Shown here in pieces: positions 1-64,000 of a stretch of 64,000 nt of DNA. The position numbers were made by a program, and so were the translations under genes. The notes beneath the pieces were generated by a model. That model did no database searches, was not told where the DNA came from, and saw nothing but the letters and a program-made list of their open reading frames with translations. Position 1 is the first letter of the stretch. Each line of letters begins with the position of its first letter. The DNA is from Bacillaceae bacterium IKA-2 (lineage in GTDB: Bacteria; Bacillota; Bacilli; Bacillales; Anaerobacillaceae): NCBI GenBank assembly GCA_031761875.1, contig CP134492.1:3596001-3660000 (forward strand). The letters run 5' to 3'.

Positions 1-535
1 CATCAGTTAATTTCCAATGTTTAAATGGATCCTCCTGCCTTTCTTCAAAACGGCGGAGCTGCTCGTCCTTACTTATATGGAGCCAGAATTTCATTAAAAG
101 ATGACCGTCATCTACAAGTATTTTCTCGATCGTATTTATTTCTTCGTATGCTCGTTTCCATTCTTCTTGCTTTGCAAAACCTTCGACACGCTCCACTAAC
201 ACCCGTCCATACCAGGAACGATCAAAAATACTCATTTGTCCTCTTTTAGGAAATGACTTCCAAAATCTTCGCAAATAATGATATTGTTTTTCATGAATGT
301 CAGGTGCTGCAATTGATTGGACTAAATAACCACGCGGATCAAGTGTTTCTGTTAACCTGCGAATCACCCCGCCCTTTCCAGCAGCATCCCAGCCCTCGAA
401 GACAATGATCGTTGGTACCCCTTTTTTATGTAGCTTACGCTGCAACTCTAAGAGCTTTAACTGGTTTTTCTTCAATACTTTTTTGTACTGTTTTTTACTT
501 TCAAACCTCAGCTTTAAATTTTCAGATCCAAACAC
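1..535 (-). CDS. Polyphosphate kinase 2 (PPK2), 3'-truncated by window edge
   Basis: Cytosolic PPK2-family kinase that transfers phosphate between polyphosphate and nucleotides. I translated the minus strand: about 178 residues are visible. The Walker A segment EGWDAAGKGG lies near residues 47-56, with the downstream DRSWYGRVLVERVEGF block typical of PPK2. The start is a GTG at 535, with GGAGGG about 5-7 nt upstream. The C-terminus lies beyond base 1. It runs in the same direction as the response regulator behind it, but there is no obvious coupling. The family call is firm. The nucleotide preference (class I, II or III) cannot be decided from this fragment. Confidence 0.9.
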   Translation of the reverse strand, partial: MFGSENLKLRFESKKQYKKVLKKNQLKLLELQRKLHKKGVPTIIVFEGWDAAGKGGVIRRLTETLDPRGYLVQSIAAPDIHEKQYHYLRRFWKSFPKRGQMSIFDRSWYGRVLVERVEGFAKQEEWKRAYEEINTIEKILVDDGHLLMKFWLHISKDEQLRRFEERQEDPFKHWKLTD

Positions 536-606
536 AGTAGCCCTCCTTAATATAGCTTTTTAATTCATTAACTTCATTGCTGTTAGCGTTCCTTACCTAC
601 TAATTA

Positions 607-1269
607 TTAGTCTTTATCTGTTATTATTCCGTATTTGAGAGCATATCTAACGATGTTCGATTTTCTCTTTGCACCGATTTTCTCCATAATTCTTGTTTTA
701 TACGTATCGACTGTTTTGATACTAATAAATAATTCAGCAGAAATTTCTTTTTGGGTATAGCCAAGCGCAATAAACTTTAAGACTTCTTTTTCCCTTGGAC
801 TAAGTAATTCTTCGGCATGTACCTGGTCAATTTCAGTTTCGGAAAGTATTGTTTTACCGTAAAGACTTGGAATTAATGTTGGATAGATATAATGTTCTCC
901 ATTTAAGACGGTTTGAATGGCGGAGACTAGTTCTGTATCTACGGCTCTTTTTAAAACATAACCTGAAGCACCTGCCTTTAAGCCGGCCTTTAAGTACGCT
1001 TCATCCGTATACATTGTTAAAATTAATACTTTTATATCTGGTAACTTTTCTTTAATTATCTTTGTTGCTTCGATACCATCTTTTTCTGGCATATTAATAT
1101 CCATAATGATAATGTCTGGTTCCATTTCCAAAGCTAGATCAACTGCTTCTTGGCCATTTTCAGCTTCACAAACAATATCAAAGCGTAGTTTTTCACTCGC
1201 TAAAAGAATACTTTTTAAACCTGACCGAAAAACTGGATGATCATCCGCTAGCATTATTCTCACTATCAA
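607..1269 (-). CDS. NarL/FixJ-type response regulator of the arr-associated system (ArrR-like)
   Basis: DNA-binding response regulator of 220 residues. The N-terminal receiver carries the DDH acidic pocket at residues 9-11, the phospho-acceptor Asp in IIIMDINMPE (about residue 56) and the conserved Lys in VLKRA. The C-terminal LuxR-type helix-turn-helix begins at LSPREKEVLKFIALGYTQ (about 155-172). The TTG start at 1269 has GGGGGAG 6 nt upstream; a GTG two codons later is possible. It overlaps the kinase gene by 29 bp, so the two are translationally coupled. The neighbouring PhnD-like binding protein and the adjacent molybdoenzyme operon suggest it activates that operon when arsenic oxyanions are present. 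That role is inferred from context. Confidence 0.88.
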   Translation of the reverse strand: MIVRIMLADDHPVFRSGLKSILLASEKLRFDIVCEAENGQEAVDLALEMEPDIIIMDINMPEKDGIEATKIIKEKLPDIKVLILTMYTDEAYLKAGLKAGASGYVLKRAVDTELVSAIQTVLNGEHYIYPTLIPSLYGKTILSETEIDQVHAEELLSPREKEVLKFIALGYTQKEISAELFISIKTVDTYKTRIMEKIGAKRKSNIVRYALKYGIITDKD

Positions 1270-3142
1270 GCAGTTCTCCCCCTTCGTTTTTAAATGGAAT
1301 TTTCACCATAACAGCTGTTCCTTCATCGATTTCAGACTCGATTTCTAACGTGCCACCTAATAAAGATACCCGCTCCTGCATCCCTCTAATACCTAAGTTA
1401 TATTTAGATAGATCTTTATTTAGAACTTCTTCGATCTGAAAACCAACACCATCATCCTCAATAATCACTGAAATCATTTGACTATTTTTAATAATAATCA
1501 CACTTACTGACTTCGCCTTAGCATATTTCAAGATATTCGTTAGCGACTCTTGGACAATTCTGAAAATAGCGGTTTCTACTTCTGGTCTTATCCTTTCTTT
1601 ATCGATTCCTTCTAAAATCAAATCAAATTCAACAGGATATTTTTTTTTAAATTCATCAGTGTATCGTTCAATCGCTTCTTTCAAGCCGAATTTATCTAAT
1701 ATACTTGGCCGTAACTGCCATGCCAACTCATGAACCTCTTCTAATGTATGATGAGCCAAATCTCTTAAGTAAGAAATTTGCTTTTGTCTCTGCCCTGGAT
1801 CCGTTACATCTTCCAAAACCTTTAAGCCTAATAATATAGATGATACAGAGTGACTAGTTTCGTCATGTAGTTCACGGGCGATTCTTTTTCTTTCTTCTTC
1901 TTGAACTGTGATTAATTTACCAAGCAGCATTTGACGAACTTTTTCTTTCTTTTTTATTTCTTGCCATAATTGAATGTTTTCAATTGTGACAGAGAGCTGA
2001 TTCCCGATCGACATTAATATTTTCACTGAATAATCATCAAGTTCATTAGCACTACATATCTGGATTTTGCCGATATCCTTACCTTTGACTAAAAGTTGAA
2101 TGGAATTATTTACATTTATTTTGTTATTAGGGCATTGACAATAATCATCTTGCTTATATTTTTTTTCGAAATTTACTAAACAATTTTCTTTGGAATGATA
2201 AAAGGATTCATAATCATTATCTATCTTTATTTCAATGTGAGCACTATTTAACGAAAGTTCACTAACCAGATTGCCAATAAATTTTTCTAGTACGGCCCTT
2301 AACTCAGCAACCGTTGTAATGTTTGCTGAGATACTATTTAACAAGGTTAGCTCTCTATTTCTCGTTAAAATTTCTTTATAATATTTTTCTTTTTCATTTC
2401 TTGCCTTCTCTAAATTCCCTAACATCGAATTAAATGAATGAGTGAGCTTACCAATTTCATCATTAGGAAAATTTTCGATCCTTGGTGTGAAATCTCCTTT
2501 TGCTACCTTTCTTGTTAAATCTACTAGCTGTGTAATCGGAAGAATGATTGCCCGTGTTAAAGCTAATACAATTAGGATCGAAAGCATGAGGACAATAAGC
2601 ATCGTTACAAACATTTGCTTCGTTACATTTTGAAGTGCGTCGTCTAATGAGTCACTACGAAGGCCTACCCTAGCAGTACCACCAAATCCCTTAACGATAG
2701 GAACCGCTACATCACGAATAACCCCTTTATCAGTTTCGAACTTCACCAAACTATTAAGATCATCTTTATCCACATTGTTTGCATGTAATAATTCTGTACT
2801 TAAATTATTTTTTTCATATGAATGAACAATCGTTCTCCCTTGTTCATTCATTATAAAGACGTACTCAACATCTCGATTATTATTGATCGTATCGTTAACT
2901 AGCTTTTGCAGAGCATAAATATTATTTGTGAGCATTAAGTCACTGCTCTTCGAAGCGACATCACTCGCGATCGACTTTATCCTTTCGTCCAACTGTTGCG
3001 ATAACGTTTCTGTAATTGATATTCTTACACCAAATAAACTAATAATTGTTACTAAAAAAATAACAGCAAAAACCATACCATAAATTTTCAAATGAATAGG
3101 ATAACTTGTAAGAACCCTTGTAAACTGCTTAATCCATTTCAT
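1241..3142 (-). CDS. Membrane sensor histidine kinase (ArrS-like)
   Basis: NarL-partner type (HisKA_3) sensor kinase of 633 residues. It has a membrane segment near residues 20-42, an extracytoplasmic sensor of about 130 residues, a second membrane segment near 172-198, HAMP (VDLTRKVAKGDFTPRIENF), a GAF-like region with several cysteines (DYCQCP), the dimerisation/phospho-His box ERKRIARELHDETSHSV, and a HATPase with N box and GVGFQ/GLRGM-type motifs (LGIRGMQERVSLLGG). Its ATG overlaps the stop of the binding-protein gene by one base and its 3' end overlaps the regulator gene, giving a tight three-gene operon. It likely receives a signal from the lipoprotein encoded upstream. The C-Q-C cysteines in the cytoplasmic part could sense redox state or metal; this is speculative. 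Confidence 0.88.
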   Translation of the reverse strand: MKWIKQFTRVLTSYPIHLKIYGMVFAVIFLVTIISLFGVRISITETLSQQLDERIKSIASDVASKSSDLMLTNNIYALQKLVNDTINNNRDVEYVFIMNEQGRTIVHSYEKNNLSTELLHANNVDKDDLNSLVKFETDKGVIRDVAVPIVKGFGGTARVGLRSDSLDDALQNVTKQMFVTMLIVLMLSILIVLALTRAIILPITQLVDLTRKVAKGDFTPRIENFPNDEIGKLTHSFNSMLGNLEKARNEKEKYYKEILTRNRELTLLNSISANITTVAELRAVLEKFIGNLVSELSLNSAHIEIKIDNDYESFYHSKENCLVNFEKKYKQDDYCQCPNNKINVNNSIQLLVKGKDIGKIQICSANELDDYSVKILMSIGNQLSVTIENIQLWQEIKKKEKVRQMLLGKLITVQEEERKRIARELHDETSHSVSSILLGLKVLEDVTDPGQRQKQISYLRDLAHHTLEEVHELAWQLRPSILDKFGLKEAIERYTDEFKKKYPVEFDLILEGIDKERIRPEVETAIFRIVQESLTNILKYAKAKSVSVIIIKNSQMISVIIEDDGVGFQIEEVLNKDLSKYNLGIRGMQERVSLLGGTLEIESEIDEGTAVMVKIPFKNEGGELLDSENNASG

Positions 3143-4062
3143 TAATCGTCACCCATTAATTTCAATGCATCTCTGATCGGCTCGTAATTATCACGATTAA
3201 TAGGAATATACTTTTCAATCATCAATTCTTCTAAAATGTTTCTTCCGCGTTGGTTATCATTAAGTGTTAAAATCAATTTCTCTATTTTTCTTTTAAGTTC
3301 CGGATCAGTTTTACTAGAAACGACTATTGGTGGAGCTCCTGCCCATGGTCCTATTTCAACGATTTGAATTTGCATTGCATCCTCATTTTCTAAATCTAAA
3401 AGCATATCGAACAAAATACTATCTACTGCGGCCGCGTCAACAGCACCCCTGGCTACTGCACTAATAGAATAATCATGACTATACGTATAAAACGTTTCTT
3501 CAAAAAACTGCTTTGCTGTATATCCCTTGTCATTTAGCATAGCCAAAGCCGCTAAGCGTCCTGTGTAAGAATATGGATCTGCAAAAGCAAAGCGCTTTCC
3601 TTTTAAATCATCCAATGATTCTAAACCACTATTTTTATGGGTAATAATATAAGATCTATAAACATCCTTTCCATCGATTACTGTCGTCGCCACATCTTCC
3701 ATATACCCTTCATTAGTACCGATAACGTAAGAAAGTGAACAAATAAATGCTAAATCAACCTCACCATTCTTTAGAAGTTCATTTACTTCTTTATATGTTT
3801 GTTTTTGAATAATTGTAATCGGACGATCTAAATGATCTTCTAAATATTTAACTAATAAATTATATTTATATCGTGTTTCTTCAGGCGACACTACAGATGA
3901 AAAAGCGACTTTAATAGCATCATTTGATTCTTCGAATACGATAACATCATTCTTTAGATCAGAAGATGTAAGAGGAATGTATACCAATTCTTCTGCTTGA
4001 TTACATGCAGTAAAAATTAATGATAAAAATATAATAATCCATATTCGTTTGATAGTAATCAC
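3142..4062 (-). CDS. PhnD/AioX-like oxyanion-binding lipoprotein (ArrT-like)
   Basis: Periplasmic-binding-protein fold of the phosphonate-binding (PhnD) family, 306 residues. It is anchored as a lipoprotein: a hydrophobic N-terminus ends in the lipobox FTAC at about residues 17-20. The substrate-binding core is recognisable (VAFSSVVSPEETRYKYNLLVKYLEDHL and GEVDLAFICSLSYVIG). In the AioX/ArrT branch such proteins act as sensors paired with a kinase rather than as transporter subunits, and AioX binds arsenite through a cysteine. The Cys in AFICSL is a candidate for an equivalent residue. No permease or ATPase lies nearby, which supports a sensory role. The gene is first of the three-gene regulatory operon and is separated from arrC by a terminator. 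Confidence 0.8.
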   Translation of the reverse strand: MITIKRIWIIIFLSLIFTACNQAEELVYIPLTSSDLKNDVIVFEESNDAIKVAFSSVVSPEETRYKYNLLVKYLEDHLDRPITIIQKQTYKEVNELLKNGEVDLAFICSLSYVIGTNEGYMEDVATTVIDGKDVYRSYIITHKNSGLESLDDLKGKRFAFADPYSYTGRLAALAMLNDKGYTAKQFFEETFYTYSHDYSISAVARGAVDAAAVDSILFDMLLDLENEDAMQIQIVEIGPWAGAPPIVVSSKTDPELKRKIEKLILTLNDNQRGRNILEELMIEKYIPINRDNYEPIRDALKLMGDD

Positions 4063-4221
4063 CCCTGATTGTTAAGGATCTATTTCAAAAAAAGATTAGC
4101 TATCACTAATTATACAACTATTAGCCCTTTAAGAATATTACTTTCTTAAAATTGTCAATGAATGTACAATTAACCACATTTAATGTGAAGAGTCAGAAAA
4201 ATTAGCACTAAAATCAACAAT

Positions 4222-4257
4222 AAAAAAGTTGCCGATCTGGTGATCGACAACTTTTTT
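4222..4257 (-). terminator. Rho-independent terminator after arrC
   Basis: A-tract, a stem centred on CCGATC/GATCG extended by GTTG/CAAC, then a T-tract. It lies 20 nt beyond the arrC stop. It separates the respiratory operon from the downstream sensor operon, so the two are likely transcribed independently. Confidence 0.85.
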
Positions 4258-4278
4258 GTATATGATATAGGTTTTAAA

Positions 4279-5418
4279 TCATCCTGCTTTAGCTTGCTTC
4301 ACCCGTACGCTTGAGTCATGATGTCCATGAGCGTCTAGAGAAAATTTCTTCACTCCAAACGCATAAATCAAGATTGTAGCTGCAATTGCACCGATAAATA
4401 TTGACCATTCTGTAAAAGTAGAAGAGTATGATGCTACTTCACCAAACGGTTGAACAAGTTGCCCACCAATGATCGTAATATATTTATCAACAAACATACC
4501 CACTAATACTAAAGCTGCTGCTAGAACTAACTTTCCAGGAGTTTTCTTGCCCATTAGCAATAAAATCGGTAAAACTAATCCTAACACAATGACTACACCC
4601 CAGAATGCGGTTGAATAGCTTCCATTAAAAATCATATTGAAGTTTTCTGAGCTAATATAGAACATTGTAATTAAACGCCATGCATGGAAGCCTAATGCTA
4701 CAGCAAGTAAGAGCGCCATCGCTTTACCTAGGTAACTTAATGCCTCTTGAAGTTTCGTATTCATTTGTTCACTTGAAAGTTTATACGTGATAATTGTGAA
4801 AATCAATAATGTTGCTATACCAGTTATTAACGCTGATAGAACGAAAAATATTGAAGTTGAGCTACCAAACCATAATGGCCGTTGAATAACAACTGCAAAG
4901 ATACCACCAAGAACACTCGTTGCTGCAACCGCTCCAGCTAAAGTTACATATGAAGTCATCTTCACCATTTTTTCGTTTCCTGTTTGTACTGAGAAAAACT
5001 CAAACAGTAATACTACTACGTAAATGGCATATGTTGCACCCATCCACCACATTGGTGCTTGTAAGTTAGCTGAAGTGATAAAATAATATGCGCGATCTAG
5101 TCTTCCTAAGTCCATTGAAAGGACCACTAAAGCTGGAATTACTGTCGCAATTGCTAAATATAAAGACCTTTTACTAATGACTTCAAACTTCTCGAAACCT
5201 AACGCATGACCAAAAGTTGACACTAGACACATCCCACTTGCCGCTAGTGCTAAAAAAACGTAAGCCACGATTAATAGGTTCCATGGCACTTGGTCCGTTG
5301 ATCCAAACACGATTTGACCCTGAACTAATGTGTTTCCCATACTGAAAATCCCAATAGCAAGAACAATGACTGCGAGGATTACGATCGGCAACCCTTTTGC
5401 CTGTGATTTGGCTGTCAT
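4279..5418 (-). CDS. arrC: NrfD/PsrC-type quinol-oxidising membrane subunit (ArrC)
   Basis: Integral membrane protein of 379 residues with about ten hydrophobic segments, of the NrfD/PsrC family that anchors complex iron-sulfur molybdoenzymes and passes electrons from menaquinol to the iron-sulfur subunit. Recognisable parts are the first helix after KSQAKGLPIVILAV, LNTLV and WNLLIVAYVFLALAASGM, and the LDLGRLDRAYY-like segment SMDLGRLDRAYYFI. The C-terminus is soluble and His-rich (DAHGHHDSS). It is the last gene of the operon, 71 nt after the ferredoxin gene and directly followed by a terminator. Its GGGAGG ribosome site lies just upstream of ATG 5418. Assignment as ArrC rather than another NrfD follows from the ArrA call. 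Confidence 0.85.
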   Translation of the reverse strand: MTAKSQAKGLPIVILAVIVLAIGIFSMGNTLVQGQIVFGSTDQVPWNLLIVAYVFLALAASGMCLVSTFGHALGFEKFEVISKRSLYLAIATVIPALVVLSMDLGRLDRAYYFITSANLQAPMWWMGATYAIYVVVLLFEFFSVQTGNEKMVKMTSYVTLAGAVAATSVLGGIFAVVIQRPLWFGSSTSIFFVLSALITGIATLLIFTIITYKLSSEQMNTKLQEALSYLGKAMALLLAVALGFHAWRLITMFYISSENFNMIFNGSYSTAFWGVVIVLGLVLPILLLMGKKTPGKLVLAAALVLVGMFVDKYITIIGGQLVQPFGEVASYSSTFTEWSIFIGAIAATILIYAFGVKKFSLDAHGHHDSSVRVKQAKAG

Positions 5419-5489
5419 AGTTAGTTCCCTCCTTTTAATTTAATTGGAATAGTTTCCAATTAATTTGATTAATTCGATTAATTAGATTA

Positions 5490-6575
5490 TCAATTTTTTA
5501 GAAGAATATTTTTCCGTGCTTGTTTTACTTGGCATTCTTCACAAAAATTTAGCGTTTCAAGTTTTTTTTCTTCACAACTAGGACACTTCGTTAATTTTTG
5601 TTCTTGAAGAATTATTGTCGTTTGGATTTCCTCAAAATGAATTGGTTGTTTTTTTATTTCTAAGCACGCATGTTCACAGATATCACAATCGATGCAATGC
5701 TGCGGATAAAACGTTAAAGCTTTTGCTGCTTCTGTTTCACTTAGTTTTAGAGCACCAGTTGGGCACATTGCTGAACATTTCTGACATAACAAACAGTTAT
5801 CTGTAGCTGTTATCATGACAGTACCAAGTTTTTTTGCGATTCCCCCTGGCACTTTACCAGAAATTGATTTTTTCTTTAAAAAGGCTAATAAATACTTTCT
5901 TCTCTCCGTAAGTGAAAGTTTATTTTTACTATCAGAAGAACTATCGAAAGAGTCGAACATAAGCGTTGATACTTGCTCTTTTGTCTTAATTTTCGTTAAG
6001 GAAAACAGTTCTCTTCTTGACACTTTTCGTTTAGCGGCTACTTTCGCCTCTTTATTTGCAATGATTTCAACCTTTGTATCAGAGAGATTGCTATCATTCC
6101 ACTCTTTAATCCAACTTAAATCTTGAACATCGGTCCAGATCGACTTACAAGAGGAACAATACTTTTCATCCACTAAGATTTGTATTTTTTTGTCATAAAT
6201 AGTCGTAATCATTAACATCTCAGGTGTCAGTGATGACACACATGGTAAAATCACGTCTGTGCTAGGATCGCCTTGCTCTTCACAAGCAAAACAAACACTC
6301 TGACAACTTTGGATCTTTTGTTCGTATTTATGAAGCTGTTCAAATTCATAATTTAAAGCTTCAGTTGGACAGACGTGAATACATATACGGCAGTTACTAC
6401 ACTTTGAACTATCGAAGTTTAGCTTACCGTCTATAATACTAAGAGCTGGTTGGGGGCAGACTTTCTCACATAAAGAACAATTTGAAAGTTTATTACGATT
6501 TCGTAAACATCGATTTTCACTCAAACGCACAAAGCTTTTATCAATCATCCGCTTCATTAGAAACTTTTGCCACAT
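5490..6575 (-). CDS. Multi-[4Fe-4S] ferredoxin-like protein within the arr operon
   Basis: 361-residue soluble protein. It has two 4Fe-4S ferredoxin domains separated by a middle region: CSLCEKVCP and CSNCRICIHVCP near residues 34-70, then CLLCQKCSAMCP and CIDCDICEHAC near 260-305. A zinc-ribbon-like tail follows (CPSCEEKK...FCEECQ). The middle segment has further CxxC pairs (CFACEEQ, YCSSCKS). No signal peptide is visible, so it probably acts in the cytoplasm, perhaps in electron supply or cofactor maturation for the molybdoenzyme. It sits between the chaperone and membrane-subunit genes, which is not the minimal arrAB(CD) arrangement. I do not recognise a named family; the function is open. 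Confidence 0.85.
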   Translation of the reverse strand: MWQKFLMKRMIDKSFVRLSENRCLRNRNKLSNCSLCEKVCPQPALSIIDGKLNFDSSKCSNCRICIHVCPTEALNYEFEQLHKYEQKIQSCQSVCFACEEQGDPSTDVILPCVSSLTPEMLMITTIYDKKIQILVDEKYCSSCKSIWTDVQDLSWIKEWNDSNLSDTKVEIIANKEAKVAAKRKVSRRELFSLTKIKTKEQVSTLMFDSFDSSSDSKNKLSLTERRKYLLAFLKKKSISGKVPGGIAKKLGTVMITATDNCLLCQKCSAMCPTGALKLSETEAAKALTFYPQHCIDCDICEHACLEIKKQPIHFEEIQTTIILQEQKLTKCPSCEEKKLETLNFCEECQVKQARKNILLKN

Positions 6576-6607
6576 GCTTAGTCGCCCCCTTCCCTATAAA
6601 CTGCTTC

Positions 6608-7258
6608 CTAGTTGGATAGTTTGTTAGTAGTTAAAGTTGGTCGTGGAGCTGGCACTTCACGTTCACTCATCACAACTCTAGCTGTTAAGTCCACCAATTT
6701 TTTGTAGAAAGATAAGTTTGCTCTTTTAAACACTTGCTCTTTAAAAGGTAAGATCCATTTACTTAAGTGAGTGTCGATAAATTTCGTTAGTGCTGTAAGA
6801 TACGTCAATTCATTAGTTTCGGCATATTGAAAGTAGAGATAGTACACAAACTCAAGCTCGACTTTAATATGATCAGGAATATCTTTAAAATCTTTTGACA
6901 TTGAGATACCAGCCTCTTGATACATTTGCTGGACATATCGAGTTGACTCACCTTGAAGTTGACGACCACTTTCTAGATAAATAGAGCTGTACGGTAGCGC
7001 GAGTACATCGAAAGGTCCAATAAATAATTTTGCATGCTCAACAGCTAATGCTATTAATTCTTCATCCTGATTATGAAAGTTACTGAACTCTTCCTCTAAC
7101 TCTACGCCATAGGTGACAAGGTCAGGATAAAGAGCTTCTAGACTATTTTTTAATGGTTCAAACAACTCCAGCAAACTATGATTTGGTTTGTTATATAATT
7201 CAGACAACACCTTATATAGATTTGCCTTTTGTTGAAAAACTCCTAGTTTATCTCCCAT
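6608..7258 (-). CDS. arrD: TorD/DmsD-family molybdoenzyme chaperone (ArrD)
   Basis: 216-residue, helix-rich cytosolic chaperone of the TorD family, which binds the Tat signal and apo-form of its partner molybdoenzyme until cofactor is inserted. Family marks are LYNKPNHSLLELFEPL near the N-terminus, and the central segment FIGPFDVLALPYSSIYLESGRQLQGEST followed by a helical C-terminal half. It lies 87 nt after arrB and 33 nt before the ferredoxin gene, all in one direction. Placement with arrA makes ArrA the likely client. The family call is strong; the name arrD is from context. Confidence 0.85.
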   Translation of the reverse strand: MGDKLGVFQQKANLYKVLSELYNKPNHSLLELFEPLKNSLEALYPDLVTYGVELEEEFSNFHNQDEELIALAVEHAKLFIGPFDVLALPYSSIYLESGRQLQGESTRYVQQMYQEAGISMSKDFKDIPDHIKVELEFVYYLYFQYAETNELTYLTALTKFIDTHLSKWILPFKEQVFKRANLSFYKKLVDLTARVVMSEREVPAPRPTLTTNKLSN

Positions 7259-7345
7259 ACCTTAGTCACTTCCTCTATGTTCTAGTTTTTATTTTGATTT
7301 TTGAGCAACCACTAATTGATTGCCCTCACGTTTCGACTGACTCAT

Positions 7346-8029
7346 TTAATAACTTCTTAAATAAAATACTTTTGGCTTTGTGCCGAGATCACTTCGTAGG
7401 GTTTTAGTCTCCCATTTCAATAATTCATGGATTTTATCGTTAGGATCATTTAAATCTCCAACATGTCTTGCCTCTGCTGGGCAACTAGTTACGCAGTGTG
7501 GCTGTTGATCCCGAGCTAAAAGATGATCACACATTGTACATTTCTCAACAATTCCACGATAGCGAATCGCTTCGTAATTAAAGGCGCGCTCAGGATTATA
7601 ATAAGGAACTGTAGTACCGATTTTTTCTTTAATTTCAGCTGGTGTAGCAGATAATTCACTCCACGCTTCTTGGTCGTCCCAATATTGATGTGGGTCTTTC
7701 TTATTGTAAGAAATAACTCCATAAGGACAAGAAGCCATACAGCTCTTACATCCAATACATTTATCAGCATTGTGTAAGGTTAAGCCATTTTCGTCTTTGT
7801 ACATAGCCGTAACTGGACAGGCCTTCACACAAGGAGCATTGTCACAATGGTTACATAAGGTTGGTAAATACTCGTAACTCAAATGCGGGAATTTTCCTGT
7901 TTGAGTAGTTAAATGGTGAGACCAGTTTATTCCGGTATCTGTATTATTTTCACTTTTACAAGCTATTGAACATGCTGCACATCCGATACATGCATGCAGG
8001 TCAATTGTCATTGCATAATTTTTAGCCAC
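7346..8029 (-). CDS. arrB: Four-cluster [4Fe-4S] electron-transfer subunit (ArrB)
   Basis: DmsB/PsrB-type iron-sulfur subunit of 227 residues that relays electrons from the NrfD subunit to the molybdoenzyme. Four cysteine clusters are visible: CIGCAACSIAC, CNHCDNAPCVKAC, CIGCKSCMASC and CTMCDHLLARDQQPHC. I chose the GTG at 8029, because GGAGG ends 8 nt before it. The upstream GTG at 8038 is directly abutted by the GGAGG and would have no spacer. It lies 32 nt after arrA. It has no signal peptide of its own, as expected for a subunit carried across the membrane with its Tat-bearing partner. Confidence 0.9.
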   Translation of the reverse strand: MAKNYAMTIDLHACIGCAACSIACKSENNTDTGINWSHHLTTQTGKFPHLSYEYLPTLCNHCDNAPCVKACPVTAMYKDENGLTLHNADKCIGCKSCMASCPYGVISYNKKDPHQYWDDQEAWSELSATPAEIKEKIGTTVPYYNPERAFNYEAIRYRGIVEKCTMCDHLLARDQQPHCVTSCPAEARHVGDLNDPNDKIHELLKWETKTLRSDLGTKPKVFYLRSY

Positions 8030-8061
8030 AACCGTCACCTCCGTACGTTTTTATTGTTCGA

Positions 8062-10617
8062 TTAAACTTTTTCTATTTTAACTCGTGATTGACCACCGTG
8101 TCTTGCTCCACTTCCGCTCATTGCTTCATGTACTGGCGCTAAAATTGTATTATTATTTCCACCACGTGCGATTTGTTTTTTGCGATCTAGTGAGGCAATG
8201 TGACCGTAAGCCCAGTGACCTTGACCATAACATTTACTAACAATACCAGGACGAGTTCCTTCCCAAACCTTAGCTTTAACGGTAATTGTCCCTGTTACTG
8301 TCGTTAACTTCACCATATCACCGTTAACAACACCTAGGTTCTTCGCATCAATTGGGTTAATTTTCACGACATCATCCCAAGCTTCGTCACCTATATCGGC
8401 ATCCTTAAATTCTTGGTACCAAGAACAGTTCGCTGAACGTGCTTCACGATTTAATTTCGAACGATGTTCTGTGAATATATACGGATACTCGGCTTCATCA
8501 CCGACACGGTAGGCTGGTTCATAGTGAGGAACAAAAGCGAATTCACCTCGTTCTACTTGCAACGCTGCTTCCATTACTTCGTCAATCGTTGCTTCGTGTT
8601 TGTCTGCGTGACCTTGAAGCGCTGTTTTCAATGTTTCACTATAGAACTCATATTGTCCTGTCTCAGTTTTCCAGTTTCCGTCATACTTTTGGCGAAATTG
8701 ATAAGGGATTGTGTTCCAAGTTCCAAGTTGCTTATATTCTTCCCAACCGTTAATTAAATCGCCTTTCTTCTCTACTGTTGGATCCCATACTGGTTGAGTG
8801 TACATTTTTACTGCGATTTCATTAAATTCAGAACCATTTTCAGGCTTCTTACCAGTTTCAGGATCAGCAAATTCATTTCTATAATAATCGATCAAGTTTG
8901 AAAAACCTTTCTTTTCTAACGCTTCAGCTAGTAGCCAAGGAATTTCTGTTTCATCAATTTTTACATCAAATGGTGATTCAATCACTTTATTTTGCAAATG
9001 AAGATGTGTGTGTAAGTTTCCGTTACTACCACGAATCGCACCTAAAGCCTCAAACATATGATGGGCACATGGTAAGACGATATCAGCAAAATGAGTTTGT
9101 TCTGCTGGATTTACGGTCAAATGAACCATAAATGGAAGCTTTGCTAACGCTTCGTCCCAACGATCCGTGCCTTGATTACTAAAATTAAAGTTTGTCCAGT
9201 AGCTGATGACTACTTTTAAGTCATACGGATCTCCACTTAAAATACCGTCCGCTAAAGTATTCGTTGGTTTAACTCCACCAGATTTACCATCTTTTAGTGC
9301 AGGCATTCCTAATTTTCTTCCACCATGATCAAGACGAGGCATGCTGATGCCTTTTTCAGCAATAGCATCAAGATATGGTGTAAAGTCTGCAAAATCATTT
9401 TTTGGCGTACTTTCACCACCAGAAATTACTCCTCCAACACCATCAGCAGATCCAACAAGACCATTTAAAGCCGCTAGGGCAAATGCTGTATAACCACCAC
9501 GAACAGCCATGTTTGAACCTGGCGACATAAACGACATTGCTTTTGGTGCTGCATTACCAAACTCTCTTGCAACACGATAAATACTTTCAGCAGGAATTCC
9601 AGCTCTCTCAGCTGCCCACTCAGGTGTTTTATCTTTAAGAGCAATATTCCACCATTTTACGACGCCGTGAGTTTGAATTTCTTCAAAAGTTTCTTCATCC
9701 ACAGTTTGACCTTCAACAAAACGATTTTCACCATCTGTGAAATCACCAACGAACGGCTTATACCATAATCCTTCCGTTAATAGTACGTGAGCAATTGCTA
9801 CTGCTAAGGCACCATCTTCACCTGGTATTACCGGCCACCATTCATGTGATTTTGCAGCTGTTGATGAAAATCTCGGATCAACACAAACTAACTTCGCTTG
9901 ATCTTTTAACTTACCGAAAATACTTGCTGTATGCGGCACTTGACGATTAGTGGAAATTGGATCTCCGCCCCATAAGATCTCATAAAATGTATTTTCATGA
10001 TCGTAATCGGCATATCCCCAATGTCCTTCTGTGTAGTAGCGTCCAAATTTCTCACTTTCAGCACAAATCGATGAGTGAGAAACGTTATTCGGAGTACCGA
10101 TAATTTTTGGTAAACTACCATAAAGAATATCGTTTACGGCTGTGTAACGACCACGCCATACTGAGAATTTATGTGTTTCGTTATCGTCACGAAGTTCCAT
10201 TATTTTTTCAGCTATCGTATCCATTGCTTCTTCCCATGAAATTGGCACAAAACCTGGTTCTTGATCTCTACCTTTATTCGGATTTGTTCGCTTCATCGGT
10301 GTCTTGACACGATCTGGATCATACACTTGTTGCAAAGCAATATGCGATCGTACACATGCATGACCGTGGTTGGCCTTTGCATGTGGATTTCCTCTTACTT
10401 TTGTAGCACGACCGTCTATACGATAAATTTGCACTGCACACCAAGCTGTACAACCCTGACAAGTACTTGCTATCCATTCACCTTGCTCTTCGTTTTTAAC
10501 AGCTGCCTCTGCAGTGTCCGAGAATGCATTTAATACTGGCTTAGTTTGACTTGCCCCTGCTACGAAAAGTCCACTAGCTGCTGACATTTTTAAAAAATTC
10601 CTTCTATTAACTTTCAC
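8062..10617 (-). CDS. arrA: Molybdopterin catalytic subunit, probable respiratory arsenate reductase (ArrA)
   Basis: 851-residue DMSO-reductase-family enzyme that probably reduces arsenate to arsenite outside the membrane. A Tat signal is present (N-R-R-N-F-L-K at residues 4-10, then a hydrophobic stretch). The [4Fe-4S] motif is C53-X2-C56-X3-C60-X27-C88. The likely Mo ligand is C185 in SHSSICAESEKFG. An RGRY motif at 155-158 is the mark described for ArrA as opposed to the GRGWG of ArxA. I chose GTG 10617, since GGAGG lies 8 nt upstream; the ATG at 10632 would precede that site. Alternatives within the family are polysulfide, tetrathionate or selenate reductases. Operon partners and the AioX-like sensor favour arsenate. 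Confidence 0.82.
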   Translation of the reverse strand: MKVNRRNFLKMSAASGLFVAGASQTKPVLNAFSDTAEAAVKNEEQGEWIASTCQGCTAWCAVQIYRIDGRATKVRGNPHAKANHGHACVRSHIALQQVYDPDRVKTPMKRTNPNKGRDQEPGFVPISWEEAMDTIAEKIMELRDDNETHKFSVWRGRYTAVNDILYGSLPKIIGTPNNVSHSSICAESEKFGRYYTEGHWGYADYDHENTFYEILWGGDPISTNRQVPHTASIFGKLKDQAKLVCVDPRFSSTAAKSHEWWPVIPGEDGALAVAIAHVLLTEGLWYKPFVGDFTDGENRFVEGQTVDEETFEEIQTHGVVKWWNIALKDKTPEWAAERAGIPAESIYRVAREFGNAAPKAMSFMSPGSNMAVRGGYTAFALAALNGLVGSADGVGGVISGGESTPKNDFADFTPYLDAIAEKGISMPRLDHGGRKLGMPALKDGKSGGVKPTNTLADGILSGDPYDLKVVISYWTNFNFSNQGTDRWDEALAKLPFMVHLTVNPAEQTHFADIVLPCAHHMFEALGAIRGSNGNLHTHLHLQNKVIESPFDVKIDETEIPWLLAEALEKKGFSNLIDYYRNEFADPETGKKPENGSEFNEIAVKMYTQPVWDPTVEKKGDLINGWEEYKQLGTWNTIPYQFRQKYDGNWKTETGQYEFYSETLKTALQGHADKHEATIDEVMEAALQVERGEFAFVPHYEPAYRVGDEAEYPYIFTEHRSKLNREARSANCSWYQEFKDADIGDEAWDDVVKINPIDAKNLGVVNGDMVKLTTVTGTITVKAKVWEGTRPGIVSKCYGQGHWAYGHIASLDRKKQIARGGNNNTILAPVHEAMSGSGARHGGQSRVKIEKV

Positions 10618-10690
10618 AAGTTCCACCTCCATTAAGTAATTAACAAATCTGTTAATCTTTTACCTAGCTTTATATATTGATAAATTTCAA

Positions 10691-10864
10691 TTACTTCTTT
10701 TCCGAATCATCATCATCTACCGTTAACTCTTTTGTAGATTTTTTAAATTCCTTCAGTGTGTCCCCTATTGCCCTACCCATTTCAGGTAGTTTTTTAGGTC
10801 CGAAAATTATGAGTGCAATTACTAAAATTAAAATCAAGCCTGGAATTCCGATGTTTGGTAACAT
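10691..10864 (-). CDS. tatA: TatA twin-arginine translocase subunit, first gene of arr operon
   Basis: 57-residue protein found by reading the minus strand. It has an N-terminal membrane helix ([15 protein letters not shown]), the [14 protein letters not shown] hinge and amphipathic helix, and an acidic/lysine tail, exactly the TatA pattern and length. The ribosome site AAGGGGG lies 7 nt before ATG 10864. It sits 73 nt before the arrA start in the same direction. A dedicated pore-forming Tat subunit next to a Tat-exported enzyme suggests co-expression of substrate and exporter. No tatC is in the window. Confidence 0.9.
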
Positions 10865-10899
10865 GTTGTAGTCCCCCTTATTATTATTTTTCCCCCTTC

Positions 10900-10926
10900 G
10901 CTTACTACAACTTTAGTGTAGTAAGC
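10900..10926. promoter_or_regulatory. Perfect 10-bp inverted repeat upstream of tatA-arr
   Basis: GCTTACTACA, a 7-nt spacer, then TGTAGTAAGC, 36 nt upstream of the tatA start. A second, weaker pair (CAGTTTG at 10935-10941 and CAAACTG at 10954-10960) lies next to it. They could be an operator for the adjacent response regulator or a leader hairpin. No strong T-tract follows in the transcribed direction, so termination is less likely. Confidence 0.5.
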
Positions 10927-11037
10927 TTGAAAGCCAGTTTGCGAAAAACTACACAAACTGCAAATAATCTAAAAAATTTTGGTTAATTTATGCCATTACT
11001 TATTTTCTATCTCTATCATGCCATGTTTGTGATCTTT

Positions 11038-11053
11038 TTCACTATCGGAAAAA
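11038..11053. promoter_or_regulatory. Candidate FNR/CRP-type box in arr upstream region
   Basis: TGTGA-TCTTTT-TCACT fits the TGTGA-N6-TCACA consensus with one mismatch. It is about 175 nt upstream of tatA. An FNR-type activator would suit an anaerobic respiratory operon. The -10 element it would serve is not clear by eye. Confidence 0.4.
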
Positions 11054-11093
11054 ATAACAGGTCTTGTAGGGAAAAAACGTAATTGTGTACAAA

Positions 11094-11150
11094 AAAATCC
11101 TTACAGTCTGAAAACGCTGATAACTCAACGTTTTCCTTGTAAGGATTTTC
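11094..11150. terminator. Long interrupted hairpin between divergent arr and CcdA-like genes
   Basis: Outer arms AATCCTTACA and TGTAAGGATT enclose inner arms GAAAACG and CGTTTTC. The 491-bp gap between tatA (10864) and the CcdA-like gene holds this hairpin, the FNR-like box, the inverted repeats, and the leader described separately. There is no coding relic that I can see. The hairpin may insulate the two divergent units. Confidence 0.5.
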
Positions 11151-11274
11151 TTACGATTGCTTAGTTCACAAATAGTTCATAATTAGAAAAATCTATTACA
11201 CTTAGACAGCTATTTTTTTTAGAAAAAAAGGTGATATACTAATTTTAATAATAGATTATCAGTTTTTGAGGGGA

Positions 11275-11331
11275 ACAAACACGAAATAGAAGTTGGATTT
11301 CGATGGGATGAATATAATTTATCCCTCGTAG
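11275..11331 (+). promoter_or_regulatory. Structured 5' leader of the CcdA-like gene
   Basis: Two adjacent hairpins in the untranslated region: CGAAAT...ATTTCG, then CGA-T-GGGAT...ATCCC-TCG. A GATATACT -10-like element lies about 50 nt upstream near 11232. I do not recognise a known riboswitch class. Confidence 0.4.
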
Positions 11332-11364
11332 TCACGCGTCATTTAACATGGGAGAGTGTTTAAG

Positions 11365-12558
11365 GTGAGCCAAAAATTAGTGAAAGTATTTTTATTATTA
11401 TCTCTTTTTCTAACATTTAGCCACGTAGTTTTGGCTGAAGAATATTCTGACAAGATGTACTATATATTGAGTGATACTTGCTCTGTATGTGCGGAGGTAT
11501 CCATATACTTAGACGAACTGGAAGAAGAAGGAAACTTAACTTATGAAGTCATTCGGTTAGAAGTGCGTCGAGATCGCGAAGAAGTTATACGGGTAAAAGA
11601 AGAGTATGATGTCGACGAAATGTTAGTTCCTTTATTTATTTTTGAAGACAAACATATACTGGGATTTAACTCCATAGTAGAGCGTGAACTCACAGATCGC
11701 TTGACTTCTGGAGTGGGTAGAGTTGATGTAAAAAAGAGCGGATTTTTCGACAGAAATTTAGAAGATGCACCTTTGATTTTAGCAACAGTGCTAATCGGAA
11801 CAGTTGACGGTTTTAATCCCTGCTCATTGTGGGCGTTGATGTTTTTAGTTAGTATGGTAATCAGATTTAATTCTCGAAGAAAGATGGCTATTGTTGGTGG
11901 GACTTACATTCTAACAATTGCTTTAATATACGGACTATTTATGGTAGGAACTTTTTCTATAGTCATTCTTATCATCGATTATTTTTGGTTTAGATTTGCC
12001 TTATTTTCACTAGGAATGTTAGTTGCTATCGTAAATATACGAGAGGGACTAGGGTTGAAGTCAAGTTTGTCATTTTCCATTAAAGACGATAATAAAAAGA
12101 GTTTTGTAAAGAAAATCAGAGATCGACTTTTTCGGGTCGAATCTATGTTCGGAATAATTCTAGCATCTGTCACGATAGGAGCCTTTGCCTCCTTCATTGA
12201 GTTGCCTTGTACAGCTGGTTTCCCTATTATCTGGAATGGCTTGGTTTCTAGCCATGGAGTCGGGTTAGCTGAGTATGGTTTTTATTTGATGGTTTACTTA
12301 ACTATGTATATATCAATGGAAGTGCTCATCGTTATTTTTATGATTTGGACAATGAGAAAAGCATTTATGGGTGAATTTATAGGTGGCAACTTGAAATTAG
12401 TATCAGGTTTATTGATGGGATTTTTAGCGATTATTTTATTGTTAGGATACGAGTATATGAATAATATGTGGATAGTATTAGGCGGTTCACTTCTGGTTTT
12501 AGGTGCTACAATTATCTTCATGATTGTAAAAAAAATAATTAGTAAGAAAAAGAAATAA
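11365..12558 (+). CDS. Membrane thiol-disulfide transfer protein (thioredoxin-like domain fused to CcdA/DsbD-like membrane domain)
   Basis: About 397 residues. A signal-like helix is followed by a glutaredoxin/thioredoxin-like domain with a CSVC motif (YYILSDTCSVCAEV). A membrane domain of about six helices follows, with two conserved Cys contexts, GFNPCSLWALMF and ELPCTAGFP, as in CcdA/DsbD-type reductant conductors. It likely moves electrons across the membrane to extracytoplasmic thiol proteins, such as the ResA-like and selenoprotein lipoproteins just downstream. I chose GTG 11365 because GGGAG lies about 10 nt before it; the GTG at 11356 is too close to that site. It is on the opposite strand to both neighbours and probably has its own promoter. 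Confidence 0.8.
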   Translation: MSQKLVKVFLLLSLFLTFSHVVLAEEYSDKMYYILSDTCSVCAEVSIYLDELEEEGNLTYEVIRLEVRRDREEVIRVKEEYDVDEMLVPLFIFEDKHILGFNSIVERELTDRLTSGVGRVDVKKSGFFDRNLEDAPLILATVLIGTVDGFNPCSLWALMFLVSMVIRFNSRRKMAIVGGTYILTIALIYGLFMVGTFSIVILIIDYFWFRFALFSLGMLVAIVNIREGLGLKSSLSFSIKDDNKKSFVKKIRDRLFRVESMFGIILASVTIGAFASFIELPCTAGFPIIWNGLVSSHGVGLAEYGFYLMVYLTMYISMEVLIVIFMIWTMRKAFMGEFIGGNLKLVSGLLMGFLAIILLLGYEYMNNMWIVLGGSLLVLGATIIFMIVKKIISKKKK

Positions 12559-12770
12559 TTTATTAACTAATAAAAAACGCGAGGAATTTTTGATATACTT
12601 GTTTTAAAACAGCAATAGTTTTTTACATTTAACTATTGTCTACTTTTAAAAGGGAGCTTATCATTTTCCAAGCGTTTTTTTCTTTATTTAAATGTTGAAT
12701 AGGTCTTAACTGATTTGTTCAATTACGGTTAACCGATTCATTTGAATCCTTTATGATTTAACCCCTTAAC

Positions 12771-13310
12771 TTACCTTAGCTCCTCGATAAATTCTACGAG
12801 CATTTCATAAGTTACTTCACCTGAAATTATTTTAGAAATCCGACCATCTTGATCAAGAATATATGTGTAGGGGATACTATTAATATTATAAAGTGAAGAT
12901 ACGATCCCTCTTCTATCTTCGCCTGGCTGGTCTATAAATGTAGGGAACTCAACGCCATACTCAACCATAAATTCATCAGCTCCATCAGCAGCTCTTTCAT
13001 GTGTAGCCAGATTTACGCCCACTACTTTGACACCTTTATCTTGATAATCATTAGAAAAGCGAATCAAGTCAGGCATTTCTTTTTTGCATGGCGGACACCA
13101 CGAAGCCCATAAATTCAAAACAACAATATCACCTCTAAATGATGATAACTCGGCAAATTCTCCATTGTGCCATAACGGTAAATTGAAGTCTGGTGCATTT
13201 TTTCCGACTTCAGCTCCGACCTTCCCTGACTCTGTTGTTACTAACACGTATCCGATAAAACCAACGGCAACGAGAAAGATAATTAAACTGGTAAACCTTC
13301 TACTGGGCAT
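12771..13310 (-). CDS. ResA/TlpA-type membrane-anchored thiol-disulfide oxidoreductase
   Basis: 179 residues with an N-terminal membrane anchor (LIIFLVAVGFIGYVLV) and a TlpA-like thioredoxin fold whose active site is NLWASWCPPCKKE. Such proteins reduce disulfides outside the membrane, for example apocytochrome c cysteines. ATG 13310 has GGAG 8 nt upstream; longer readings lack a ribosome site. The ORF could extend 30 codons further, but that part is leader and terminator sequence. It lies downstream of the redoxin-like selenoprotein gene on the same strand, with a strong terminator between. The call of ResA itself is uncertain because several TlpA paralogs look alike. Confidence 0.85.
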   Translation of the reverse strand: MPSRRFTSLIIFLVAVGFIGYVLVTTESGKVGAEVGKNAPDFNLPLWHNGEFAELSSFRGDIVVLNLWASWCPPCKKEMPDLIRFSNDYQDKGVKVVGVNLATHERAADGADEFMVEYGVEFPTFIDQPGEDRRGIVSSLYNINSIPYTYILDQDGRISKIISGEVTYEMLVEFIEELR

Positions 13311-13351
13311 AGTTTTTTCTCCTTTCAAAATCTTTATGCAAACTTTACCAC

Positions 13352-13406
13352 ATGACAAATGAAAAAACCTCATCAAACTCCTAGGATGAGGTTTTTTCAT
13401 TTGTCG
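13352..13406. terminator. Strong bidirectional-type hairpin terminator
   Basis: GACAAATGAAAAAACCTCAT and its near-perfect complement flank a short loop, giving a stem of about 20 bp with A and T runs. It lies 29 nt beyond the stop of the redoxin-like selenoprotein gene and just upstream of the ResA-like gene. Confidence 0.85.
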
Positions 13407-13434
13407 AATTAACCAATAGGTGAAATTATTATTA

Positions 13435-13962
13435 CTAGTCCATCGAGCTTATAATTTCTTTACTATTATCTCCTACTAGATAATCGATCTCAACGACGAT
13501 ATAGTCAGCATCTGGGTTTGCACCAACATAGCCACGGTAAAGGTAGTTTTCTTCTTTGTCAAAAAAGCCAAATTGTTCCCCAAACTCCAATTCATAGTCT
13601 GATAAAAATTCAAAGTTAACTAGATTAAAAGTTTCTTGCACAAGAGTGTGTTCCTCAGGAGTAGAGTAACTAATTGCATACATTTTTACATCTTGTAATC
13701 CTGTTTCTGCTTGCTTATTCAGCTCAACTAGCTGATTTATACAGATTTGTCAGCTAATTCCTGTAAAATAAGCATAAATGGTCTTACCATCAGGGCTAAC
13801 ATTAACAAGATTTCCTGAATTGTCAGGCAATGAGATCTCGAACTCGGATGCAGTGTAAGCTAATCGCTCACTTCCATTACTCTCTTTTCCCCCATCTGAA
13901 CTACATGCAACAAGCGCAACAATCGATATAAACAATATCACAAATATCAATCTCTTTTTCAT
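13435..13962 (-). CDS. Selenocysteine-containing redoxin/SCO-like lipoprotein (in-frame UGA)
   Basis: Read through one TGA (13750-13752), the frame gives 175 residues. The lipoprotein signal ends at LVAC (about residue 20), then comes a thioredoxin-fold/redoxin domain. The UGA falls at residue 71 in YFTGIS-U-QIC, giving U-X-X-C with C74, the position of the redox CxxC in this fold (compare the TlpA motif). Without readthrough the protein would end right at its active site, while the C-terminal 104 residues stay open in the same frame. A hairpin TCAGCTAGTTGAGCTGA follows 14 nt after the UGA. ATG 13962 is followed by a typical Lys-rich signal. It is probably an extracytoplasmic thiol/selenol oxidoreductase. 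The precise substrate is unknown. Confidence 0.82.
13719..13735 (-). promoter_or_regulatory. bSECIS-like hairpin of redoxin-like selenoprotein
   Basis: TCAGCT-AGTTG-AGCTGA: a 6-bp perfect stem whose loop contains GU, starting 14 nt after the TGA. This is the spacing expected for a bacterial SECIS element read by SelB. Confidence 0.65.
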
Positions 13963-14059
13963 TATAATTACTCCTTACTAAATAGTTTATACTGATACTA
14001 TAGCTGATTTCTGTTTATAAAACTAGCTACTTCCTTAAATTATTTTTGTCTTCCTACCA

Positions 14060-14824
14060 TTATTTCAACAACCCCACTAAGCGAAGTCCATGAAGAATTC
14101 CGTCTTCATTTACATGTTTTGTCACATGTTTTGCAACCTCTTTTGCCTGTTGATGCGCATTTCCCATTGCGACACTATTTTCGACAAATTTAAGCATTTC
14201 AACATCATTTAGACCATCACCAAAAGCGTAAACTTGATTTTTCTCGACACCTAAATGCTCGATCATCTTTTCGATTCCTATTGCCTTTGAGCCACCTAAC
14301 GGTAAGATATCCGTAGATACAGAGTGCCAGCGTACAAATTGAAACTGCTGAAACATATCAATATAAGTTTTTTCAGATCCACCTTCACAAAAAAGTAGTG
14401 TTTGATAAATTTCCCGTTCATCCATATAGGCTGGATCATGCTCTGGATGAGCGATTTTTAATGAACCGATGCTTTCTTCAATAAAAGGGTCATAAACAAT
14501 ATTCGCTCTCATGCTCTCATGATCCATATACACTAAACCGTGTTCATTGGTGCTAGCAAACTCGGTTAAAGATTTCAACAACTGTCTATTTAAGGGATTC
14601 TTATAAATTACTTCACCACGTGCAACAACATACTGTCCGTTAAAGCTGACATACGAATCAATTTCTAACTCTTCAAGTAAATCTTTAAACATAAATGGAG
14701 CCCGTCCTGTTGCAATGGCTATGTGATGTCCTTCACTTTTCAACTCGGCCAATGCTTTTTTCGTTGATGCTGGTAATTTTTTTTCATCATTAAGAAGTGT
14801 TCCGTCTATATCAAAAAAAATCAT
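14060..14824 (-). CDS. Cof-type HAD-family phosphatase
   Basis: 254-residue cytosolic haloacid-dehalogenase hydrolase of the Cof/YidA type, usually acting on sugar phosphates or related small phosphates. The catalytic DIDGTLL is at the N-terminus (residues 5-11). The second motif is IAIATGRAP, and the third and fourth are GGSKAIGIEKM and FGDGLNDVEML. The C2 cap lies between. I chose ATG 14824, with AAAGGTGG 8 nt upstream, rather than the longer reading to 14866. It is a single gene convergent with nothing; the divergent neighbour is the Rieske flavoprotein. Confidence 0.9.
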   Translation of the reverse strand: MIFFDIDGTLLNDEKKLPASTKKALAELKSEGHHIAIATGRAPFMFKDLLEELEIDSYVSFNGQYVVARGEVIYKNPLNRQLLKSLTEFASTNEHGLVYMDHESMRANIVYDPFIEESIGSLKIAHPEHDPAYMDEREIYQTLLFCEGGSEKTYIDMFQQFQFVRWHSVSTDILPLGGSKAIGIEKMIEHLGVEKNQVYAFGDGLNDVEMLKFVENSVAMGNAHQQAKEVAKHVTKHVNEDGILHGLRLVGLLK

Positions 14825-14939
14825 ATTTTTTACCACCTTTTTGAATGTATGCTTGTATTTTAACAATTTATTGCCCTAAAAATCGAATCTTATTTCCTGG
14901 CATCTTTTTATACTTATTGGTAAAAATAACTATGAGTTC

Positions 14940-15026
14940 AGAAAAACACAAGCAAGGCGCTACTCCCACGGTTACTCGTCGGAAAATCGACAGTGATATA
15001 AAGATGTGCCTTGGAGCTAGACAAGA
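14940..15026. repeat. Dispersed repeat family C, copy 1
   Basis: Diverged copy: GAAAAAC-ACAAGC-AAGGCGC ... CTTGGAGCTAGACAAG. It shares the AAGGCG start and GGAGCTAGACAA end with copies near 16616, 25083, 32153 and 44512. It lies directly before the ribosome site of the flavoprotein gene. Confidence 0.6.
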
Positions 15027-15044
15027 AAATTGGAGGACGACTAC

Positions 15045-16565
15045 ATGACAACTTTACAATGGCCCCCCGTACCAGAACCATACTGGCGTAAAAATTTGCA
15101 AATCCCATCTTTCCAAGCATTGGAGGAAGATATTAGCACAGATGTGACGATTGTAGGCGCTGGAATTACCGGTATCACGACTGCATATTTACTTAGCCTA
15201 GAAGGTGTAAAAGTTACTTTGATCGATGCAGGGAAAATTCTTAATGGAACAACTGGTCACACAACTGCTAAATTAACGGCACAGCACGGAATTATCTATG
15301 ATGAATTCATTAACCATTTTGGCAGGGACGGTGCTGAAATGTATTACCAAGCTAACGATATGGGCCGAGCTTTTGTAAAAAATATAATTCAAACCCTTCG
15401 TATCGATTGTGATTTTGCGGAGCATGATGCTTATATTTATACAAATTCTGATCAAGAGTTTAAAAAGCTAGAAAAAGAAGCTAAAGCATATGAAAAACTA
15501 AACATTAAAGGAAAATTAGTTGAAACAATGCCCCTAACATTACCAATGAAAAAAGCGATTGTCATGGAGAAACAAGCGCAGTTTCATCCGCTAAAATATT
15601 TACTACCCCTTGTTAAAAGTATCATTGAAAAAGGCGGACAAATATTCGAAGACACAACTGCAGTTGACGTCGAAGAAGGCGCCAATCCAAGAGTGACCAC
15701 TCGAAGTGGACATGTTATAACTAGTCAACAAGTTATTTCCTGCTCACACTATCCTTTTTATGATGGTAACGGCTTTTATTTTACAAGAATGTACGCCGAA
15801 AGATCTTATGTGGTGGCAGTGAAAAGTAATCAACCATATCCAGGTGGGATGTACTTAAGTGCCGAAACTCCAAAGCGCTCAGTCCGCTCTACACCTATAG
15901 GCAATGACACTCTGCTTCTACTTGGTGGCGAAAGTCATAAAACTGGTCACGGAATAAATACGATGGCTCACTATGAAGCTCTAGCAACATTTGGTAAAGA
16001 CGTACTAGGTGCAACAGACATCCATTATCGTTGGTCAGCTCAAGACTTGTACACATTAGATAAAATGCCTTTTATTGGTCGAATCACTTCAGGAAAACAA
16101 AATATTTCTATAGCAAGTGGCTATAGAAAATGGGGAATGACTACTAGTACTGCTGCCGCGATGATTTTAAACGACCTGATTATCAAAGGTTCACACCCAT
16201 ACGAAGAACTTTTCAGCCCGTCACGTTTTAAAGCAGATCCTTCTATTAAAAACTTTATTGAACATAATGCTGACGTCGCAGTCCAGTTTGTAACAGGAAA
16301 AGTAGACATGACTTTTAAGGAACCCAATGATGTAGCTATTGGCGAAGGTGCCCACGTTCGCATTAACGGACAAAAATGTGGCGCATACCGTGACGACGAC
16401 GGCAAACTTCATTTAGTCGATGCAACTTGCACTCATTTGGGTTGTGAAGTGGAATGGAATGAAGGCGATAAGTCATGGGATTGTCCTTGCCACGGCTCCC
16501 GTTTCTCCACGGATGGCAATGTTTTAGAAGGTCCGGCAGATCAACCTTTAAAAAGTGTTGATTAG
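15045..16565 (+). CDS. FAD-dependent oxidoreductase fused to a C-terminal Rieske [2Fe-2S] domain
   Basis: 506 residues. The DAO-type flavin fold starts with VTIVGAGITGITTAYLLS (about residues 33-50), with a FAD-binding end at MPFIGRI...GYRKWGMTTS. A short linker leads to a Rieske domain with CTHLGCEVEW and CPCHGSRF (about 465-500), ligating one 2Fe-2S cluster by two Cys and two His. This is the common Bacillus architecture sometimes annotated as Rieske-containing glycine/D-amino-acid oxidase-like protein; its substrate is not established. ATG 15045 has TTGGAGGA 9 nt upstream. A bidirectional terminator follows at 16819. Confidence 0.9.
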   Translation: MTTLQWPPVPEPYWRKNLQIPSFQALEEDISTDVTIVGAGITGITTAYLLSLEGVKVTLIDAGKILNGTTGHTTAKLTAQHGIIYDEFINHFGRDGAEMYYQANDMGRAFVKNIIQTLRIDCDFAEHDAYIYTNSDQEFKKLEKEAKAYEKLNIKGKLVETMPLTLPMKKAIVMEKQAQFHPLKYLLPLVKSIIEKGGQIFEDTTAVDVEEGANPRVTTRSGHVITSQQVISCSHYPFYDGNGFYFTRMYAERSYVVAVKSNQPYPGGMYLSAETPKRSVRSTPIGNDTLLLLGGESHKTGHGINTMAHYEALATFGKDVLGATDIHYRWSAQDLYTLDKMPFIGRITSGKQNISIASGYRKWGMTTSTAAAMILNDLIIKGSHPYEELFSPSRFKADPSIKNFIEHNADVAVQFVTGKVDMTFKEPNDVAIGEGAHVRINGQKCGAYRDDDGKLHLVDATCTHLGCEVEWNEGDKSWDCPCHGSRFSTDGNVLEGPADQPLKSVD

Positions 16566-16615
16566 CAAAAAATTAACTATATCATCTGATAATCTCTGCT
16601 CTGCTGATATTACAA

Positions 16616-16820
16616 GAAAAGCGCAAGGCGCTCGCCAATCGGCGAAATCGGTGGAAGGCCTTTGACAGAAGTCGCTTTTTGACTTCCGAAAAGGACTGAA
16701 GCGGTCAAGCCGATGGCGCCTGAAGCTAGACAAAGAAAAGCGGTGAAGTGACCTCGAGCGGCTAGGCGCTGCAGCTGAAGCCAGACAGACACGAAAATTT
16801 TATGCTTTCTTACCTTTAAA
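16616..16820. repeat. Dispersed repeat family C, tandem copies 2 and 3
   Basis: GAAAAGCGCAAGGCGCTCGC ... GCCTGAAGCTAGACAA, followed at once by a second unit GAAAAGCGGTGAAG ... CAGCTGAAGCCAGACAGACA. The tail from about 16787 (AGACAGACACGAAAATTTTA) recurs at 44535. This explains most of the 298-bp gap after the flavoprotein gene. Confidence 0.7.
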
Positions 16821-16863
16821 AAAGGATCATACACAGTTTAATTTGTGTATGATCCTTTTTATT
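16819..16863. terminator. Bidirectional terminator between convergent genes
   Basis: AAAAGGATCATACACA, a 7-nt loop and TTGTGTATGATCCTTTTT form a 15-bp stem with flanking A and T tracts. It serves the flavoprotein (plus) and the transglycosylase (minus). Confidence 0.9.
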
Positions 16864-17559
16864 TTAATAATTTACTGCAACTACTTCCAATTTTTTTGCT
16901 TTTTCTTGTATTTCTTCTGCATACCAGCTTTTTGCATGTCCTTTATCGTCAATGAATTGTGCAAGACCATTTATACCGCGGTGATAAGCTGTTAAGGCGT
17001 GGTCCCAATCGCCATAGCGTTCATAGAGGAAATCTAAGTAAACAACAGCAAGTTCAATAGCATAATACGGATTATATAATAAGTCTTTTTCATAATGTAG
17101 ATCAGCCATATTAGCAATCCACGGGCTTGTATTTTCCATAAATTGTGTCAATCCATATGCTCTGCCAAATCTCGTTAGTGGGCCAACTGAATCTGGGTCA
17201 AACGTACCGCCAGTTTCGACTCGAATTAATTCAAATAGAATATAAGGATCAATCGAATATTCTTGGGCTTTTTCAGCTAAAAACATGCCCCAGTCTTCAG
17301 AAAATTGTCCATCACTTTCTTTATGAAATTTCTTCGCCTTTACTAATGAAGCCTCCCAAGAATAATAAGAAGTCTCTTCTGGGATACTACTTTTGTCAAG
17401 AGAAACAATTTCTTTGATTTCTTCTAGTTCAACAGTATTCACTTCATTTTCTTCTATTAAGTTAGCATGTTCTTTTTTTAAATTGATATTCTCAATCCCG
17501 ACGTATCCGAGCAGAATTATCAAACTTAAAATAGCTACTATTTTTATTTTTTGTACCAT
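16864..17559 (-). CDS. Membrane-anchored lytic transglycosylase (SLT domain)
   Basis: 231 residues with an N-terminal membrane segment (IVAILSLIILLGYVGI), a short coiled-coil-like linker, and an SLT lysozyme-like domain starting near residue 80. The catalytic Glu lies in LFELIRVETGGTFDP. Further SLT marks are YGLTQFMENTSPWIA and ALTAYHRGINGL. It cleaves peptidoglycan glycan strands outside the membrane. The gene is alone, and the stop is 1 nt from the bidirectional terminator. The upstream 294 bp to the transporter gene carries only promoter-like AT-rich sequence. Confidence 0.88.
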   Translation of the reverse strand: MVQKIKIVAILSLIILLGYVGIENINLKKEHANLIEENEVNTVELEEIKEIVSLDKSSIPEETSYYSWEASLVKAKKFHKESDGQFSEDWGMFLAEKAQEYSIDPYILFELIRVETGGTFDPDSVGPLTRFGRAYGLTQFMENTSPWIANMADLHYEKDLLYNPYYAIELAVVYLDFLYERYGDWDHALTAYHRGINGLAQFIDDKGHAKSWYAEEIQEKAKKLEVVAVNY

Positions 17560-17853
17560 AAATGCTTTAACACTCCTCTAAATTCCTTTTAGATCATATT
17601 TAGGTCATATAACCATTACCTTTAATTTTATCAGAAGGCTTAGTTCTCTACAAACGGCTGTTGATGGGCCATTAGTCTTTTAGAGGTCCTAACTAAACAT
17701 CTAAGCGCACACAAGTCAATCGTTCGTTACTATAGTAGTCATTAACTCGATTATGCTAGCTTTAGCAAAAAAAAACTAGAAAATTTATAAAAATGTGCTA
17801 TAGTTTTATTTATCGAAAAAAATTTAGCACTTTAAAGGAGGACATTAACGACC

Positions 17854-19212
17854 ATGAATCAATCAAACAACAATCGAGAACAATGGGGCTCGCGCCTTGG
17901 ATTTATATTAGCAGCCATGGGTTCAGCGGTAGGGTTAGGGAATATTTGGCGTTTTTCATATGTAACAGGAGAGAATGGCGGCGCTGCTTTTTTATTAATT
18001 TATTTACTTTGTATTATTTTAATTGGTATCCCTATCGTTATGGCCGAGTTTACGATTGGTAGAAAAGCTCAAAGTGATGTAGTAGGATCTTTCGAAGAGC
18101 TTGCCCCTGGTAAGCCCTGGGTACTTGCTGGATTTATGGGAGTTGCATCTGCATTTATCATTTTGTCCTTTTATGGAGTTATCGCCGGTTGGACACTTAA
18201 ATACTTCTTTAGTTATTTAACGGGTGGATTTAACGTTGTCAGCGACGAGCAATATTTGGATGTTTTTCTAGGTTTTATATCAAGTCCATTCGAACCCCTG
18301 TTATGGCAATTTATTTTTATGGCTTTAACAATTGGGATCGTCTATATGGGAGTTAAAAAAGGAATCGAAACGACAAATAAAATTTTAATGCCTTTATTAG
18401 CTATTTTAGTCATTATTCTTGCAGGCTATAGTTTAACATTAGGCGGGACGCAGGAAGCACTGACGTTTTTATTTTCACCTAATTGGAGTGTTTTAGCAGA
18501 TCCTGACGTCTACTTAGCCGCACTCGGACAGGCATTTTTCTCATTAAGTCTTGGTATGGGTGCATTAATCACATACGGTAGTTACCTTTCTAAAAAAGAA
18601 AGCTTACCAGGCGCAGCCGTTAGTGTAGTAACACTAGATACGGTATTTGCATTAGTCGCTGGTTTAATGATTTTCCCAGCAGTATTTGCTTTTGGAATCC
18701 AACCAGATGAAGGTCCTGGACTTGTTTTTATTACTTTACCAGGAATTTTTGATAGCATGGATTTTGGTGCAGTATTCGGTCTAGTATTCTTTTTCTTATT
18801 AGCCGCCGCTGCTCTTTCTTCGGCCGTATCATTACTTGAAGTTGCTGTAGCTTATTTTATTAGAAGGTTTAACTGGACAAGACAAAAAGCAACAATCATT
18901 GTTGGTATCATTATCTTTTTCATCGGAATACCATCATCATTAAGCCAAGGACCTTGGTCAAACATTACCTTCTTTGGTAATGATATTCTCGATAGTATGG
19001 ACTTTCTCGCTTCGAACATCTTGCTTCCAGTCGGCGGTTTAATAATTGCTTTATTTATGGGCTGGGGTTGGAAGAAGTCTGATGCCCTTGAATCTTCGGA
19101 TTTTGGTAATACCTTTATTGGTAATGCTTGGATCTTTACATTAAGATTTGTCGCACCAATTGCTATTTTACTTGTCTTTTTAACTGCCGTTGGCATTATT
19201 AAGATTGACTAG
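17854..19212 (+). CDS. Sodium-dependent NSS-family transporter
   Basis: 452-residue neurotransmitter:sodium symporter of the bacterial LeuT/YhdH type, with about 11-12 membrane helices. It begins WGSRLGFILAAMGSAVGLGNIWRFSYVTGENGGAAF, the conserved TM1 region that binds sodium and substrate. It probably imports an amino acid together with sodium, which suits an alkaliphile. AAAGGAGG precedes ATG 17854 by 12 nt. It is monocistronic, with a TATAGT -10-like element about 45 nt upstream and a clear terminator at 19280. The amino acid transported cannot be read from sequence. Confidence 0.92.
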   Translation: MNQSNNNREQWGSRLGFILAAMGSAVGLGNIWRFSYVTGENGGAAFLLIYLLCIILIGIPIVMAEFTIGRKAQSDVVGSFEELAPGKPWVLAGFMGVASAFIILSFYGVIAGWTLKYFFSYLTGGFNVVSDEQYLDVFLGFISSPFEPLLWQFIFMALTIGIVYMGVKKGIETTNKILMPLLAILVIILAGYSLTLGGTQEALTFLFSPNWSVLADPDVYLAALGQAFFSLSLGMGALITYGSYLSKKESLPGAAVSVVTLDTVFALVAGLMIFPAVFAFGIQPDEGPGLVFITLPGIFDSMDFGAVFGLVFFFLLAAAALSSAVSLLEVAVAYFIRRFNWTRQKATIIVGIIIFFIGIPSSLSQGPWSNITFFGNDILDSMDFLASNILLPVGGLIIALFMGWGWKKSDALESSDFGNTFIGNAWIFTLRFVAPIAILLVFLTAVGIIKID

Positions 19213-19279
19213 AGAAACTTTGTTAGGTTTGTTAGCAAAATCATTAGTTTATTTTACTCTTTAAGATAATTAAAAATTA

Positions 19280-19316
19280 AAGCCGATCAGAACTCATGCT
19301 GATCGGCTTTTTTTGC
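19280..19316 (+). terminator. Rho-independent terminator of the NSS transporter gene
   Basis: GCCGATCAG, 8-nt loop, CTGATCGGC, then seven or more T. Confidence 0.92.
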
Positions 19317-19418
19317 TTTTAATAGTTATACATATACTAATTTCATTAACGAATGAATTATAAATAATTGGTAAACCCTAACATTACGTTAAATAATTTT
19401 TAGTTAGGTGGATCATTT

Positions 19419-20507
19419 ATGCCTTTAATTGCTTCTATTAGTTCCTACAAACCTCCACACACAATAACACAGGATGTGACGATTGAATTTGCCAGGGAAT
19501 TGTTTAGTGAAAGTTTCGAAGATATTGAACGTTTATTAAAGGTATTTGCCAATGGAGAAATAACTGAGCGCCAATTTGCTGTACCGATCAATTGGTTTCA
19601 AGAAGATCACTCATTACAAGAACGAAATGATTTATACATTGAATTAGCTACTAACTATAGTGTTGAAAGCGTTAAAGCCTGTTTAACAAACTCGTTCTTT
19701 TTAAAAAAAGCTGTTGAAGCTAGTGCTATTGATGCGATTGTATTCGTTTCTAGTTCAGGAATAGCAACTCCCAGTCTAGACGCAAGAATAATGAATAGAC
19801 TACCATTTTCAGTACATACAAAGCGTATTCCTCTATGGGGGCTTGGTTGCGCTGGTGGCGCTAGCGGGGTCGCACGCGGGTATGAATACTGTTTGGCCTA
19901 CCCTGATGCTAACGTGCTCGTTATTTGTGTAGAACTTTGTAGTTTAACATTGCAACGAAATGACCAATCCAAGAGTAACCTGATCGGCACATCTCTTTTT
20001 GCTGATGGCGTGGCTTGTGCTTTAATTATCGGTGATCAGTCTTCTTTGAAAAACTTATCATCACAGCTTCTTCAACCGCGTCTTGTTTCAACCCATTCAA
20101 CATTAATGCCTAATTCTGAGGATGTTATGGGGTGGGATCTTAAAGATAATGGGCTACATGTCGTTTTTTCACGAGACATTCCTACTCTAATTAAAAAATG
20201 GCTCAAGCCTAATGTAGATTCCTTTTTAAAAACACAAAGGCTAACTATTGGAGAATTATCTGAGTTTATTGCTCATCCTGGTGGTAAAAAAATAATTGAA
20301 GCCTATATTGAGTCTCTTGGAATTAGTGAGGAAATGTTAAAGGTTAGCAAAAAAATATTGCAGCAGCATGGAAACATGTCTTCACCAACAGTCTTATACG
20401 TTCTTGAAGAAATCATGAAGAAAAAGCATCAGGATGGCGATTACGGTCTTATGGCAGCGCTTGGACCTGGCTTTTCTGCAGAACTACTGTTACTAAAATG
20501 GAGTTAA
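19419..20507 (+). CDS. bpsA: Type III polyketide synthase (BpsA-like)
   Basis: 362-residue chalcone/stilbene-synthase-fold enzyme that condenses long-chain acyl starters with malonyl-CoA to alkylpyrones. The catalytic Cys is in WGLGCAGGASGVARG (about residue 144), the His in EFIAHPGGKKIIEAY, and the Asn in QQHGNMSSPTVLYVLE, giving the Cys-His-Asn triad. It is followed 33 nt later by an isoprenylcysteine-methyltransferase-family gene, the same pair as bpsA-bpsB (ypbQ) of Bacillus subtilis. TAGGTGG precedes ATG 19419. Confidence 0.9.
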   Translation: MPLIASISSYKPPHTITQDVTIEFARELFSESFEDIERLLKVFANGEITERQFAVPINWFQEDHSLQERNDLYIELATNYSVESVKACLTNSFFLKKAVEASAIDAIVFVSSSGIATPSLDARIMNRLPFSVHTKRIPLWGLGCAGGASGVARGYEYCLAYPDANVLVICVELCSLTLQRNDQSKSNLIGTSLFADGVACALIIGDQSSLKNLSSQLLQPRLVSTHSTLMPNSEDVMGWDLKDNGLHVVFSRDIPTLIKKWLKPNVDSFLKTQRLTIGELSEFIAHPGGKKIIEAYIESLGISEEMLKVSKKILQQHGNMSSPTVLYVLEEIMKKKHQDGDYGLMAALGPGFSAELLLLKWS

Positions 20508-20540
20508 TCATAATAACAATAAATGAAAAGGGGTTTAGCC

Positions 20541-21125
20541 ATGATAATTGGATTTTATTTATTTGTGTTCATTGTTATTAGTCAACGATTTATTGAAATA
20601 ATTATTTCGAAACGAAATGGTCATTTGATAAAGGCCAGGGGAGGTTTTGAAGTCGGAGCGGAACATTATAAATTTATCGTGATTACCCATGTTTGCTTTT
20701 TTATCTCATTACTTGCTGAAGTTACGATATCACGTCCCTCATTCGTTAGTTGGGTTATAATTCCATTTTGTATATTTTTAATAGCGCAGTTTGGACGTGT
20801 TTGGGCATTGTCTTCATTAGGTGATTTTTGGAACACAAGGATCATGATTTTACCCGGCGCAAATGTTGTTGCAAAAGGACCCTATAAGTATATTCGTCAC
20901 CCAAATTATCTTATCGTCGTTATCGAAATTGCTATGCTTCCACTAATGTTTCAAGCATATTGGACAGCACTTATTTTTTCGATAATCAATGGAGTCATCT
21001 TAGCCTTAAGAATTAGCGTCGAAGAGCATGCTTTAAGAGAAGCAACTGACTATGACAAAGTTTTTCAAAAGCATGGTCGATTTGTTCCTCTCAACTCTTT
21101 CATCCCTGAAAATAAACCTGAATAA
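20541..21125 (+). CDS. bpsB: Isoprenylcysteine methyltransferase-family O-methyltransferase (BpsB-like)
   Basis: 194-residue integral membrane methyltransferase of the ICMT/phospholipid N-methyltransferase type. Hydrophobic helices are followed by the AdoMet-binding signature GPYKYIRHPNYLIVVIE (about 114-130) and EEHALREATDYDKVFQKH near the end. In Bacillus the partner of BpsA methylates alkylpyrones to methyl ethers. I chose ATG 20541, with AAAAGGGG 8 nt upstream, over an ATG 18 nt earlier that lies inside that site. It is the second gene of a two-gene operon with the polyketide synthase. Confidence 0.85.
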   Translation: MIIGFYLFVFIVISQRFIEIIISKRNGHLIKARGGFEVGAEHYKFIVITHVCFFISLLAEVTISRPSFVSWVIIPFCIFLIAQFGRVWALSSLGDFWNTRIMILPGANVVAKGPYKYIRHPNYLIVVIEIAMLPLMFQAYWTALIFSIINGVILALRISVEEHALREATDYDKVFQKHGRFVPLNSFIPENKPE

Positions 21126-21128
21126 ATT

Positions 21129-21216
21129 GGTGTCTGACACCTGAGCGATGGCATTGTGAAAAGTAAATGCTGATATTATAGTGTTTTGTCGTAAAATTCA
21201 CGTGGTGTCAGACACC
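21129..21216. repeat. Palindrome-bounded repeat family A, copy 1
   Basis: An 88-bp unit bounded by the 13-bp palindromes GGTGTCTGACACC (21129-21141) and GGTGTCAGACACC (21204-21216). The interior is diverged from the other copies. It explains much of the gap between bpsB and the MATE gene. Confidence 0.85.
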
Positions 21217-21411
21217 CTATCGCTCGCATCCTATCCCTCGGAATATCCTAAATATCTTAATTACTAAGCTAGCAAAAACTAATAAATCAGATTATACTTA
21301 TTAAGTATTTCGATTTCAGTAATAGTTTGATTTCACAATTCTACAATACATTCCCTCACTCATTTAATACAACCATTTTCCAACTTTACAGATTAAGAGG
21401 AGATTTGACCT

Positions 21412-22812
21412 ATGCAACAAAAATATCAAAGTGAGCGGCTTGGCATAGAACCTATTCCTAAGCTTTTAAAAAGCTTATCAATCCCTGCTATGATTGGAAC
21501 GTTTGTAATGGCCTTCTATAATCTTGTTGATACAATTTTTATTTCATACGCGGTTGGTATTTCCGGAGTTGCTGGACTTACAATTGCGCTTCCTGTCATG
21601 ATGATTATCATGGCTATTGCGGCTGCTCTTGGAGTTGGTGCAGCTTCTGTTATCTCAAGAAGGCTAGGGGCAAAAAATGGTAAGGATGCAAACAAAGTAT
21701 TTGGAAATATTATCACGATGATTATTGTCCTTAGTATCGGTGGCGTCATTGGAGCGTTTACAATTTTAGAGCCAACATTACGATTGTTTGGAGCTACGCC
21801 TAACATTATTGGATATTCTTTAGATTATATGTTTCCTATTTTGCTAGCCACATTTTTCTTTTTGTTTACGTTTGCCGCAAATAATATTGTCCGTTCAGAA
21901 GGAAATGCTCGCTTTGCAATGTTGATCATGATTATTCCCTCTATTCTTAACATTATTTTGGACGCAATCTTTATTCTTGGATTCAATATGGGGGTAACCG
22001 GAGCTGCCTATGCAACTGTTATTTCCCAAATTACCGCCACTCTTCTATTAATAAATTATTTTTTGTCTGGAAAAAGTTCGCTGTCGATACGGTTTGTTGA
22101 TCTTGTTCCAAAATTCACTCTCTTAAAAGAAGTTTTCGGAGTTGGTCTTCCTGCTTTTATGCAACAAGTAGCAGGTAGTGTGATGGTTATTGCTATTAAC
22201 GCAATGCTTATCCGCTTTGGTAGTGAGTTCCATGTCGGACTATTTGGTATTATTCAAAGACTTTCAATGTTTATGCTAATGCCCTTAGTTGGGATCATGC
22301 AAGGAATGCAGCCAATTGTTGGTTATAATTTTGGTGCAAATAATTTCTCACGCTTAAAAGAAACGATTTGGCTCAGCCTAAAAATAGCTACTATTTTTTC
22401 AACAGGAGCTTTTGTGATCATGATGATCTTTCCAGCCTGGTTTATGATGATTTTTTCTTCAGATCCTACCGTCATAAAAGTCGGTTCTGAGTCACTAAGA
22501 ATTTTATTCGCTACTTCTTTTTTCATTGGCGTACCAATTGTTTCTGGAGGATTATTTCAAGCTTTAGGGCAAGTAAAAGCTGCATTAATTTTATCGATGT
22601 CTAGGCAAATTTTATTTTTAATTCCACTTGTTTTAGTCTTGCCACATTTTTTTGGGGTCCATGGTGTATGGCTTGCATTTCCGATTTCAGACGCACTATC
22701 ATTCGCACTAGCAACATTTCTACTACACAGAAATCGTCATATATTTCTTCGGGAAGACAGCGAAATCAACAATGATTCATATTTCGAGGAAGCTCCGGCT
22801 ATCGGTGAATAA
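21412..22812 (+). CDS. MATE-family multidrug/cation antiporter
   Basis: 466-residue, 12-helix efflux protein of the MATE family (NorM/MepA-like side), exporting cationic compounds with sodium or proton exchange. Family marks include the start PIPKLLKSLSIPAMIGTFVMAFYNLVDTIFI, the internal repeat at about residue 240 (GVGLPAFMQQVAGSVMVIAINAML), and GIMQGMQPIVGYNFGA. AGAGGAGA precedes ATG 21412 by 9 nt. No regulator is adjacent. The last codons overlap only an upstream non-coding reading of the next gene. Confidence 0.92.
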   Translation: MQQKYQSERLGIEPIPKLLKSLSIPAMIGTFVMAFYNLVDTIFISYAVGISGVAGLTIALPVMMIIMAIAAALGVGAASVISRRLGAKNGKDANKVFGNIITMIIVLSIGGVIGAFTILEPTLRLFGATPNIIGYSLDYMFPILLATFFFLFTFAANNIVRSEGNARFAMLIMIIPSILNIILDAIFILGFNMGVTGAAYATVISQITATLLLINYFLSGKSSLSIRFVDLVPKFTLLKEVFGVGLPAFMQQVAGSVMVIAINAMLIRFGSEFHVGLFGIIQRLSMFMLMPLVGIMQGMQPIVGYNFGANNFSRLKETIWLSLKIATIFSTGAFVIMMIFPAWFMMIFSSDPTVIKVGSESLRILFATSFFIGVPIVSGGLFQALGQVKAALILSMSRQILFLIPLVLVLPHFFGVHGVWLAFPISDALSFALATFLLHRNRHIFLREDSEINNDSYFEEAPAIGE

Positions 22813-22924
22813 GCAAATTAGCCCGAGCTCATGTATTCCGCCTACTAACGTATTTCTTCTTATTTTAATATGGTATAATAAAGGACCGACTTCTAATCTC
22901 ATAGTTTTTGAAAGGGAGACAACC

Positions 22925-24196
22925 GTGAACAAAAATATTATCATGAAGATTTTCGTCATTGTAATAGTCACCGCGATTTTAGGTGAGTTTAGGATAAGCC
23001 CTTTCGAAAGTTCTTTTCGTTTTGCGTTAGGAAGTGCCGGCTTTTTCTTTTTATTGCTTTTTTATAAAGAGGTCCCCTATCTTTTAACAGGACTTTTGAC
23101 TGGACTTTATACGATATTTTTCCGAATTGGCCTTGATTATTTTGCGTTAGATTCATTTTCTTTTCTTGGATCTTTACAATCTCATAGTCCGATTATCGGA
23201 TATTACTTTACCTTTGCACTATTACTTCAATTGATTATGAAAAGCAAGTTCTATCAAAATCCACTATTACTTGGTTTTTGGGGAGCACTATGTGACGGGT
23301 TATCTAATTTCGTTGAACTCTTACTTATCCATTCATTTGATCCAATCAGCTTATTAAGTTCCGTTGAAACCACGTATGTAATTGCAATCGCCTTATTTAG
23401 AAGTTTTTTTGTTGTTGGTCTCTTTACAATATTCCAGGCGAGTAAGTTGAATGCAGTCTATCAAGAACAACGGTCTCGATTCGAACAAGTTCAAACGATC
23501 TTATCTGAGCTCTATATTGAAGGATTTTATCTAAGAAAAACGCTAAGTGACATTGAACGTGTAACGGCAAAAGGACATGAACTATATCGCGAAATAAAAA
23601 GCACCAAACTTCCGAGTGAATTATCATCACTTGCTTTAACAGTTACCCAGGAATTACACGAAGTAAAAAAAGATAACCAACGAATTTTAGCTGGACTTGA
23701 GAAATTAATTCATCATCAAAATAGTAACATGCCTCTTGCGCTATCAGAAATTATTAATTTAAGTATTAAATCTAATCAAAAATATAGTGATTACCTTAAA
23801 AAGGATATCTACCTCTCTTCAAATCAAGAAGTAGATCTCAATGTTATTGCTGCCTATCCGCTATTAGTAATTATCAATAATCTCGTTGCGAATGCCATTG
23901 AATCCGTTACTGATAAAGGTTATGTTAAAATCAATTGTAAAGATCATCTAGATCAACTGATAATAGAGGTCACTGATAATGGTGGCGGAATCGATATTGA
24001 TGAACAAGAAGTAATTTTTGAACCTGGATATACAACCAAATTTGATGAAACTGGACTAGCTTCTACCGGAATCGGTCTTTCACATGTTCAAACAATGGTT
24101 CGAGAATTAGACGGAACCGTGCATGTATCTTCTGATGAAGATGGTACATCTTTTACAATATATCTCCCAAAATCATCGGTTCAAGCAAAGGGGTGA
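22925..24196 (+). CDS. GlnK-type membrane sensor histidine kinase
   Basis: 423 residues. Several hydrophobic helices form an N-terminal membrane sensor (about 1-185), followed by a helical linker and a Spo0B/CitA-like kinase core with N box NNLVANAIESV, G box DNGGGIDIDEQEVIFEPGYTTKF and the final STGIGLSHVQTMV. The GTG start 22925 follows AAGGGAG; a TATAAT -10 sits near 22876. The next gene starts 4 nt after its stop and encodes a YcbB-domain regulator, the same pairing as GlnK-GlnL (YcbA-YcbB) of Bacillus subtilis, which senses glutamine. The downstream transporter and glutamate dehydrogenase agree with a glutamate/glutamine role. Confidence 0.85.
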   Translation: MNKNIIMKIFVIVIVTAILGEFRISPFESSFRFALGSAGFFFLLLFYKEVPYLLTGLLTGLYTIFFRIGLDYFALDSFSFLGSLQSHSPIIGYYFTFALLLQLIMKSKFYQNPLLLGFWGALCDGLSNFVELLLIHSFDPISLLSSVETTYVIAIALFRSFFVVGLFTIFQASKLNAVYQEQRSRFEQVQTILSELYIEGFYLRKTLSDIERVTAKGHELYREIKSTKLPSELSSLALTVTQELHEVKKDNQRILAGLEKLIHHQNSNMPLALSEIINLSIKSNQKYSDYLKKDIYLSSNQEVDLNVIAAYPLLVIINNLVANAIESVTDKGYVKINCKDHLDQLIIEVTDNGGGIDIDEQEVIFEPGYTTKFDETGLASTGIGLSHVQTMVRELDGTVHVSSDEDGTSFTIYLPKSSVQAKG

Positions 24197-24200
24197 ATGT

Positions 24201-25082
24201 ATGTTGAACTTTTACATCTTGGATGACGATATCTCAACAAGAAAAATATTAGCGCGAATCCTTAGAGATGAATTATTAGGTGAGGTGCTCGGAGAGAATG
24301 AACATCCCCTTGTCGCAATTGAAGAAATAGTAACCCTTCAGCCTAATATTATCTTAATCGATCTACTCATGCCTTATCAAGACGGGATTGAAACTGTACA
24401 ACAATTAAAAAATATGAACTATTCAGGAAAATTCATTATGATTTCTCAAATTGAAAATAAAGATATGGTTGGAAAAGCCTATGATGCTGGGATCGAATAC
24501 TTTATTCATAAACCCATTAACAAAATCGAGGTAACTTCAGTCATAAATAAAGTAGTAGCACAAATAAAAATGGAAAATTCTTTACAGACAATTAAAGAAA
24601 GTTTATCACTCTTTCCTTCTCATGAAATAAAAAGTGGGGGTAGAAAACCAAACCTAGAGAAAATCATGCATGAGATTTTGACAGACCTTGGTATATTAGG
24701 CGAAACTGGTAGCGCCGATGTAATGGAATTAATGAAACATTTGAAAAAAAATGATGAAGGCTTTAAAAACATACCTCTAAAAACATTATATATTGAAGTA
24801 TTAAAGAATAAAAAACAAGACACAGGTGATAAAGCAACAAAAACTCTTGAACAGCGCTTGCGTCGTGCGATTAATCAAGCGCTTATAAATTTAGCATCAC
24901 TAGGTTTAACCGACTATACTAATCCTAAATTTGAACTTTTCTCTTCAAAGTTTTTTGATTTTAACGAAGTACGCTTAAAAATGAATGAATTAGATGAAAA
25001 AAATCCTTCTCGTAATTCAAGAATTAATATCCGTAAATTTTTGTATGCTTTTTATGTAGAAATTCAAGAACGTATGTCATAA
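24201..25082 (+). CDS. GlnL-type response regulator (receiver plus YcbB domain)
   Basis: 293 residues. The receiver runs from MLNFYILDDDISTRKI, with the phospho-acceptor Asp in IILIDLLMPYQDG (about residue 53) and Lys in YFIHKPINK. The C-terminal half is the YcbB DNA-binding domain (GGRKPNLEKIMHEILTDLG to INIRKFLYAFYVEIQ). ATG 24201 has AAAGGGGTGA upstream, overlapping the kinase stop region. In Bacillus subtilis GlnL activates glutamine uptake and glutaminase genes through TTTTGT direct repeats. A matching repeat lies before the next transporter gene at 25210. Confidence 0.88.
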   Translation: MLNFYILDDDISTRKILARILRDELLGEVLGENEHPLVAIEEIVTLQPNIILIDLLMPYQDGIETVQQLKNMNYSGKFIMISQIENKDMVGKAYDAGIEYFIHKPINKIEVTSVINKVVAQIKMENSLQTIKESLSLFPSHEIKSGGRKPNLEKIMHEILTDLGILGETGSADVMELMKHLKKNDEGFKNIPLKTLYIEVLKNKKQDTGDKATKTLEQRLRRAINQALINLASLGLTDYTNPKFELFSSKFFDFNEVRLKMNELDEKNPSRNSRINIRKFLYAFYVEIQERMS

Positions 25083-25126
25083 GAAAAGCGCAAGGCGGTC
25101 GAGCCTATGGCGCCTTGAGCTAGACA
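25083..25126. repeat. Dispersed repeat family C, copy 4
   Basis: GAAAAGCGCAAGGCGGTCGA ... GGCGCCTTGAGCTAGACAA, directly after the GlnL-type gene stop. Confidence 0.7.
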
Positions 25127-25209
25127 ATATGAAAAAAAGCAAGCGGAAAAGATGTCAAAACTCCTACTTTTTAAAATTTGTAACCGTTTTGTAATATAAT
25201 AAAGTTTTT

Positions 25210-25252
25210 TTTTGTAGGTTTCTGTAACTTATCGTTACCTTCTGTTTATAAT
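25210..25252 (+). promoter_or_regulatory. Candidate GlnL-controlled promoter of the TAXI-TRAP transporter
   Basis: TTTTGT-AGGT-TTCTGT (25210-25225) matches the TTTTGT-N4-TTTTGT GlnL repeat with one mismatch. A TATAAT -10 follows at 25247-25252 with no good -35, which places the repeat over the -35 region as for an activator. A looser TTTGT/TTTTGT pair lies at 25177-25192. Confidence 0.5.
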
Positions 25253-25304
25253 CACAATAGGAAAGTTTAACTTTCAAATAAATTATAAACAGGGGGATTT
25301 TTAC

Positions 25305-26279
25305 ATGAAAAAGCTTTTATTTTCAATCTTTGCATTAGTACTTATGTTTTCACTAGTGGCATGTGGTGGTAATGACAACGGCGTTGAAGAAGGAGAAACA
25401 TATTTACCTAGTCAATTAGTTATTGCAACTGGCGGAACAACTGGTGTTTACTATCCTTTGGGTGGCGGTATTGCTCAAATTATTACTAATAACACAGATG
25501 TAAGCGCTACCGCGCAAACATCTGGTGGATCTGTTGAGAACATGCGTTTATTAGCTTCAAATGACGTAGAATTAGCTTTCGTACAAAATGATATTGCTGA
25601 CTATGCAGTAAATGGTACGTTAATGTTTGAAGGAACTGCAGTAGAAAATTTACAAGGTATTGCAACATTATACAATGAAACAATTCAGATCGTATTACCA
25701 GATAATAGCACGATTACAACTGTTGAAGATTTAAAAGGTAAGAGTGTTTCTGTAGGTGCTCCTGGCAGTGGTGTTGAAGCCAATGCGAGACAAGTTTTAG
25801 AAATTTTTGGTTTAACGTTTGAAGATTTAGACGCTGAATTTTTAAATTTTGGTGACTCTGTTTCAAGAATTCAAGATGGAGGCTTAGACGCTGCATTCGT
25901 AACGGCAGGCGCTCCAACTGCAGCTGTAACAGAGCTTTCGGCTACAAGAGGAGTTAAGTTACTTAGCCTTGAGGACGATAAAATCGAAGAGCTAATTGCT
26001 AAGTATCCTTTCTATGTTAAAGATACAATTCCAGCTGAAACATACCCAGGTGTTGCTGAAACAACGTCAGTTGCTGTTAAAGCAATGTTAGCAGTTTCAA
26101 GTGACTTACCAGAAGATTTCGTATATGACGTTACAAAAGCATTATTTGAAAATCAGAGTCAATTAGTTGCAATTACAAGCAGAGCTTCAGGTATTGCAAA
26201 GGAAAATGCACTTGATGGATTAAGCATAGACCTCCATCCTGGCGCTTTGAAATTCTATCAAGAAGAGGGTTTAAAATAA
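25305..26279 (+). CDS. TAXI-family TRAP transporter solute-binding lipoprotein
   Basis: 324 residues. The lipoprotein signal ends at SLVACGG (Cys about 20). The TAXI hallmark is IATGGTTGVYYPLGGGIAQII near residues 43-63, followed by QTSGGSVENMRLL and GAPGSGVEANARQVLE. The ligand is probably glutamate or a related anion, judged from the GlnK/GlnL-type regulator genes before it and the glutamate dehydrogenase after. CAGGGGGA precedes ATG 25305. The permease gene starts 187 nt downstream beyond two hairpins, so the binding protein may be made in excess of the permease. Confidence 0.92.
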   Translation: MKKLLFSIFALVLMFSLVACGGNDNGVEEGETYLPSQLVIATGGTTGVYYPLGGGIAQIITNNTDVSATAQTSGGSVENMRLLASNDVELAFVQNDIADYAVNGTLMFEGTAVENLQGIATLYNETIQIVLPDNSTITTVEDLKGKSVSVGAPGSGVEANARQVLEIFGLTFEDLDAEFLNFGDSVSRIQDGGLDAAFVTAGAPTAAVTELSATRGVKLLSLEDDKIEELIAKYPFYVKDTIPAETYPGVAETTSVAVKAMLAVSSDLPEDFVYDVTKALFENQSQLVAITSRASGIAKENALDGLSIDLHPGALKFYQEEGLK

Positions 26280-26321
26280 GATAATAATTTTTTCTATTAT
26301 TATCGAACAGTCATAGTGGTA

Positions 26322-26421
26322 GCTCGAGGTCATTTATATCTATCAGCCTCGGGCTATTATATTAGTCTAACCACTAGTTTCAATGAACTAACAGCTCGCT
26401 AGTTCATTGAAACTGGTGGTT
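26322..26421 (+). promoter_or_regulatory. Two tandem hairpins between binding-protein and permease genes
   Basis: First hairpin: TAGCTCGAGG...CCTCGGGCTA (26322-26357). Second: arms of 22 bp (26369-26390 and 26400-26421) with one G-U pair and a 9-nt loop. No T-tract follows either, so attenuation by RNA stability or processing is more likely than full termination. Confidence 0.7.
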
Positions 26422-26466
26422 AATGAATGTAATGTTTTTTTAACCACATCCGGGGAGGGGATACAC

Positions 26467-28473
26467 ATGCGAAAAGAGCAAAAGGAAATACTTAAAGAAA
26501 TATCGGAAATAGATGGAGAAATATCGGATAAACAGCAACAGGAACTTTTAAGTAAGTATGATTTAGAATCCCGCTTTAGAGATTACTCGGGAATCCTAAA
26601 ATGGATTGTAACGATTGGTTTGATTTCCTTTTCCGGTTTCCAATTATACACAGCCATTTTTGGAACACTTGCATCACAGCTACAGCGATCCGTCCATTTA
26701 ACATTTGCGCTTGGGCTTATTTTCTTGCTATATCCAATGCATAAAACGGCCAATAAAAACCGTTTACCCATTATTGATGGAATTTTATCAGTCACTAGTG
26801 TTTTTGTCGGTCTATATTGGACATTTGAATATAGTAATCTTGTTCAGCGTGCAGGAATGTACACCTCGCTAGATTTAGTAGTCGGTGGCCTAGCAATTTT
26901 ACTAGTTTTAGAAGCTGCGAGACGAGTAGTAGGTTTACCAATCGTAATCATTGCAGTGACATTTTTACTTTATGCCCTATTCGGAAATTACATGCCAGGC
27001 TTTTTTGAACATCGTGGTGTTAGTCTTGAGCGATTAATTAGTCATATGTATTTTACTTTAGATGGAATTTTAGGAACACCGTTAGCGGTGTCCGCAACAT
27101 TTATCTTCTTATTCCTTTTATTCGGTGCATTTTTAGTTAAAACAGGAGTTGGACAGTATTTTAATGACCTAGCTCTTTTAATTGCTGGTAGACAAATAGG
27201 TGGCCCTGCCAAAGTAGCCATTTTCTCTAGTGCACTCCAAGGTACGATTAGTGGAAGTTCAGTTGCAAATGTCGTAACTTCAGGTTCATTTACAATTCCC
27301 ATGATGAAAAAAACGGGGTACAGTAAAGAATTTGCTGGTGGAGTTGAAGCCGCTGCCTCAACGGGCGGACAATTAATGCCACCAATCATGGGTGCGGCAG
27401 CCTTCCTAATGGCAGAATTTACTGGGATCGCTTATTGGGATATCGCGAAAGCCGCTGCAGTTCCAGCGTTTCTCTATTTTGCTGGAATTTGGATTATGGT
27501 TCATTTAGAAGCGAAACGCCTAGGTCTTCGTGGACTTTCAAAAGAAGAACTACCAAACAAAATGGAAGTACTGAAAAAACTTTATTTATTAGCCCCACTC
27601 TTTGTAATCATAGGGTTGCTAATGTATGGCTTCTCACCAATTCGCGCTGCCCTTTTCGGGATCTTAAGTGTTATAGTGGTAGGAGCAATTAGCAAAGAAA
27701 CAAGATTGTCAGTCAAAGACATATTTCAAGCTCTTGAAAATGGTGCTCGTACGGCTTTAGGTGTTGCCTCCGCAACTGCCGCGGCTGGGATGATTGTCGG
27801 AGTTGTAACGTTAACAGGTCTAGGATTAAAATTTGCAAGTGGCTTAATCGATTTATCTAATGGAATTTTACTGCTAACGTTGTTCTTCACGATGATTGCC
27901 TCGATCATTCTGGGCATGGGGTCACCAACGACAGCAAACTATATCATCACTTCAACGATGGCAGCACCAGCGATCATTTTATTACTCACTGAACCTGGAG
28001 CTGAAATAACAATGACTGTGCTCTTGTCAGCTCATATGTTTGCCTTTTATTTTGGAATCGTTGCTGATATCACACCACCGGTTGCGCTTGCCGCCTTTGC
28101 CGCCTGTGGAGTATCTGGAGGGCGGCCGATTAAAACAGGTGTTATTGCTTCAAAGCTTGCGATTGCAGCGTTTATCATTCCATATATATTTGTCCTTTCA
28201 CCGGAGTTATTCCTAATGGATACGACATTTATGGCAGCGTCGCTGGTCATTTCCTCATCATTAATTGGCATGATTGGGATCGGTTCAGGAGTAATGGGGT
28301 ACTTAATACGTCCAATGAATCTGTTAGAGAGATTTATCGGAGGTTTTGGTGGTCTTATGCTAATTTATCCAGGTGGATACTTGGATTTAATCGGTATTGC
28401 ATTACTTGGAACATTACTTGCCATGCAACTAATAAAATCAAAGAAACATCACAAATTATTACAAGCTAGTTAA
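26467..28473 (+). CDS. TRAP transporter fused permease (small and large membrane subunits, TAXI type)
   Basis: 668 residues with about 18 membrane helices. The N-terminal DctQ-like part (residues about 40-150) is fused to a DctM-like part with conserved GSSVANVVTSGSFTIPMMKKTGYS and the later repeat GMGSPTTANYII. It drives sodium- or proton-coupled uptake of the ligand delivered by the TAXI binding protein. I chose ATG 26467, with GGGGAGGGG 6 nt upstream; the open frame extends 20 codons further into the hairpin region without a ribosome site. It forms one transport unit with the preceding gene. Confidence 0.92.
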   Translation: MRKEQKEILKEISEIDGEISDKQQQELLSKYDLESRFRDYSGILKWIVTIGLISFSGFQLYTAIFGTLASQLQRSVHLTFALGLIFLLYPMHKTANKNRLPIIDGILSVTSVFVGLYWTFEYSNLVQRAGMYTSLDLVVGGLAILLVLEAARRVVGLPIVIIAVTFLLYALFGNYMPGFFEHRGVSLERLISHMYFTLDGILGTPLAVSATFIFLFLLFGAFLVKTGVGQYFNDLALLIAGRQIGGPAKVAIFSSALQGTISGSSVANVVTSGSFTIPMMKKTGYSKEFAGGVEAAASTGGQLMPPIMGAAAFLMAEFTGIAYWDIAKAAAVPAFLYFAGIWIMVHLEAKRLGLRGLSKEELPNKMEVLKKLYLLAPLFVIIGLLMYGFSPIRAALFGILSVIVVGAISKETRLSVKDIFQALENGARTALGVASATAAAGMIVGVVTLTGLGLKFASGLIDLSNGILLLTLFFTMIASIILGMGSPTTANYIITSTMAAPAIILLLTEPGAEITMTVLLSAHMFAFYFGIVADITPPVALAAFAACGVSGGRPIKTGVIASKLAIAAFIIPYIFVLSPELFLMDTTFMAASLVISSSLIGMIGIGSGVMGYLIRPMNLLERFIGGFGGLMLIYPGGYLDLIGIALLGTLLAMQLIKSKKHHKLLQAS

Positions 28474-28573
28474 AAAAAGACGGCGAAGGGATTCGCTAGA
28501 ATGTATTCTTGGATTTTTTGAACATTCTTAAAGTTAAATTGCTATATTAAATTCTGATATTGGGGTGGAAGAA

Positions 28574-29860
28574 ATGGCAGCAGTAACAACAACTAACCAG
28601 AAAGTTCTTGATAATCAAAACAGTAAAGCAAGTTTATTGGATTCAACTCATATTGTCATTAAAGAAGCGTTAACAAAGCTAGGTTATTCAAATGAAATGT
28701 TTGAATTGTTAAAAGAGCCACTTAGAATGCTAACAGTTAGAATTCCTGTACGAATGGACGATGGCATTGTAAAAGTTTTTACAGGCTATCGCGCTCAGCA
28801 TAATGATGCCGTTGGTCCAACAAAAGGTGGAATTCGTTTCCATCCAGAAGTAACGGAAGAAGAGGTCAAGGCATTATCGATTTGGATGAGCTTAAAATGC
28901 GGGATTGCTGACCTTCCTTTTGGTGGTGGTAAAGGTGGAATCATTTGCGATCCTCGTGAAATGTCTTTCCCTGAAGTAGAACGCTTAAGTCGCGGCTATG
29001 TTCGGGCAATTAGTCAAATCGTTGGACCGACTAAAGACATTCCAGCACCCGATGTTTTTACAAATTCACAAATTATGGGTTGGATGTTAGATGAATATAG
29101 TCGAATTCGTGAGTTTGACTCGCCTGGATTTATTACCGGCAAACCAATTGTCCTAGGTGGTTCGCATGGACGGGAAACAGCAACTGCTCGCGGTGTTGTT
29201 CATTGTATTGAAGAAGCGACAAAACGAAAAGGAATCAACATAGCAGGAGCTAAGGTTGTTGTCCAAGGATTCGGAAATGCTGGAAGCTATTTAGCTAAAT
29301 TTATGCATGATGCCGGCGCTACAGTTATTGCCATTTCTGATGCGTACGGTGCTCTTTATAATGAAGATGGTCTCGATATTGAATATCTACTTGACCGTCG
29401 TGATTCGTTTGGAACCGTAACGAAGTTATTTAAAAATACGATTTCAAACAAAGAACTGTTAGAGCTTCCTTGCGATATCTTAGTTCCAGCAGCGATCTCT
29501 AACCAAATTACGGTTGAAAATGCTCATCTAATTAATGCGAAAATAATTGTTGAGGCCGCCAATGGACCGACAACACTAGAAGCTACAAGTATATTAGATG
29601 AACGCGGGATTTTATTAGTTCCTGATGTATTAGCCAGCTCAGGCGGCGTAACAGTCTCTTATTTTGAGTGGGTCCAAAACAACTTAGGTTACTATTGGTC
29701 CGAAGAAGAAGTTGCTAGTAAGTTGCAAAAAGGAATGGTAAAGTCGTTTGACGATGTTTACAGAATGGCACAAAAACATAAAGTAAATATGCGCTTAGCT
29801 GCCTATATGGTCGGTGCCCGTAAAATGGCAGAAGCCTCTCGCTTCCGTGGTTGGGTGTAA
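28574..29860 (+). CDS. NAD(P)-dependent glutamate dehydrogenase (RocG/GudB type)
   Basis: 428 residues. The catalytic N-terminal domain holds GGIRFHPEVTEEEVKALSIWMSLKCGIADLPFGGGKGG, with substrate-binding and catalytic lysines, and PAPDVFTN. The Rossmann domain has VVVQGFGNAGSYLAKF and the C-terminal part VEAANGPTT. It interconverts glutamate and 2-oxoglutarate with ammonia. In Bacillus such enzymes are catabolic, which fits its place after the putative glutamate transporter and GlnK/GlnL-type pair. ATG 28574 is preceded by GGGGTGG; a GTG 9 nt upstream is possible. A terminator follows at 29912. Confidence 0.95.
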   Translation: MAAVTTTNQKVLDNQNSKASLLDSTHIVIKEALTKLGYSNEMFELLKEPLRMLTVRIPVRMDDGIVKVFTGYRAQHNDAVGPTKGGIRFHPEVTEEEVKALSIWMSLKCGIADLPFGGGKGGIICDPREMSFPEVERLSRGYVRAISQIVGPTKDIPAPDVFTNSQIMGWMLDEYSRIREFDSPGFITGKPIVLGGSHGRETATARGVVHCIEEATKRKGINIAGAKVVVQGFGNAGSYLAKFMHDAGATVIAISDAYGALYNEDGLDIEYLLDRRDSFGTVTKLFKNTISNKELLELPCDILVPAAISNQITVENAHLINAKIIVEAANGPTTLEATSILDERGILLVPDVLASSGGVTVSYFEWVQNNLGYYWSEEEVASKLQKGMVKSFDDVYRMAQKHKVNMRLAAYMVGARKMAEASRFRGWV

Positions 29861-29911
29861 ATAATAGCTCGGTACTGTTCTAACTAGTTATGAAATTTTG
29901 CTTTCTTATTT

Positions 29912-29949
29912 AAAAACCCCACCTAAGCGTTAGCGGAGGTGGGGTTTTC
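29912..29949 (+). terminator. Terminator of the glutamate dehydrogenase gene
   Basis: AAAACCCCACCT...AGGTGGGGTTTT, a 12-bp stem including its A/T flanks, with a short loop. Confidence 0.92.
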
Positions 29950-30042
29950 TAATCCGGAGAAAATAAACGAACCATCTAAACACCACAAGTTTTTATATAC
30001 TGAAACGAGTTCAATAGCAGTCTCTTTGTTCTTTTTAGACAC

Positions 30043-31104
30043 TTACAGGGAGACGGCTTCCTTATACGGAACAACTTCCTTCTGTGCTACATTAATGTTT
30101 CTCGGTAGTTTTATGTCAGCCATTGTTACTAATCCTGTAAAGCAACTTGTTCCAATAATTTTTGCCGTATTAATAGCCATTGCTGCCGTGGCTGTATCGC
30201 CAAAAATACCATTTGGAATAACTAATTCAATTGGTTCTTTTCCTGCTAATTGAATACGATCTTCTTGATTAACTGCGACTGCCATAATTAACTCTAAAGT
30301 AATCGTCCTATTGTCTGTCGTTTTCGCTCTTACAATTTGATGTTGACCACTTACTTGACCTTTTTTCAAATTACCTAGAGCTATTTGATAATCTCTGTCG
30401 GCAATCGTTGGGTGGATAGTGTTACTTACTTCTGAAAGTTCAACGCCTAAACCATAGGCAATTAATCGAGCCGATTCGACAAGTCCAACGTGGCCAACTT
30501 TATTTTCTTTCACTAATTCATAAAAAGCCGCTTCTGTCATACCAATGCCAACTTTTTTCTGAAGAGGAATCCGTCTTTTGGAAACATCTACTTTTCGAGT
30601 AACAGTAATATCACCGACTTCGTTCGTAACAGTAGTCAAACATAATGTCATTGTATCCATAATAAATCCAGGATTTACACCGGTACCGATCACGGCTAAA
30701 CCTTTTTGCTTTGCATAATTATTAATTTCTTCAGCTAATTGCGGGTAACGATGCCATGGATAAGCTAGCTCTTCACAAGTAGAAACTACTGAAAACCCGT
30801 GATCTAGTAGTTGCTTTATTTGCGGCCAAACATTTTCTAAGTTTGATCCGGTTGCATGAATCGCCACTTTACCTAAATCCTCTTTGAATGAAGGTAAATC
30901 TTGTAGAGTATCGGTAACTTTCACATTTTTATGATCAATTCCAATTAGATCTCCTATATCTTGACCCACTTTGCTTGGATCAAGATCAATAGCACCTAAG
31001 GTGTTAAGGTTATGAACCTGAGAACTTGCCTTCAGTATTTCTAAACCAATTGGTCCTAGTCCAAAATGTAATAAGTTCACCTTTGTTTGATTTTCTTGTT
31101 TCAT
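30043..31104 (-). CDS. DapB-fold NAD(P)-dependent dehydrogenase (2,4-diaminopentanoate dehydrogenase-like)
   Basis: 353 residues. The Rossmann start is LLHFGLGPIGLEILKAS, followed by IDLDPSKVGQDIG, HATGSNLENVWPQIKQLLDHGFSVVSTCEELAYP and GTGVNPGFIMDTMTL. These are the marks of dihydrodipicolinate-reductase-like enzymes whose closest characterised branch is 2,4-diaminopentanoate dehydrogenase of ornithine degradation. I chose ATG 31104, since AAGGAG and GGAG motifs lie just upstream. It is divergent from a LysR regulator gene 117 nt away, which probably controls it. No other ornithine-fermentation genes are in the window, so the substrate remains uncertain. Confidence 0.8.
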   Translation of the reverse strand: MKQENQTKVNLLHFGLGPIGLEILKASSQVHNLNTLGAIDLDPSKVGQDIGDLIGIDHKNVKVTDTLQDLPSFKEDLGKVAIHATGSNLENVWPQIKQLLDHGFSVVSTCEELAYPWHRYPQLAEEINNYAKQKGLAVIGTGVNPGFIMDTMTLCLTTVTNEVGDITVTRKVDVSKRRIPLQKKVGIGMTEAAFYELVKENKVGHVGLVESARLIAYGLGVELSEVSNTIHPTIADRDYQIALGNLKKGQVSGQHQIVRAKTTDNRTITLELIMAVAVNQEDRIQLAGKEPIELVIPNGIFGDTATAAMAINTAKIIGTSCFTGLVTMADIKLPRNINVAQKEVVPYKEAVSL

Positions 31105-31220
31105 TTTCTCCATCTCCTTCATGCCCTTTGATAAGATAAGAATAGCACCACATAAAAAGAGAGAGAAATACATAATCGTTATATATTAATAAGTGGAGAT
31201 TATAAAAGGAGTTACAGCCT

Positions 31221-32150
31221 ATGAACTTATTATCACTGCGCTACTTTCTTGAAGTCGCTCAATGTCTAAATTTTAGTCATGCCGCTGAAAATTTACATAT
31301 ATCTCAGCCCGGTCTAAGTCAACAAATCACACTATTAGAGCAAAATATTGGCTTTAAACTTCTTAAACGCACAACTAGAAATGTTACTCTTACAGAAGAA
31401 GGAGAATACTTATATAAAAATCTTGTCCATTCGTTTGAAAACATCGATAATGTTCTAAATGAATTGCAAGAGTTAAAAGCCATTCCCCAAAAAACGATTA
31501 AAATAGCTACCGTACCTTCTGCTGCAAGTAAGCTGCTACCTGAATTATTAAGTAGTATGAAGAAAAAATTTCCAAGCATTGAGTTTTATATTAAAGAAAC
31601 GACTTCCATGCAAGCAATTGAAATGGTCAAGAAAAAAGAGTGTAATATTGCTTTAATTCGAACACCTGTAGATGCGAGAAAAATTCTAGATGAACAACTT
31701 AATTTAGTAGAATTTTCAAGGCATCCATTACAATTAGTTGTTTCAACTAATCACCGACTTGCTTCGAGGCAAGTGTTAGATTTAAGTGAACTGAAGCATG
31801 AAAGCTTCCTCCATTTTGATGAAAAACAATCCCCTTCCTTATATTTATTATTAGAACAAGTTTGCCTTTCTGCAGGCTTTATACCTAAAGTTTTGGCTAT
31901 TGGGCCTGAATTGTTAACAATTGCTAACTTTATTGCCAAAGGTATTGGTGTTACTGTGATGCCTAGTGATATGGTAAATTTATTACCCTCTCATCAAATT
32001 AAAGCAATTAATTTAAATGACCAAAGATTTTACAGTTCTATATCAGCAGTTTGGGATAACAGCAATAAAGTTTCACTAATTACTCAATATGCCCTTGAAG
32101 AACTAGAAAAAATTTCTAATGAAACTCATCTCGAAATCAGAAAACCGTAA
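31221..32150 (+). CDS. LysR-family transcriptional regulator
   Basis: 309 residues. The winged helix-turn-helix is NLLSLRYFLEVAQCLNFSHAAENLHISQPGLSQQITLLEQ (residues 2-41), followed by a linker helix and a periplasmic-binding-like effector domain. It has a Leu-rich CidR/CbbR-like look and no distinctive ligand motif. AAGGAG precedes ATG 31221. Its divergence from the DapB-fold dehydrogenase suggests control of that gene with an amino-acid-derived inducer; this is inference. Confidence 0.9.
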   Translation: MNLLSLRYFLEVAQCLNFSHAAENLHISQPGLSQQITLLEQNIGFKLLKRTTRNVTLTEEGEYLYKNLVHSFENIDNVLNELQELKAIPQKTIKIATVPSAASKLLPELLSSMKKKFPSIEFYIKETTSMQAIEMVKKKECNIALIRTPVDARKILDEQLNLVEFSRHPLQLVVSTNHRLASRQVLDLSELKHESFLHFDEKQSPSLYLLLEQVCLSAGFIPKVLAIGPELLTIANFIAKGIGVTVMPSDMVNLLPSHQIKAINLNDQRFYSSISAVWDNSNKVSLITQYALEELEKISNETHLEIRKP

Positions 32151-32152
32151 GT

Positions 32153-32213
32153 TGCCTGCCTATCGGTGAAGAACTGATGTGGCCGAGCAGATGGTTCCTG
32201 GAGCTAGAAAACG
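32153..32213. repeat. Dispersed repeat family C, diverged copy 5
   Basis: GCCTGCCTATCGGTGAAG ... GTTCCTGGAGCTAGAAAACG, sharing the GGAGCTAGA end of the family. It abuts the following terminator. Confidence 0.45.
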
Positions 32214-32214
32214 A

Positions 32215-32242
32215 AAAAGGAATGAGAATTTCCATTCCTTTT
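32215..32242 (+). terminator. Terminator of the LysR gene
   Basis: AAAAGGAATG, 8-nt loop, CATTCCTTTT. Confidence 0.8.
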
Positions 32243-32316
32243 CTAATTCAAAGACCAAAAAATCTTGATACAGGTGCAAGCAACATCGAAGCATTTACAG
32301 AACAAAGTGGGCTAAC

Positions 32317-32351
32317 AAAAGCTGAGACCCTAAATATGGGACTCAGCTTTT
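32317..32351 (-). terminator. Terminator of ptsG
   Basis: AAAGCTGAGACCC ... GGGACTCAGCTTTT with one mismatch, 8 nt beyond the ptsG stop in the minus direction. Confidence 0.85.
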
Positions 32352-32358
32352 ATCAATA

Positions 32359-34443
32359 TTACATTTCCTGTTTCAATAAAATAATATTTTTTTGTTTTGC
32401 ATCGGTGTTTCCTTTGCGATTTATCTCAATTCTTACCCCATCTGGTAAATTCGTAAATATTATTGGTGTGACTATCGAAGGTACATGTTGTTTAACATGG
32501 TCAAGATCTACTTCTAAAATAAGTTGCCCTTTCTTTACTTTATCTCCTTGGTTTACAAGCCCTTTAAAACCTTCTCCTTTTAGCTTTACCGTATCAATAC
32601 CAAAATGAATTAATACTTCCATGCCTCCCGTTGACTTTATACCGATAGCATGTTTTGTTGGAAACATATTAACAATTTCTCCATCAACTGGGGCATAAAC
32701 TTTACCTTCATCGGGAATAATCGCAAAGCCGTCTCCCATCATTTTTTGTGAAAATACTTCGTCTGGAACTTCTGTTAACGCAATAATCTCCCCTTGAATC
32801 GGATTTATTACCGATTTAGCCTCATCGAAAAAGTCTTTTTTAGTTTCCTTTTTTTCCAATGCATCGGGAAAGACGTCTTCGATTTGCTCTTGGATTTCTT
32901 CATCAGCAGAAATTTCTTTTGGCATCGATTTTTTACCATCAATGATGTCTTGAATTTGACCTTTAAGGGTTTCAGATTTAGGACCGAAGATAGCTTGTAT
33001 GTTATTTCCTACTTCCATAACACCTGCTGCACCCAGTTTTTTTAGGCGCCCTTTGTCGACTGATTCAATATCATTAACTGATACTCGCAATCGAGTAATA
33101 CAAGCATCTAAGTGTGAAATATTTTCTTTCCCACCTATGGCATCAAGAACCGCAAACGGTAAATCACTGTGTTGTTTATTTGTATCTATTGCTTCACCTT
33201 CTATTACTTTTTCACGCCCTGGAGTCATTAAGTTCCATTTCATGATTGCAAAACGAAACCCTAAATAGTAAATAACCGCAAACACTAAACCAACCGGGAT
33301 AACAACCCACCACGCTGTCCTATTTGGTAAGATACCAAATAAAAAGTAATCAATCACCCCACCTGAAAACGTCATTCCGATTTTTACATTCAAGATATGC
33401 ATAACCATAAACGATAATCCGGCAAAAATTGTATGAATACCGAATAATATCGGTGCCACAAAAAGGAATGAAAATTCAATAGGTTCTGTAATCCCTGTTA
33501 AAAATGAGGTAAGCGCTGCAGATCCCATAATTCCCGCAACAATCTTTTTTTGATCTTCGCGAGCACAATGATAAATCGCAAGAGCAGCTGCTGGGAGACC
33601 AAACATCATAAATGGAAACTTTCCCGTCATAAATGTACCCGCAGTTAATTCGACGCCGTCTTTAATTTGCTCAAAAAATATCCTCTGATCACCACGAATA
33701 ATTTCTCCAGCTATATTCGTATAGGAACCAAATTCAAACCAAAATGGGGCATAAAAAATATGGTGAAGTCCAAATGGGATTAAGGCTCGTTCAATCACAC
33801 CGAAAATAAATGCTGATAACGTGCGATTAGTATCAACCATGTTATAAGAAAGAATATTTAAACCGTTTTGTGCTATCGGCCACACAAATATCATCACGAC
33901 ACCTAGTACCAAAGCAGTTACCGCAGTTATAATCGGTACAAAGCGTTTCCCAGCAAAAAATCCTAAATACGATGGTAATTCAATCTCGTAATAACGGTTA
34001 AACATATAGGCAGCTAATATCCCTATGATAATTCCTCCAAAAACCCCTGTCTGTAAGGTGGGTATTCCTAGCACATTAGCAAATCCAGGATCTTCGGCAA
34101 CCATTTCTGGCGTTACACCTAGTAAAACACCCATTGTTACATTCATGACGAGATACCCAATAAGGGCTGCTAAAGCTGCTACTCCGTCTCCTTTAGCTAA
34201 GCCAATTGCTACACCTACAGCAAATAATAATGCTAAATTGGCAAAAACAACGCCACCTGATTGTTCCATTACTTGCGAGATCATTGGAAACCAGCCTGTT
34301 TCTAGAACAGGTAGTCTACTCACTAAATCAGGATTTTGCATTGCATTTCCAATTGCTAACAATATTCCGGCAGCAGGCAAAAGTGCTACTGGTGTCATTA
34401 ATGCCTTGCCGACTTTTTGTAACGTTCCAAATATATTATTCAA
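32359..34443 (-). CDS. ptsG: Glucose-type PTS permease EIICBA (PtsG)
   Basis: 694 residues in the order EIIC-EIIB-EIIA. The membrane EIIC covers about 1-410, with [15 protein letters not shown] in the substrate loop. EIIB has its phospho-Cys in [15 protein letters not shown] (about residue 450). EIIA at the C-terminus has the phospho-His region [19 protein letters not shown]. It imports and phosphorylates glucose or a related hexose using HPr. It is long enough to be self-sufficient. No antiterminator (GlcT) gene is adjacent. The 191-bp upstream gap shows no clear RAT hairpin to my eye. Confidence 0.93.
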
Positions 34444-34634
34444 ATTATCTAAACCTCCCTAAGAGTAACAGAGTCAGAAAAACTGATTCGTTTATGGCTT
34501 AGGTTACCCTAACTCCAAAAATCCACTCATTAGGAATTTACTTGCATTTAAAGACTAGCTACACTTCTTTACTGATTAACTAAACACCTTCCATTTAATT
34601 GTGGTCTCAGTGAAAAACTTATAACTATACGATA

Positions 34635-35621
34635 TTATTGCTGGTCAGCAGGATACGCAATACCTACTTGCTTTCGTGCTTCTTCTAAAATGGTCGACGT
34701 AATCAACGAGTTTCGATAAGAGTTTATCGTCGATTCTAGCTGATTACTTTTAATTAGCTTGATAAATTCTTCTACTTCATACAACATTACATTTTCTTCT
34801 TGCGGTACACTTATCACTTCTGTGGAACCGTCTCGGTACTGAATTTCAATATGTCCTGGAGGATTCATTTTATCTAAAATAATTGTTCCATTTTCGCCTT
34901 GAATTTCTGAGCGAATATCGGAATTTAAAATCTTAGAATGGATAATTACAGCATCCATTTCCTCAAACTTCAGCAGTAAACTTCCGTCTCCATCTACACC
35001 TGAAGCTAACTTGTGGCCATTAGCTTTTATGCTAATTGGTGCTCCAAATAAAACAACTATCGGATAAATACAATAAATTCCGATGTCCATTAACGACCCA
35101 TTCGAAAATTTAGGATCAAAGGCATTTAAGACAGTTCCATTTTTGTAAGCATCATAACGCGAGGAATATTGGCAATATGAAGCAACAAAACGCCTCACTG
35201 GACCAATTTTATCTAGGTTCTTCTTAATAACCTGAAAATTAGGTACAAAAGTAGTTTTCAGCGCTTCCATTAATAAAACTTTGTTTATTTTTGCAGTATC
35301 AATCATCAATTGAACTTCTCGTGAATTAGAAGCCATTGGTTTCTCACATAAGACGTGTTTTCCATACTCCATGAAAAGACAGGCTTGTTCTGCATGAAAT
35401 GAATTTGGACTTGCTATGTAAACAGCATCAATTTCATTACTTTTAGCCATTTCCTCTAGTGACGTAAAAATTTTTTCAACATGATAGTTTCCGGCAAACT
35501 TTTTAGCCTTCTCTTCTGTTCTTGAGTAGACTGCCGCCAGTTTAAAATCAGCTAATTTATTTGCAGCTTCAAGAAAGTTTTCTGTTATTCGATTAGTTCC
35601 AATTATTCCAAAACGTATCAA
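34635..35621 (-). CDS. Gfo/Idh/MocA-family NAD(P)-dependent oxidoreductase
   Basis: 328 residues. The N-terminal Rossmann fold starts IRFGIIGTNRITENFLEAA, with SRTEEKAKKFA and the conserved CEKPMA (VLCEKPMASNSREV, about residues 94-107). The C-terminal domain follows with DIGIYCIYPIVVLFG. It oxidises or reduces a sugar or cyclitol derivative. I chose TTG 35621, because AGAGG lies 8 nt upstream; the GTG three codons earlier overlaps that site. It precedes ptsG on the same strand with a 191-bp gap, so any co-transcription is unproven. Confidence 0.88.
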   Translation of the reverse strand: MIRFGIIGTNRITENFLEAANKLADFKLAAVYSRTEEKAKKFAGNYHVEKIFTSLEEMAKSNEIDAVYIASPNSFHAEQACLFMEYGKHVLCEKPMASNSREVQLMIDTAKINKVLLMEALKTTFVPNFQVIKKNLDKIGPVRRFVASYCQYSSRYDAYKNGTVLNAFDPKFSNGSLMDIGIYCIYPIVVLFGAPISIKANGHKLASGVDGDGSLLLKFEEMDAVIIHSKILNSDIRSEIQGENGTIILDKMNPPGHIEIQYRDGSTEVISVPQEENVMLYEVEEFIKLIKSNQLESTINSYRNSLITSTILEEARKQVGIAYPADQQ

Positions 35622-35777
35622 AGGTTTCACCTCTTACTGATTTTTTTTGCGTTTCACACACTAGTAAGGAAGTCTTAAACTGATTTTAATTGTTAAAAAA
35701 GTCTTCTTTTTTTGTGCAAATGAGCCACGATTGAAACCTGAAATTAAACTCGTGATAAAGTGACTTTGTTATTACAA

Positions 35778-36012
35778 TTAGATAGCCACCCCTATTTTAA
35801 AAGGAGTGGCTAATTTTTGTTTTTTTGCGACTTTATCCGCCCAATGGATCGAATAAGGGTTCGATATCCCATTGATAAATATGGCATCAGATCTGCAGCT
35901 ACTTCTTTTACGATAGGTGTACTTGCATTGTAATCTAAATAATTTTTTTTCCAAAGCGAAATGCATTCCATAATTTCTCAGCTTCCTTTGTTTCAATAAT
36001 AATTCCAATCAT
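35778..36012 (-). pseudogene. Relic: DsrE-like N-terminus joined to a frameshifted cysteine desulfurase N-terminus
   Basis: From ATG 36012 the minus strand reads IIIETKEAEKLWNAFRFG, typical of the N-terminus of a DsrE-like sulfurtransferase, then stops. In another frame it continues YLDYNASTPIVKEVAADLM (a NifS/Csd N-terminus), and after a second shift SNPYSIHWADKVAKK, the next conserved segment of the same family. At least two frameshifts and loss of the rest make it non-functional. It lies upstream of a hairpin at 35780-35812. Cysteine desulfurase and DsrE-like genes commonly accompany selD, which lies 0.8 kb away, so this looks like a decayed selenium-delivery gene pair. Confidence 0.7.
35780..35812. 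terminator. Hairpin terminator after the desulfurase relic
   Basis: TAGCCAC-CCCTATTTT-AAAAGGAGTGGCTA, with T-rich sequence on the plus side. Confidence 0.6.
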
Positions 36013-36029
36013 CTTTAAGAGTCCCTAAA

Positions 36030-36626
36030 TTATAATAAAGAAAACTCATACCCTCGCCCTCGAATCTCATCAATCATTTCGGGAAGGACTTTGACTGTCT
36101 GTTCTAATTCATGTAAAAGGATAATAGAACCTTCACTAACATGCCTGACAACGTTACAAACAATCTCTTCAGGTGTTGTTTTATTTATCCAATCATAGGA
36201 CGAAATTTCCCACATTATCGGAAGTAAACCTAAATCCGACAAAATAGACAATGTATCTTCATTGTATTGACCAAAAGGTGGTCTAAAATATTGGACTTTT
36301 GTCCTTGTAATTTCTTCAATTTTATCAACATTATTTTTTATTTGTTGATATTGCTGTTCTCTTTTTAACTTGAGAAGGTTTTTATGATTGTGGGTATGTG
36401 CACCAATTTGGTGCCCTTCATCTAAAACTCTTTGCCACGGCCTCTGTTTATATAATATTCTTGATTGCCAAAAAAACATGGCTTGAACATGTTTGTCTTT
36501 CAAAATATCCAAAATCGTCTTTAAGTGTCGACTCGGGCCATCATCAAAAGTAAGAATAACTTTTTTTTCAGTGGGTCTTAGTTGTTTACTATTTTTTATC
36601 CAACGATCATCTTTGAGGTCGTACAC
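36030..36626 (-). CDS. Polysaccharide deacetylase (NodB domain)
   Basis: 198 residues made almost wholly of a NodB domain: metal/catalytic TFDDGPS (about residues 26-32), the His pair HTHNH (about 78-82), the RPPFGQYN motif 3, and the C-terminal ILLHE. It deacetylates N-acetyl groups on peptidoglycan or another glycan. No signal peptide is visible, and the GTG start 36626 is preceded by GGAGAGG, so the absence of export is notable for this family unless the real N-terminus was lost. It sits between selD and the desulfurase relic on the same strand. Confidence 0.85.
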   Translation of the reverse strand: MYDLKDDRWIKNSKQLRPTEKKVILTFDDGPSRHLKTILDILKDKHVQAMFFWQSRILYKQRPWQRVLDEGHQIGAHTHNHKNLLKLKREQQYQQIKNNVDKIEEITRTKVQYFRPPFGQYNEDTLSILSDLGLLPIMWEISSYDWINKTTPEEIVCNVVRHVSEGSIILLHELEQTVKVLPEMIDEIRGRGYEFSLL

Positions 36627-36782
36627 AACCTCTCCATTTGTTACTCATGGGCTACGCATTTATTTTCACCCCTAAACTAAAAGTATTAATAGTTACCTCT
36701 AGTTTTATTATATGCAAATCTTTATAATAAAGGAAATGCATAATAATTATTATATCTATACTATTTTTGCATGAATAATTAA

Positions 36783-36816
36783 AAAACAAAAAAAGCCAAG
36801 TTTTTGTCTACTTGGC
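36783..36816 (-). terminator. Terminator of selD
   Basis: In the minus direction GCCAAGT, 8-nt loop, ACTTGGC, then a T-rich tract; it lies 20 nt after the selD stop. Confidence 0.85.
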
Positions 36817-36835
36817 TCTTGGTAACACGTGTTAA

Positions 36836-37870
36836 TTACCTTAATTGGATTGGGTAGTTTCCTTGCTCTTTCACAGTACCAATTTGGATAAGTGTCTCAT
36901 TACGAAGCTTGATTTCACTTTGCAGCTTTTCTGCTTGGTCCGGGGCAACGACAATGATTAAGCCTCCAGATGTTTGGGGATCGTAAAATAGCATTTCCTG
37001 ATTTTTAGGAAGCGTTCTTAGATGCTCAACTTTACTATTAAATGATTGGAAATTGTTATTTATTCCCTCTGATTCTAACCCTCTATCTAATAACGAAAGG
37101 GCATCTTTCAGTAACGGGATATCCTTGACAACTAACTCAATTGTGACCTGACTTTTTTCGGCAATATCACTACTATGACCGATCAAACCATAGCCAGTAA
37201 CATCCGTACAAGCGTGGATAACACATTGACACATTGCCTCTGCAGAATTTTTGTTTAGTTTTATCATGTAGTTAGTTACTTCATTAATCTGCTTATTCGT
37301 AGCAACATTTTGATCAAGAGCAGTGATGTAAACTCCAGTGCCAATGGGCTTCGTAAGAAAAACAAGATCACCAGGCTCAGCGCCTTCTTTACTAATAAAC
37401 GTTTTGCCATCTGGTATATAACCAGTAACAGAAAGCCCATACTTCGGTACATCGTCAATCGTATGACCGCCAACAATAGCAATGCCAGCTTCGCTTACCT
37501 TGTCAACTCCACCGCGAATGATTTCCTCAAGATAACTTAGCGGTAGCGAGGTCAAAGGAAATCCGATAATGTTTAAGGCAAATAGTGGTGTGCCACCTTT
37601 AGCGTAAATATCGCTTAATGAATTGGCCGCCGCAATCGCACCGAACTGGTAAGGATCATCTACTACTGGGGTGATAACATCAACAGTCTGTAATAGTGTT
37701 TGCCCGTTAAAGTTATACGCGACAGCATCCTCACCGATTCCTGCTATTAAATTTTTATCATTACTTATTGGTATGTTACGCAAAACTTGCGTAAGATCAG
37801 ATGATCTAATTTTACAAGCTCAGCCAGAGCCTGGCGAAAATGAAGTTAAAGAAATCGGTGGTAGTTTCAT
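36836..37870 (-). CDS. selD: Selenide, water dikinase SelD, itself a selenoprotein (in-frame UGA)
   Basis: 344 residues when read through TGA 37820-37822. It makes selenophosphate from selenide and ATP for Sec-tRNA synthesis. The UGA is residue 17, with C19 and K20 after it (GSG-U-ACK). This is the position of the catalytic Cys17/Cys19/Lys20 of Escherichia coli SelD, so Sec replaces the catalytic Cys. Downstream marks are GIGEDAVAYNF, IVGGHTIDDVPKYGLSVTG and FYDPQTSGGLII. ATG 37870 has GGGAG about 11 nt upstream; an ATG at 37888 is the alternative. Simple gene calling would start after the UGA and lose the active site. A LysR gene is divergent from it. Confidence 0.93.
37794..37807 (-). promoter_or_regulatory. 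bSECIS-like hairpin of selD
   Basis: AGATC-ATCT-GATCT starts 12 nt after the TGA. The loop lacks the usual G-U, so this is the weakest of the six. Confidence 0.5.
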
Positions 37871-37905
37871 TTTAGTTACAACTCCCATTTATTGTTTATT
37901 TATCT

Positions 37906-38005
37906 AGTGAATTTTATCATGATAAGTAATTAGTTTCTTGAGTAAATTCTTAATGATTCAAGTTACCTATTGGCGCTGAATCAATATTATAAAATTGATT
38001 ATATC
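37906..38005. repeat. Dispersed repeat family B, copy 1
   Basis: Starts AGTGAATTTTATCAT and ends TATTGGCGCTGAATCAATAT plus a TATAAAATTGATT tail. It fills most of the selD-LysR divergent region. See the copies at 55773 and 57313. Confidence 0.6.
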
Positions 38006-38035
38006 ATACCACTTTTAGAGAAATGAGGTACAGTG

Positions 38036-38935
38036 ATGGATTTGCATCAACTAAAAACGTTTTACCATGTGGCTCATTTACTTAATTTTTCAAAAGCTGC
38101 CCAAAAAGTATCTTTAAGTCAACCTGCTGTTTCAAGACAGATCGAATCACTTGAAAAACATTTCGGTTTAGATTTATTTTATCGAATCAGCAAAAAAATT
38201 GAGCTAACTGATGCCGGTAGGAGACTTCTCCAATATACCGAACAATTATTAGCGCTTGCAGAGCAAACTGAAAAAGCGATGAATTCTTTAAAAAATATTG
38301 ATGAAGGTCAGCTGACGATTGGTGCAGGAACTACGGTTGGAAATTATATTCTTTCACCACTAGTTTTGGAGTTTTCAAAAAGATATCCTAATATCAAAAC
38401 AAAGTTAATCATTGCTAAAACATCTGAAATCATCGGAAACATTAAAGAAGGTTTAATTGATACAGCAGTAATTGCTAAATCAGTAAATCATCCTGAGTTC
38501 TATTACCAACCTATTTTTAGAGATGAAATTACTCTTTTAACATCTCCTAACAATTATCAAAGCATAAGTCACGCCGAAACCTTAGCGGATTTATCTAATG
38601 AAGTGTTTTTATTAAGAGAACATGGTTCCAACACACGTGAATGTATTGACTTGTTGATGGCAAAGCATCATTTTAAACCAAAAAAGATCATCGAATTAGG
38701 AACGAATGAAGCCATCAAGCACTCAATTTTAAAAGGCTATGGGATCGGTTTTTTGTCAAGATTTACTGCTCAACTAGAAATTGACCATAAATTGCTTCTC
38801 TCAGTCAAGTTGAAAGAGGAGTGCACGAGAGAATTCTCTACCATCAATCAAAAGGGCAAGTACACTTCTCCAATCATGTTAATATTTACGTCATTCCTGA
38901 AAAAAAATATCCATAGTCATCTAAATAGGAAATAA
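38036..38935 (+). CDS. LysR-family regulator divergent from selD (selenium-metabolism type)
   Basis: 299 residues. The helix-turn-helix is MDLHQLKTFYHVAHLLNFSKAAQKVSLSQPAVSRQIESLE (1-40), followed by an effector-binding domain of the CysL-like group. ATG 38036 is 7 nt after GAGG; a GTG one codon upstream is possible. LysR proteins of this type are found next to selenium genes in other bacteria, and here it is divergent from selD with about 165 bp between. Regulation of selD or of the selenoprotein genes 1 kb away is plausible but inferred. Confidence 0.85.
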   Translation: MDLHQLKTFYHVAHLLNFSKAAQKVSLSQPAVSRQIESLEKHFGLDLFYRISKKIELTDAGRRLLQYTEQLLALAEQTEKAMNSLKNIDEGQLTIGAGTTVGNYILSPLVLEFSKRYPNIKTKLIIAKTSEIIGNIKEGLIDTAVIAKSVNHPEFYYQPIFRDEITLLTSPNNYQSISHAETLADLSNEVFLLREHGSNTRECIDLLMAKHHFKPKKIIELGTNEAIKHSILKGYGIGFLSRFTAQLEIDHKLLLSVKLKEECTREFSTINQKGKYTSPIMLIFTSFLKKNIHSHLNRK

Positions 38936-38980
38936 CCCTTTTCAATGAATGAAGATATCGTTCTTGAAAAGGGCTATTTC
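38929..38980 (+). terminator. Terminator between LysR gene and TlpA-like selenoprotein gene
   Basis: AAATAACCCTTTTCAA ... TTGAAAAGGGCTATTT. A near copy occurs at 44575-44632 beside the relic of the same selenoprotein gene. Confidence 0.85.
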
Positions 38981-39085
38981 TAATTTATTTAGTTGAGTGA
39001 ATTTCATATTTCTAATAAATAGCCAATTTTTCCATCTGTCTACCTTTAGGGGAGCATAACTCCACTAGCATTGTTCGATTGTTAT

Positions 39086-39829
39086 TTATTTTGTTCCTGG
39101 GATTTTACAACCATCTGGCCCACGGTCGTCTGCTTCCGCAAGTTTCTCTTTTTTCAATTGTACTTGCTGCCAATCAATATCGATCGTTGGCGAAAACTTT
39201 TCAGGATAGCGAATGTACCAGAGCTGCTTGCGTATCAAAAAATTGTCTGGGTTATAACGCAGTGCCTCATCTAGTTCTATTAATGCTGTTTCTTTTTTCC
39301 CCTGCTTCAAATACTCTAATCCTAGTGCAAATTTTGTTTTAGAAAGTTTGCGTTCAAGTTCTGATTTTTCGTTTGGTTCATAGTACACATCATCTAATAC
39401 TGCTGTTTCAACTTTCCCAGCAATTAAATCCTCTAAGACGGCTAAATGTTCTTCTTTCGTTACATGAAAGCCTTGTTTCACCATCTTAATTGTTCCTGTT
39501 TCATCAAGAAAAATACCATTTGGTATAATGTCAAAATCAAAGTAATTACCAAGCTTGTTTTCGACATCAACAACAGTTGGATACGATAATCCTTCTGTGT
39601 ATGGCTTCACTACTTCTGGACCTTGAATATCGACTGCTACTGAAAGAATTTGAAATGAACTGTCTTTATGATTATCTAAAAACTGCTGCCAACCTGGCAG
39701 TTGTTCTCGACATCGTCACCAAGATGCCCACATAAAAATGAGGGTTTTCTTACCCAATAATTGTTCCGTTGAAAATCCCTTGCCATCTAGCCCTGTCAAA
39801 GTAAAATTTGGCATTTTTTCTAATAACAT
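39086..39829 (-). CDS. TlpA-like redoxin selenoprotein with TPR-like C-terminus (in-frame UGA)
   Basis: 247 residues read through TGA 39716-39718. The thioredoxin fold starts MPNFTLTGLDGKGF. The active site is FMWASW-U-RC-REQ, with Sec at residue 38 and Cys at 40, at the place of the first Cys in WASWCxxC of TlpA/ResA. The spacing here is U-X-C, not U-X-X-C. The fold continues DIIPNGIFLDETG. A C-terminal helical repeat follows (LGLEYLKQGKKETALIELDEALRYNPDN), TPR-like, then a tail with another Cys (GPDGCKIPG). ATG 39829 has AAGGAAGG 8 nt upstream. No signal peptide, so it should be cytosolic. It lies 53 nt after the AhpD-like selenoprotein gene; the two are likely co-transcribed. Confidence 0.85.
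39686..39700 (-). promoter_or_regulatory. bSECIS-like hairpin of TlpA-like selenoprotein
   Basis: CTGCC-AGGTT-GGCAG, starting 15 nt after the TGA, loop with GGU. Confidence 0.65.
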
Positions 39830-39882
39830 CAAATCAACCTTCCTTGGGGATTTACCCCTCAAAAATTTTCAAGAATTCACCG

Positions 39883-40404
39883 CTACTCTAGTTCAACACC
39901 AAGACCTTCAGCCATACGATTAACAAAATTGAAATAGGAAGTAATTTGGCATAGATCCAAAATTTCACGGTCTGTGCAATCATGTTCCTTTAATAAGACA
40001 ATATCAGCTTCACTGATGCTTGTCGGTTTGTCTGTAAGTTTAATTGCATAATCTAACATCGCCATTGTCTTTCCATCAATTTTGGCTTCTCGGTAATTCT
40101 TTTTAAGTGTTTTAACTAATAGCTCATCTTTCGTCAATAAATGGAGCGCCGCCCCATGATGTTCCATTCAATAATGACACTCGTTTGCTGCCGATACCGT
40201 AGTCGCAATCATTTCACGTTGCGCTCTACTTAAAGGAGATTTTTTAAACATTATTGTCTTGTAAAATGCAAGATGTGTCTCCATTGATTCTGGAAACAGA
40301 CTGTGGACTTTTAAGATATTAGCCACTTTATTTCCCATACCCTCATAAAGCTCTTTTAATTTGCCTTCTGCATCAGCTTCGTTAATTACTTTTATGTAGC
40401 TCAT
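39883..40404 (-). CDS. AhpD-like (carboxymuconolactone decarboxylase family) selenoprotein (in-frame UGA)
   Basis: 173 residues read through TGA 40168-40170. The AhpD/peroxidase-related fold has its redox motif as NECHY-U-MEHH: Cys76-X-X-Sec79, where AhpD proteins have CxxC followed by xxHH. It probably reduces peroxides or serves a peroxiredoxin. Both halves are in the same frame and the second starts directly at the UGA. GGAGG lies 6 nt before ATG 40404. It is divergent from the Crp-type regulator gene (190 bp) and precedes the TlpA-like selenoprotein gene, so the pair may form a peroxide or thiol defence operon. The E. coli relative YnjA is encoded beside a Ynj transporter like the one at 50-56 kb. 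Confidence 0.87.
40141..40157 (-). promoter_or_regulatory. bSECIS-like hairpin of AhpD-like selenoprotein
   Basis: ATGGGGC-GGC-GCTCCAT, a 7-bp stem with one G-U pair, starting 10 nt after the TGA. Confidence 0.6.
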
Positions 40405-40594
40405 AAATACCTCCAAACAATTTCATTCTACTTTTTAGATAATTTGATTAATTATAACTTATTTTGTTTATATTTTTCAAAATCAGGTGCAATTTTTAAG
40501 TTAATGATGCAATTATCTAGAAATACGTGCCTATCCACTACTAAATTTACTTAGTATAATAGATAATATTAGAAAATTAATTGGAGCGTGAGGC

Positions 40595-41278
40595 ATGGAT
40601 AAGATTACCTTAATTTCGCATATAAACCTTTTTGATGAACTTCCGATGAAAGAAATCGAAGTTCTCGATAACATGAGTACGATGCAACCTGTAAAAAAGG
40701 GCACCGTTATTATCTCCCCTATAAAACCAATTAAAGCATTATTTTTGTTAAAGAAAGGCCAAGTACGTCTTTATCGCGTAAATGCTCAAGGAAAACAGTT
40801 TACAACAGACATTTTGGTAGATGGTAATCTTTTTGGTGAAACAACTAGCTTTTCAATATCCGATAATGAAATGTACGTTGAAGCGATGACAGATACATAT
40901 CTCTGCACAATGGCCAAAGATGAGTTTGAAACTTTTATTGAGAAAAATCCGCAAATAGCTTTAAAGCTAATTAACATTCTTACTTCCCGTCTAAAAGATA
41001 CCTATGATCTTAGTGAGAGAATCGCCTTAGGTGACGTCAAATATCGTGTACTTTATTTGTTAGTCCGGCTAAGTGAACGGTCTGGCAAGCGCAAAAACGA
41101 GTGGCAAACCATTGAAATGAGACTTACTCATAATGATATCGCAACAATGGTAGGTTCAACTAGAGAAACTGTAAGCTCTATTATTAGCCAACTTCGCAAA
41201 GACGGCTTGTTAAAAAAGGGCTTACTCTATTACTCCATTGATGCTGATCAGGTGAAGGAGAAATTAGAATTAACTTAA
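40595..41278 (+). CDS. Crp/Fnr-family transcriptional regulator
   Basis: 227 residues. A cyclic-nucleotide-binding-like beta-barrel (residues about 10-120; LFLLKKGQVRLYRVNAQGKQ) is followed by a dimer helix and a Crp-type helix-turn-helix (MRLTHNDIATMVGSTRETVSSIISQLRKDGLLKK, about 175-208). The N-terminus lacks the cysteine cluster of Fnr, so it is not an Fe-S oxygen sensor of that type. ATG 40595 has GGAG upstream. It is divergent from the AhpD/TlpA selenoprotein pair. Direct TGCAATT repeats near 40490 and 40508 lie in the shared promoter region and could be its sites. The effector is unknown. Confidence 0.9.
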   Translation: MDKITLISHINLFDELPMKEIEVLDNMSTMQPVKKGTVIISPIKPIKALFLLKKGQVRLYRVNAQGKQFTTDILVDGNLFGETTSFSISDNEMYVEAMTDTYLCTMAKDEFETFIEKNPQIALKLINILTSRLKDTYDLSERIALGDVKYRVLYLLVRLSERSGKRKNEWQTIEMRLTHNDIATMVGSTRETVSSIISQLRKDGLLKKGLLYYSIDADQVKEKLELT

Positions 41279-41284
41279 TTTTTA

Positions 41285-41362
41285 CTTAGGTGAATGACTT
41301 TCATAATACCATTATACTAGCCATATCTAGTACCTTAGTGGCACGAATCTGCTTTATGTAAT
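41285..41362. repeat. Dispersed repeat family B, diverged copy
   Basis: GTGAATGACTTTCATAATAC ... CTTAGTGGCACGAATCTGC, matching the order of the family (GTGAATTTCATAATACCAAT ... GTGGCGCTGAATC) with changes. Confidence 0.45.
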
Positions 41363-41565
41363 TCTTTCAGGCACCTGATATTAGGCGGGTTCTATGCAGA
41401 AAAAAAATAGTGATACTATTGATTATTTAATTGAGATCGTTTAATGACCAAGATGAGCCTCTTATTAAAAAATTAGCTAACCGGTTGCTCTCAATTCATG
41501 ATTAAAACGGTGCTTGGTAATTGCTTTATGATGACCCTGTTATTAAGAATGCTCTCAAACGAATC

Positions 41566-41610
41566 AAAAACAGCCCTTTTTATCGGAAAGTAAGATAAAA
41601 AAGGGCTTTG
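41566..41610. terminator. Hairpin terminator beside DsbA relic
   Basis: AGCCCTTTTTATC ... GATAAAAAAGGGCT, stem about 12-13 bp. The 452-bp gap 41279-41730 holds this, a family B repeat copy and the relic; otherwise I see nothing. Confidence 0.8.
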
Positions 41611-41611
41611 G

Positions 41612-41725
41612 CAATTATTAGCATACCATTCTGGTTTAGCTGTTGGGATTGCATCGAGAGGTAGTTTCGGACTTACCAAGCTATTGTGATTTCATTTTAT
41701 TCCAAGGTTTTAGAGACCCCGTGTG
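41612..41725 (-). pseudogene. Relic of DsbA-like selenoprotein gene
   Basis: About 110 bp that align with 45700-45790 inside the intact DsbA-like gene: TCTAAAACCTTGGA versus TCTAAAACCTTTGGA, then AACTACCTCTCGATGCAATCC versus AACTACCTCTAGACGCAAACC, then AAACCAGAATGGTATG. Encoded traces are SLKP, LPLDA and AKPE. Internal changes and missing ends make it non-coding. Same strand as the intact copy 4 kb away. Confidence 0.7.
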
Positions 41726-41730
41726 CTTAG

Positions 41731-42168
41731 TTATTCAACATTTTTTATACTAATTCTTTGATCATTTTGGTTTAGTAGCTTATATAGTTGGATTATTAAT
41801 AATCCTTGTTTGTATGTCGCATCAACCTTATCGTTACGAACGGCATAAGGGAGTTGTATAACGCGCTTGAAGTCGCCATACTGAAACTCTTTTTGTGTTA
41901 ACTTAAAATTATTAAATTGTACATCAATATTTCCACTGACTTCAATTGTATTCAAATGAACTTTTAGCGAGACCATATCGACGTTTTCGATACCTGGTAA
42001 TAAAACGACACAAAGCATTTCATTATATCCTTCATAGAGATTTACTTGTAAATTGCTGTTTTGTTGGTTGTTATTGTTATTGTTAATAAGATGCTGAAAG
42101 CCTTTGAAAAAATCTTGTTCAAAAGTTTTTTGAAACGGTTTCATCCACTCCATCATGTCACGATCCAT
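41731..42168 (-). CDS. Spore-associated Hsp20-like small heat shock protein
   Basis: 145 residues. The N-terminal region has a run of Asn (INNNNNNQQN), followed by an alpha-crystallin-like domain (LYEGYNEMLCVVLLPGIENVDMVSLKVHLNTIEVSG to YKQGLLIIQLYKL). It is similar in plan to small Hsp20 proteins encoded near spore coat genes in Bacillus (CotP/GerT type). I chose ATG 42168 with GGTGAG just upstream; a GTG 12 nt earlier is possible. It follows gerPF by 121 nt on the same strand and may be under the same late sporulation control. Chaperone activity is inferred from the fold. Confidence 0.75.
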   Translation of the reverse strand: MDRDMMEWMKPFQKTFEQDFFKGFQHLINNNNNNQQNSNLQVNLYEGYNEMLCVVLLPGIENVDMVSLKVHLNTIEVSGNIDVQFNNFKLTQKEFQYGDFKRVIQLPYAVRNDKVDATYKQGLLIIQLYKLLNQNDQRISIKNVE

Positions 42169-42289
42169 TGTGCTCACCACTTTTCGCTTATTTAATTATT
42201 TTTACACCAATTTAAACTGTTATAATTTTAAAAGTAGAAGCTGGATAAAAATAAATGAAAGAGCCAATCGTTTAGATAGACTCAATCAT

Positions 42290-42508
42290 TTAGATATTTC
42301 CAGCTAGATTTTGATCAATTAGATCTGGATCCAATATATTGTTCGCATTAATTCCGTTGTTTGTGATTGTAAAATCCCCCGAGTTTCCACCACCAGAGCC
42401 AGAAACAACTTTCGAAGTACTTTTTGGCGAAATATTGAGCGTATCTCCGAAATTGATTACGCCACTATTTTCATTAATTTTAAATGGGCCACCGACGATA
42501 GAAGGCAT
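42290..42508 (-). CDS. gerPF: Spore germination protein GerPF
   Basis: 72 residues: MPSIVGGPFKINENSGVINFGDTLNISPKS, then a Gly/Ser-rich stretch and GDFTITNNGINANN. It is the short GerPF form, paralogous to GerPA. In Bacillus the GerP proteins sit in the inner coat and make the coat permeable to germinants. It is last in the gerPABCDEF order here. A GGG-containing ribosome site lies upstream of ATG 42508. Confidence 0.92.
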   Translation of the reverse strand: MPSIVGGPFKINENSGVINFGDTLNISPKSTSKVVSGSGGGNSGDFTITNNGINANNILDPDLIDQNLAGNI

Positions 42509-42577
42509 ACTAACACCCTTTTCATTTCGTATTAATATATAGTGTATGTGAAGCTGTTTTAGAGGTTACATTAACTG

Positions 42578-42952
42578 TTAATTTGTATCATTGTCTAGTT
42601 GCCTAATATGTTTGATTCTACTCTCGGCAGCAATATAGTTATTTGAGCCGATTTGATATAAACTAGAGGCTGAAACACTCGTAACATGGATATGATCAAC
42701 TTTAATAAAGGATGATAGATTATATCTATTAGTAGTAAGGTTAGTAACCATCTTAGGTTTAGGTATCTCCATTGTAAAGATCGGAAACGCTTCAAAATCG
42801 CCTTCTTTTCCAAAGAAAATTTGGACTCGTCGTTGCACAGCAAGGACTCGAGAACGTGGGGTAACTTTAGACGCATCCCCAATCAAAAAAATAGAACTTA
42901 ATGATACGTTTCTTACAATTGTATGATTGACCATCGAAATCCTTTTAGGCAC
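42578..42952 (-). CDS. gerPE: Spore germination protein GerPE
   Basis: 124 residues: RISMVNHTIVRNVSLSSIFLIGDASKVTPRSRVLAVQR, with a second VTSVSASSLYQIGSN repeat of the GerPB/D type near the C-terminus. GTG start 42952 with GGAG about 8 nt upstream, 14 nt after gerPD. Part of the inner-coat GerP set. Confidence 0.92.
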   Translation of the reverse strand: MPKRISMVNHTIVRNVSLSSIFLIGDASKVTPRSRVLAVQRRVQIFFGKEGDFEAFPIFTMEIPKPKMVTNLTTNRYNLSSFIKVDHIHVTSVSASSLYQIGSNNYIAAESRIKHIRQLDNDTN

Positions 42953-42966
42953 GCTAGATCGACTCC

Positions 42967-43143
42967 TTATTCCGATGCTAGTGGAGCAAAAGGACCAATA
43001 ATTAATGATTCAGGTGGTGTATCAAAAACAGAAGCTAGTGAAATGTTATCAGTATCCCCAACTAAAAAAATAGATGAACTCGCTACTCCTACTACATTAA
43101 TGTTTCCTACACTAATACTATGGTTTACGACAGTGAAATTCAT
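42967..43143 (-). CDS. gerPD: Spore germination protein GerPD
   Basis: 58 residues, read by hand on the minus strand: FTVVNHSISVGNINVVGVAS, then SSSIFLVGDTDNISLASVFD and a GPFAPLASE end. This is the GerPD pattern and length. ATG 43143 lies 6 nt after the gerPC stop, and gerPE follows 14 nt later. It completes the operon, which would otherwise appear to lack this gene because an ORF on the opposite strand masks it. Confidence 0.92.
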   Translation of the reverse strand: MNFTVVNHSISVGNINVVGVASSSIFLVGDTDNISLASVFDTPPESLIIGPFAPLASE

Positions 43144-43149
43144 AAGAGT

Positions 43150-43767
43150 TTACTCCCCTTTTCTTGGAATATGTTTTACAAATTCTTCCACAGTTCGGTT
43201 GATATCATTTTTTATTGTGTTTAGGGTCGTTTCTTTAATTTTATCCAAAGCTTCTTCGTTTTGGTCTTCTATATTGATATCCTTAATGTAATATTGAATC
43301 CGACTATCAATTTGTTTTCTTATATCTTCTACGATAAATTCTCGGTACGGGGTATCAAGTTGATAATTATAAAGTTGTTCAATTGATTTCATAACATTGT
43401 AGCATTCACCATTTAAATAATTATCAACCTCTTTTTTAATACTTTCATAAAATTGAGAGTTTTGCAGTGATGGATTAGGGACATTTATTTTGTTTTGATT
43501 TATTGCAAAATCTTCGAAGGAATTCGGCTCGATACCACCTGTAGGTGTTATACCAATATTTAGCGTACCTTCTAGTCTTTCGACCTTTAACTGATCAAAT
43601 TTATATTCAATTTTTTCTGGTCGACGAGAAATCTGCTGGTTTAATGTAGCTAACTCATTTTGTAGATCTTTCATTGAATTTTCTAATTGTTCAATTTTTC
43701 GTTGTTGAGCTTCTAAATATTGGTACAGTTGTTGAAGGTTTGTCATAAAGTCGTAGTTATAATTCAT
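43150..43767 (-). CDS. gerPC: Spore germination protein GerPC
   Basis: 205 residues. It begins with a coiled coil (LQQLYQYLEAQQRKIEQLENSMKDLQNELATLNQQ, about 10-45), then the GerPC core RPEKIEYKFDQLKVERLEGTLNIGITP and a helical C-terminus. GerPC is the only non-tiny member and is thought to help place the GerP complex in the inner coat. AAGGAGGGA lies 9 nt before ATG 43767. Confidence 0.92.
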   Translation of the reverse strand: MNYNYDFMTNLQQLYQYLEAQQRKIEQLENSMKDLQNELATLNQQISRRPEKIEYKFDQLKVERLEGTLNIGITPTGGIEPNSFEDFAINQNKINVPNPSLQNSQFYESIKKEVDNYLNGECYNVMKSIEQLYNYQLDTPYREFIVEDIRKQIDSRIQYYIKDINIEDQNEEALDKIKETTLNTIKNDINRTVEEFVKHIPRKGE

Positions 43768-43804
43768 ACATTCCCTCCTTGAACAAATAGCTACTATTTA
43801 ATTA

Positions 43805-44038
43805 CTACCTTGGTGGAGCTGGTGGAGCTGCTGGAGCTGGGGAAGCAAGGGGCACAAGTGGAATAGGCGCTATTGGATCCACTGCCACAGGGCTAGGCTC
43901 CACAAAATCACCCGTATTATAGAGATTTGATAAAGCTTTGATCATCCCCGCGCTGCCAATTTGTAAAACCGATGAGTTTGTAACGCCACCAACTTTTAAA
44001 GTATTAATATTTATTGTTTGATTAATATAGAAATTCAC
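43805..44038 (-). CDS. gerPB: Spore germination protein GerPB
   Basis: 77 residues: MNFYINQTININTLKVGGVTNSSVLQIGSAG, typical GerPB, followed by an unusually Pro/Ala-rich C-terminus (PLASPAPAAPPAPPR). GTG start 44038 with AGGTGG upstream, 16 nt after gerPA. Confidence 0.92.
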   Translation of the reverse strand: MNFYINQTININTLKVGGVTNSSVLQIGSAGMIKALSNLYNTGDFVEPSPVAVDPIAPIPLVPLASPAPAAPPAPPR

Positions 44039-44054
44039 CTAAACACCACCTAAG

Positions 44055-44276
44055 CTAAATGATTGTGCTTATATTAGAATCTGCAAAATCTTTATCGTAC
44101 GTATTTGTTTCACTGTAATCATTTCTCAATGTTAAATGGTCACCTGTATTAAATGATCCTGCACCAGCAAAGGTCTTTGCTGTGCTAACAGGAGAAATTG
44201 TAAAAACATCTCCTATATTAAAAACGCCACTACTCCCAATAGCATTTACTTTTACGGCACCAACAATTGCAGGCAT
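44055..44276 (-). CDS. gerPA: Spore germination protein GerPA
   Basis: 73 residues: [31 protein letters not shown], the GerPA/GerPF fold of small beta-rich coat proteins, ending with an Asp/Thr-rich tail. First gene of the six-gene operon. I chose ATG 44276, with AAAAGGA about 9 nt upstream. A 16-bp inverted repeat sits just upstream in the leader. Confidence 0.92.
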
Positions 44277-44292
44277 AAATATCCGTCCTTTT

Positions 44293-44350
44293 GGCATCTC
44301 CAATGAAATAATGGATCAGTATGATGGTCCGTTTTTTCATTGGAGATGCC
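44293..44350 (-). promoter_or_regulatory. Perfect 16-bp inverted repeat in the gerPA leader
   Basis: GGCATCTCCAATGAAA (44293-44308) and its exact complement (44335-44350) with a 26-nt loop. In the transcript the second arm ends 3-4 nt before the gerPA ribosome site, so it may affect translation or mRNA stability. The 514-bp gap 44277-44790 also holds a family C repeat, a terminator copy and a selenoprotein relic. Confidence 0.7.
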
Positions 44351-44511
44351 TTATTAATAACTTTTCTTATTACCAACATATGTGAATGCCCAGTAAATGT
44401 TCCATATAATTAAGGGAATGAATGAAATGAGATTACTAAGTCAAGTTGTGAATGAAATTTATACATACGGATAGAACACCCGTTACATCAGTGACGGGTG
44501 GTTCATACAAG

Positions 44512-44571
44512 AAAAGCGCAAGCGCCTGAAGCTAGACAGACACGAAAACTTTATACGTTCTTACCTTTTAA
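44512..44571. repeat. Dispersed repeat family C, copy 6
   Basis: GAAAAGCGCAAGCGCCTGAA, GCTAGACAGACACGAAAAC and TTATACGTTCTTACCTTTTA; the last part matches 16787-16820. Confidence 0.7.
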
Positions 44572-44574
44572 AAT

Positions 44575-44632
44575 AGGAAATAACCCTTTTCAATAGATGA
44601 TGAGTCTTCTTAAAAAGGGCTATTTCCTATTT
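44575..44632. terminator. Duplicate of the 38929 terminator
   Basis: AGGAAATAACCCTTTT ... AAAAGGGCTATTTCCT, near-identical outer arms to 38929-38980 with a diverged loop. Confidence 0.75.
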
Positions 44633-44698
44633 ATTTATTTATGATGATGATAGAATCGATCAACCTATACTCAGTTGTTGGATCGTAATTTAATTTGT

Positions 44699-44792
44699 TC
44701 ATAGGATTTTACAACTTTCAAATCCACAATCTTCTGCTTCCTTGAGCTTTTTTTTTCTGCTGCTCCTGTTGCCAGTCAATATCAATTGACTT
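44699..44792 (-). pseudogene. Relic of the TlpA-like selenoprotein C-terminus
   Basis: The minus strand encodes SIDIDWQQEQQKKK and, after a frameshift in an A-run, KLKEAEDCGFESCKIL. This parallels TIDIDWQQVQLKKEKLAEAD ... GPDGCKIPG of the intact gene at 39086. The body and active site are missing. It abuts the stop codon of the glutaredoxin-like gene and lies beside a duplicate of the same terminator. Confidence 0.75.
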
Positions 44793-45021
44793 AGATTTTA
44801 AGCTTATCTCTCCACTCACTATGATACATATATGAAACTCCTTGATAATATAAAAACGGGACGATTATTTCGCTATTCATTTGGAAAATTTCATTACTCC
44901 GTTCAGGCTTCTCTAATATATCAACTTCATCAAAAGGAATTTTTTGCTCTTGTAAAAAACCTTTCATTATTTTACATTTTGAGCATCCTTTCATCGTGTA
45001 CAAAATGGCTGTAGTCAACAT
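44791..45021 (-). CDS. Glutaredoxin-like small thiol protein
   Basis: 76 residues with thioredoxin fold and CSKC active site (ILYTMKGCSKCKIMKGFLQEQ), then FDEVDILEKPERS and VPFLYYQGVSY in which the cis-Pro lies. It is cytosolic and probably a glutaredoxin/NrdH-like electron carrier. I chose ATG 45021, with GGGAGGA 5 nt upstream; a longer reading runs through a palindromic repeat. It is between two selenoprotein loci, on the same strand. Confidence 0.85.
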   Translation of the reverse strand: MLTTAILYTMKGCSKCKIMKGFLQEQKIPFDEVDILEKPERSNEIFQMNSEIIVPFLYYQGVSYMYHSEWRDKLKI

Positions 45022-45072
45022 ATTCTCCTCCCAATTATTTCTAGTGCTAATCGTTTTCGATACTTTGCTTTT

Positions 45073-45159
45073 GGTGTCAGACACCATGTGAAATTCACCA
45101 GATAATACGATGGTACCAAGGTTAAATATTCACAAACTTCTTGATTGGTGTCAGACACC
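45073..45159. repeat. Palindrome-bounded repeat family A, copy 2
   Basis: 87 bp between GGTGTCAGACACC at 45073-45085 and 45147-45159. The interior GATAATACGATGG and TATTCACAAACTTCTTGATT is shared with the copy at 46893. Confidence 0.9.
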
Positions 45160-45185
45160 CTAATATTGATTTAATGATTTGATCA

Positions 45186-45262
45186 TTCAGATTCAGCACC
45201 ATTAGGATGTTACATCTAGTTGAGTTTGATATTGCTAATTTAATGGTGTTATGAATTTCTCT
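45186..45262. repeat. Dispersed repeat family B, diverged inverted copy
   Basis: On the minus strand GAAATTCATAACACCATTAA ... CAACTAGATGT ... CTAATGGTGCTGAATC, the same order as the 57313 copy. Confidence 0.5.
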
Positions 45263-45276
45263 CTATTACTTATGGT

Positions 45277-45849
45277 CTAAATTATTTTTTTAAGATCATT
45301 TACAGTAGGCATATCCTGATAATGATGAACTTGAATAATCCCACCCTTACCAAGATATGATGGAATTGTCCATATCTTATTTTGTACCGCGCTCTGATAA
45401 TCATTTTCAACAATATTTCTATATTCATCACCAGTGACCGCCTCAATGAATTCACTTGAACTCAATCCAATCTCTTTGGCGATATTTGCTAGAAGGATAA
45501 GATCTTCTATATTCTCATCCTTCTCCCATACAGCCTCAAAAATCCGCTGGTGATACTCATGAAACAAACCTTTACTTTTAGCATATTTAGCCCCTACATG
45601 CGCTAAATATGTATCTCTTTTCGCGGATGGTGGCTGTATCTGTAATCCTGTTTCTTTTATTAGTTTTTCAAGATACTGTTTCGCACCATTACCATACCCT
45701 TCTGGTTTAGCTGGTGGGTTTGCGTCTAGAGGTAGTTTCCACGCTTTCCAATCTAGTGTAACTCCATCTTGTTCCAAAGGTTTTAGAGACACCGTCTCCG
45801 TATAGCAAAACGGTCAAGTATAATCAAAGAATATTTGTAAATGTTCCAT
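45277..45849 (-). CDS. DsbA/FrnE-family selenoprotein (in-frame UGA)
   Basis: 190 residues read through TGA 45814-45816. It starts MEHLQIFFDYT-U-PFCY: Sec at residue 12 and Cys at 15 give U-P-F-C in place of the CPxC of DsbA-like FrnE proteins. The helical insert follows (PPAKPEGYGN...), then HVGAKYAKSKGLFHEYHQRIFEAVWEKDENI and the cis-Pro loop TIPSYLG. No signal peptide, as usual for the cytosolic FrnE/2-hydroxychromene isomerase-like branch. AAGGAG lies 7 nt before ATG 45849. Without the readthrough the ORF begins after the active site at a GTG. A decayed copy lies at 41612. Confidence 0.9.
45786..45798 (-). promoter_or_regulatory. bSECIS-like hairpin of DsbA-like selenoprotein
   Basis: GAGAC-GGT-GTCTC, starting 15 nt after the TGA, with the classic GGU loop. 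Confidence 0.72.
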
Positions 45850-46115
45850 TTTATCAGCTCCTTCTTATAAGTTTTATTCAACAATCACTAATTCTCGTAT
45901 ATGCTCATGAACATTAAATCCCTGCACATGGATTTGCACTCATAATAGGGCTCCATCCAAATACGTATCGCCAATCAGAAATGTTATTATAGTGGTATTC
46001 TAACAAATTTAACCGTGAATTTATGTAATCTAACTTACACTTTGACATCTGAGTCAGTACCTTCGTTAATATGAGTTCTGCAATCGATATCAGTGTTAGG
46101 CATTTACTTCTAGTG

Positions 46116-46853
46116 TTAATCCTTCTTCCAACGATACGGTAACTTGACCATATTTTCATCTCCACTAATTGTCTGAATACTATCAAGCATATCGATAACT
46201 ATTTTCCTCTGTAAATCTCGTCTCCCAGCAGCTCCAAAACTTCTCCCTAACGGAAATCGTAAATGGAGAGCACGAGGCACAGCTACTTTTTTACTTAAGT
46301 CAGGTAAATGGGAAATACTACTTGTGGCAATCCCAGCCTTTTCAACTGCTTTTTGAATCAATCCCACGGATTGATGACAAATATATCAGCCAGGTGATGC
46401 TAGCAGCACATCTACCTTGTCAGCCTTTAACTGAGCAACAATTTGCGGGATTGTTTCTTCAAGTAGTGGTTTGGTATTTGGAATATAACCCATTAATCCA
46501 TAATGAGTCGAAGCTGTAGCATTAATTATCCCCTCATCCCGAAGCTCATGAAGGATAGCAATCGGAAAAACGCAATTAATATCTTTCTCAGCATCCGTTA
46601 TATCATAATGAGTATGGGTAATCATTAGTTCCGCTTCAATAACATCATCTTGAATTAAACGGAGGCTATGATCGCCATTCTCTACATCAAACCCAGCTTG
46701 AGACTTCAGGTGAACACCAGCCGTTGTTAAAAAAGCGACCCGCCACTCTTTCATTGGCTTGTCTAGCTTTACCAACCCAACCTTATCTGTTTGACCCCTT
46801 ACCATCACTTTTGCTACTTTCGTAAACAGAAAATGCTTTATTTTTTTTAGCAT
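46116..46853 (-). CDS. Stand-alone GrdB/PrdB-like reductase selenoprotein B family protein (in-frame UGA)
   Basis: 245 residues read through TGA 46386-46388. The protein belongs to the glycine/sarcosine/betaine reductase selenoprotein B (GRDB) family but is much shorter than full GrdB (over 400 residues). N-terminal marks are RVAFLTTAGVHLKSQ and THTHYDITDAEKDINCVFPI. The UGA is residue 156 in LLASPG-U-YIC, giving U-X-X-C with C159 where the family has its catalytic Sec. The C-terminus continues VPRALHLRFPLGRSFG. ATG 46853 follows GGGGGAAGC. No grdA, grdE or other reductase subunits are adjacent, so a classical Stickland glycine reductase is unlikely; the substrate is unknown. Confidence 0.87.
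46358..46374 (-). promoter_or_regulatory. bSECIS-like hairpin of GrdB-like selenoprotein
   Basis: TCAATCC-GTG-GGATTGA, a 7-bp perfect stem starting 11 nt after the TGA, loop with GU. Confidence 0.7.
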
Positions 46854-46892
46854 ACTTTGCTTCCCCCTAACTTTGGTTGGTGTATTACACTC

Positions 46893-46974
46893 GGTGTCAG
46901 ACACCATGTGAAAATCGCGTGATAATACGATAGTTTCAAGTTTCTGTATTCACAAACTTCTTGATTGGTGTCAG
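46893..46974. repeat. Palindrome-bounded repeat family A, copy 3, split by the IS element
   Basis: GGTGTCAGACACC at 46893-46905, interior as in copy 2, then GGTGTCAG (46967-46974) where the IS begins. The missing CAGACACC resumes at 48842-48849. Confidence 0.85.
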
Positions 46975-47292
46975 CGTACTATGTCAATTAGTTTTTTCTA
47001 AAAATTAAACAAACTTAATAAACTCATGTAATAATATACAAAAAATTCCAATAAGCAACTGACAGAAAGCTTATTATTGAGCCTTTCTCCTCTCGGACTT
47101 GAAAAGAACCTTAACCTCGTTTTTCATACTACAGGGATACAACCTGGTTAGTTCAGGATTTTATCTTAACGTACAATTCGTATTTGTAGGACGAGGTAAA
47201 TCATGCTGACACTCGAGGTCTACAGCCTCCGGCACCGAATCGATTTTCCCTCAGTCCCAGAGGAGGAGACTCATATTTTTACTGTTATTTCA
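46975..47292 (-). ncRNA. Candidate bridge RNA region of the IS110 element
   Basis: A non-coding end 3' of the transposase gene, where IS1111-type elements are expected to encode the bridge RNA. On the transposase strand it has a hairpin GAGG-CTGTAGA-CCTC (47215-47229) next to GTGTCAG (complement of 47206-47212). That 7-mer is identical to the target half GTGTCAG at 46968-46974. The boundaries of any RNA are not determined. Confidence 0.45.
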
Positions 47293-48825
47293 CTATGCTG
47301 CACTAATGATTCGAGAAAACTCCGACATTTTTGTATGTCGTAACTTTGCTTTCATCATTCGTAAATACTGGTAAGACTCATCATTTGTCTGATACACGGT
47401 TCGATTCGTAAGCATCGCAAATGCTATTCGAATGAACTTATTTCCTAAGGCAATGTACGCTTTTCTTTGATGTTTGCCTTTCGCTCTGAGGTTCTCGTAA
47501 TACGGACGTACATCTTTATTGTGCTGTGCTAAGCTCTTTCCAATATTATAGACGACATAGCGTAAATTCTTATTTCCTTGTTTCGATATTTTTCCATAGA
47601 ACCCTTCTAGACCCCCTGATTGAATGACAATTGGATTGGTTCCTGCTTTTTTGATAATCTGCCCTGCATGCTCAAAGGCCAGTACATCGCCTACCTCACA
47701 GTAGAATTCCGCTGCCGTTGTCACTCCAATTCCTGGAATACTGAGAAGGAGACGCCCATCTGTTTCTAATAAAATACGCTCAATTTCTCGATCTAACACC
47801 TTTATATTGGCATTCAGATTTCGAAAGTTTGGTAAGGCTAGCTTTAGTAATAGTAGCTCAGCTCGAACGTCTCTTTTAGGCCTGCATAGGCTTTCCTTAG
47901 CGATATATAACAGGTTCTTAATGGTTAAATCTCGTAACTTCAAATTATGTTCAATCGATAGGTTTCGAAGATCTTCTTCACTCATTGATAGAAGATCTTC
48001 TGGGTGCGGGAAGTTTTCCATAAAAAAGAGGGAGGACTTGCCCCAAAAATCACTAAATAATTCTACTTTATTTGGCGTATGACCATTTACTATAACGTGC
48101 CCTTGGAACTCTCTCCAAATTTTGTCCATTAACGTCCGGATCTCTACCTTGACTCTGGATCTCTTTCTAACTTCACTCCTACGTGCTCTCGTTAACGTTA
48201 TTAACTCTTGATGAGTTCCCGTCGGCAACTTACTCTCCGTCCCTTTATTTTGAATAATGACTTGGGCAATAGCCTTGAGATCGAGGTCATCGGTCTTAGT
48301 CCAGTTCAACGAACTTGATCTTTCTTCGTGTGTCGTTGCCGCATTGATAATCGTTACACCGTATCCTAAAGCGCCTAATTCCCTCACAATATCCTCATAG
48401 TAATGCCCCGTTGCCTCAATACCAACAAAAATCCGCTCTGCGTCAACTTCCTTGCTTGCATGCTCGATCTTTTCGTGAAGTTGGCTAATACCTTTTTTAT
48501 TAACACCAAAAAATGTAGGTTTCACTAGTACATCACCAAAATAATTACACACCATCGCTTTCTGATAAAACTTCGCTGCATCAATGGCTACAATTAATAC
48601 TCGCTCCAGATCTGTACCTCTTAGCTCAGATCGGAATTGACTTCCTTTTCTTCCTCTAATATTATTAGACTTAGATTTATGTTTTTGCCCCATGTGACTC
48701 ACGCTCCAATTTTGTAGTTTGTGATGAGGCTTCCCGTCAGGTAGTTTTATCTTACTACATGTAGTCGCTGGGGTCTTTTTTTGTCCTTTTTTCTCCTTTC
48801 TCCTCTTTAAAAGATCTTTCGACAT
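47293..48825 (-). CDS. IS110-family transposase (DEDD RuvC-like plus Tnp domain)
   Basis: 510 residues by the longest reading. The DEDD domain starts LIVAIDAAKFYQKAMVCNYFG (first Asp), with FVGIEATGHYYEDIV (Glu) and WTKTDDLDLKAIA (Asp-Asp). The C-terminal transposase domain has LLSIPGIGVTTAAEFYCEVGD, IIKKAGTNPI and GNKNLRYVVYNIG with the catalytic-Ser region. The start is uncertain: the first ATG 48825 is only about 20 nt from the element end, and a later Met at residue 45 is possible. The gene is full length with no stop or frameshift, so the element may be active. Confidence 0.9.
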   Translation of the reverse strand: MSKDLLKRRKEKKGQKKTPATTCSKIKLPDGKPHHKLQNWSVSHMGQKHKSKSNNIRGRKGSQFRSELRGTDLERVLIVAIDAAKFYQKAMVCNYFGDVLVKPTFFGVNKKGISQLHEKIEHASKEVDAERIFVGIEATGHYYEDIVRELGALGYGVTIINAATTHEERSSSLNWTKTDDLDLKAIAQVIIQNKGTESKLPTGTHQELITLTRARRSEVRKRSRVKVEIRTLMDKIWREFQGHVIVNGHTPNKVELFSDFWGKSSLFFMENFPHPEDLLSMSEEDLRNLSIEHNLKLRDLTIKNLLYIAKESLCRPKRDVRAELLLLKLALPNFRNLNANIKVLDREIERILLETDGRLLLSIPGIGVTTAAEFYCEVGDVLAFEHAGQIIKKAGTNPIVIQSGGLEGFYGKISKQGNKNLRYVVYNIGKSLAQHNKDVRPYYENLRAKGKHQRKAYIALGNKFIRIAFAMLTNRTVYQTNDESYQYLRMMKAKLRHTKMSEFSRIISAA

Positions 48826-48860
48826 TTATTATTTCATACACCAGACACCCGACTAAGTAA

Positions 48861-50294
48861 CTACCGAAACCACTGAATGTACTTTTTTGCTAATTTAGGG
48901 ATCGCCCCGCCAAATAGCTTCTTGCGCCAGTATTGGTCTGCTAATCTTTGCAAAATTGCGCCTCTGATTGGATAAGGGTGAATAACATTTGATAGATTAC
49001 CTATTTTATGTCCATGCTGTTTCGCATAAACGATTTCCTGCATCCACTCCCCTGCTCCAGGGCCAACGGCGTGTGCTCCTAATATCTTGCCATTTTTGTC
49101 GGTAATTACTTTTGCGATCCCATCTAGCTTACGATCAGCTACAAAGCGGTCTACATCATCAGTGGTTACCTCGTATATAGTTGCATTGTCAGCAAACTTA
49201 ACTCTTGCCTCTTGTTCTGTTAACCCTAAATGGAACACTTCTGGATCTGTAAACGTTACCCAGGGAACATTGTCGTAGTCAACTTTCTTTTTTAAACCGA
49301 ATACGGCATTTGCAACGACTACTTTCCCTTCCATTCCCGCTGCATGTGTAAAAGGAAACGCACCAATAACGTCACCAACGGCGTAAATATGAGGAATAGA
49401 AGTTTTTAATGTCGGTGTGACGACAATATTTCCTCTTTCTACCTTCACACCAATCGCCTCTAAACGTAGATTTTCAATATTAGATTTTCGACCCACGGCG
49501 ACTAAAATCTCGTCTACCTCAATGTTTTCATCATCTCCATCGACACTTATTGTAACTATTTTTGTACCGCTGTCAGTTAGTGCAACTTTTCTCACCCCTG
49601 CCCCAAGTCGAAATTCCAACTCTTTTTCAAGTGCTTTTTTAACAAATGGAACAATTTTGTTATCTTCTCTTCCAAAAATTTCTTTTGCCATATCAACGAC
49701 TATGACTTCGGAACCAAACCTTGCCATTGCTTGCGATAGCTCTAAACCAATCGGGCCTGCACCAATCACTAGCAGTCGCTTTGGAGCTTCTTCTTGTTCA
49801 AAAATCGTTTCATTTGTTAAAAATCCAGCTTCAGATAAGCCATCAATAGGTGGAATGATTGGTCGAGAGCCTGTCGCTATGACAATTCGTTTTCCATATA
49901 TAACCTCATCTATACCACTAACCTCAACATGGTTAGCATCTTTAAATGTCCCTAGCCCTTGGTAGACATCAACACCCATATCTCTGAAGCGATCGGCACC
50001 GTCGTGGCCTTGAATCTGAGCAATTGCTGCTTTGACACGTTTTTTTGCAACAGCTAAGCTAGCTTCACCGTCTAGTGTCATCCCAAACTCTGCAGCTGCT
50101 TTTCTTGCTGTAAATATTTCTTTTGCCGCCTCTATTAGCGCTTTAGAAGGAACACAACCATAATGCAAACAATCTCCACCAGGCTCTTGTTCCTTTTCAA
50201 TAAGTGCCACTTTTGCTCCTAAACTTGCGCCACCAGCAGCAACCGTTAACCCACCAGCCCCGCCACCAATAACGATCAAATCATATTTTTTCAT
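48861..50294 (-). CDS. Mercuric-reductase-like pyridine nucleotide-disulfide oxidoreductase
   Basis: 477 residues. It starts YDLIVIGGGAGGLTVAAGGASLGAKVALIE (FAD) and has the redox disulfide GGDCLHYGCVPSK. NAD(P) binding is at LLVIGAGPIGLELSQAMARFG, with the second FAD motif at HIYAVGDVIG and the dimerisation domain at the end. There is no N-terminal metal-binding HMA domain and no MerA-type C-terminal Cys pair (it ends KKYIQWFR), so it should not be called mercuric reductase. I chose ATG 50294 with GGGGG 9 nt upstream. It is the last gene of the Ynj-like operon, separated from the preceding gene by a family A repeat. Confidence 0.9.
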   Translation of the reverse strand: MKKYDLIVIGGGAGGLTVAAGGASLGAKVALIEKEQEPGGDCLHYGCVPSKALIEAAKEIFTARKAAAEFGMTLDGEASLAVAKKRVKAAIAQIQGHDGADRFRDMGVDVYQGLGTFKDANHVEVSGIDEVIYGKRIVIATGSRPIIPPIDGLSEAGFLTNETIFEQEEAPKRLLVIGAGPIGLELSQAMARFGSEVIVVDMAKEIFGREDNKIVPFVKKALEKELEFRLGAGVRKVALTDSGTKIVTISVDGDDENIEVDEILVAVGRKSNIENLRLEAIGVKVERGNIVVTPTLKTSIPHIYAVGDVIGAFPFTHAAGMEGKVVVANAVFGLKKKVDYDNVPWVTFTDPEVFHLGLTEQEARVKFADNATIYEVTTDDVDRFVADRKLDGIAKVITDKNGKILGAHAVGPGAGEWMQEIVYAKQHGHKIGNLSNVIHPYPIRGAILQRLADQYWRKKLFGGAIPKLAKKYIQWFR

Positions 50295-50375
50295 CAACAC
50301 AAACCCCCATCTTTTGATTGCCCTTGACATCTTACTGTCGAACGATCACCTTGCTTAAATTGTGCGATTTGACTC

Positions 50376-50462
50376 GGTGTCAGACACCATGTGAAATTTA
50401 GGCAAGAACATCGCAGTGTCGCGATTTGATATTCACAAACTTTTCATTTGGTGTCTGACACC
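50376..50462. repeat. Palindrome-bounded repeat family A, copy 4
   Basis: 87 bp between GGTGTCAGACACC (50376-50388) and GGTGTCTGACACC (50450-50462), with ATGTGAAATTTA and ATTCACAAACTTTTCATTT inside. Confidence 0.9.
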
Positions 50463-50470
50463 GCACTTAA

Positions 50471-51055
50471 TTAGTCTTTCAGTATTCGTCTAGCTTCTAA
50501 TAACCTTTGCATGCCTGTAAATATTTCAACGGCTAAGAAAATTAGCGTGATTAGTAGTAAATGATTTGCGAGTAAGATCATCAATGTAAATAAAATAAAT
50601 CCTTCTGTTCGCTCTGCAAGCCCTGCTTGATAATGAAATGACTTCATGCCTTTGTTCTCGGAAACTGCTCCTACTGTTAAAAATACCGTCATTGAAAAAA
50701 TAATCGAGACGCTTAGTAATAACAAAGCCCACATTGCATCAGGAAATGCGAAGGCTAGGCCCAAAATCACACTTATTTCAACTAAACGATCTAGTGTTAC
50801 ATCTAGTACCGTTCCCCAGCTAGATGGCTTTGTTAGTCTCGCCATCGTTCCATCTACTGCATCTAAAAAGCCAGAAAGCCAGAGCACAACAACAGCGATA
50901 ATAGGATAACCAAAGTATATTAACAAACCTGTCGAAACTCCGATACAAAATGAAATCAATGTTACTTGATTAGCTGATAAACCAAGCTTTAATAGCCCTT
51001 TTGCAGAACTCAAAATCATTGGTTGAACATATTTCCTACCATGTGTATCAAGCAC
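50471..51055 (-). CDS. CDP-alcohol phosphatidyltransferase family protein (YnjF-like)
   Basis: 194-residue membrane enzyme. The catalytic motif D-G-x2-A-R-x8-G-x3-D-x3-D is complete: DAVDGTMARLTKPSSWGTVLDVTLDRL (with DAVDG before it). It transfers a phospho-alcohol from a CDP donor to another alcohol, as in phospholipid head-group synthesis. I chose GTG 51055, with GGAGG 8 nt upstream, over a TTG two codons earlier. The same enzyme family is encoded by ynjF beside ynjBCD in Escherichia coli, which supports a conserved linkage. Confidence 0.85.
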   Translation of the reverse strand: MLDTHGRKYVQPMILSSAKGLLKLGLSANQVTLISFCIGVSTGLLIYFGYPIIAVVVLWLSGFLDAVDGTMARLTKPSSWGTVLDVTLDRLVEISVILGLAFAFPDAMWALLLLSVSIIFSMTVFLTVGAVSENKGMKSFHYQAGLAERTEGFILFTLMILLANHLLLITLIFLAVEIFTGMQRLLEARRILKD

Positions 51056-51070
51056 AAGCAATCCCTCCGA

Positions 51071-51772
51071 TCACGTTTTCACGGAAATCCCTAGTTTCTG
51101 TTTTAATCTTTTACTTGTCAGAATAGGAATAAACATGACAAGTAAGAATATGGCAATAGCCAAGAGAACGGTTACCCAATCGCCATCGACGATACTTGCC
51201 CCTAAAAAGTTGTAAGCAAACGTTCCTGGGATGATCCCAAAAAGAGTTCCGAAAAAGAATGCTCGTAATTTTACTTTTGATATCCCTGCTAAGTAGCTGA
51301 TCATATCAAAGTTTAAAATAGGAATGAAACGAAGCAGGACAACGTAAAAAAAGCCTTTTTCCTCTAATTGTCTTTGTACGGTGGCCGATTTTCCAGTCCA
51401 CTCTTTTTTTGCAACATTTTTCCCTAACTTCCGGGCGATTATAAATGAAAGTACCGCTCCGGCCGTTGCCCCAATAACTGTAAATATCGTACCAAATGCA
51501 GCTCCAAATGCTAACCCTCCCGCTAAAGATAAGATCGATGCAGGAAACAAAATCAATGGTCGTAATGTATAAATAATGATAAATAAAAATGGTGCAAACC
51601 AACCAAACGATAAAATCCAATTGCGAATTTCTACAGGAGTTGTTTGGATATACTCATTGTTAAACCACAATAAAAACCCGATCGTTAGTAAAATAATTAA
51701 ACTTTTTAGCATCGTTTTTTTCTTCAACTTCAACTTTACCTCAACTCCCCTCTGCCTCACTTTAACTGCCAT
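51071..51772 (-). CDS. TVP38/TMEM64-family membrane protein (first of two)
   Basis: 233 residues by the longest reading, with about five membrane segments. The family core is LRPLILFPASILSLAGGLAFGAAFGTIFTVIGATAGAVLSFIIARKLGKN, with FRFIPILNFDMISYLAG and FGTLFGIIPGTFAYNFLG. These DedA-related proteins probably move lipids or ions across the membrane; the function is not settled. Escherichia coli has two such genes (ydjX, ydjZ) just before ynjABCD. The start is unsure: ATG 51772 overlaps the ATPase gene by 16 nt but lacks a ribosome site, and a TTG about 13 codons in is possible. Confidence 0.85.
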   Translation of the reverse strand: MAVKVRQRGVEVKLKLKKKTMLKSLIILLTIGFLLWFNNEYIQTTPVEIRNWILSFGWFAPFLFIIIYTLRPLILFPASILSLAGGLAFGAAFGTIFTVIGATAGAVLSFIIARKLGKNVAKKEWTGKSATVQRQLEEKGFFYVVLLRFIPILNFDMISYLAGISKVKLRAFFFGTLFGIIPGTFAYNFLGASIVDGDWVTVLLAIAIFLLVMFIPILTSKRLKQKLGISVKT

Positions 51773-52710
51773 ACATCAGTTTCGTTTATTGTAACAATTA
51801 CCTCATCTTCTTCATTTATATCTTGATTAGTTGGGATAATAATCTCTCTAACAACTTCATCTAGGCTAATTTTATCGAACGACTGACCATATTTCATAAA
51901 ACGTTTCGTAATCCGACCTTTCCAGCTAAACTTCGTGTCATTTTCAACAACATCGGAAACCGTTAATTTAGTAACCGGAACAAATAACCCACTATCAAGA
52001 ACAAAACCTTCACTAAAAAACGCCGCTACTTCTTTATTTTTCGGGAAATGATAGACCTCATCAGGTGTACCAATTTGCTGCAACGTTCCATTCTCCAAGA
52101 CGGCAACGCGATCACCGATCAGCATCGCTTCTTCCTTATCATGGGTAACGAACATGGCAGTCATTCCTTCTTGCTTCAATAAACCATGAACCCATTCTCT
52201 TAAAGTGCTGCGAAGCTCTGGATCTAACGAACTGAATGGCTCATCAAGTAGTAACAATTTTGGTTTTAAAATTAACGCCCTCGCTAATGCAACACGTTGC
52301 TGCTGCCCACCTGAAAGTTCGTATGGATAACGGTTCTCAAAACCTGTCATCTCTACCTTTGCCAAAAACTCCTGTCCACCCTTTATCCGCTCTCTTTTTC
52401 CGACCTTTCTCATCTTCAAGCCATAGGTAACGTTTTCTATTACGGTCAGATGCGGAAAAAGTAAGGTTTGCTGGAACATCATCACGATTGGGCGCTGACT
52501 TGGGGAAACATTGACAATATTGTTTCCCTCCACAAAAATTTCCCCCGAAGTCAGGTTTTCTAGTCCAGCAATGCAGCGGAGTAATGTAGACTTACCAGTC
52601 CCGGACGGTCCTACTAAGCTAACAATCTCACCTTCAGCGATCTCTACAGTTATATCTTTAAAAATCGTTCCTTCTGAAAATTCTTTTTGACAGTTTACCA
52701 ATTTAATCAC
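51757..52710 (-). CDS. ABC transporter ATP-binding protein (YnjD-like)
   Basis: 317 residues. Walker A is GPSGTGKSTLLR, the Q-loop is MMFQQTLLFPHL, the signature is LSGGQQQRVALARAL, and Walker B is LLLLDEPFSSLDPELR; a C-terminal TOBE-like domain follows. It energises the two permeases encoded upstream. I chose GTG 52710 (IKLVNCQKEF) because the open frame before it lies partly in a repeat copy. The start is only moderately sure. Belongs to the sulfate/thiamine/iron-type importer group, as YnjD does. Confidence 0.88.
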   Translation of the reverse strand: MIKLVNCQKEFSEGTIFKDITVEIAEGEIVSLVGPSGTGKSTLLRCIAGLENLTSGEIFVEGNNIVNVSPSQRPIVMMFQQTLLFPHLTVIENVTYGLKMRKVGKRERIKGGQEFLAKVEMTGFENRYPYELSGGQQQRVALARALILKPKLLLLDEPFSSLDPELRSTLREWVHGLLKQEGMTAMFVTHDKEEAMLIGDRVAVLENGTLQQIGTPDEVYHFPKNKEVAAFFSEGFVLDSGLFVPVTKLTVSDVVENDTKFSWKGRITKRFMKYGQSFDKISLDEVVREIIIPTNQDINEEDEVIVTINETDVWQLK

Positions 52711-52771
52711 TTGGCCATTTTCACCACCTTTTTTTACAATAACTATTTTAACGAATTTCATCATTCTAATT

Positions 52772-52864
52772 TTACGCCAATAAGATACTAAATCTAGTTG
52801 AGTTAAAGTGTTCTCAACTAGATTTAACTCGATATGCCTAAATTATTGGTATTATGAAATCCAC
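52772..52864. repeat. Dispersed repeat family B, inverted copy inside the ABC operon
   Basis: On the minus strand AGTGGATTTCATAATACCAA ... ATCTAGTTGAGAAC ... CAACTAGAT ... TTATTGGCGT. It lies between the second permease gene and the ATPase gene, with an internal CTAGTTGAG/CTCAACTAG hairpin. Confidence 0.65.
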
Positions 52865-53650
52865 TCATTTACCTATAAAAATCGTCACTCGAATTACTAG
52901 TTCCACCATCACAATAAACAAAAGTGGTAGTAATGCAAACATAAGTGAAAAGCTGGCAATAACCATGTCATCTACAGAAGAAAAATACGGGTAATAGAGC
53001 ATCGCCAACGTTACGACATTTCCGCCTCCAATAAGCGCGGTCAGTACGTACTGACTTAACGAGATAACATATGTTAGGTAAATCGCTGCTCGCAAACTTG
53101 GCAACAGTAATGGAAACATGACCAACCAAAACGTACTTAACGTTGTGCCACCAAGTGTGAATGACTGTTCCTCCCACTTCATTCCAACCCGCTCGAATCC
53201 AGATCGCAAAATCCTAATTGAATAGGGGACTGTCGGGATCAAGTGAACAAGAACCACTCCTAACCACTGATCGGCAAGACCTAATTTAATCATCGTTAGA
53301 TGAATGCCCATTGCTATCGCCAGGGCTGGAATAAGAATCGGCATAAATAAAATCGTTTCAATGACACCTTTACCTTTAAACGAATAAAAAGCAAGTGCTC
53401 TCCCCGTTGGAATTGCAATTAATAAGTTTAATAAAATAACAGCGATTGCGATTTTATAAGTAACTGAAATAGCCGCAACAATCTTTGGGTCATTCAAGAC
53501 AACGCTCCAGCCCCGTAAGCTGAAATCTGAAGGAAGGAGTTCTCCCCAACTCCAGCCAACAGCAAGACTTTTCAATGATAAAAGGATGATAGGCACGGAA
53601 AACACGGCGATTAATATAACGATTACGATCATTTTTCGCTGTTTTTTCAT
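52865..53650 (-). CDS. ABC transporter permease (YnjC C-terminal half-like)
   Basis: 261 residues, six membrane segments, with the ABC importer EAA-type loop region REFTLGGTTLSTF-like (EEQSFTLGGTTLSTFWLVMFPLLLPSL). It starts 1 nt before the stop of the previous permease gene, so the two are translationally coupled. Escherichia coli YnjC is a single long protein with two such halves; here they are separate genes. GGGGAAATTAA lies upstream of ATG 53650. Confidence 0.88.
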   Translation of the reverse strand: MKKQRKMIVIVILIAVFSVPIILLSLKSLAVGWSWGELLPSDFSLRGWSVVLNDPKIVAAISVTYKIAIAVILLNLLIAIPTGRALAFYSFKGKGVIETILFMPILIPALAIAMGIHLTMIKLGLADQWLGVVLVHLIPTVPYSIRILRSGFERVGMKWEEQSFTLGGTTLSTFWLVMFPLLLPSLRAAIYLTYVISLSQYVLTALIGGGNVVTLAMLYYPYFSSVDDMVIASFSLMFALLPLLFIVMVELVIRVTIFIGK

Positions 53651-54520
53651 TTAATTTCCCCTCATCATTCGATAACGCTTTTTTTGTAATAGATAAAAAA
53701 ATATCGTTGCCAAGATCATTATCATCGCTGTAATTAAGAGCATACTGGCCATTGCAAGTGGTCGGTTACTCCAATTACCCTCAAAAAACCATTGATAAGC
53801 TAAAACTGGTAGCATTTTCGGGTATGTTGCGCCAAGTAAATAAGGGACTTCAAAGGCTGCAAATACAAAGGCAAAGATAATCAAACCCGTTTCAACGACA
53901 ACTGGAAAAAGCCAAGGCCATTCGACCGTCCGAAAAGTTTCCCACTTGCCACCGCCAAGTGTTCTCACAACATCTTTATAGCGGTTATCGATTTGAGCAA
54001 ATACTGGCAGAAGCATCAGGACAACAAAAGGGATCTCCTTCCAAATATACGTTAAAATAATTCCAACACCTTGACGATCCATCACAATGATCGGAAATTG
54101 GCTCATTTCATCAATAATTCCAATTTGGCTAGCCAACGTTGAGAACAAGCCACTCGGTGCAAATAAAAGTAATATCAGATAACCCGCAATAAAATGTGGA
54201 AACAGCATTGGCAACCAGATAAGTAGTTTCCAGGATTTTTTTAGTAATATTTCATGTAAGAACTTCGTCACGACAATACCAATTGTAAGTGCGATGACGG
54301 TTGAAATAAATGAGACTCGGAAACTAAATACTAGTGAATCCCAAAATGACTTTTGTTCAAATAGTCTGCTGTAATTGGCAAACGTTAAGCCTTGACCTTT
54401 TGGATCTGCAAAACTCTCGATTATTGTTTGTAATAATCCATAGGCGACAAGAATTAAGACGAATAATAGCCCTGGCAGCAAATAAAGAAATTTTTTATTG
54501 GTTGAATTGTACCACCTCAT
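53651..54520 (-). CDS. ABC transporter permease (YnjC N-terminal half-like)
   Basis: 289 residues with six membrane segments and the EAA-type loop YKDVVRTLGGGKWETFRTVEWPWLFPVV. Starts with LYLLPGLLFVLILVAYGLL. It overlaps the end of the binding-protein gene by 26 nt, so translation is coupled. Paired with the next permease it would form the membrane channel. Confidence 0.88.
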   Translation of the reverse strand: MRWYNSTNKKFLYLLPGLLFVLILVAYGLLQTIIESFADPKGQGLTFANYSRLFEQKSFWDSLVFSFRVSFISTVIALTIGIVVTKFLHEILLKKSWKLLIWLPMLFPHFIAGYLILLLFAPSGLFSTLASQIGIIDEMSQFPIIVMDRQGVGIILTYIWKEIPFVVLMLLPVFAQIDNRYKDVVRTLGGGKWETFRTVEWPWLFPVVVETGLIIFAFVFAAFEVPYLLGATYPKMLPVLAYQWFFEGNWSNRPLAMASMLLITAMIMILATIFFYLLQKKRYRMMRGN

Positions 54521-55748
54521 ATAACCAATTCTCCTTTATCCACTCCACATATCGGGAATCAACTTCCGGAAGTAGATGCTCTTGTAATATTTCTGCTGCC
54601 AAAACCGATTTCCCCCGATCTAGAGTAGCTAAATGCTGTTGATGTTCCTCTCCAAGCTTCGTAGGATCCAACGCCATGTTCTCCCCCCACATACCAGGTT
54701 CCATCTTTGCTAATTGTGCTTCAGGACTTAGCAAGTAGTTGATTGCGACTAATGCTCCCGATTTATTAGGACTGTTAAAAGGAACGGTTAAAAAATGGGT
54801 ATTTCCAATTGATCCTGATTCTAAAACAAACGTTTCCGTCGTTTCCGGAAAGATCCCATCTTCAATGAAACTAACTGCTCGTGCCTCATTGTAGCCCATC
54901 GTCATCCAAACCTCGCCTTGACTATATAAGCGATCTAAGTCAGTCAACGTTTGCGGATAGGTTTCCCCTTTTCTCCATAAATAAGGCTTAATCTCATTTA
55001 AATAACTCCACATCTGATCACTGCTAGCGTTCGCAAGCTCCGCGTCATAGCCATTTTCAAGGAGCATTTCTATGTCACCAACACTTTCATAAAATAAGTG
55101 TCGTATAAACGCATTTCCAGTAAAATCATTTGCTTCAGGATAAGTGAATCTACCCGGATTTTCTTCCATCCATATTTTCAAATCAGCAAACGTTGTAGGT
55201 GGGTTCGCTACTTTCGCGGAGTCGTATTGAAACACAAATTGCGCCTTTCCCCACGGTGCCTCTAAACCGTCAACTGGGGTACCGAAATCATAATTTACAT
55301 CTAGACTTTCTCCATCAATGTACGCTAAATAGTTTGGAAGATTTGGTGCAAACGAACCCCATAGGAGATCATTCTCCTTTGCATTTTTAAAATTTTCGCC
55401 ATTTAACCAAAAAATATCGATTGTTCCCTCATTTTTATTGGCACGTTTTTCTGTCATTAGCTTTTGTAAAATTTCGTGAGTATCCATCGGTGTCCGGACT
55501 AACTTCACCCCATACTGTTCCATTAAATTAGGCGCGACCCATTCATCCATATATTGATTAATGCCATCATCGCCACCCCACATGAAAATTCTCACTTCTG
55601 TTTCTTCAGCAAGTACTGCAATGTCCTCCCAATTTTCCTCAAGGATCGCTTCACTCTCTTTACTAACAGCCGTATCCTTCTGTCCGCATCCAGCAATAAT
55701 AATAATTGTTAAAAAAGCAATAATCGAAATAAAAATATTTTTTTTCAT
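54495..55748 (-). CDS. ABC transporter substrate-binding lipoprotein (YnjB-like)
   Basis: 417 residues. The lipoprotein signal ends IIIIAGCGQ (Cys about residue 21). The extracellular-binding fold of the YnjB/thiamine-spermidine-like group is seen in VRIFMWGGDDGINQYMDEWVAPNLMEQYGV, DIFWLNGENFKNAKENDLLWG and YNEARAVSFIEDGIFPETTETFVLESGSIGN. The ligand of this family is not known. First gene of the operon: ynjB-like, two permeases, ATPase, TVP38, CDP-alcohol transferase, flavoprotein. A promoter (TTGAGT-18-TATAAT) lies near 55980 with the shared palindrome right after it. Confidence 0.88.
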   Translation of the reverse strand: MKKNIFISIIAFLTIIIIAGCGQKDTAVSKESEAILEENWEDIAVLAEETEVRIFMWGGDDGINQYMDEWVAPNLMEQYGVKLVRTPMDTHEILQKLMTEKRANKNEGTIDIFWLNGENFKNAKENDLLWGSFAPNLPNYLAYIDGESLDVNYDFGTPVDGLEAPWGKAQFVFQYDSAKVANPPTTFADLKIWMEENPGRFTYPEANDFTGNAFIRHLFYESVGDIEMLLENGYDAELANASSDQMWSYLNEIKPYLWRKGETYPQTLTDLDRLYSQGEVWMTMGYNEARAVSFIEDGIFPETTETFVLESGSIGNTHFLTVPFNSPNKSGALVAINYLLSPEAQLAKMEPGMWGENMALDPTKLGEEHQQHLATLDRGKSVLAAEILQEHLLPEVDSRYVEWIKENWLYEVVQFNQ

Positions 55749-55772
55749 ACTATCCCCCTAATTATTTAGTCT

Positions 55773-55921
55773 TTAGTGAATTTCATCATATCAATAAATT
55801 AACCACATCAAGTTACAACTAGTTGTAATATACTAATATTTTGAATCAGTAACAAAATACCAAGTATTTTGAATCAGTAGCAAAATACCTAGTGGCGCTG
55901 AATCTACATTATGAAATTCAT
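55773..55921. repeat. Dispersed repeat family B, copy with expanded interior
   Basis: AGTGAATTTCATCATATCAA at one end and AGTGGCGCTGAATCTACATT then ATGAAATTCATT at the other. The interior has two tandem copies of ATTTTGAATCAGTA-CAAAATACC. It lies in the leader of the Ynj-like operon. Confidence 0.75.
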
Positions 55922-55943
55922 TTATCTATTTTCAGTATAGAAA

Positions 55944-55974
55944 AAGCCGCCTTATTTTTCTGTAAGGCAGCTTA
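55944..55974 (-). terminator. Terminator of the second TVP38 gene
   Basis: In the minus direction GCTGCCTTA, loop, TAAGGCGGC, then T-rich; it overlaps the shared palindrome. Confidence 0.6.
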
Positions 55975-55976
55975 CA
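55961..55976. promoter_or_regulatory. Shared 16-bp palindrome, site 1 (Ynj-like operon promoter)
   Basis: TGTAAGGCAGCTTACA, just downstream of a minus-strand TATAAT (complement of 55987-55992), as for a repressor site. Confidence 0.6.
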
Positions 55977-56052
55977 CTATAACTATATTATATAGCTGTG
56001 AAGCTCGGATACTCAACTTAGAGCTTTATCACGACTTAAAAATCAATAAGAA

Positions 56053-56745
56053 TTATTGCTTTTTCCAGCTCTTTTCGAACCTAGGCTTTAAAATTGATCC
56101 TATAACAACCATAACGAATACTACTAGAAAAACTACAAATAAGATCCACACTGAATCGGTTGCATGTTCTCCTAAGTATGAAAAAAGAATCGTTGCTGGT
56201 GTTTGCCCGATGGCTGTCCCAATTATATATGTTCTAAATCTCATCGTTGTCAAACCTGCAGCAAAGCTAACCATTCCATAGGAAGCAATCGGAACAATCC
56301 TCGCTAAAATAATTGAATGAATACCATAACTTTTAAAAAAATTACTCATCCAAGATAAGATTTTTTTGTTCACGACTTTTTCGACGACTGGTCTACCTAA
56401 GCTACGTGAAATATAAAAAGCAGCTATTGCACCGAAAAGAGCACTAATCCACGAGAGAAGTCCACCTAAAAATGTACCAAATAAAAGTCCATTAGCAAAA
56501 GTTATCACAAAAGTTGGTAACGGTGCAATGATAACTGCTATGATCATTAAAATCGTAGAAACAAATGGCGACCAAAATCCATATAACAGCAAGTAATCTC
56601 TTATGCCCTCAATATCTCCATTTGCTAGTTGTTTAATTGATTCATCAATAAAACTTCTGACACTTGGTAAAAGTGCATACAGCAAGATAGGCGATAAGAT
56701 GATCACAAACCTAATAAATATCATGGTCGCTCGGTTTTTTTTCAA
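56053..56745 (-). CDS. TVP38/TMEM64-family membrane protein (second of two)
   Basis: 230 residues, about five membrane segments, with ITFANGLLFGTFLGGLLSWISALFGAIAAFYISRSLGRP, ARIVPIASYGMVSFAAGLT and IGTAIGQTPATILFSYLG. It is a paralog of the protein encoded at 51071. TTG start 56745 has GAGGAG upstream. It follows the thioredoxin gene by 46 nt on the same strand; the two are likely one operon under the palindrome at 57169. Confidence 0.88.
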   Translation of the reverse strand: MKKNRATMIFIRFVIILSPILLYALLPSVRSFIDESIKQLANGDIEGIRDYLLLYGFWSPFVSTILMIIAVIIAPLPTFVITFANGLLFGTFLGGLLSWISALFGAIAAFYISRSLGRPVVEKVVNKKILSWMSNFFKSYGIHSIILARIVPIASYGMVSFAAGLTTMRFRTYIIGTAIGQTPATILFSYLGEHATDSVWILFVVFLVVFVMVVIGSILKPRFEKSWKKQ

Positions 56746-56791
56746 CTCGTTTACTCCTCAATTCAAATAGTTCAACAAAAACAACTAATTA

Positions 56792-57121
56792 CTACTTAGT
56801 GGAAAAATATTCAGATAAAAAAGTAGTGACTTCTTCTGGTGTTTTTGCGTTAGCACTGTGTAAGTGTCCGATTTTCTGCCCATTTTCAAACACTAAAAGG
56901 CTTGGAATCCCCATCACTTCATATTTTTCTGCTAACTCTGGAATATTGTCTCGGTCTACTTCATAAAACGGGAAAGCTGGTAATTGTTCAAGTACACTTC
57001 CAATAAAAAAGTCCATTCGTCTACAATCAGGGCACCAATCAGCATAAAATTTAATCACTACTCGATTGTCACCGACAATTAGATCTTCAAATTGTTGTTT
57101 GTTTTCAATATTTTCAGCCAC
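56792..57121 (-). CDS. Thioredoxin-family protein (CPDC active site)
   Basis: 109 residues, thioredoxin fold, cytosolic. The active site is FYADWCPDCRRMDFF (about 27-41), an unusual CPDC dipeptide instead of CGPC, with the cis-Pro in GIPSLLVFENG. GTG start 57121 has AAGGAGA upstream and a TATAAT -10 lies at 57142-57147 (minus strand). It is the first gene of a pair with the TVP38 protein. A thiol reductant for low-molecular-weight or membrane partners is likely. Confidence 0.9.
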   Translation of the reverse strand: MAENIENKQQFEDLIVGDNRVVIKFYADWCPDCRRMDFFIGSVLEQLPAFPFYEVDRDNIPELAEKYEVMGIPSLLVFENGQKIGHLHSANAKTPEEVTTFLSEYFSTK

Positions 57122-57168
57122 TTGATCATCTCCTTTTGATAATTATAAATCATTTCTATTGTAACATC

Positions 57169-57184
57169 CGTAAGCTAGCTTACA
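57169..57184. promoter_or_regulatory. Shared 16-bp palindrome, site 2 (thioredoxin promoter)
   Basis: GTAAGCTAGCTTAC, a perfect 14-bp palindrome at 57170-57183, 22 nt upstream of the -10 element. Confidence 0.6.
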
Positions 57185-57276
57185 AAAATGACTGGTTATC
57201 CTAAAAGCGCCTTATCCTGCTCAACAAGATAATTTTGAAACATCTCTGTCAAAATGCAACAATAAAAAAAGGCTGA

Positions 57277-57300
57277 TCTGAGTGAACAGATCAACCCTCT
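57277..57300 (-). terminator. Terminator of the YjcZ-like gene
   Basis: TGATCTG-AGTGAA-CAGATCA with a T-tract on the minus strand. The 317-bp gap 57122-57438 holds this, the palindrome and a family B repeat. Confidence 0.75.
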
Positions 57301-57312
57301 TGTTTGATAAAT

Positions 57313-57429
57313 AGCTTGCTGAGTGAATTTCTTAATACCAATAAATCAGCCACATCTAGTTGAGGAGAATGGATCAACTAGATGTAGTATTAGTAGCGCT
57401 GAATCAGTTCAGCATGATGAAATTCATTA
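57313..57429. repeat. Dispersed repeat family B, best-preserved copy
   Basis: AGTGAATTTCTTAATACCAA, CATCTAGTTGAG, a short loop, CAACTAGATGTAG, TAGCGCTGAATCAG and ATGATGAAATTCATT. Ends are inverted (GTGAATTTC/GAAATTCAT) and the centre forms a hairpin. Confidence 0.8.
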
Positions 57430-57438
57430 ACTTTACTT

Positions 57439-57606
57439 CTAATAACCAGTACCCACATACGCCGTTCCAATAATTACTAACAATATAAATAGAACAGCGA
57501 TTAGCGCGAAACCTGCTCCTGCTCCTGTTCTTGCTACCGGTGCCGGTGCTCCTCCTGGCCCAGCGAACGCTGTTGCTTGTGCTTGTGCTTCTGCTCCATA
57601 TGACAT
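57439..57606 (-). CDS. YjcZ-family small sporulation protein
   Basis: 55 residues, read by hand on the minus strand. It begins MSYGAEAQAQATAF, then Gly/Pro/Ala-rich, then the membrane helix GFALIAVLFILLVIIGTAYV, the hallmark of YjcZ/SscA-type peptides, and ends GTGY. GGAG lies 10 nt before ATG 57606. In Bacillus these tiny proteins are made in sporulation and spores; the exact function is unclear. Confidence 0.88.
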   Translation of the reverse strand: MSYGAEAQAQATAFAGPGGAPAPVARTGAGAGFALIAVLFILLVIIGTAYVGTGY

Positions 57607-57724
57607 GGTAAGACACTCCTTTTTATATTTTTTTTGTAGTTATTAAACCACATATCCACACTATATTCATAACTCATAAAATGTGACTAGACAAACAGAC
57701 TATTTATTCTATTTTTAAAGATCA

Positions 57725-58045
57725 TTGAAAACTAAAGCGAACCCGATAATACCTACAAAAAACACCACTCTTATGAACTCATCATTTGAAATAACTCCTT
57801 ACTTCATCCGCATCATTGGTCTATATAACACATATCCAAGGTTACCCTATAGCCAGTATTTATGCGATCATGGAAATCGCGTACTTAGCTCTTTTACTAA
57901 TAAAGATTTTGTGAAATTTGTGGATATATCGCACCTATTTAATAATAAAAAATTACTTTCCTTAGACGGGGTACACCCTAATAAACTAGGTTACCAATTA
58001 ATTGCAGAACAAATAGTTTCATCTGGGTATTATCCTATTTTATAA
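57725..58045 (+). pseudogene. C-terminal relic of a GDSL/SGNH lipase
   Basis: The frame encodes IIGLYNTYP, then FVKFVDISHLFNNKKLLSLDGVHPNKLGYQLIAEQI, the C-terminal SGNH hydrolase block with the catalytic Asp-x-x-His (DGVHPN). The N-terminal Ser block is absent upstream and there is no ribosome site, so this is a truncated, probably dead gene. No partner genes nearby. Confidence 0.7.
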
Positions 58046-58116
58046 AATGTTAACTACTTAAATGAAATTCATTCATTTTGATATATATCTAGATGCTTAA
58101 AAGAGAAGTAAACAAA

Positions 58117-58153
58117 AAAAGAGCGATGCAATCCAATGCATAACTCTTTTGCC
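58117..58153. terminator. Hairpin terminator after lipase relic
   Basis: AAAAGAG-CG-ATGCA ... TGCAT-AA-CTCTTTT. Confidence 0.7.
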
Positions 58154-58244
58154 TTTTAATATTGTCTGATTTTTATCTTTACTTCGGTTATAACAAAACA
58201 AGTATGAATTGTATGAATTCTCTTGATGTGTTTATTACCCTTAA

Positions 58245-58655
58245 TTAAATTGTCTTTTTGTAAACAACAGCTAAAATTAGCGCGAAGAAAACATGTGTCA
58301 TTAGGTTCATTAATTGGTCTGGTGTAAATGCTTGAGGTAAATTGGTTCCCATTCCCATCATCATTGGCATTATCACAAGCGGACCAAGGATCCACAAAAC
58401 TACACCATAGATAACTGCAGCTTTGTAATATGAACCTCTCGTCTTAACAATAACTCCGAAACCTATTCCAAATACAATACTTATGATCATGTGTATGATC
58501 CAACCGACAATTACACTTTCGCTCCCTACCATACTCGCGACCATTGGGATCATTCCCATCATCTGCATTAACATTCCAAATACAATCCCTGCAACAATAC
58601 CGCCAATAATCCCCGCTCGAATAGGTCTTTGATATGTTTCCACTACATCACTCAT
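58245..58655 (-). CDS. Small multi-spanning membrane protein (YagU/DUF1440-like)
   Basis: 136 residues with four membrane segments: AGIIGGIVAGIVFGMLMQMM, a Met-rich stretch, VGWIIHMIISIVFGIGFGV, AAVIYGVVLWILGPLVIMPMMMG and a C-terminal helix. It resembles YagU-type inner membrane proteins with no established activity. ATG 58655 has AAGGAG upstream. The shared palindrome lies 64 nt upstream at 58719, so it may share control with the thioredoxin and DUF3179 genes. Confidence 0.7.
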   Translation of the reverse strand: MSDVVETYQRPIRAGIIGGIVAGIVFGMLMQMMGMIPMVASMVGSESVIVGWIIHMIISIVFGIGFGVIVKTRGSYYKAAVIYGVVLWILGPLVIMPMMMGMGTNLPQAFTPDQLMNLMTHVFFALILAVVYKKTI

Positions 58656-58718
58656 GTTATTATCACTCCTTTTTTAAATTTTCTTAATTTTATAATAACT
58701 TAATCGTCATTAATAAAC

Positions 58719-58734
58719 TGTAAGCCAGATTACA
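58719..58734. promoter_or_regulatory. Shared 16-bp palindrome, site 3 (YagU-like gene promoter)
   Basis: TGTAAGCCAGATTACA, one mismatch in symmetry; its TTACAG (minus strand) could be part of a -35 element. Confidence 0.55.
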
Positions 58735-58824
58735 TATTTAAAAATTATAGAGCCTAATAAGCTTCTCATTTCAATAAATGTCAACCTTACAAGACAACGA
58801 GTTGTTTTGTCCGTGGCCAGTAAT

Positions 58825-58859
58825 AAAAATCCCTACTCTTAATTAAGAGTAGGGATTTT
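58825..58859 (-). terminator. Terminator of the EAL-domain gene
   Basis: AAAATCCCTACTCTTAA and TTAAGAGTAGGGATTTT form a perfect palindrome. Confidence 0.92.
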
Positions 58860-58878
58860 AACTTACTTATTTAAGTGT

Positions 58879-59655
58879 TTAAGTAATTATCGACCTTACT
58901 GGTCTGTGGTAGTAATAACCCTGCCCTAGCTTTACTCCTAGTTCCGAGAAAAATTGCGCCTCTTCAATTCTTTCGATTCCTTCAGCAATAACCTTAACTT
59001 CTCTTTCAAGCCAATAGCTAATTAATGCTTTCATCAGATGCTGCCTATACATATCCTCATCAATATAATCGACTAACATTCGATCAAGCTTAACATACTC
59101 TGGCTTTACTAGTGTTAAGTTTGTTAATCCTGAGTATCCAATTCCGACATCATCAATCGCAAATTCAAATCCCTCTGTTTTAAGATCATAAATCTTTTTT
59201 TCGACGTCTTTACGAGTATAGTCGTTTAATCCCTCTCGCTCTGAAATTTCTAGGACAACATTTTTAAAAATATTCTTATCCGTGTTTTCGAGAAAGTGTT
59301 GCCATTCTTTTGAAAATAATGTTGATAAATGAACATTTATAAAATGTTTTCCTACTTCACCAAATTCCTTTAAATTAGAAACTGTGTTTTCAATAGCTGC
59401 AATATCTACTTTCGCGATCAAGCCGTGGCTGGCTGCAAATGAATAAAATTCTCCCGCATGATGAAAGCCTGAATCTTTCGCTGGTCGATTTAAGAATTCA
59501 GTTGCAAAAATCCCCCCATCAGGTAAAGAGACAATATTTTGATTATACAACTCTAATTTTGCTCCTTTAATAATTTCATTTACGGAATCCCTTTTAATTT
59601 CACACATCACTTTATTTTTTCGAAATAAGTTAAGCTTTTCTAATATAATTGCCAA
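58879..59655 (-). CDS. EAL-domain protein, probable cyclic-di-GMP phosphodiesterase
   Basis: 258 residues, nearly all EAL domain, cytosolic with no other sensor. Metal and catalytic residues appear kept: E in ATEFLNRP (EFL instead of EAL), N in FINVHLST, E in VVLEISER, the DD pair in FAIDDVGIGYSGL, K in YVKLDR, E in KVIAEGIE and Q in LGQGYYYHRP. I chose TTG 59655 with GGAGG 8 nt upstream; the GTG five codons earlier overlaps that site. Stand-alone. It may degrade cyclic-di-GMP or bind it. Confidence 0.85.
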   Translation of the reverse strand: MAIILEKLNLFRKNKVMCEIKRDSVNEIIKGAKLELYNQNIVSLPDGGIFATEFLNRPAKDSGFHHAGEFYSFAASHGLIAKVDIAAIENTVSNLKEFGEVGKHFINVHLSTLFSKEWQHFLENTDKNIFKNVVLEISEREGLNDYTRKDVEKKIYDLKTEGFEFAIDDVGIGYSGLTNLTLVKPEYVKLDRMLVDYIDEDMYRQHLMKALISYWLEREVKVIAEGIERIEEAQFFSELGVKLGQGYYYHRPVRSIIT

Positions 59656-59753
59656 ATTCTTCGCCTCCACATATATCGTGAGTGATATTTTTCCAATTGT
59701 CCTATTATTTTTGAAACGTTAATGGCCATTGGTTTCCCATTAGCCTGACAACT

Positions 59754-60938
59754 TTATTGAGGATCATAGATTTCCGTATCTGGCTCAAACGCTGCCCAAG
59801 CAAACCAGAACGTATCGACTTTAAATGGAACGGCGTTCAATCGCTCCCCTTCTAAAGGGCCGTCTGTCGCTACTCCAAAAAAGTTCCACGTTGACTCAGT
59901 TTGCTCATCTTTAAATGTTCCATCTTGATAATAGAAATTTAATTGCTCTCCATCTACCTCACGAAAGTAAGCAATCGTACTACCTACCTCTTTTCCACCT
60001 GCAACTGTGCTTTGATCAAGACCTGAAGCTGTACCCTCAGAATAAAACAGAACAATTTGAGTGTCTTCTATCAAACTTTTTTCTTGTAGATCGTCTAGTA
60101 AATATGCTTTTGCTTGATCAGCTATTTTCACGGCAACAATCCTTTCTTTTGGAGCAAAGCTTTCATCAAGTTTACCGGAAAATAAAAATGGCGGACTATT
60201 TACATCATCATAGCCAACATACGGGTTGTTGCCATAATCACGTTGAAAACCAGTATCTCTAGATAATACTTTTGCTGTTGGAAATCCCTTTTTAAACTCT
60301 GACCAAGAAATAATCGTACTTGGGACAATTTCTAGCTGGTGTTTATCGTAAATTCCAGAGATACCATTGCCACCAAAGTGGGACCACAATGACTGTGTTT
60401 GGCGATCGTACATTAATAATGCTCCATTATATAAATATCCTGTCGTACCGAAGTCTAATAAATCATTTTCGGTTTCCCTTTCAAAGCTGAATGCCGAATT
60501 ACATAAAGGACAGAATGTTACTGTAACAGGTATGCCGTTTATCGTATCATTGACAATTTCATGCCACATCATTATTTGCATCGGATAAGCTCTTGCTTCA
60601 CCAGCCACTTCGACGTGAATCACTGGTTCATTCTCTTCAATCCATGCATCTGCAGCTTCGATGCTAATAAATGAGGGCTGATCAATAGAAGGAATACCTT
60701 CTGGCGGCGGCCCTCCTAACAATAGTTTTTCTTGTTCTTCTATTGGTAATTGTTGAAGACTTTCAAGCAATTCGCTTGAAGTTAAAAATTGCTGTTCACT
60801 TAGTAAATTCTCAGTTTCCTCAAAAGTTTCAGGTGCCGAGGTTTGTTCATCTTGTTCATGTTTGTCAAAAAAGTTTGTATAAAAGATATACCCGATAAAA
60901 ACTATGGCAACACTTCCCAAAATCCATTTTCTCATCAT
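59754..60938 (-). CDS. DUF3179-family secreted or membrane-anchored protein
   Basis: 394 residues. One N-terminal membrane helix (WILGSVAIVFIGYIFYTNFF), an acidic linker, then the DUF3179 core: ARAYPMQIMMWHEIVNDTINGIPVTVTFCPLCNSAFSFERE. The CPLC dithiol motif and nearby His are the conserved site and may bind metal or act in redox. GREYYGNNPYVGYDD-like segment DTGFQRDYGNNPYVGYDD follows. The biochemical role of the family is unknown. AAGGGAGG precedes ATG 60938. The shared palindrome lies about 110 nt upstream. Confidence 0.85.
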   Translation of the reverse strand: MMRKWILGSVAIVFIGYIFYTNFFDKHEQDEQTSAPETFEETENLLSEQQFLTSSELLESLQQLPIEEQEKLLLGGPPPEGIPSIDQPSFISIEAADAWIEENEPVIHVEVAGEARAYPMQIMMWHEIVNDTINGIPVTVTFCPLCNSAFSFERETENDLLDFGTTGYLYNGALLMYDRQTQSLWSHFGGNGISGIYDKHQLEIVPSTIISWSEFKKGFPTAKVLSRDTGFQRDYGNNPYVGYDDVNSPPFLFSGKLDESFAPKERIVAVKIADQAKAYLLDDLQEKSLIEDTQIVLFYSEGTASGLDQSTVAGGKEVGSTIAYFREVDGEQLNFYYQDGTFKDEQTESTWNFFGVATDGPLEGERLNAVPFKVDTFWFAWAAFEPDTEIYDPQ

Positions 60939-61048
60939 TCTTGACCTCCCTTAAAATTTATATTCAAAAAAGCTATTTAGACTTACTAGATTGTTCTCGT
61001 TCAACGACATCATATATCTATATAATACTAATTATGGCTATTAATTTC

Positions 61049-61064
61049 TGTAAGACAGCTTACA
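61049..61064. promoter_or_regulatory. Shared 16-bp palindrome, site 4 (DUF3179 gene promoter)
   Basis: TGTAAGACAGCTTACA. The rest of the 331-bp gap 60939-61269 holds promoter-like AT-rich sequence and the next terminator. Confidence 0.55.
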
Positions 61065-61091
61065 TAGTTGTAAAGAGTCCTTATATTAAAA

Positions 61092-61131
61092 TAAAAAAGA
61101 GAACAAGAGTTTAAGCTCTTGTTCCCTTTTT
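61092..61131 (-). terminator. Terminator of the thioesterase gene
   Basis: AAAAGAGAACAAGAG, 6-nt loop, CTCTTGTTCCCTTTT. Confidence 0.85.
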
Positions 61132-61269
61132 ATTTAACGAAATACTATTTCACTGACTAATTAGCTAGAGTTTTATAAAGATTACTAAAATTCTACCTTA
61201 GAAAAGGGGAAATCGATCAATAATTACTCCCAAAACTGCTTCAAAGTTAAACGTTATATCGCTAATTAT

Positions 61270-61752
61270 CTATTTTTCTTCTCCAAACGAGGCTGGCATG
61301 ACCACAGCGACTACTTCCCCACGAGCACACAATACGTCATTAGCAAAGACATCTATAGATACCTTCCATTTTTTGGGGTGGATCTCTTCAACAGTCCCGA
61401 TTGCCTTTAGTGGCACCCCTTGTGGCGTCGGCTTTAAAAAGTCTACTTTTAAAGAACCAGTCACAAATCTCGTTGGATCTGCTCCTTCGCCAACTTCATG
61501 TCCATTTTTACGATGCACGCCCAATGATGCTGAGCCTGTTCCATGACAATCAATTAATGCAGCAATCAAGCCCCCGTAAACAAAACCCGGAATTGCTGTA
61601 AGCTCTGTTGACGGTTCATAAATCGTTATCGTTTGCTCTCCTTGCCAACCTGTCCGAAATTGATGACCGTTTTTATTTAAGCGCCCACATCCATAACACC
61701 ATGAAAAATCTTCTGGATAAAAATCTTGAATTGCTTTTTCTACTTTTCCCAT
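61270..61752 (-). CDS. PaaI-type hotdog-fold thioesterase
   Basis: 160 residues. A hotdog fold with the PaaI-like active region IPGFVYGGLIAALIDCHGTGSASLG (about 52-76) and SLKVDFLKPTP. An N-terminal CYGCGRLNKNG segment is typical of a subgroup that resembles 4HBT thioesterases. It likely hydrolyses a short or aromatic acyl-CoA. ATG 61752 has GGGG upstream. Stand-alone. Confidence 0.88.
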   Translation of the reverse strand: MGKVEKAIQDFYPEDFSWCYGCGRLNKNGHQFRTGWQGEQTITIYEPSTELTAIPGFVYGGLIAALIDCHGTGSASLGVHRKNGHEVGEGADPTRFVTGSLKVDFLKPTPQGVPLKAIGTVEEIHPKKWKVSIDVFANDVLCARGEVVAVVMPASFGEEK

Positions 61753-62046
61753 CTAAAAATACCCCCCTTTATCAGAAAATTATAACATATTGAAAGCGCT
61801 TAATGTAACTTTTTTGTCATAAATTCCCTATCATTAGCCAACTATACCACTAACAAAATGGAGCATGACTAATGCCAGGTTTTCTCTACCAAAATAAATA
61901 TAATTTCCTAATCTATTAGTGAAGCAATTCACAAATTTTCATTTCAACCCTAGAACTTAACACTGGTAATGTCATATATATAGTAAGGAATGAATAAAAT
62001 ACTGTACTACTTTGCGAATTTAAGTAACGGAAGAGGTGGAATAATT

Positions 62047-62097
62047 ATGCATCATTTAAGACCACTTGTTCAATGGTTTTCATTAACAAAGCAATAA
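62047..62097 (+). CDS. Possible 16-residue leader peptide
   Basis: AAGAGGTGG precedes an ATG by 7 nt; the frame reads MHHLRPLVQWFSLTKQ and stops. It lies in the 516-bp gap 61753-62268, about 170 nt before the DUF3939 gene. It may be a leader ORF or the start of a lost gene. Otherwise the gap has only AT-rich sequence with no hairpin I trust. Confidence 0.3.
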   Translation: MHHLRPLVQWFSLTKQ

Positions 62098-62268
62098 ATT
62101 AACACTTTCCGCAGGTATTTGCCTATTATTATATTTTTTTATTGCAAATATTTTAAGTATTAATGCTGTCATAGGTTTTACCTGATTTAAAATGATCCAA
62201 AAAATATTTAAAGCCTCAAATGTAGTCAATATAAAACGACTCATATTCGTGAAGGGAGGAATTTTTCC

Positions 62269-62721
62269 ATGTTTTTATTTAATAGAAAAAAGCCCAAAAA
62301 GCAATTCCCTATTATTGATGTTACAATTCATGATGTTCGAAAGGCGGTAATGATATTTTCAGACAGTTTAGCAAAAGGAGTTTTTACGACAATTTTAATA
62401 AACGATGATAATAGTATTGATTTTCAACAACTCGCTCGAACTTTAGGTGGTATTCCGACTAAAACTTATTACATGTCAAAAGAAACTTTTGATATTTTTG
62501 AAGAAGAAGAAAAGGAAATTCCCGCGATTATGGATAAAGTTCAAAGAGCAGTCGATGCTTTTATCAAGGAATTCAAAAAACATCCTTCAATTAAATATGA
62601 TCCTTATTTTCGAGTAAATTACTATTTATTGATGCAGGAAGGTTTTCTTGATTTTCGTCCAGACATTCCATTGTACATTTATAAAGATGGAATGATTACA
62701 CACATTAAACCGTCTGAATAA
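62269..62721 (+). CDS. DUF3939-family protein
   Basis: 150 residues, cytosolic and Lys-rich. It begins MFLFNRKKPKKQFPIIDVTIHDVRKAV; the body GVFTTILINDDNSIDFQQLARTLGGIPTKTYYMSKETF and the end RPDIPLYIYKDGMITHIKPSE match a small family known mainly from Bacilli with no assigned role. AAGGGAGGA precedes ATG 62269 by 9 nt. Single gene. Confidence 0.8.
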   Translation: MFLFNRKKPKKQFPIIDVTIHDVRKAVMIFSDSLAKGVFTTILINDDNSIDFQQLARTLGGIPTKTYYMSKETFDIFEEEEKEIPAIMDKVQRAVDAFIKEFKKHPSIKYDPYFRVNYYLLMQEGFLDFRPDIPLYIYKDGMITHIKPSE

Positions 62722-62802
62722 TCTAACTAAATGGAAAAACATTAAAATAAGCTACTACCGAAGCTATTCCATAAGCACTTGGAATGACTGACACTTTGCT
62801 TT

Positions 62803-62932
62803 GGGACAGACTCGGTAGACAATATTTTTGAGGCTGGTTACACAGCATGGCATGTAATACATGGGACTCCACTATCGATATGTTCCCAATGGTTATCGAC
62901 TAAATCCCCAGAAGGTGTTGAAAATCAATGAC
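62803..62932 (+). pseudogene. Short unidentified coding relic
   Basis: One plus frame reads TDSVDNIFEAGYTAWHVIHG and on to a stop near 62930 with coding-like composition but no start or ribosome site. I do not recognise it. It is the only content I see in 62722-63004. Confidence 0.25.
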
Positions 62933-63004
62933 GTTACTAAAGAAGTGCCCATCTTCGCTACACCTAGATGTGGGGGACTTAACCCTTAATGCAATAGCTG
63001 TTTG

Positions 63005-63172
63005 TTAAATGGATATTTCTTTTATTAGTTCTGGGAGAGTCTCTAAATAATAGGTGAGATATTTCTTATGCACCAATTCGGAAACACTCCCCTCTTTAAC
63101 TTCATCATAAGGGGTAACCTGTACACTCTCTACTTTTATAATATGATAACCGTAATCCGTTTTAACCGGTTG
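63005..63172 (-). pseudogene. C-terminal relic of a parvulin-type peptidyl-prolyl isomerase
   Basis: Directly after, and in frame with, the TGA of the ABC ATPase gene the minus strand reads QPVKTDYGYHIIKVE, followed by PYDEVKEGSV and a helical tail to a TAA. PVKTDYGYHIIK is the end of the PpiC/PrsA rotamase domain. The N-terminal and most of the domain are missing, so a deletion probably joined the two. Confidence 0.65.
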
Positions 63173-63880
63173 TCATGCACCTCCATCTACAGCAATCGCT
63201 TCTATATTGTTTTTCATTGTTACACCACCTTTAGAAAGACTCACGGTAATGTCAGAGATTTTGGCAATCTGATTATTATGTGTAACGACAATGATGCATT
63301 TATCTTCCTTATGAGCTAAGTCTTGAAATAGCCTAACTATGTCACTTGCTGTATCTTCATCTAAGTTCCCTGTAGGTTCATCCGCTACAATTAAATCGGA
63401 TTGACAACAAAGTGCTCGCGCTATTGAGATACGTTGTTGTTGTCCACCGCTCAATGTCAATACCATTTGTTTTGCTTGAGATTCGGTAATTCCGACCTTT
63501 TCTAACATCTCTAGAGCAAGTTGTTTTTTATTTTTTACAGTTGATCCTGTTATCTCCATTGCCGTTAAAATATTTTGCAACCCTGTCATATATGGAAGTA
63601 GATTAAATGACTGAAAAACAATTGAGACGTACTGGTTACGGAACTGGGATAAGCCTATTTTTTTAATGTCTTTTCCTTCGTATAAAACCTTCCCACCCTT
63701 AGGTATATCTAATGCGCTTGCAAGCGACAAAAAAGTCGTTTTTCCTGAACCTGATGGGCCAACAATTGTATAAAAATTTCCTTTATCAAAACTTACATTG
63801 ACATTTTTTAAGATTGGAAGTGTATTATTTTCCTGTTTATACCAATAGCTAACATTTTGAAATTCAAGTAAATGGTTCAT
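63173..63880 (-). CDS. MacB/LolD-type ABC exporter ATP-binding protein
   Basis: 235 residues. Walker A is GPSGSGKTTFLSLA, the Q-loop is SIVFQSFNLLPYMTG, the signature is LSGGQQQRISIARAL, and Walker B is LIVADEPTGNLDE. The C-terminus may be altered: the last residues (NNIEAIAVDGGA) lead straight into the parvulin relic. It pairs with the FtsX-like permease whose 3' end lies at the window edge, 14 nt upstream. Substrate unknown; such pairs handle peptides or lipoproteins. Confidence 0.9.
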   Translation of the reverse strand: MNHLLEFQNVSYWYKQENNTLPILKNVNVSFDKGNFYTIVGPSGSGKTTFLSLASALDIPKGGKVLYEGKDIKKIGLSQFRNQYVSIVFQSFNLLPYMTGLQNILTAMEITGSTVKNKKQLALEMLEKVGITESQAKQMVLTLSGGQQQRISIARALCCQSDLIVADEPTGNLDEDTASDIVRLFQDLAHKEDKCIIVVTHNNQIAKISDITVSLSKGGVTMKNNIEAIAVDGGA

Positions 63881-63894
63881 AAATCCCTCGCCTC

Positions 63895-64000
63895 CTAATC
63901 TTGTTTTGTTAATATTGTTTTAGGGTGTAATCGTAAAATAGATAAGGATGGTAACAGTGCTGATAATAAGGCAATAAATAAGCCGATCACAGCAAGCATT
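63895..64000 (-). CDS. FtsX/MacB-like ABC permease, C-terminal end only
   Basis: The last 34 codons are visible: MLAVIGLFIALLSALLPSLS, ILRLHPKTILTKQD, then TAG. A final membrane helix followed by the ILRLHPxxIL end is typical of FtsX-like permeases. The rest lies beyond base 64000. It precedes the ATPase gene by 14 nt. Confidence 0.75.
   Translation of the reverse strand, partial: MLAVIGLFIALLSALLPSLSILRLHPKTILTKQD

Follow-up and report, generated by a model that had tools for sequence, protein, structure and literature searches.

Four predicted selenoprotein genes and a predicted Ynj-type importer locus in Bacillaceae bacterium IKA-2

Based on the analysis of a 64,000-nucleotide stretch of the genome of the spore-former Bacillaceae bacterium IKA-2 (contig CP134492.1, positions 3,596,001-3,660,000 of the forward strand; the window, whose positions serve as coordinates below), four minus-strand genes, each with a single in-frame UGA, are almost certainly selenocysteine (Sec) genes, as judged from sequence. 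They encode TlpA-like, AhpD-like, FrnE/DsbA and PrdB-like proteins (TlpA-U, AhpD-U, FrnE-U and PrdB-U; Table 1), and they are best read, with fair likelihood, as a group of thiol/selenol redox enzymes of the cytosol that may be linked to a Ynj-type importer. The UGAs and the motifs U-R-C, C-H-Y-U, U-P-F-C and U-Y-I-C given for them in a first-pass annotation were confirmed, and in all four genes a family match spans the UGA (Pfam for TlpA, AhpD and FrnE; NCBIfam TIGR04483 alone for PrdB). Each read-through gene has an ATG start, preceded by bases that, judged by eye, look like a ribosome-binding site. In a plain ORF listing all four are split or shortened, into at most seven pieces and not the eight expected earlier, because the UGA of FrnE comes after just 11 codons. 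Nor do they form one cluster or a single operon: two pairs (39086-40404 and 45277-46853) lie about 5 kb apart, with ahpD-U upstream of tlpA-U by 53 nt in the first. Co-transcription is doubtful because other genes (the Crp gene, hsp20, gerP genes and the glutaredoxin gene) separate the pairs and an IS110-type transposase sits between PrdB-U and the MerA-like gene.

Table 1. Features of the window (positions of the window; scores in bits)
Feature	Position	Strand	Evidence
Redoxin-type lipoprotein, further selenoprotein candidate; UGA 13750-13752 (UQIC)	13435..13962	-	PF00578 29.7, cut-off 26, spanning UGA; SECIS model satisfied
selD, own UGA 37820-37822	36836..37870	-	TIGR00476 322.9, cut-off 125
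LysR-type regulator	38033..38935	+	best match NF040786 (selenium-metabolism LysR), 218.7 of 250, below cut-off
TlpA/ResA-like selenoprotein, 247 aa, U38, WASWURC; UGA 39716-39718	39086..39829	-	family match, homologues
tlpA-U SECIS-like hairpin CTGCCA-GGT-TGGCAG	39686..39700	-	bSECIS model; pairs counted in 16 homologues
AhpD-like peroxidase-related selenoprotein, 173 aa, U79, CHYU; UGA 40168-40170	39883..40404	-	TIGR01926 144.2
ahpD-U SECIS-like hairpin ATGGGGC-GGC-GCTCCAT	40141..40157	-	bSECIS model
Crp/Fnr-family regulator, divergent from ahpD-U	40595..41278	+	profile match
Degenerate fragment, second frnE copy	41617..41729	-	repeats D3, D9; broken frames
Degenerate 3' end, second tlpA-U copy	44675..44756	-	repeat D2
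Glutaredoxin-like protein, CSKC (Cys form)	44791..45021	-	PF00462 36.9, cut-off 22.9
FrnE/DsbA-like selenoprotein, 190 aa, U12, UPFC; UGA 45814-45816	45277..45849	-	PF01323 80.6
frnE-U SECIS-like hairpin GGAGAC-GGT-GTCTCT	45785..45799	-	bSECIS model
PrdB-like selenoprotein, 245 aa, U156, GUYICHQ; UGA 46386-46388	46116..46853	-	TIGR04483, PF07355
prdB-U SECIS-like hairpin ATCAATCC-GTG-GGATTGAT	46357..46375	-	bSECIS model
MerA-like FAD/NAD(P) disulfide reductase, candidate electron source	48861..50300	-	PF07992 198, cut-off 26.1
CDP-alcohol phosphatidyltransferase, E. coli YnjF homologue (30%)	50471..51061	-	sequence match
DedA/TVP38 (VTT domain) membrane protein, YdjX/YdjZ homologue	51071..51772	-	PF09335 101.4, cut-off 33.9
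ABC ATPase, YnjD homologue (35%)	51757..52764	-	sequence match
Two ABC permeases, matching two parts of E. coli YnjC (25%, 27%)	52865..54520	-	
YnjB-family ABC substrate-binding protein, 35% to YnjB	54495..55748	-	NF008633 454.1, cut-off 203
Second DedA/TVP38 protein, 43% to E. coli YdjZ	56053..56757	-	sequence match
Thioredoxin-like protein, WCPDC	56792..57121	-	TIGR01068 58.9 of 96.8

The sequence-based checks proposed in the first-pass annotation favour Sec. The genes selA and selB and a tRNA-Sec(UCA) were found in the host genome, which also has two UGA-containing selD genes. The bSECIS model, as described in the available part of a review (PMC13188914), asks for a loop of 3-9 nt with a G within its first two bases, lying 16-37 nt from the UGA, and MFE <= -7.5; with the added simplification of an unbroken stem of at least 4 bp, it is satisfied at all six window UGAs (the four genes, selD and the redoxin), the stems starting 15, 10, 14 and 10 nt past the UGA in TlpA, AhpD, FrnE and PrdB, within the 10-15 nt claimed earlier. 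For comparison, 10 of the 64 remaining ORF stops and 59 of 300 codons picked at random inside genes satisfy the model, and across homologues it holds for 56/56 UGA forms versus 8/40 Cys forms. In counts that include the window's own copies, Sec or Cys occupies the UGA column in 96 of 97 homologue rows, the remaining row being a truncated remnant: 16 U, 3 C and 1 gap for TlpA (20 rows), 9 U and 20 C for AhpD (29 rows), 5 U and 15 C for FrnE (20 rows), and 26 U and 2 C for PrdB (28 rows). Each of the 35 genomes that carry TlpA, AhpD or PrdB in the UGA form has SelB, compared with 96 of 199 overall, and neither of the two genomes with Cys-PrdB has it. Read-through of at least 80 codons after ORFs of at least 50 aa followed 4 of 43 TGA, 0 of 47 TAG and 3 of 99 TAA stops, one of the four TGA cases being an ordinary gene junction; by itself, read-through length is a mild signal.

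AhpD-U and FrnE-U exceed the cut-offs of TIGR01926 (81.8 bits) and PF01323 (25.6 bits), respectively; FrnE-U has the CPxC-type site as UPFC and matches the FrnE structures 5cp1 and 5cnw. In the predicted fold of TlpA-U, U38 starts a Trx-type helix, and the top structure matches of the model are thioredoxin, DsbE and ResA chains. TlpA-U shares a ResA-like domain and the placing of U-x-C with the WAxxUGC ResA-like family NF041054, to which it cannot be assigned (113.2 bits against a cut-off of 300): its motif is URC, not UGC, the first 82 positions of the model are unmatched, and it carries a TPR region (23.5 bits, below the Pfam cut-off of 27) and a C-terminal tail with CGPEGC. The Cys forms in its column are three distant ResA-like proteins only. 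A "UGC-containing TlpA" entry in the part of the review available to us (PMC13188914) is likewise ResA-like with U-x-C. The fourth protein had been called GrdB-like; it is rather of PrdB type, scoring 187.9 bits on TIGR04483 versus 38.5 on the GrdB model TIGR01917, each below its own cut-off (300 and 602.2), so that neither the D-proline reductase PrdB equivalog nor GrdB can be assigned. Similarity to D-proline reductase PrdB extends across residues 23-244 with UxxC retained, and the PF07355 match (27.0 bits, cut-off 22) covers residues 2-149, stopping short of U156.

The YnjB-family binding protein, permease and ATPase genes form a predicted YnjBCD-type importer, and E. coli YnjB itself matches NF008633. 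The gene order corresponds to that of E. coli ydjXYZ-ynjABCDEF; ydjXYZ-ynjABCD-ynjF and the window locus share a homologous importer, two DedA proteins and a CDP-alcohol transferase, with an AhpD-like protein in each. However, E. coli YnjA is a Cys form (CEFC) that reaches only 22.7 of 81.8 bits on TIGR01926, and tblastn gave no match with the window AhpD at E 1e-3, so the two are not placed in one subfamily. No MerA-like, PrdB-like or TlpA-like gene is annotated in the E. coli ydj-ynj stretch examined. The best NCBIfam match of the window's MerA-like protein is 445.6 of 620 bits. The E. coli locus appears in an FNR regulon table in the available part of one study (PMC3688515). In relatives, the window's Crp/Fnr gene has a match close to the module in L058 (99% of the length) and L060 (88%, in two pieces), with an 18% piece in L138.

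The cluster view of the first-pass annotation proved too narrow, since some relatives keep AhpD-U and PrdB-U in a larger Ynj/Ydj-type transport locus with YnjBCD, DedA and CDP-alcohol-transferase genes, often together with a MerA-like gene. A full-length YnjB-type gene lies near AhpD-U in two of eight relatives (L058, L061) and near PrdB-U in four of the 11 with at least 46% identity (L022, L062, L129, L131), seven of which have a nearby DedA/TVP38 match. These importer-linked loci span several families of the order (L058 and L061; L062, L129 and L131) and include Bacillus sp. DNRA2 (L022). One AhpD-U relative, L060, has half a YnjB-type gene; because its importer locus persists only as remnants, the importer tie and the overall reading are rated slightly lower. 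YnjB was found in none of six more distant PrdB loci (L064-L069), a weak control because every one of them belongs to the genus of the window and one locus spans just 4 kb; PrdB of this group also occurs in L060, 7 kb from the importer remnants. TlpA-U stands beside MerA-like and DedA genes in one of 11 TlpA-chosen loci (L138, which has no YnjB), and none of the module genes occurs near FrnE in either of the two FrnE loci examined. A functional tie to the importer thus has somewhat less than an even chance, with the best case for PrdB-U and AhpD-U, a weak one for TlpA-U and no support for FrnE-U.

The four enzymes probably have a redox role in the cytosol, and a thiol/peroxide role is plausible. 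Electrons would pass from NAD(P)H through the MerA-like flavoprotein and thioredoxin or glutaredoxin to the selenol enzymes. AhpD-U may reduce peroxides at U79, with C76 resolving, TlpA-U (U38/C40) and FrnE-U (U12/C15) would carry out thiol-disulfide exchange, and in PrdB-U U156 would be the nucleophile and C159 the resolving residue. The set may deal with an oxidised or thiol-reactive compound, or with its damage, entering via the importer. Tentatively, AhpD-U and PrdB-U, joined by TlpA-U in certain genomes, could be the chemical core of Sec-based Ynj/Ydj import, processing the imported compound or repairing damage, and TlpA-U, with its TPR region and CGPEGC, an unnamed selenoprotein subfamily that is Sec-only in the sample.

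The idea that the reading frames are pseudogenes or sequencing errors, or that UGA is read as another amino acid, has a negligible probability: some neighbouring copies are truly decayed, but the UGA and its SECIS hairpin are retained in many genomes, and the stop at the Sec site is TGA in 56 of the 56 sequences examined. Stickland-type proline or glycine reductase metabolism would agree with the PF07355 and TIGR04483 similarity and the retained UxxC, and one relative (G128) has UGA-form PrdB-like genes together with three PF09338 genes on another contig. It is nevertheless very improbable here, as PrdB-U falls below the TIGR04483 cut-off and, in contrast to D-proline reductase PrdB, no PF09338 (GrdE/PrdA-type) partner was found in the host genome, although the model matches in four of 199 relatives, twice directly upstream of Cys-form PrdB. 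PrdA is presumably a member of PF09338.

A general peroxide and disulfide defence, in which the Sec enzymes would be antioxidants of the usual kind and the adjoining transporter coincidental or co-inherited, appears unlikely. The TIGR01926 membership of AhpD, the family memberships of FrnE and TlpA, the lack of a nearby YnjB in five of eight AhpD-U and seven of 11 PrdB-U relatives, and the mostly separate position of TlpA-U speak for it, whereas AhpD-U and PrdB-U, which belong to different Pfam families, each recur by the same importer locus. Its chemistry overlaps with that of the best reading, and the rivals are not mutually exclusive. Still less probable is a service in arsenic or selenium-oxyanion metabolism. 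AhpD-U adjoins arsenic genes in two of eight relatives, both of one genus (L056, with ArsB and ArsC models above cut-off; L057 and arsR were read by eye), arsenic-type genes were seen by eye near the host's second PrdB-U copy, and at 8062-10632 the window encodes an ArrA-like molybdoenzyme (1059 of 1600 bits); yet few relatives show arsenic genes, no metalloid gene was seen within 39-57 kb of the window, and the rhodanese-type and lipid-type neighbours do not require such a role.

The four families were already known, and the novelty lies in the link to Ynj and in the TlpA-TPR subfamily. In their available parts, the Sargasso Sea and GOS surveys list PrdB UxxC, AhpD-like CxxU, DsbA-like UxxC and Prx-like UGC/UxC families (PMC1088965, PMC2398784), the kinds of family and Sec motifs matching those of the window, and one GOS read has adjacent Prx-like 1 and AhpD-like 2 genes (PMC2398784); however, those are metagenome reads, whereas here a whole genome offers a locus with an importer. 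The SAO and Tso operons, as far as the accessible text of the review goes (PMC13188914), also group several selenoproteins, SAO including ABC transporter subunits. Among the matches listed for 20 window proteins (for four of them, the best 25), no Sao or Tso model (including SaoB, SaoC, SaoP and SaoT) was over its cut-off; SaoA reached 177.3 of 360 bits, alongside many other models for ABC ATPases. In short, the favoured reading is one of thiol/selenol redox enzymes in the cytosol with a possible link to the importer. The locus allows several selenoprotein families of unclear role to be tested together in one complete genome, and gives a lead on the role of standalone PrdB-like selenoproteins and on the purpose of the E. 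coli ydjXYZ-ynjABCD locus.

The four minus-strand genes with a single in-frame UGA each, here written TlpA-U, AhpD-U, FrnE-U and PrdB-U, are real and lie where the first-pass annotation had put them, as reading through the frames of the window showed. In all four, the family matches span the UGA (in the PrdB-like protein only through NCBIfam TIGR04483), and putative ribosome-binding sites, judged by eye from the bases, precede the genes. They form two pairs, TlpA-U with AhpD-U and FrnE-U with PrdB-U; a single operon of four selenocysteine (Sec) genes was rejected, as Crp, hsp20, gerP and glutaredoxin genes stand between the pairs. Two more UGA genes were found in the window, selD (UGA at 37820-37822) and a redoxin-type lipoprotein gene, which adjoins a ResA-like gene. 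The name CcdA-like was abandoned for the protein at 11356-12558, which has no Pfam match. A large molybdopterin oxidoreductase is encoded on the minus strand at 8062-10632, and its best NCBIfam match, ArrA (1059.3 of 1600 bits), is below the cut-off.

Features of the window and of the host genome (strand as noted)
Feature	Position	Strand	UGA or motif	Remark
Redoxin-type lipoprotein	13435-13962	-	UGA 13750-13752, FTGISUQIC (U-Q-I-C)	Candidate selenoprotein; SECIS-like hairpin
Terminator-like repeats, duplicated	38923-38994, 44571-44640			
TlpA/ResA-like protein, 247 aa	39086-39829	-	U38	UGA read as Sec
AhpD-like protein, 173 aa	39883-40404	-	U79	UGA read as Sec
Decayed piece of second frnE copy	41617-41729			
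Decayed piece of second tlpA copy	44675-44756			
Dispersed repeat, ~82-90 nt	45073-45154, 46893-46974, 50376-50462			GGTGTCTGACACC ends
FrnE/DsbA-like protein, 190 aa	45277-45849	-	U12	UGA read as Sec
PrdB-like protein, 245 aa	46116-46853	-	U156	UGA read as Sec
IS110-family transposase	47293-48825			Between PrdB-U and the importer module
Second selD	L011:8128-9171 (host locus)		GKAGUGCK	LysR-type gene next
Host PrdB-like copy, UGA form	G000:C1:3183853-3184569 (L063)			Near flippase-type gene, YdjZ homologue, arsenic-type genes (by eye)
Host PrdB-like copy, UGA form	G000:C1:2059831-2060421 (L064)			

Each family was searched across 199 genomes of the order. All nine AhpD matches at 61% identity or more (host counted in) and all 17 near full-length TlpA matches listed at 52% or more, from 16 genomes, carry one TGA, and TGA is present in 31 of 33 strong PrdB matches. 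For FrnE, Cys forms make up the closest relatives among the 20 loci examined (52% and 45% identity), whereas UGA is found in four relatives at 28–29%. The alignments bear out the expectation that Cys homologues exist, since Cys or Sec occupies the UGA column in all four families: 26 U and 2 C for PrdB (n = 28; one weak row at E = 9.7e-4, with no stop, omitted), 9 U and 20 C for AhpD (n = 29; omitting one of 30 loci, L052, which gave no usable hit, and one 28% match carrying TGA), 5 U and 15 C for FrnE (n = 20 loci, out of well over 100 matching rows), and 16 U, 3 C and one gap, in a truncated remnant (L106), for TlpA (n = 20). No full-length Cys form of TlpA-U was found among the matches listed.

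The published bacterial SECIS model, with constraints taken from PMC13188914 and the added demand for four or more uninterrupted base pairs in the stem, fits all six window UGAs, in line with the hairpins that the first-pass annotation claimed for four of them. As controls, it fits 10 of 64 further ORF stops in the window and 59 of 300 codons drawn at random within genes. In the homologue sets, with window copies counted in, it fits 56 of 56 UGA forms versus 8 of 40 Cys forms. When each gene was compared with 300 synonymous recodings, the UGA forms (n = 56) gave a mean z of -1.67, with p of 0.05 or less in 28, and the Cys forms (n = 40) a mean z of -0.21, with p of 0.05 or less in five; this test was weaker for PrdB (8/26). 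In the tlpA stem, five of the six positions are paired in all 16 sequences, two of them showing both-sided changes, and the sixth is paired in 11 of 16. The ahpD stem is invariant in nine sequences and therefore uninformative on covariation. The prdB stem shows a both-sided change at one pair and pairing in 9 of 12 sequences at the last, a count that leans towards pairing because only sequences with a fixed four-base stretch were taken (14 of 26 UGA-form PrdB genes left out). In frnE, three to five of five sequences, poorly in register, are paired at each position.

SelA, SelB and a tRNA-Sec with anticodon UCA, whose absence would have spoken against a Sec reading, are all present in the host genome, a single contig of 4.42 Mb. 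A 15-kb stretch holding selA and selB also contains a second selD with a UGA of its own. The LysR gene beside the window selD matches best, under its cut-off, the model for selenium-metabolism LysR proteins, a subfamily described in the available part of PMC5322559. Of the 199 genomes, 96 have a SelB match, including all of those with TlpA-U (16/16), AhpD-U (9/9) and PrdB-U (26/26; union of these three families 35/35), and neither genome with a Cys-form PrdB has a SelB match. Because the genomes are related, a hypergeometric value for this co-occurrence overstates independence.

As to identity, AhpD-U exceeds the cut-off of TIGR01926, and both PF01323 and the solved FrnE structures 5cp1/5cnw match FrnE-U. 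Comparison of AhpD-U with E. coli YnjA did not support orthology; YnjA itself (L147:5516-6061) is best matched by NF053654, a model of YciW-related (seleno)proteins, at 101.1 of 310 bits. By structure model and structure search TlpA-U has a thioredoxin/ResA-like fold; it has a TPR match slightly below the Pfam cut-off and reaches only 113.2 of 300 bits on NF041054, the nearest named selenoprotein model. A C-terminal Cys pair of the CGPEGC type occurs in 15 of 16 aligned TlpA-U rows, and Arg replaces its first Cys in the window protein.

The label GrdB-like, which the first-pass annotation had given to the fourth protein, did not survive the family-model scores; this protein scores 187.9 of 300 bits on TIGR04483. 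A role in proline reductase was weakened by the search for PF09338. This profile found nothing in the host genome, where there was no positive control, so the search was rerun across the order to supply one, and matches were obtained in 4 of 199 genomes. In G020 and G153 a Cys-form PrdB follows some 0.6 kb downstream of the match, so that the two genes look like PrdAB-like pairs (L118 and L117); in G128 and G197 the matches lie elsewhere, and the UGA-form PrdB-like genes that G128 carries as well are on a different contig. The PrdB-like protein, of which the host has three UGA-form genes, gave a confident structure model (pLDDT 91.9). It is uninformative on mechanism because no PDB match was found by Foldseek at E of 0.001 or better; phmmer found none either.

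Past the transposase, on the same strand, lies a module of genes for a MerA-like flavoprotein, a CDP-alcohol phosphatidyltransferase, two DedA/TVP38 proteins, an ABC importer (binding protein in NF008633, 454.1 bits against a cut-off of 203) and a thioredoxin-like protein. It resembles the E. coli K-12 order ydjXYZ-ynjABCDEF, in that seven window proteins match YdjX/YdjZ, YnjB, YnjC, YnjD and YnjF. In relatives (loci mostly of about 19 kb, matches at E 1e-8, plain tallies), a near full-length YnjB-type gene occurs in two of eight AhpD-U loci (L058, L061) and four of 11 PrdB-U loci at 46% or more (L022, L062, L129, L131); seven of these 11, the host's second copy among them, have a DedA/TVP38 match. 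The MerA-like gene is near full-length in L058, L061, L129 and L138, the last being the only one of 11 TlpA-chosen loci with MerA-like and DedA genes. The module is absent from both FrnE loci and from all six loci of a distant PrdB group (L064-L069; all of the window's genus, one of 4 kb), a member of which also occurs beside TlpA-U in L060. AhpD-U and TlpA-U adjoin in L054 and are 7 kb apart in L060. L060 was rejected as a full Ynj locus, since the binding protein survives there to about 43% and the MerA-like protein to 11%; AhpD-U lies beside these remains, the surviving 3' part of the gene for the binding protein abuts the last part of the MerA-like gene, and TlpA-U and the distant PrdB-U are 7–8 kb off. 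Near PrdB-U there are rhodanese-type genes in L062 and L129 (models under cut-off), a flippase-type gene in L063 (TIGR00374 over cut-off) and, by eye, rhodanese- or flippase-like frames in L022, L062, L127, L128 and L131. In L056 and L057, from two species of one genus, AhpD-U is divergent from arsenic genes, judged by eye in L057. The Crp/Fnr-family gene, which in the window diverges from AhpD-U, also occurs close to the module in L058 and L060, and a short piece of it was seen in L138.

The decayed frnE and tlpA copies and the terminator-like repeats suggest past duplication and rearrangement. The idea that the 82-nt repeat, which stands upstream of the glutaredoxin and PrdB-U genes, regulates the Sec genes jointly was rejected because a 101-base query containing it has 24 matches in the genome, one at 50376-50462; the repeat resembles a small mobile or REP-type element.

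The kinds of selenoprotein seen here are already known, since the available parts of PMC1088965 and PMC2398784 list PrdB (UxxC), AhpD-like (CxxU), DsbA-like (UxxC) and Prx-like (UGC/UxC) selenoproteins, and that of PMC13188914 lists TIGR01926 AhpD, PF01323 DsbA and UGC-type TlpA forms. Among the titles listed in our searches of the open-licence literature, none dealt with a Ynj-linked selenoprotein locus or with a selenoprotein of the TlpA-TPR type that ends in a CGPEGC tail; either may already be in print.

Homologue alignment places U at the family redox Cys position in each of the four proteins. This is the first, nucleophilic Cys in TlpA and FrnE and the second in AhpD, which we take to be the peroxidatic one. 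No obvious signal peptide was seen by eye in the four proteins, and thus they would be cytosolic. Control of the locus by the Crp/Fnr-type regulator is a fair guess, because E. coli ydjXYZ-ynjABCD appears in the FNR regulon table in the available part of PMC3688515. NAD(P)H would probably supply the electrons, which would reach the selenol enzymes by way of the MerA-like flavoprotein and then the small thiol proteins. By gene order alone, the Sec genes may be tied to the importer.
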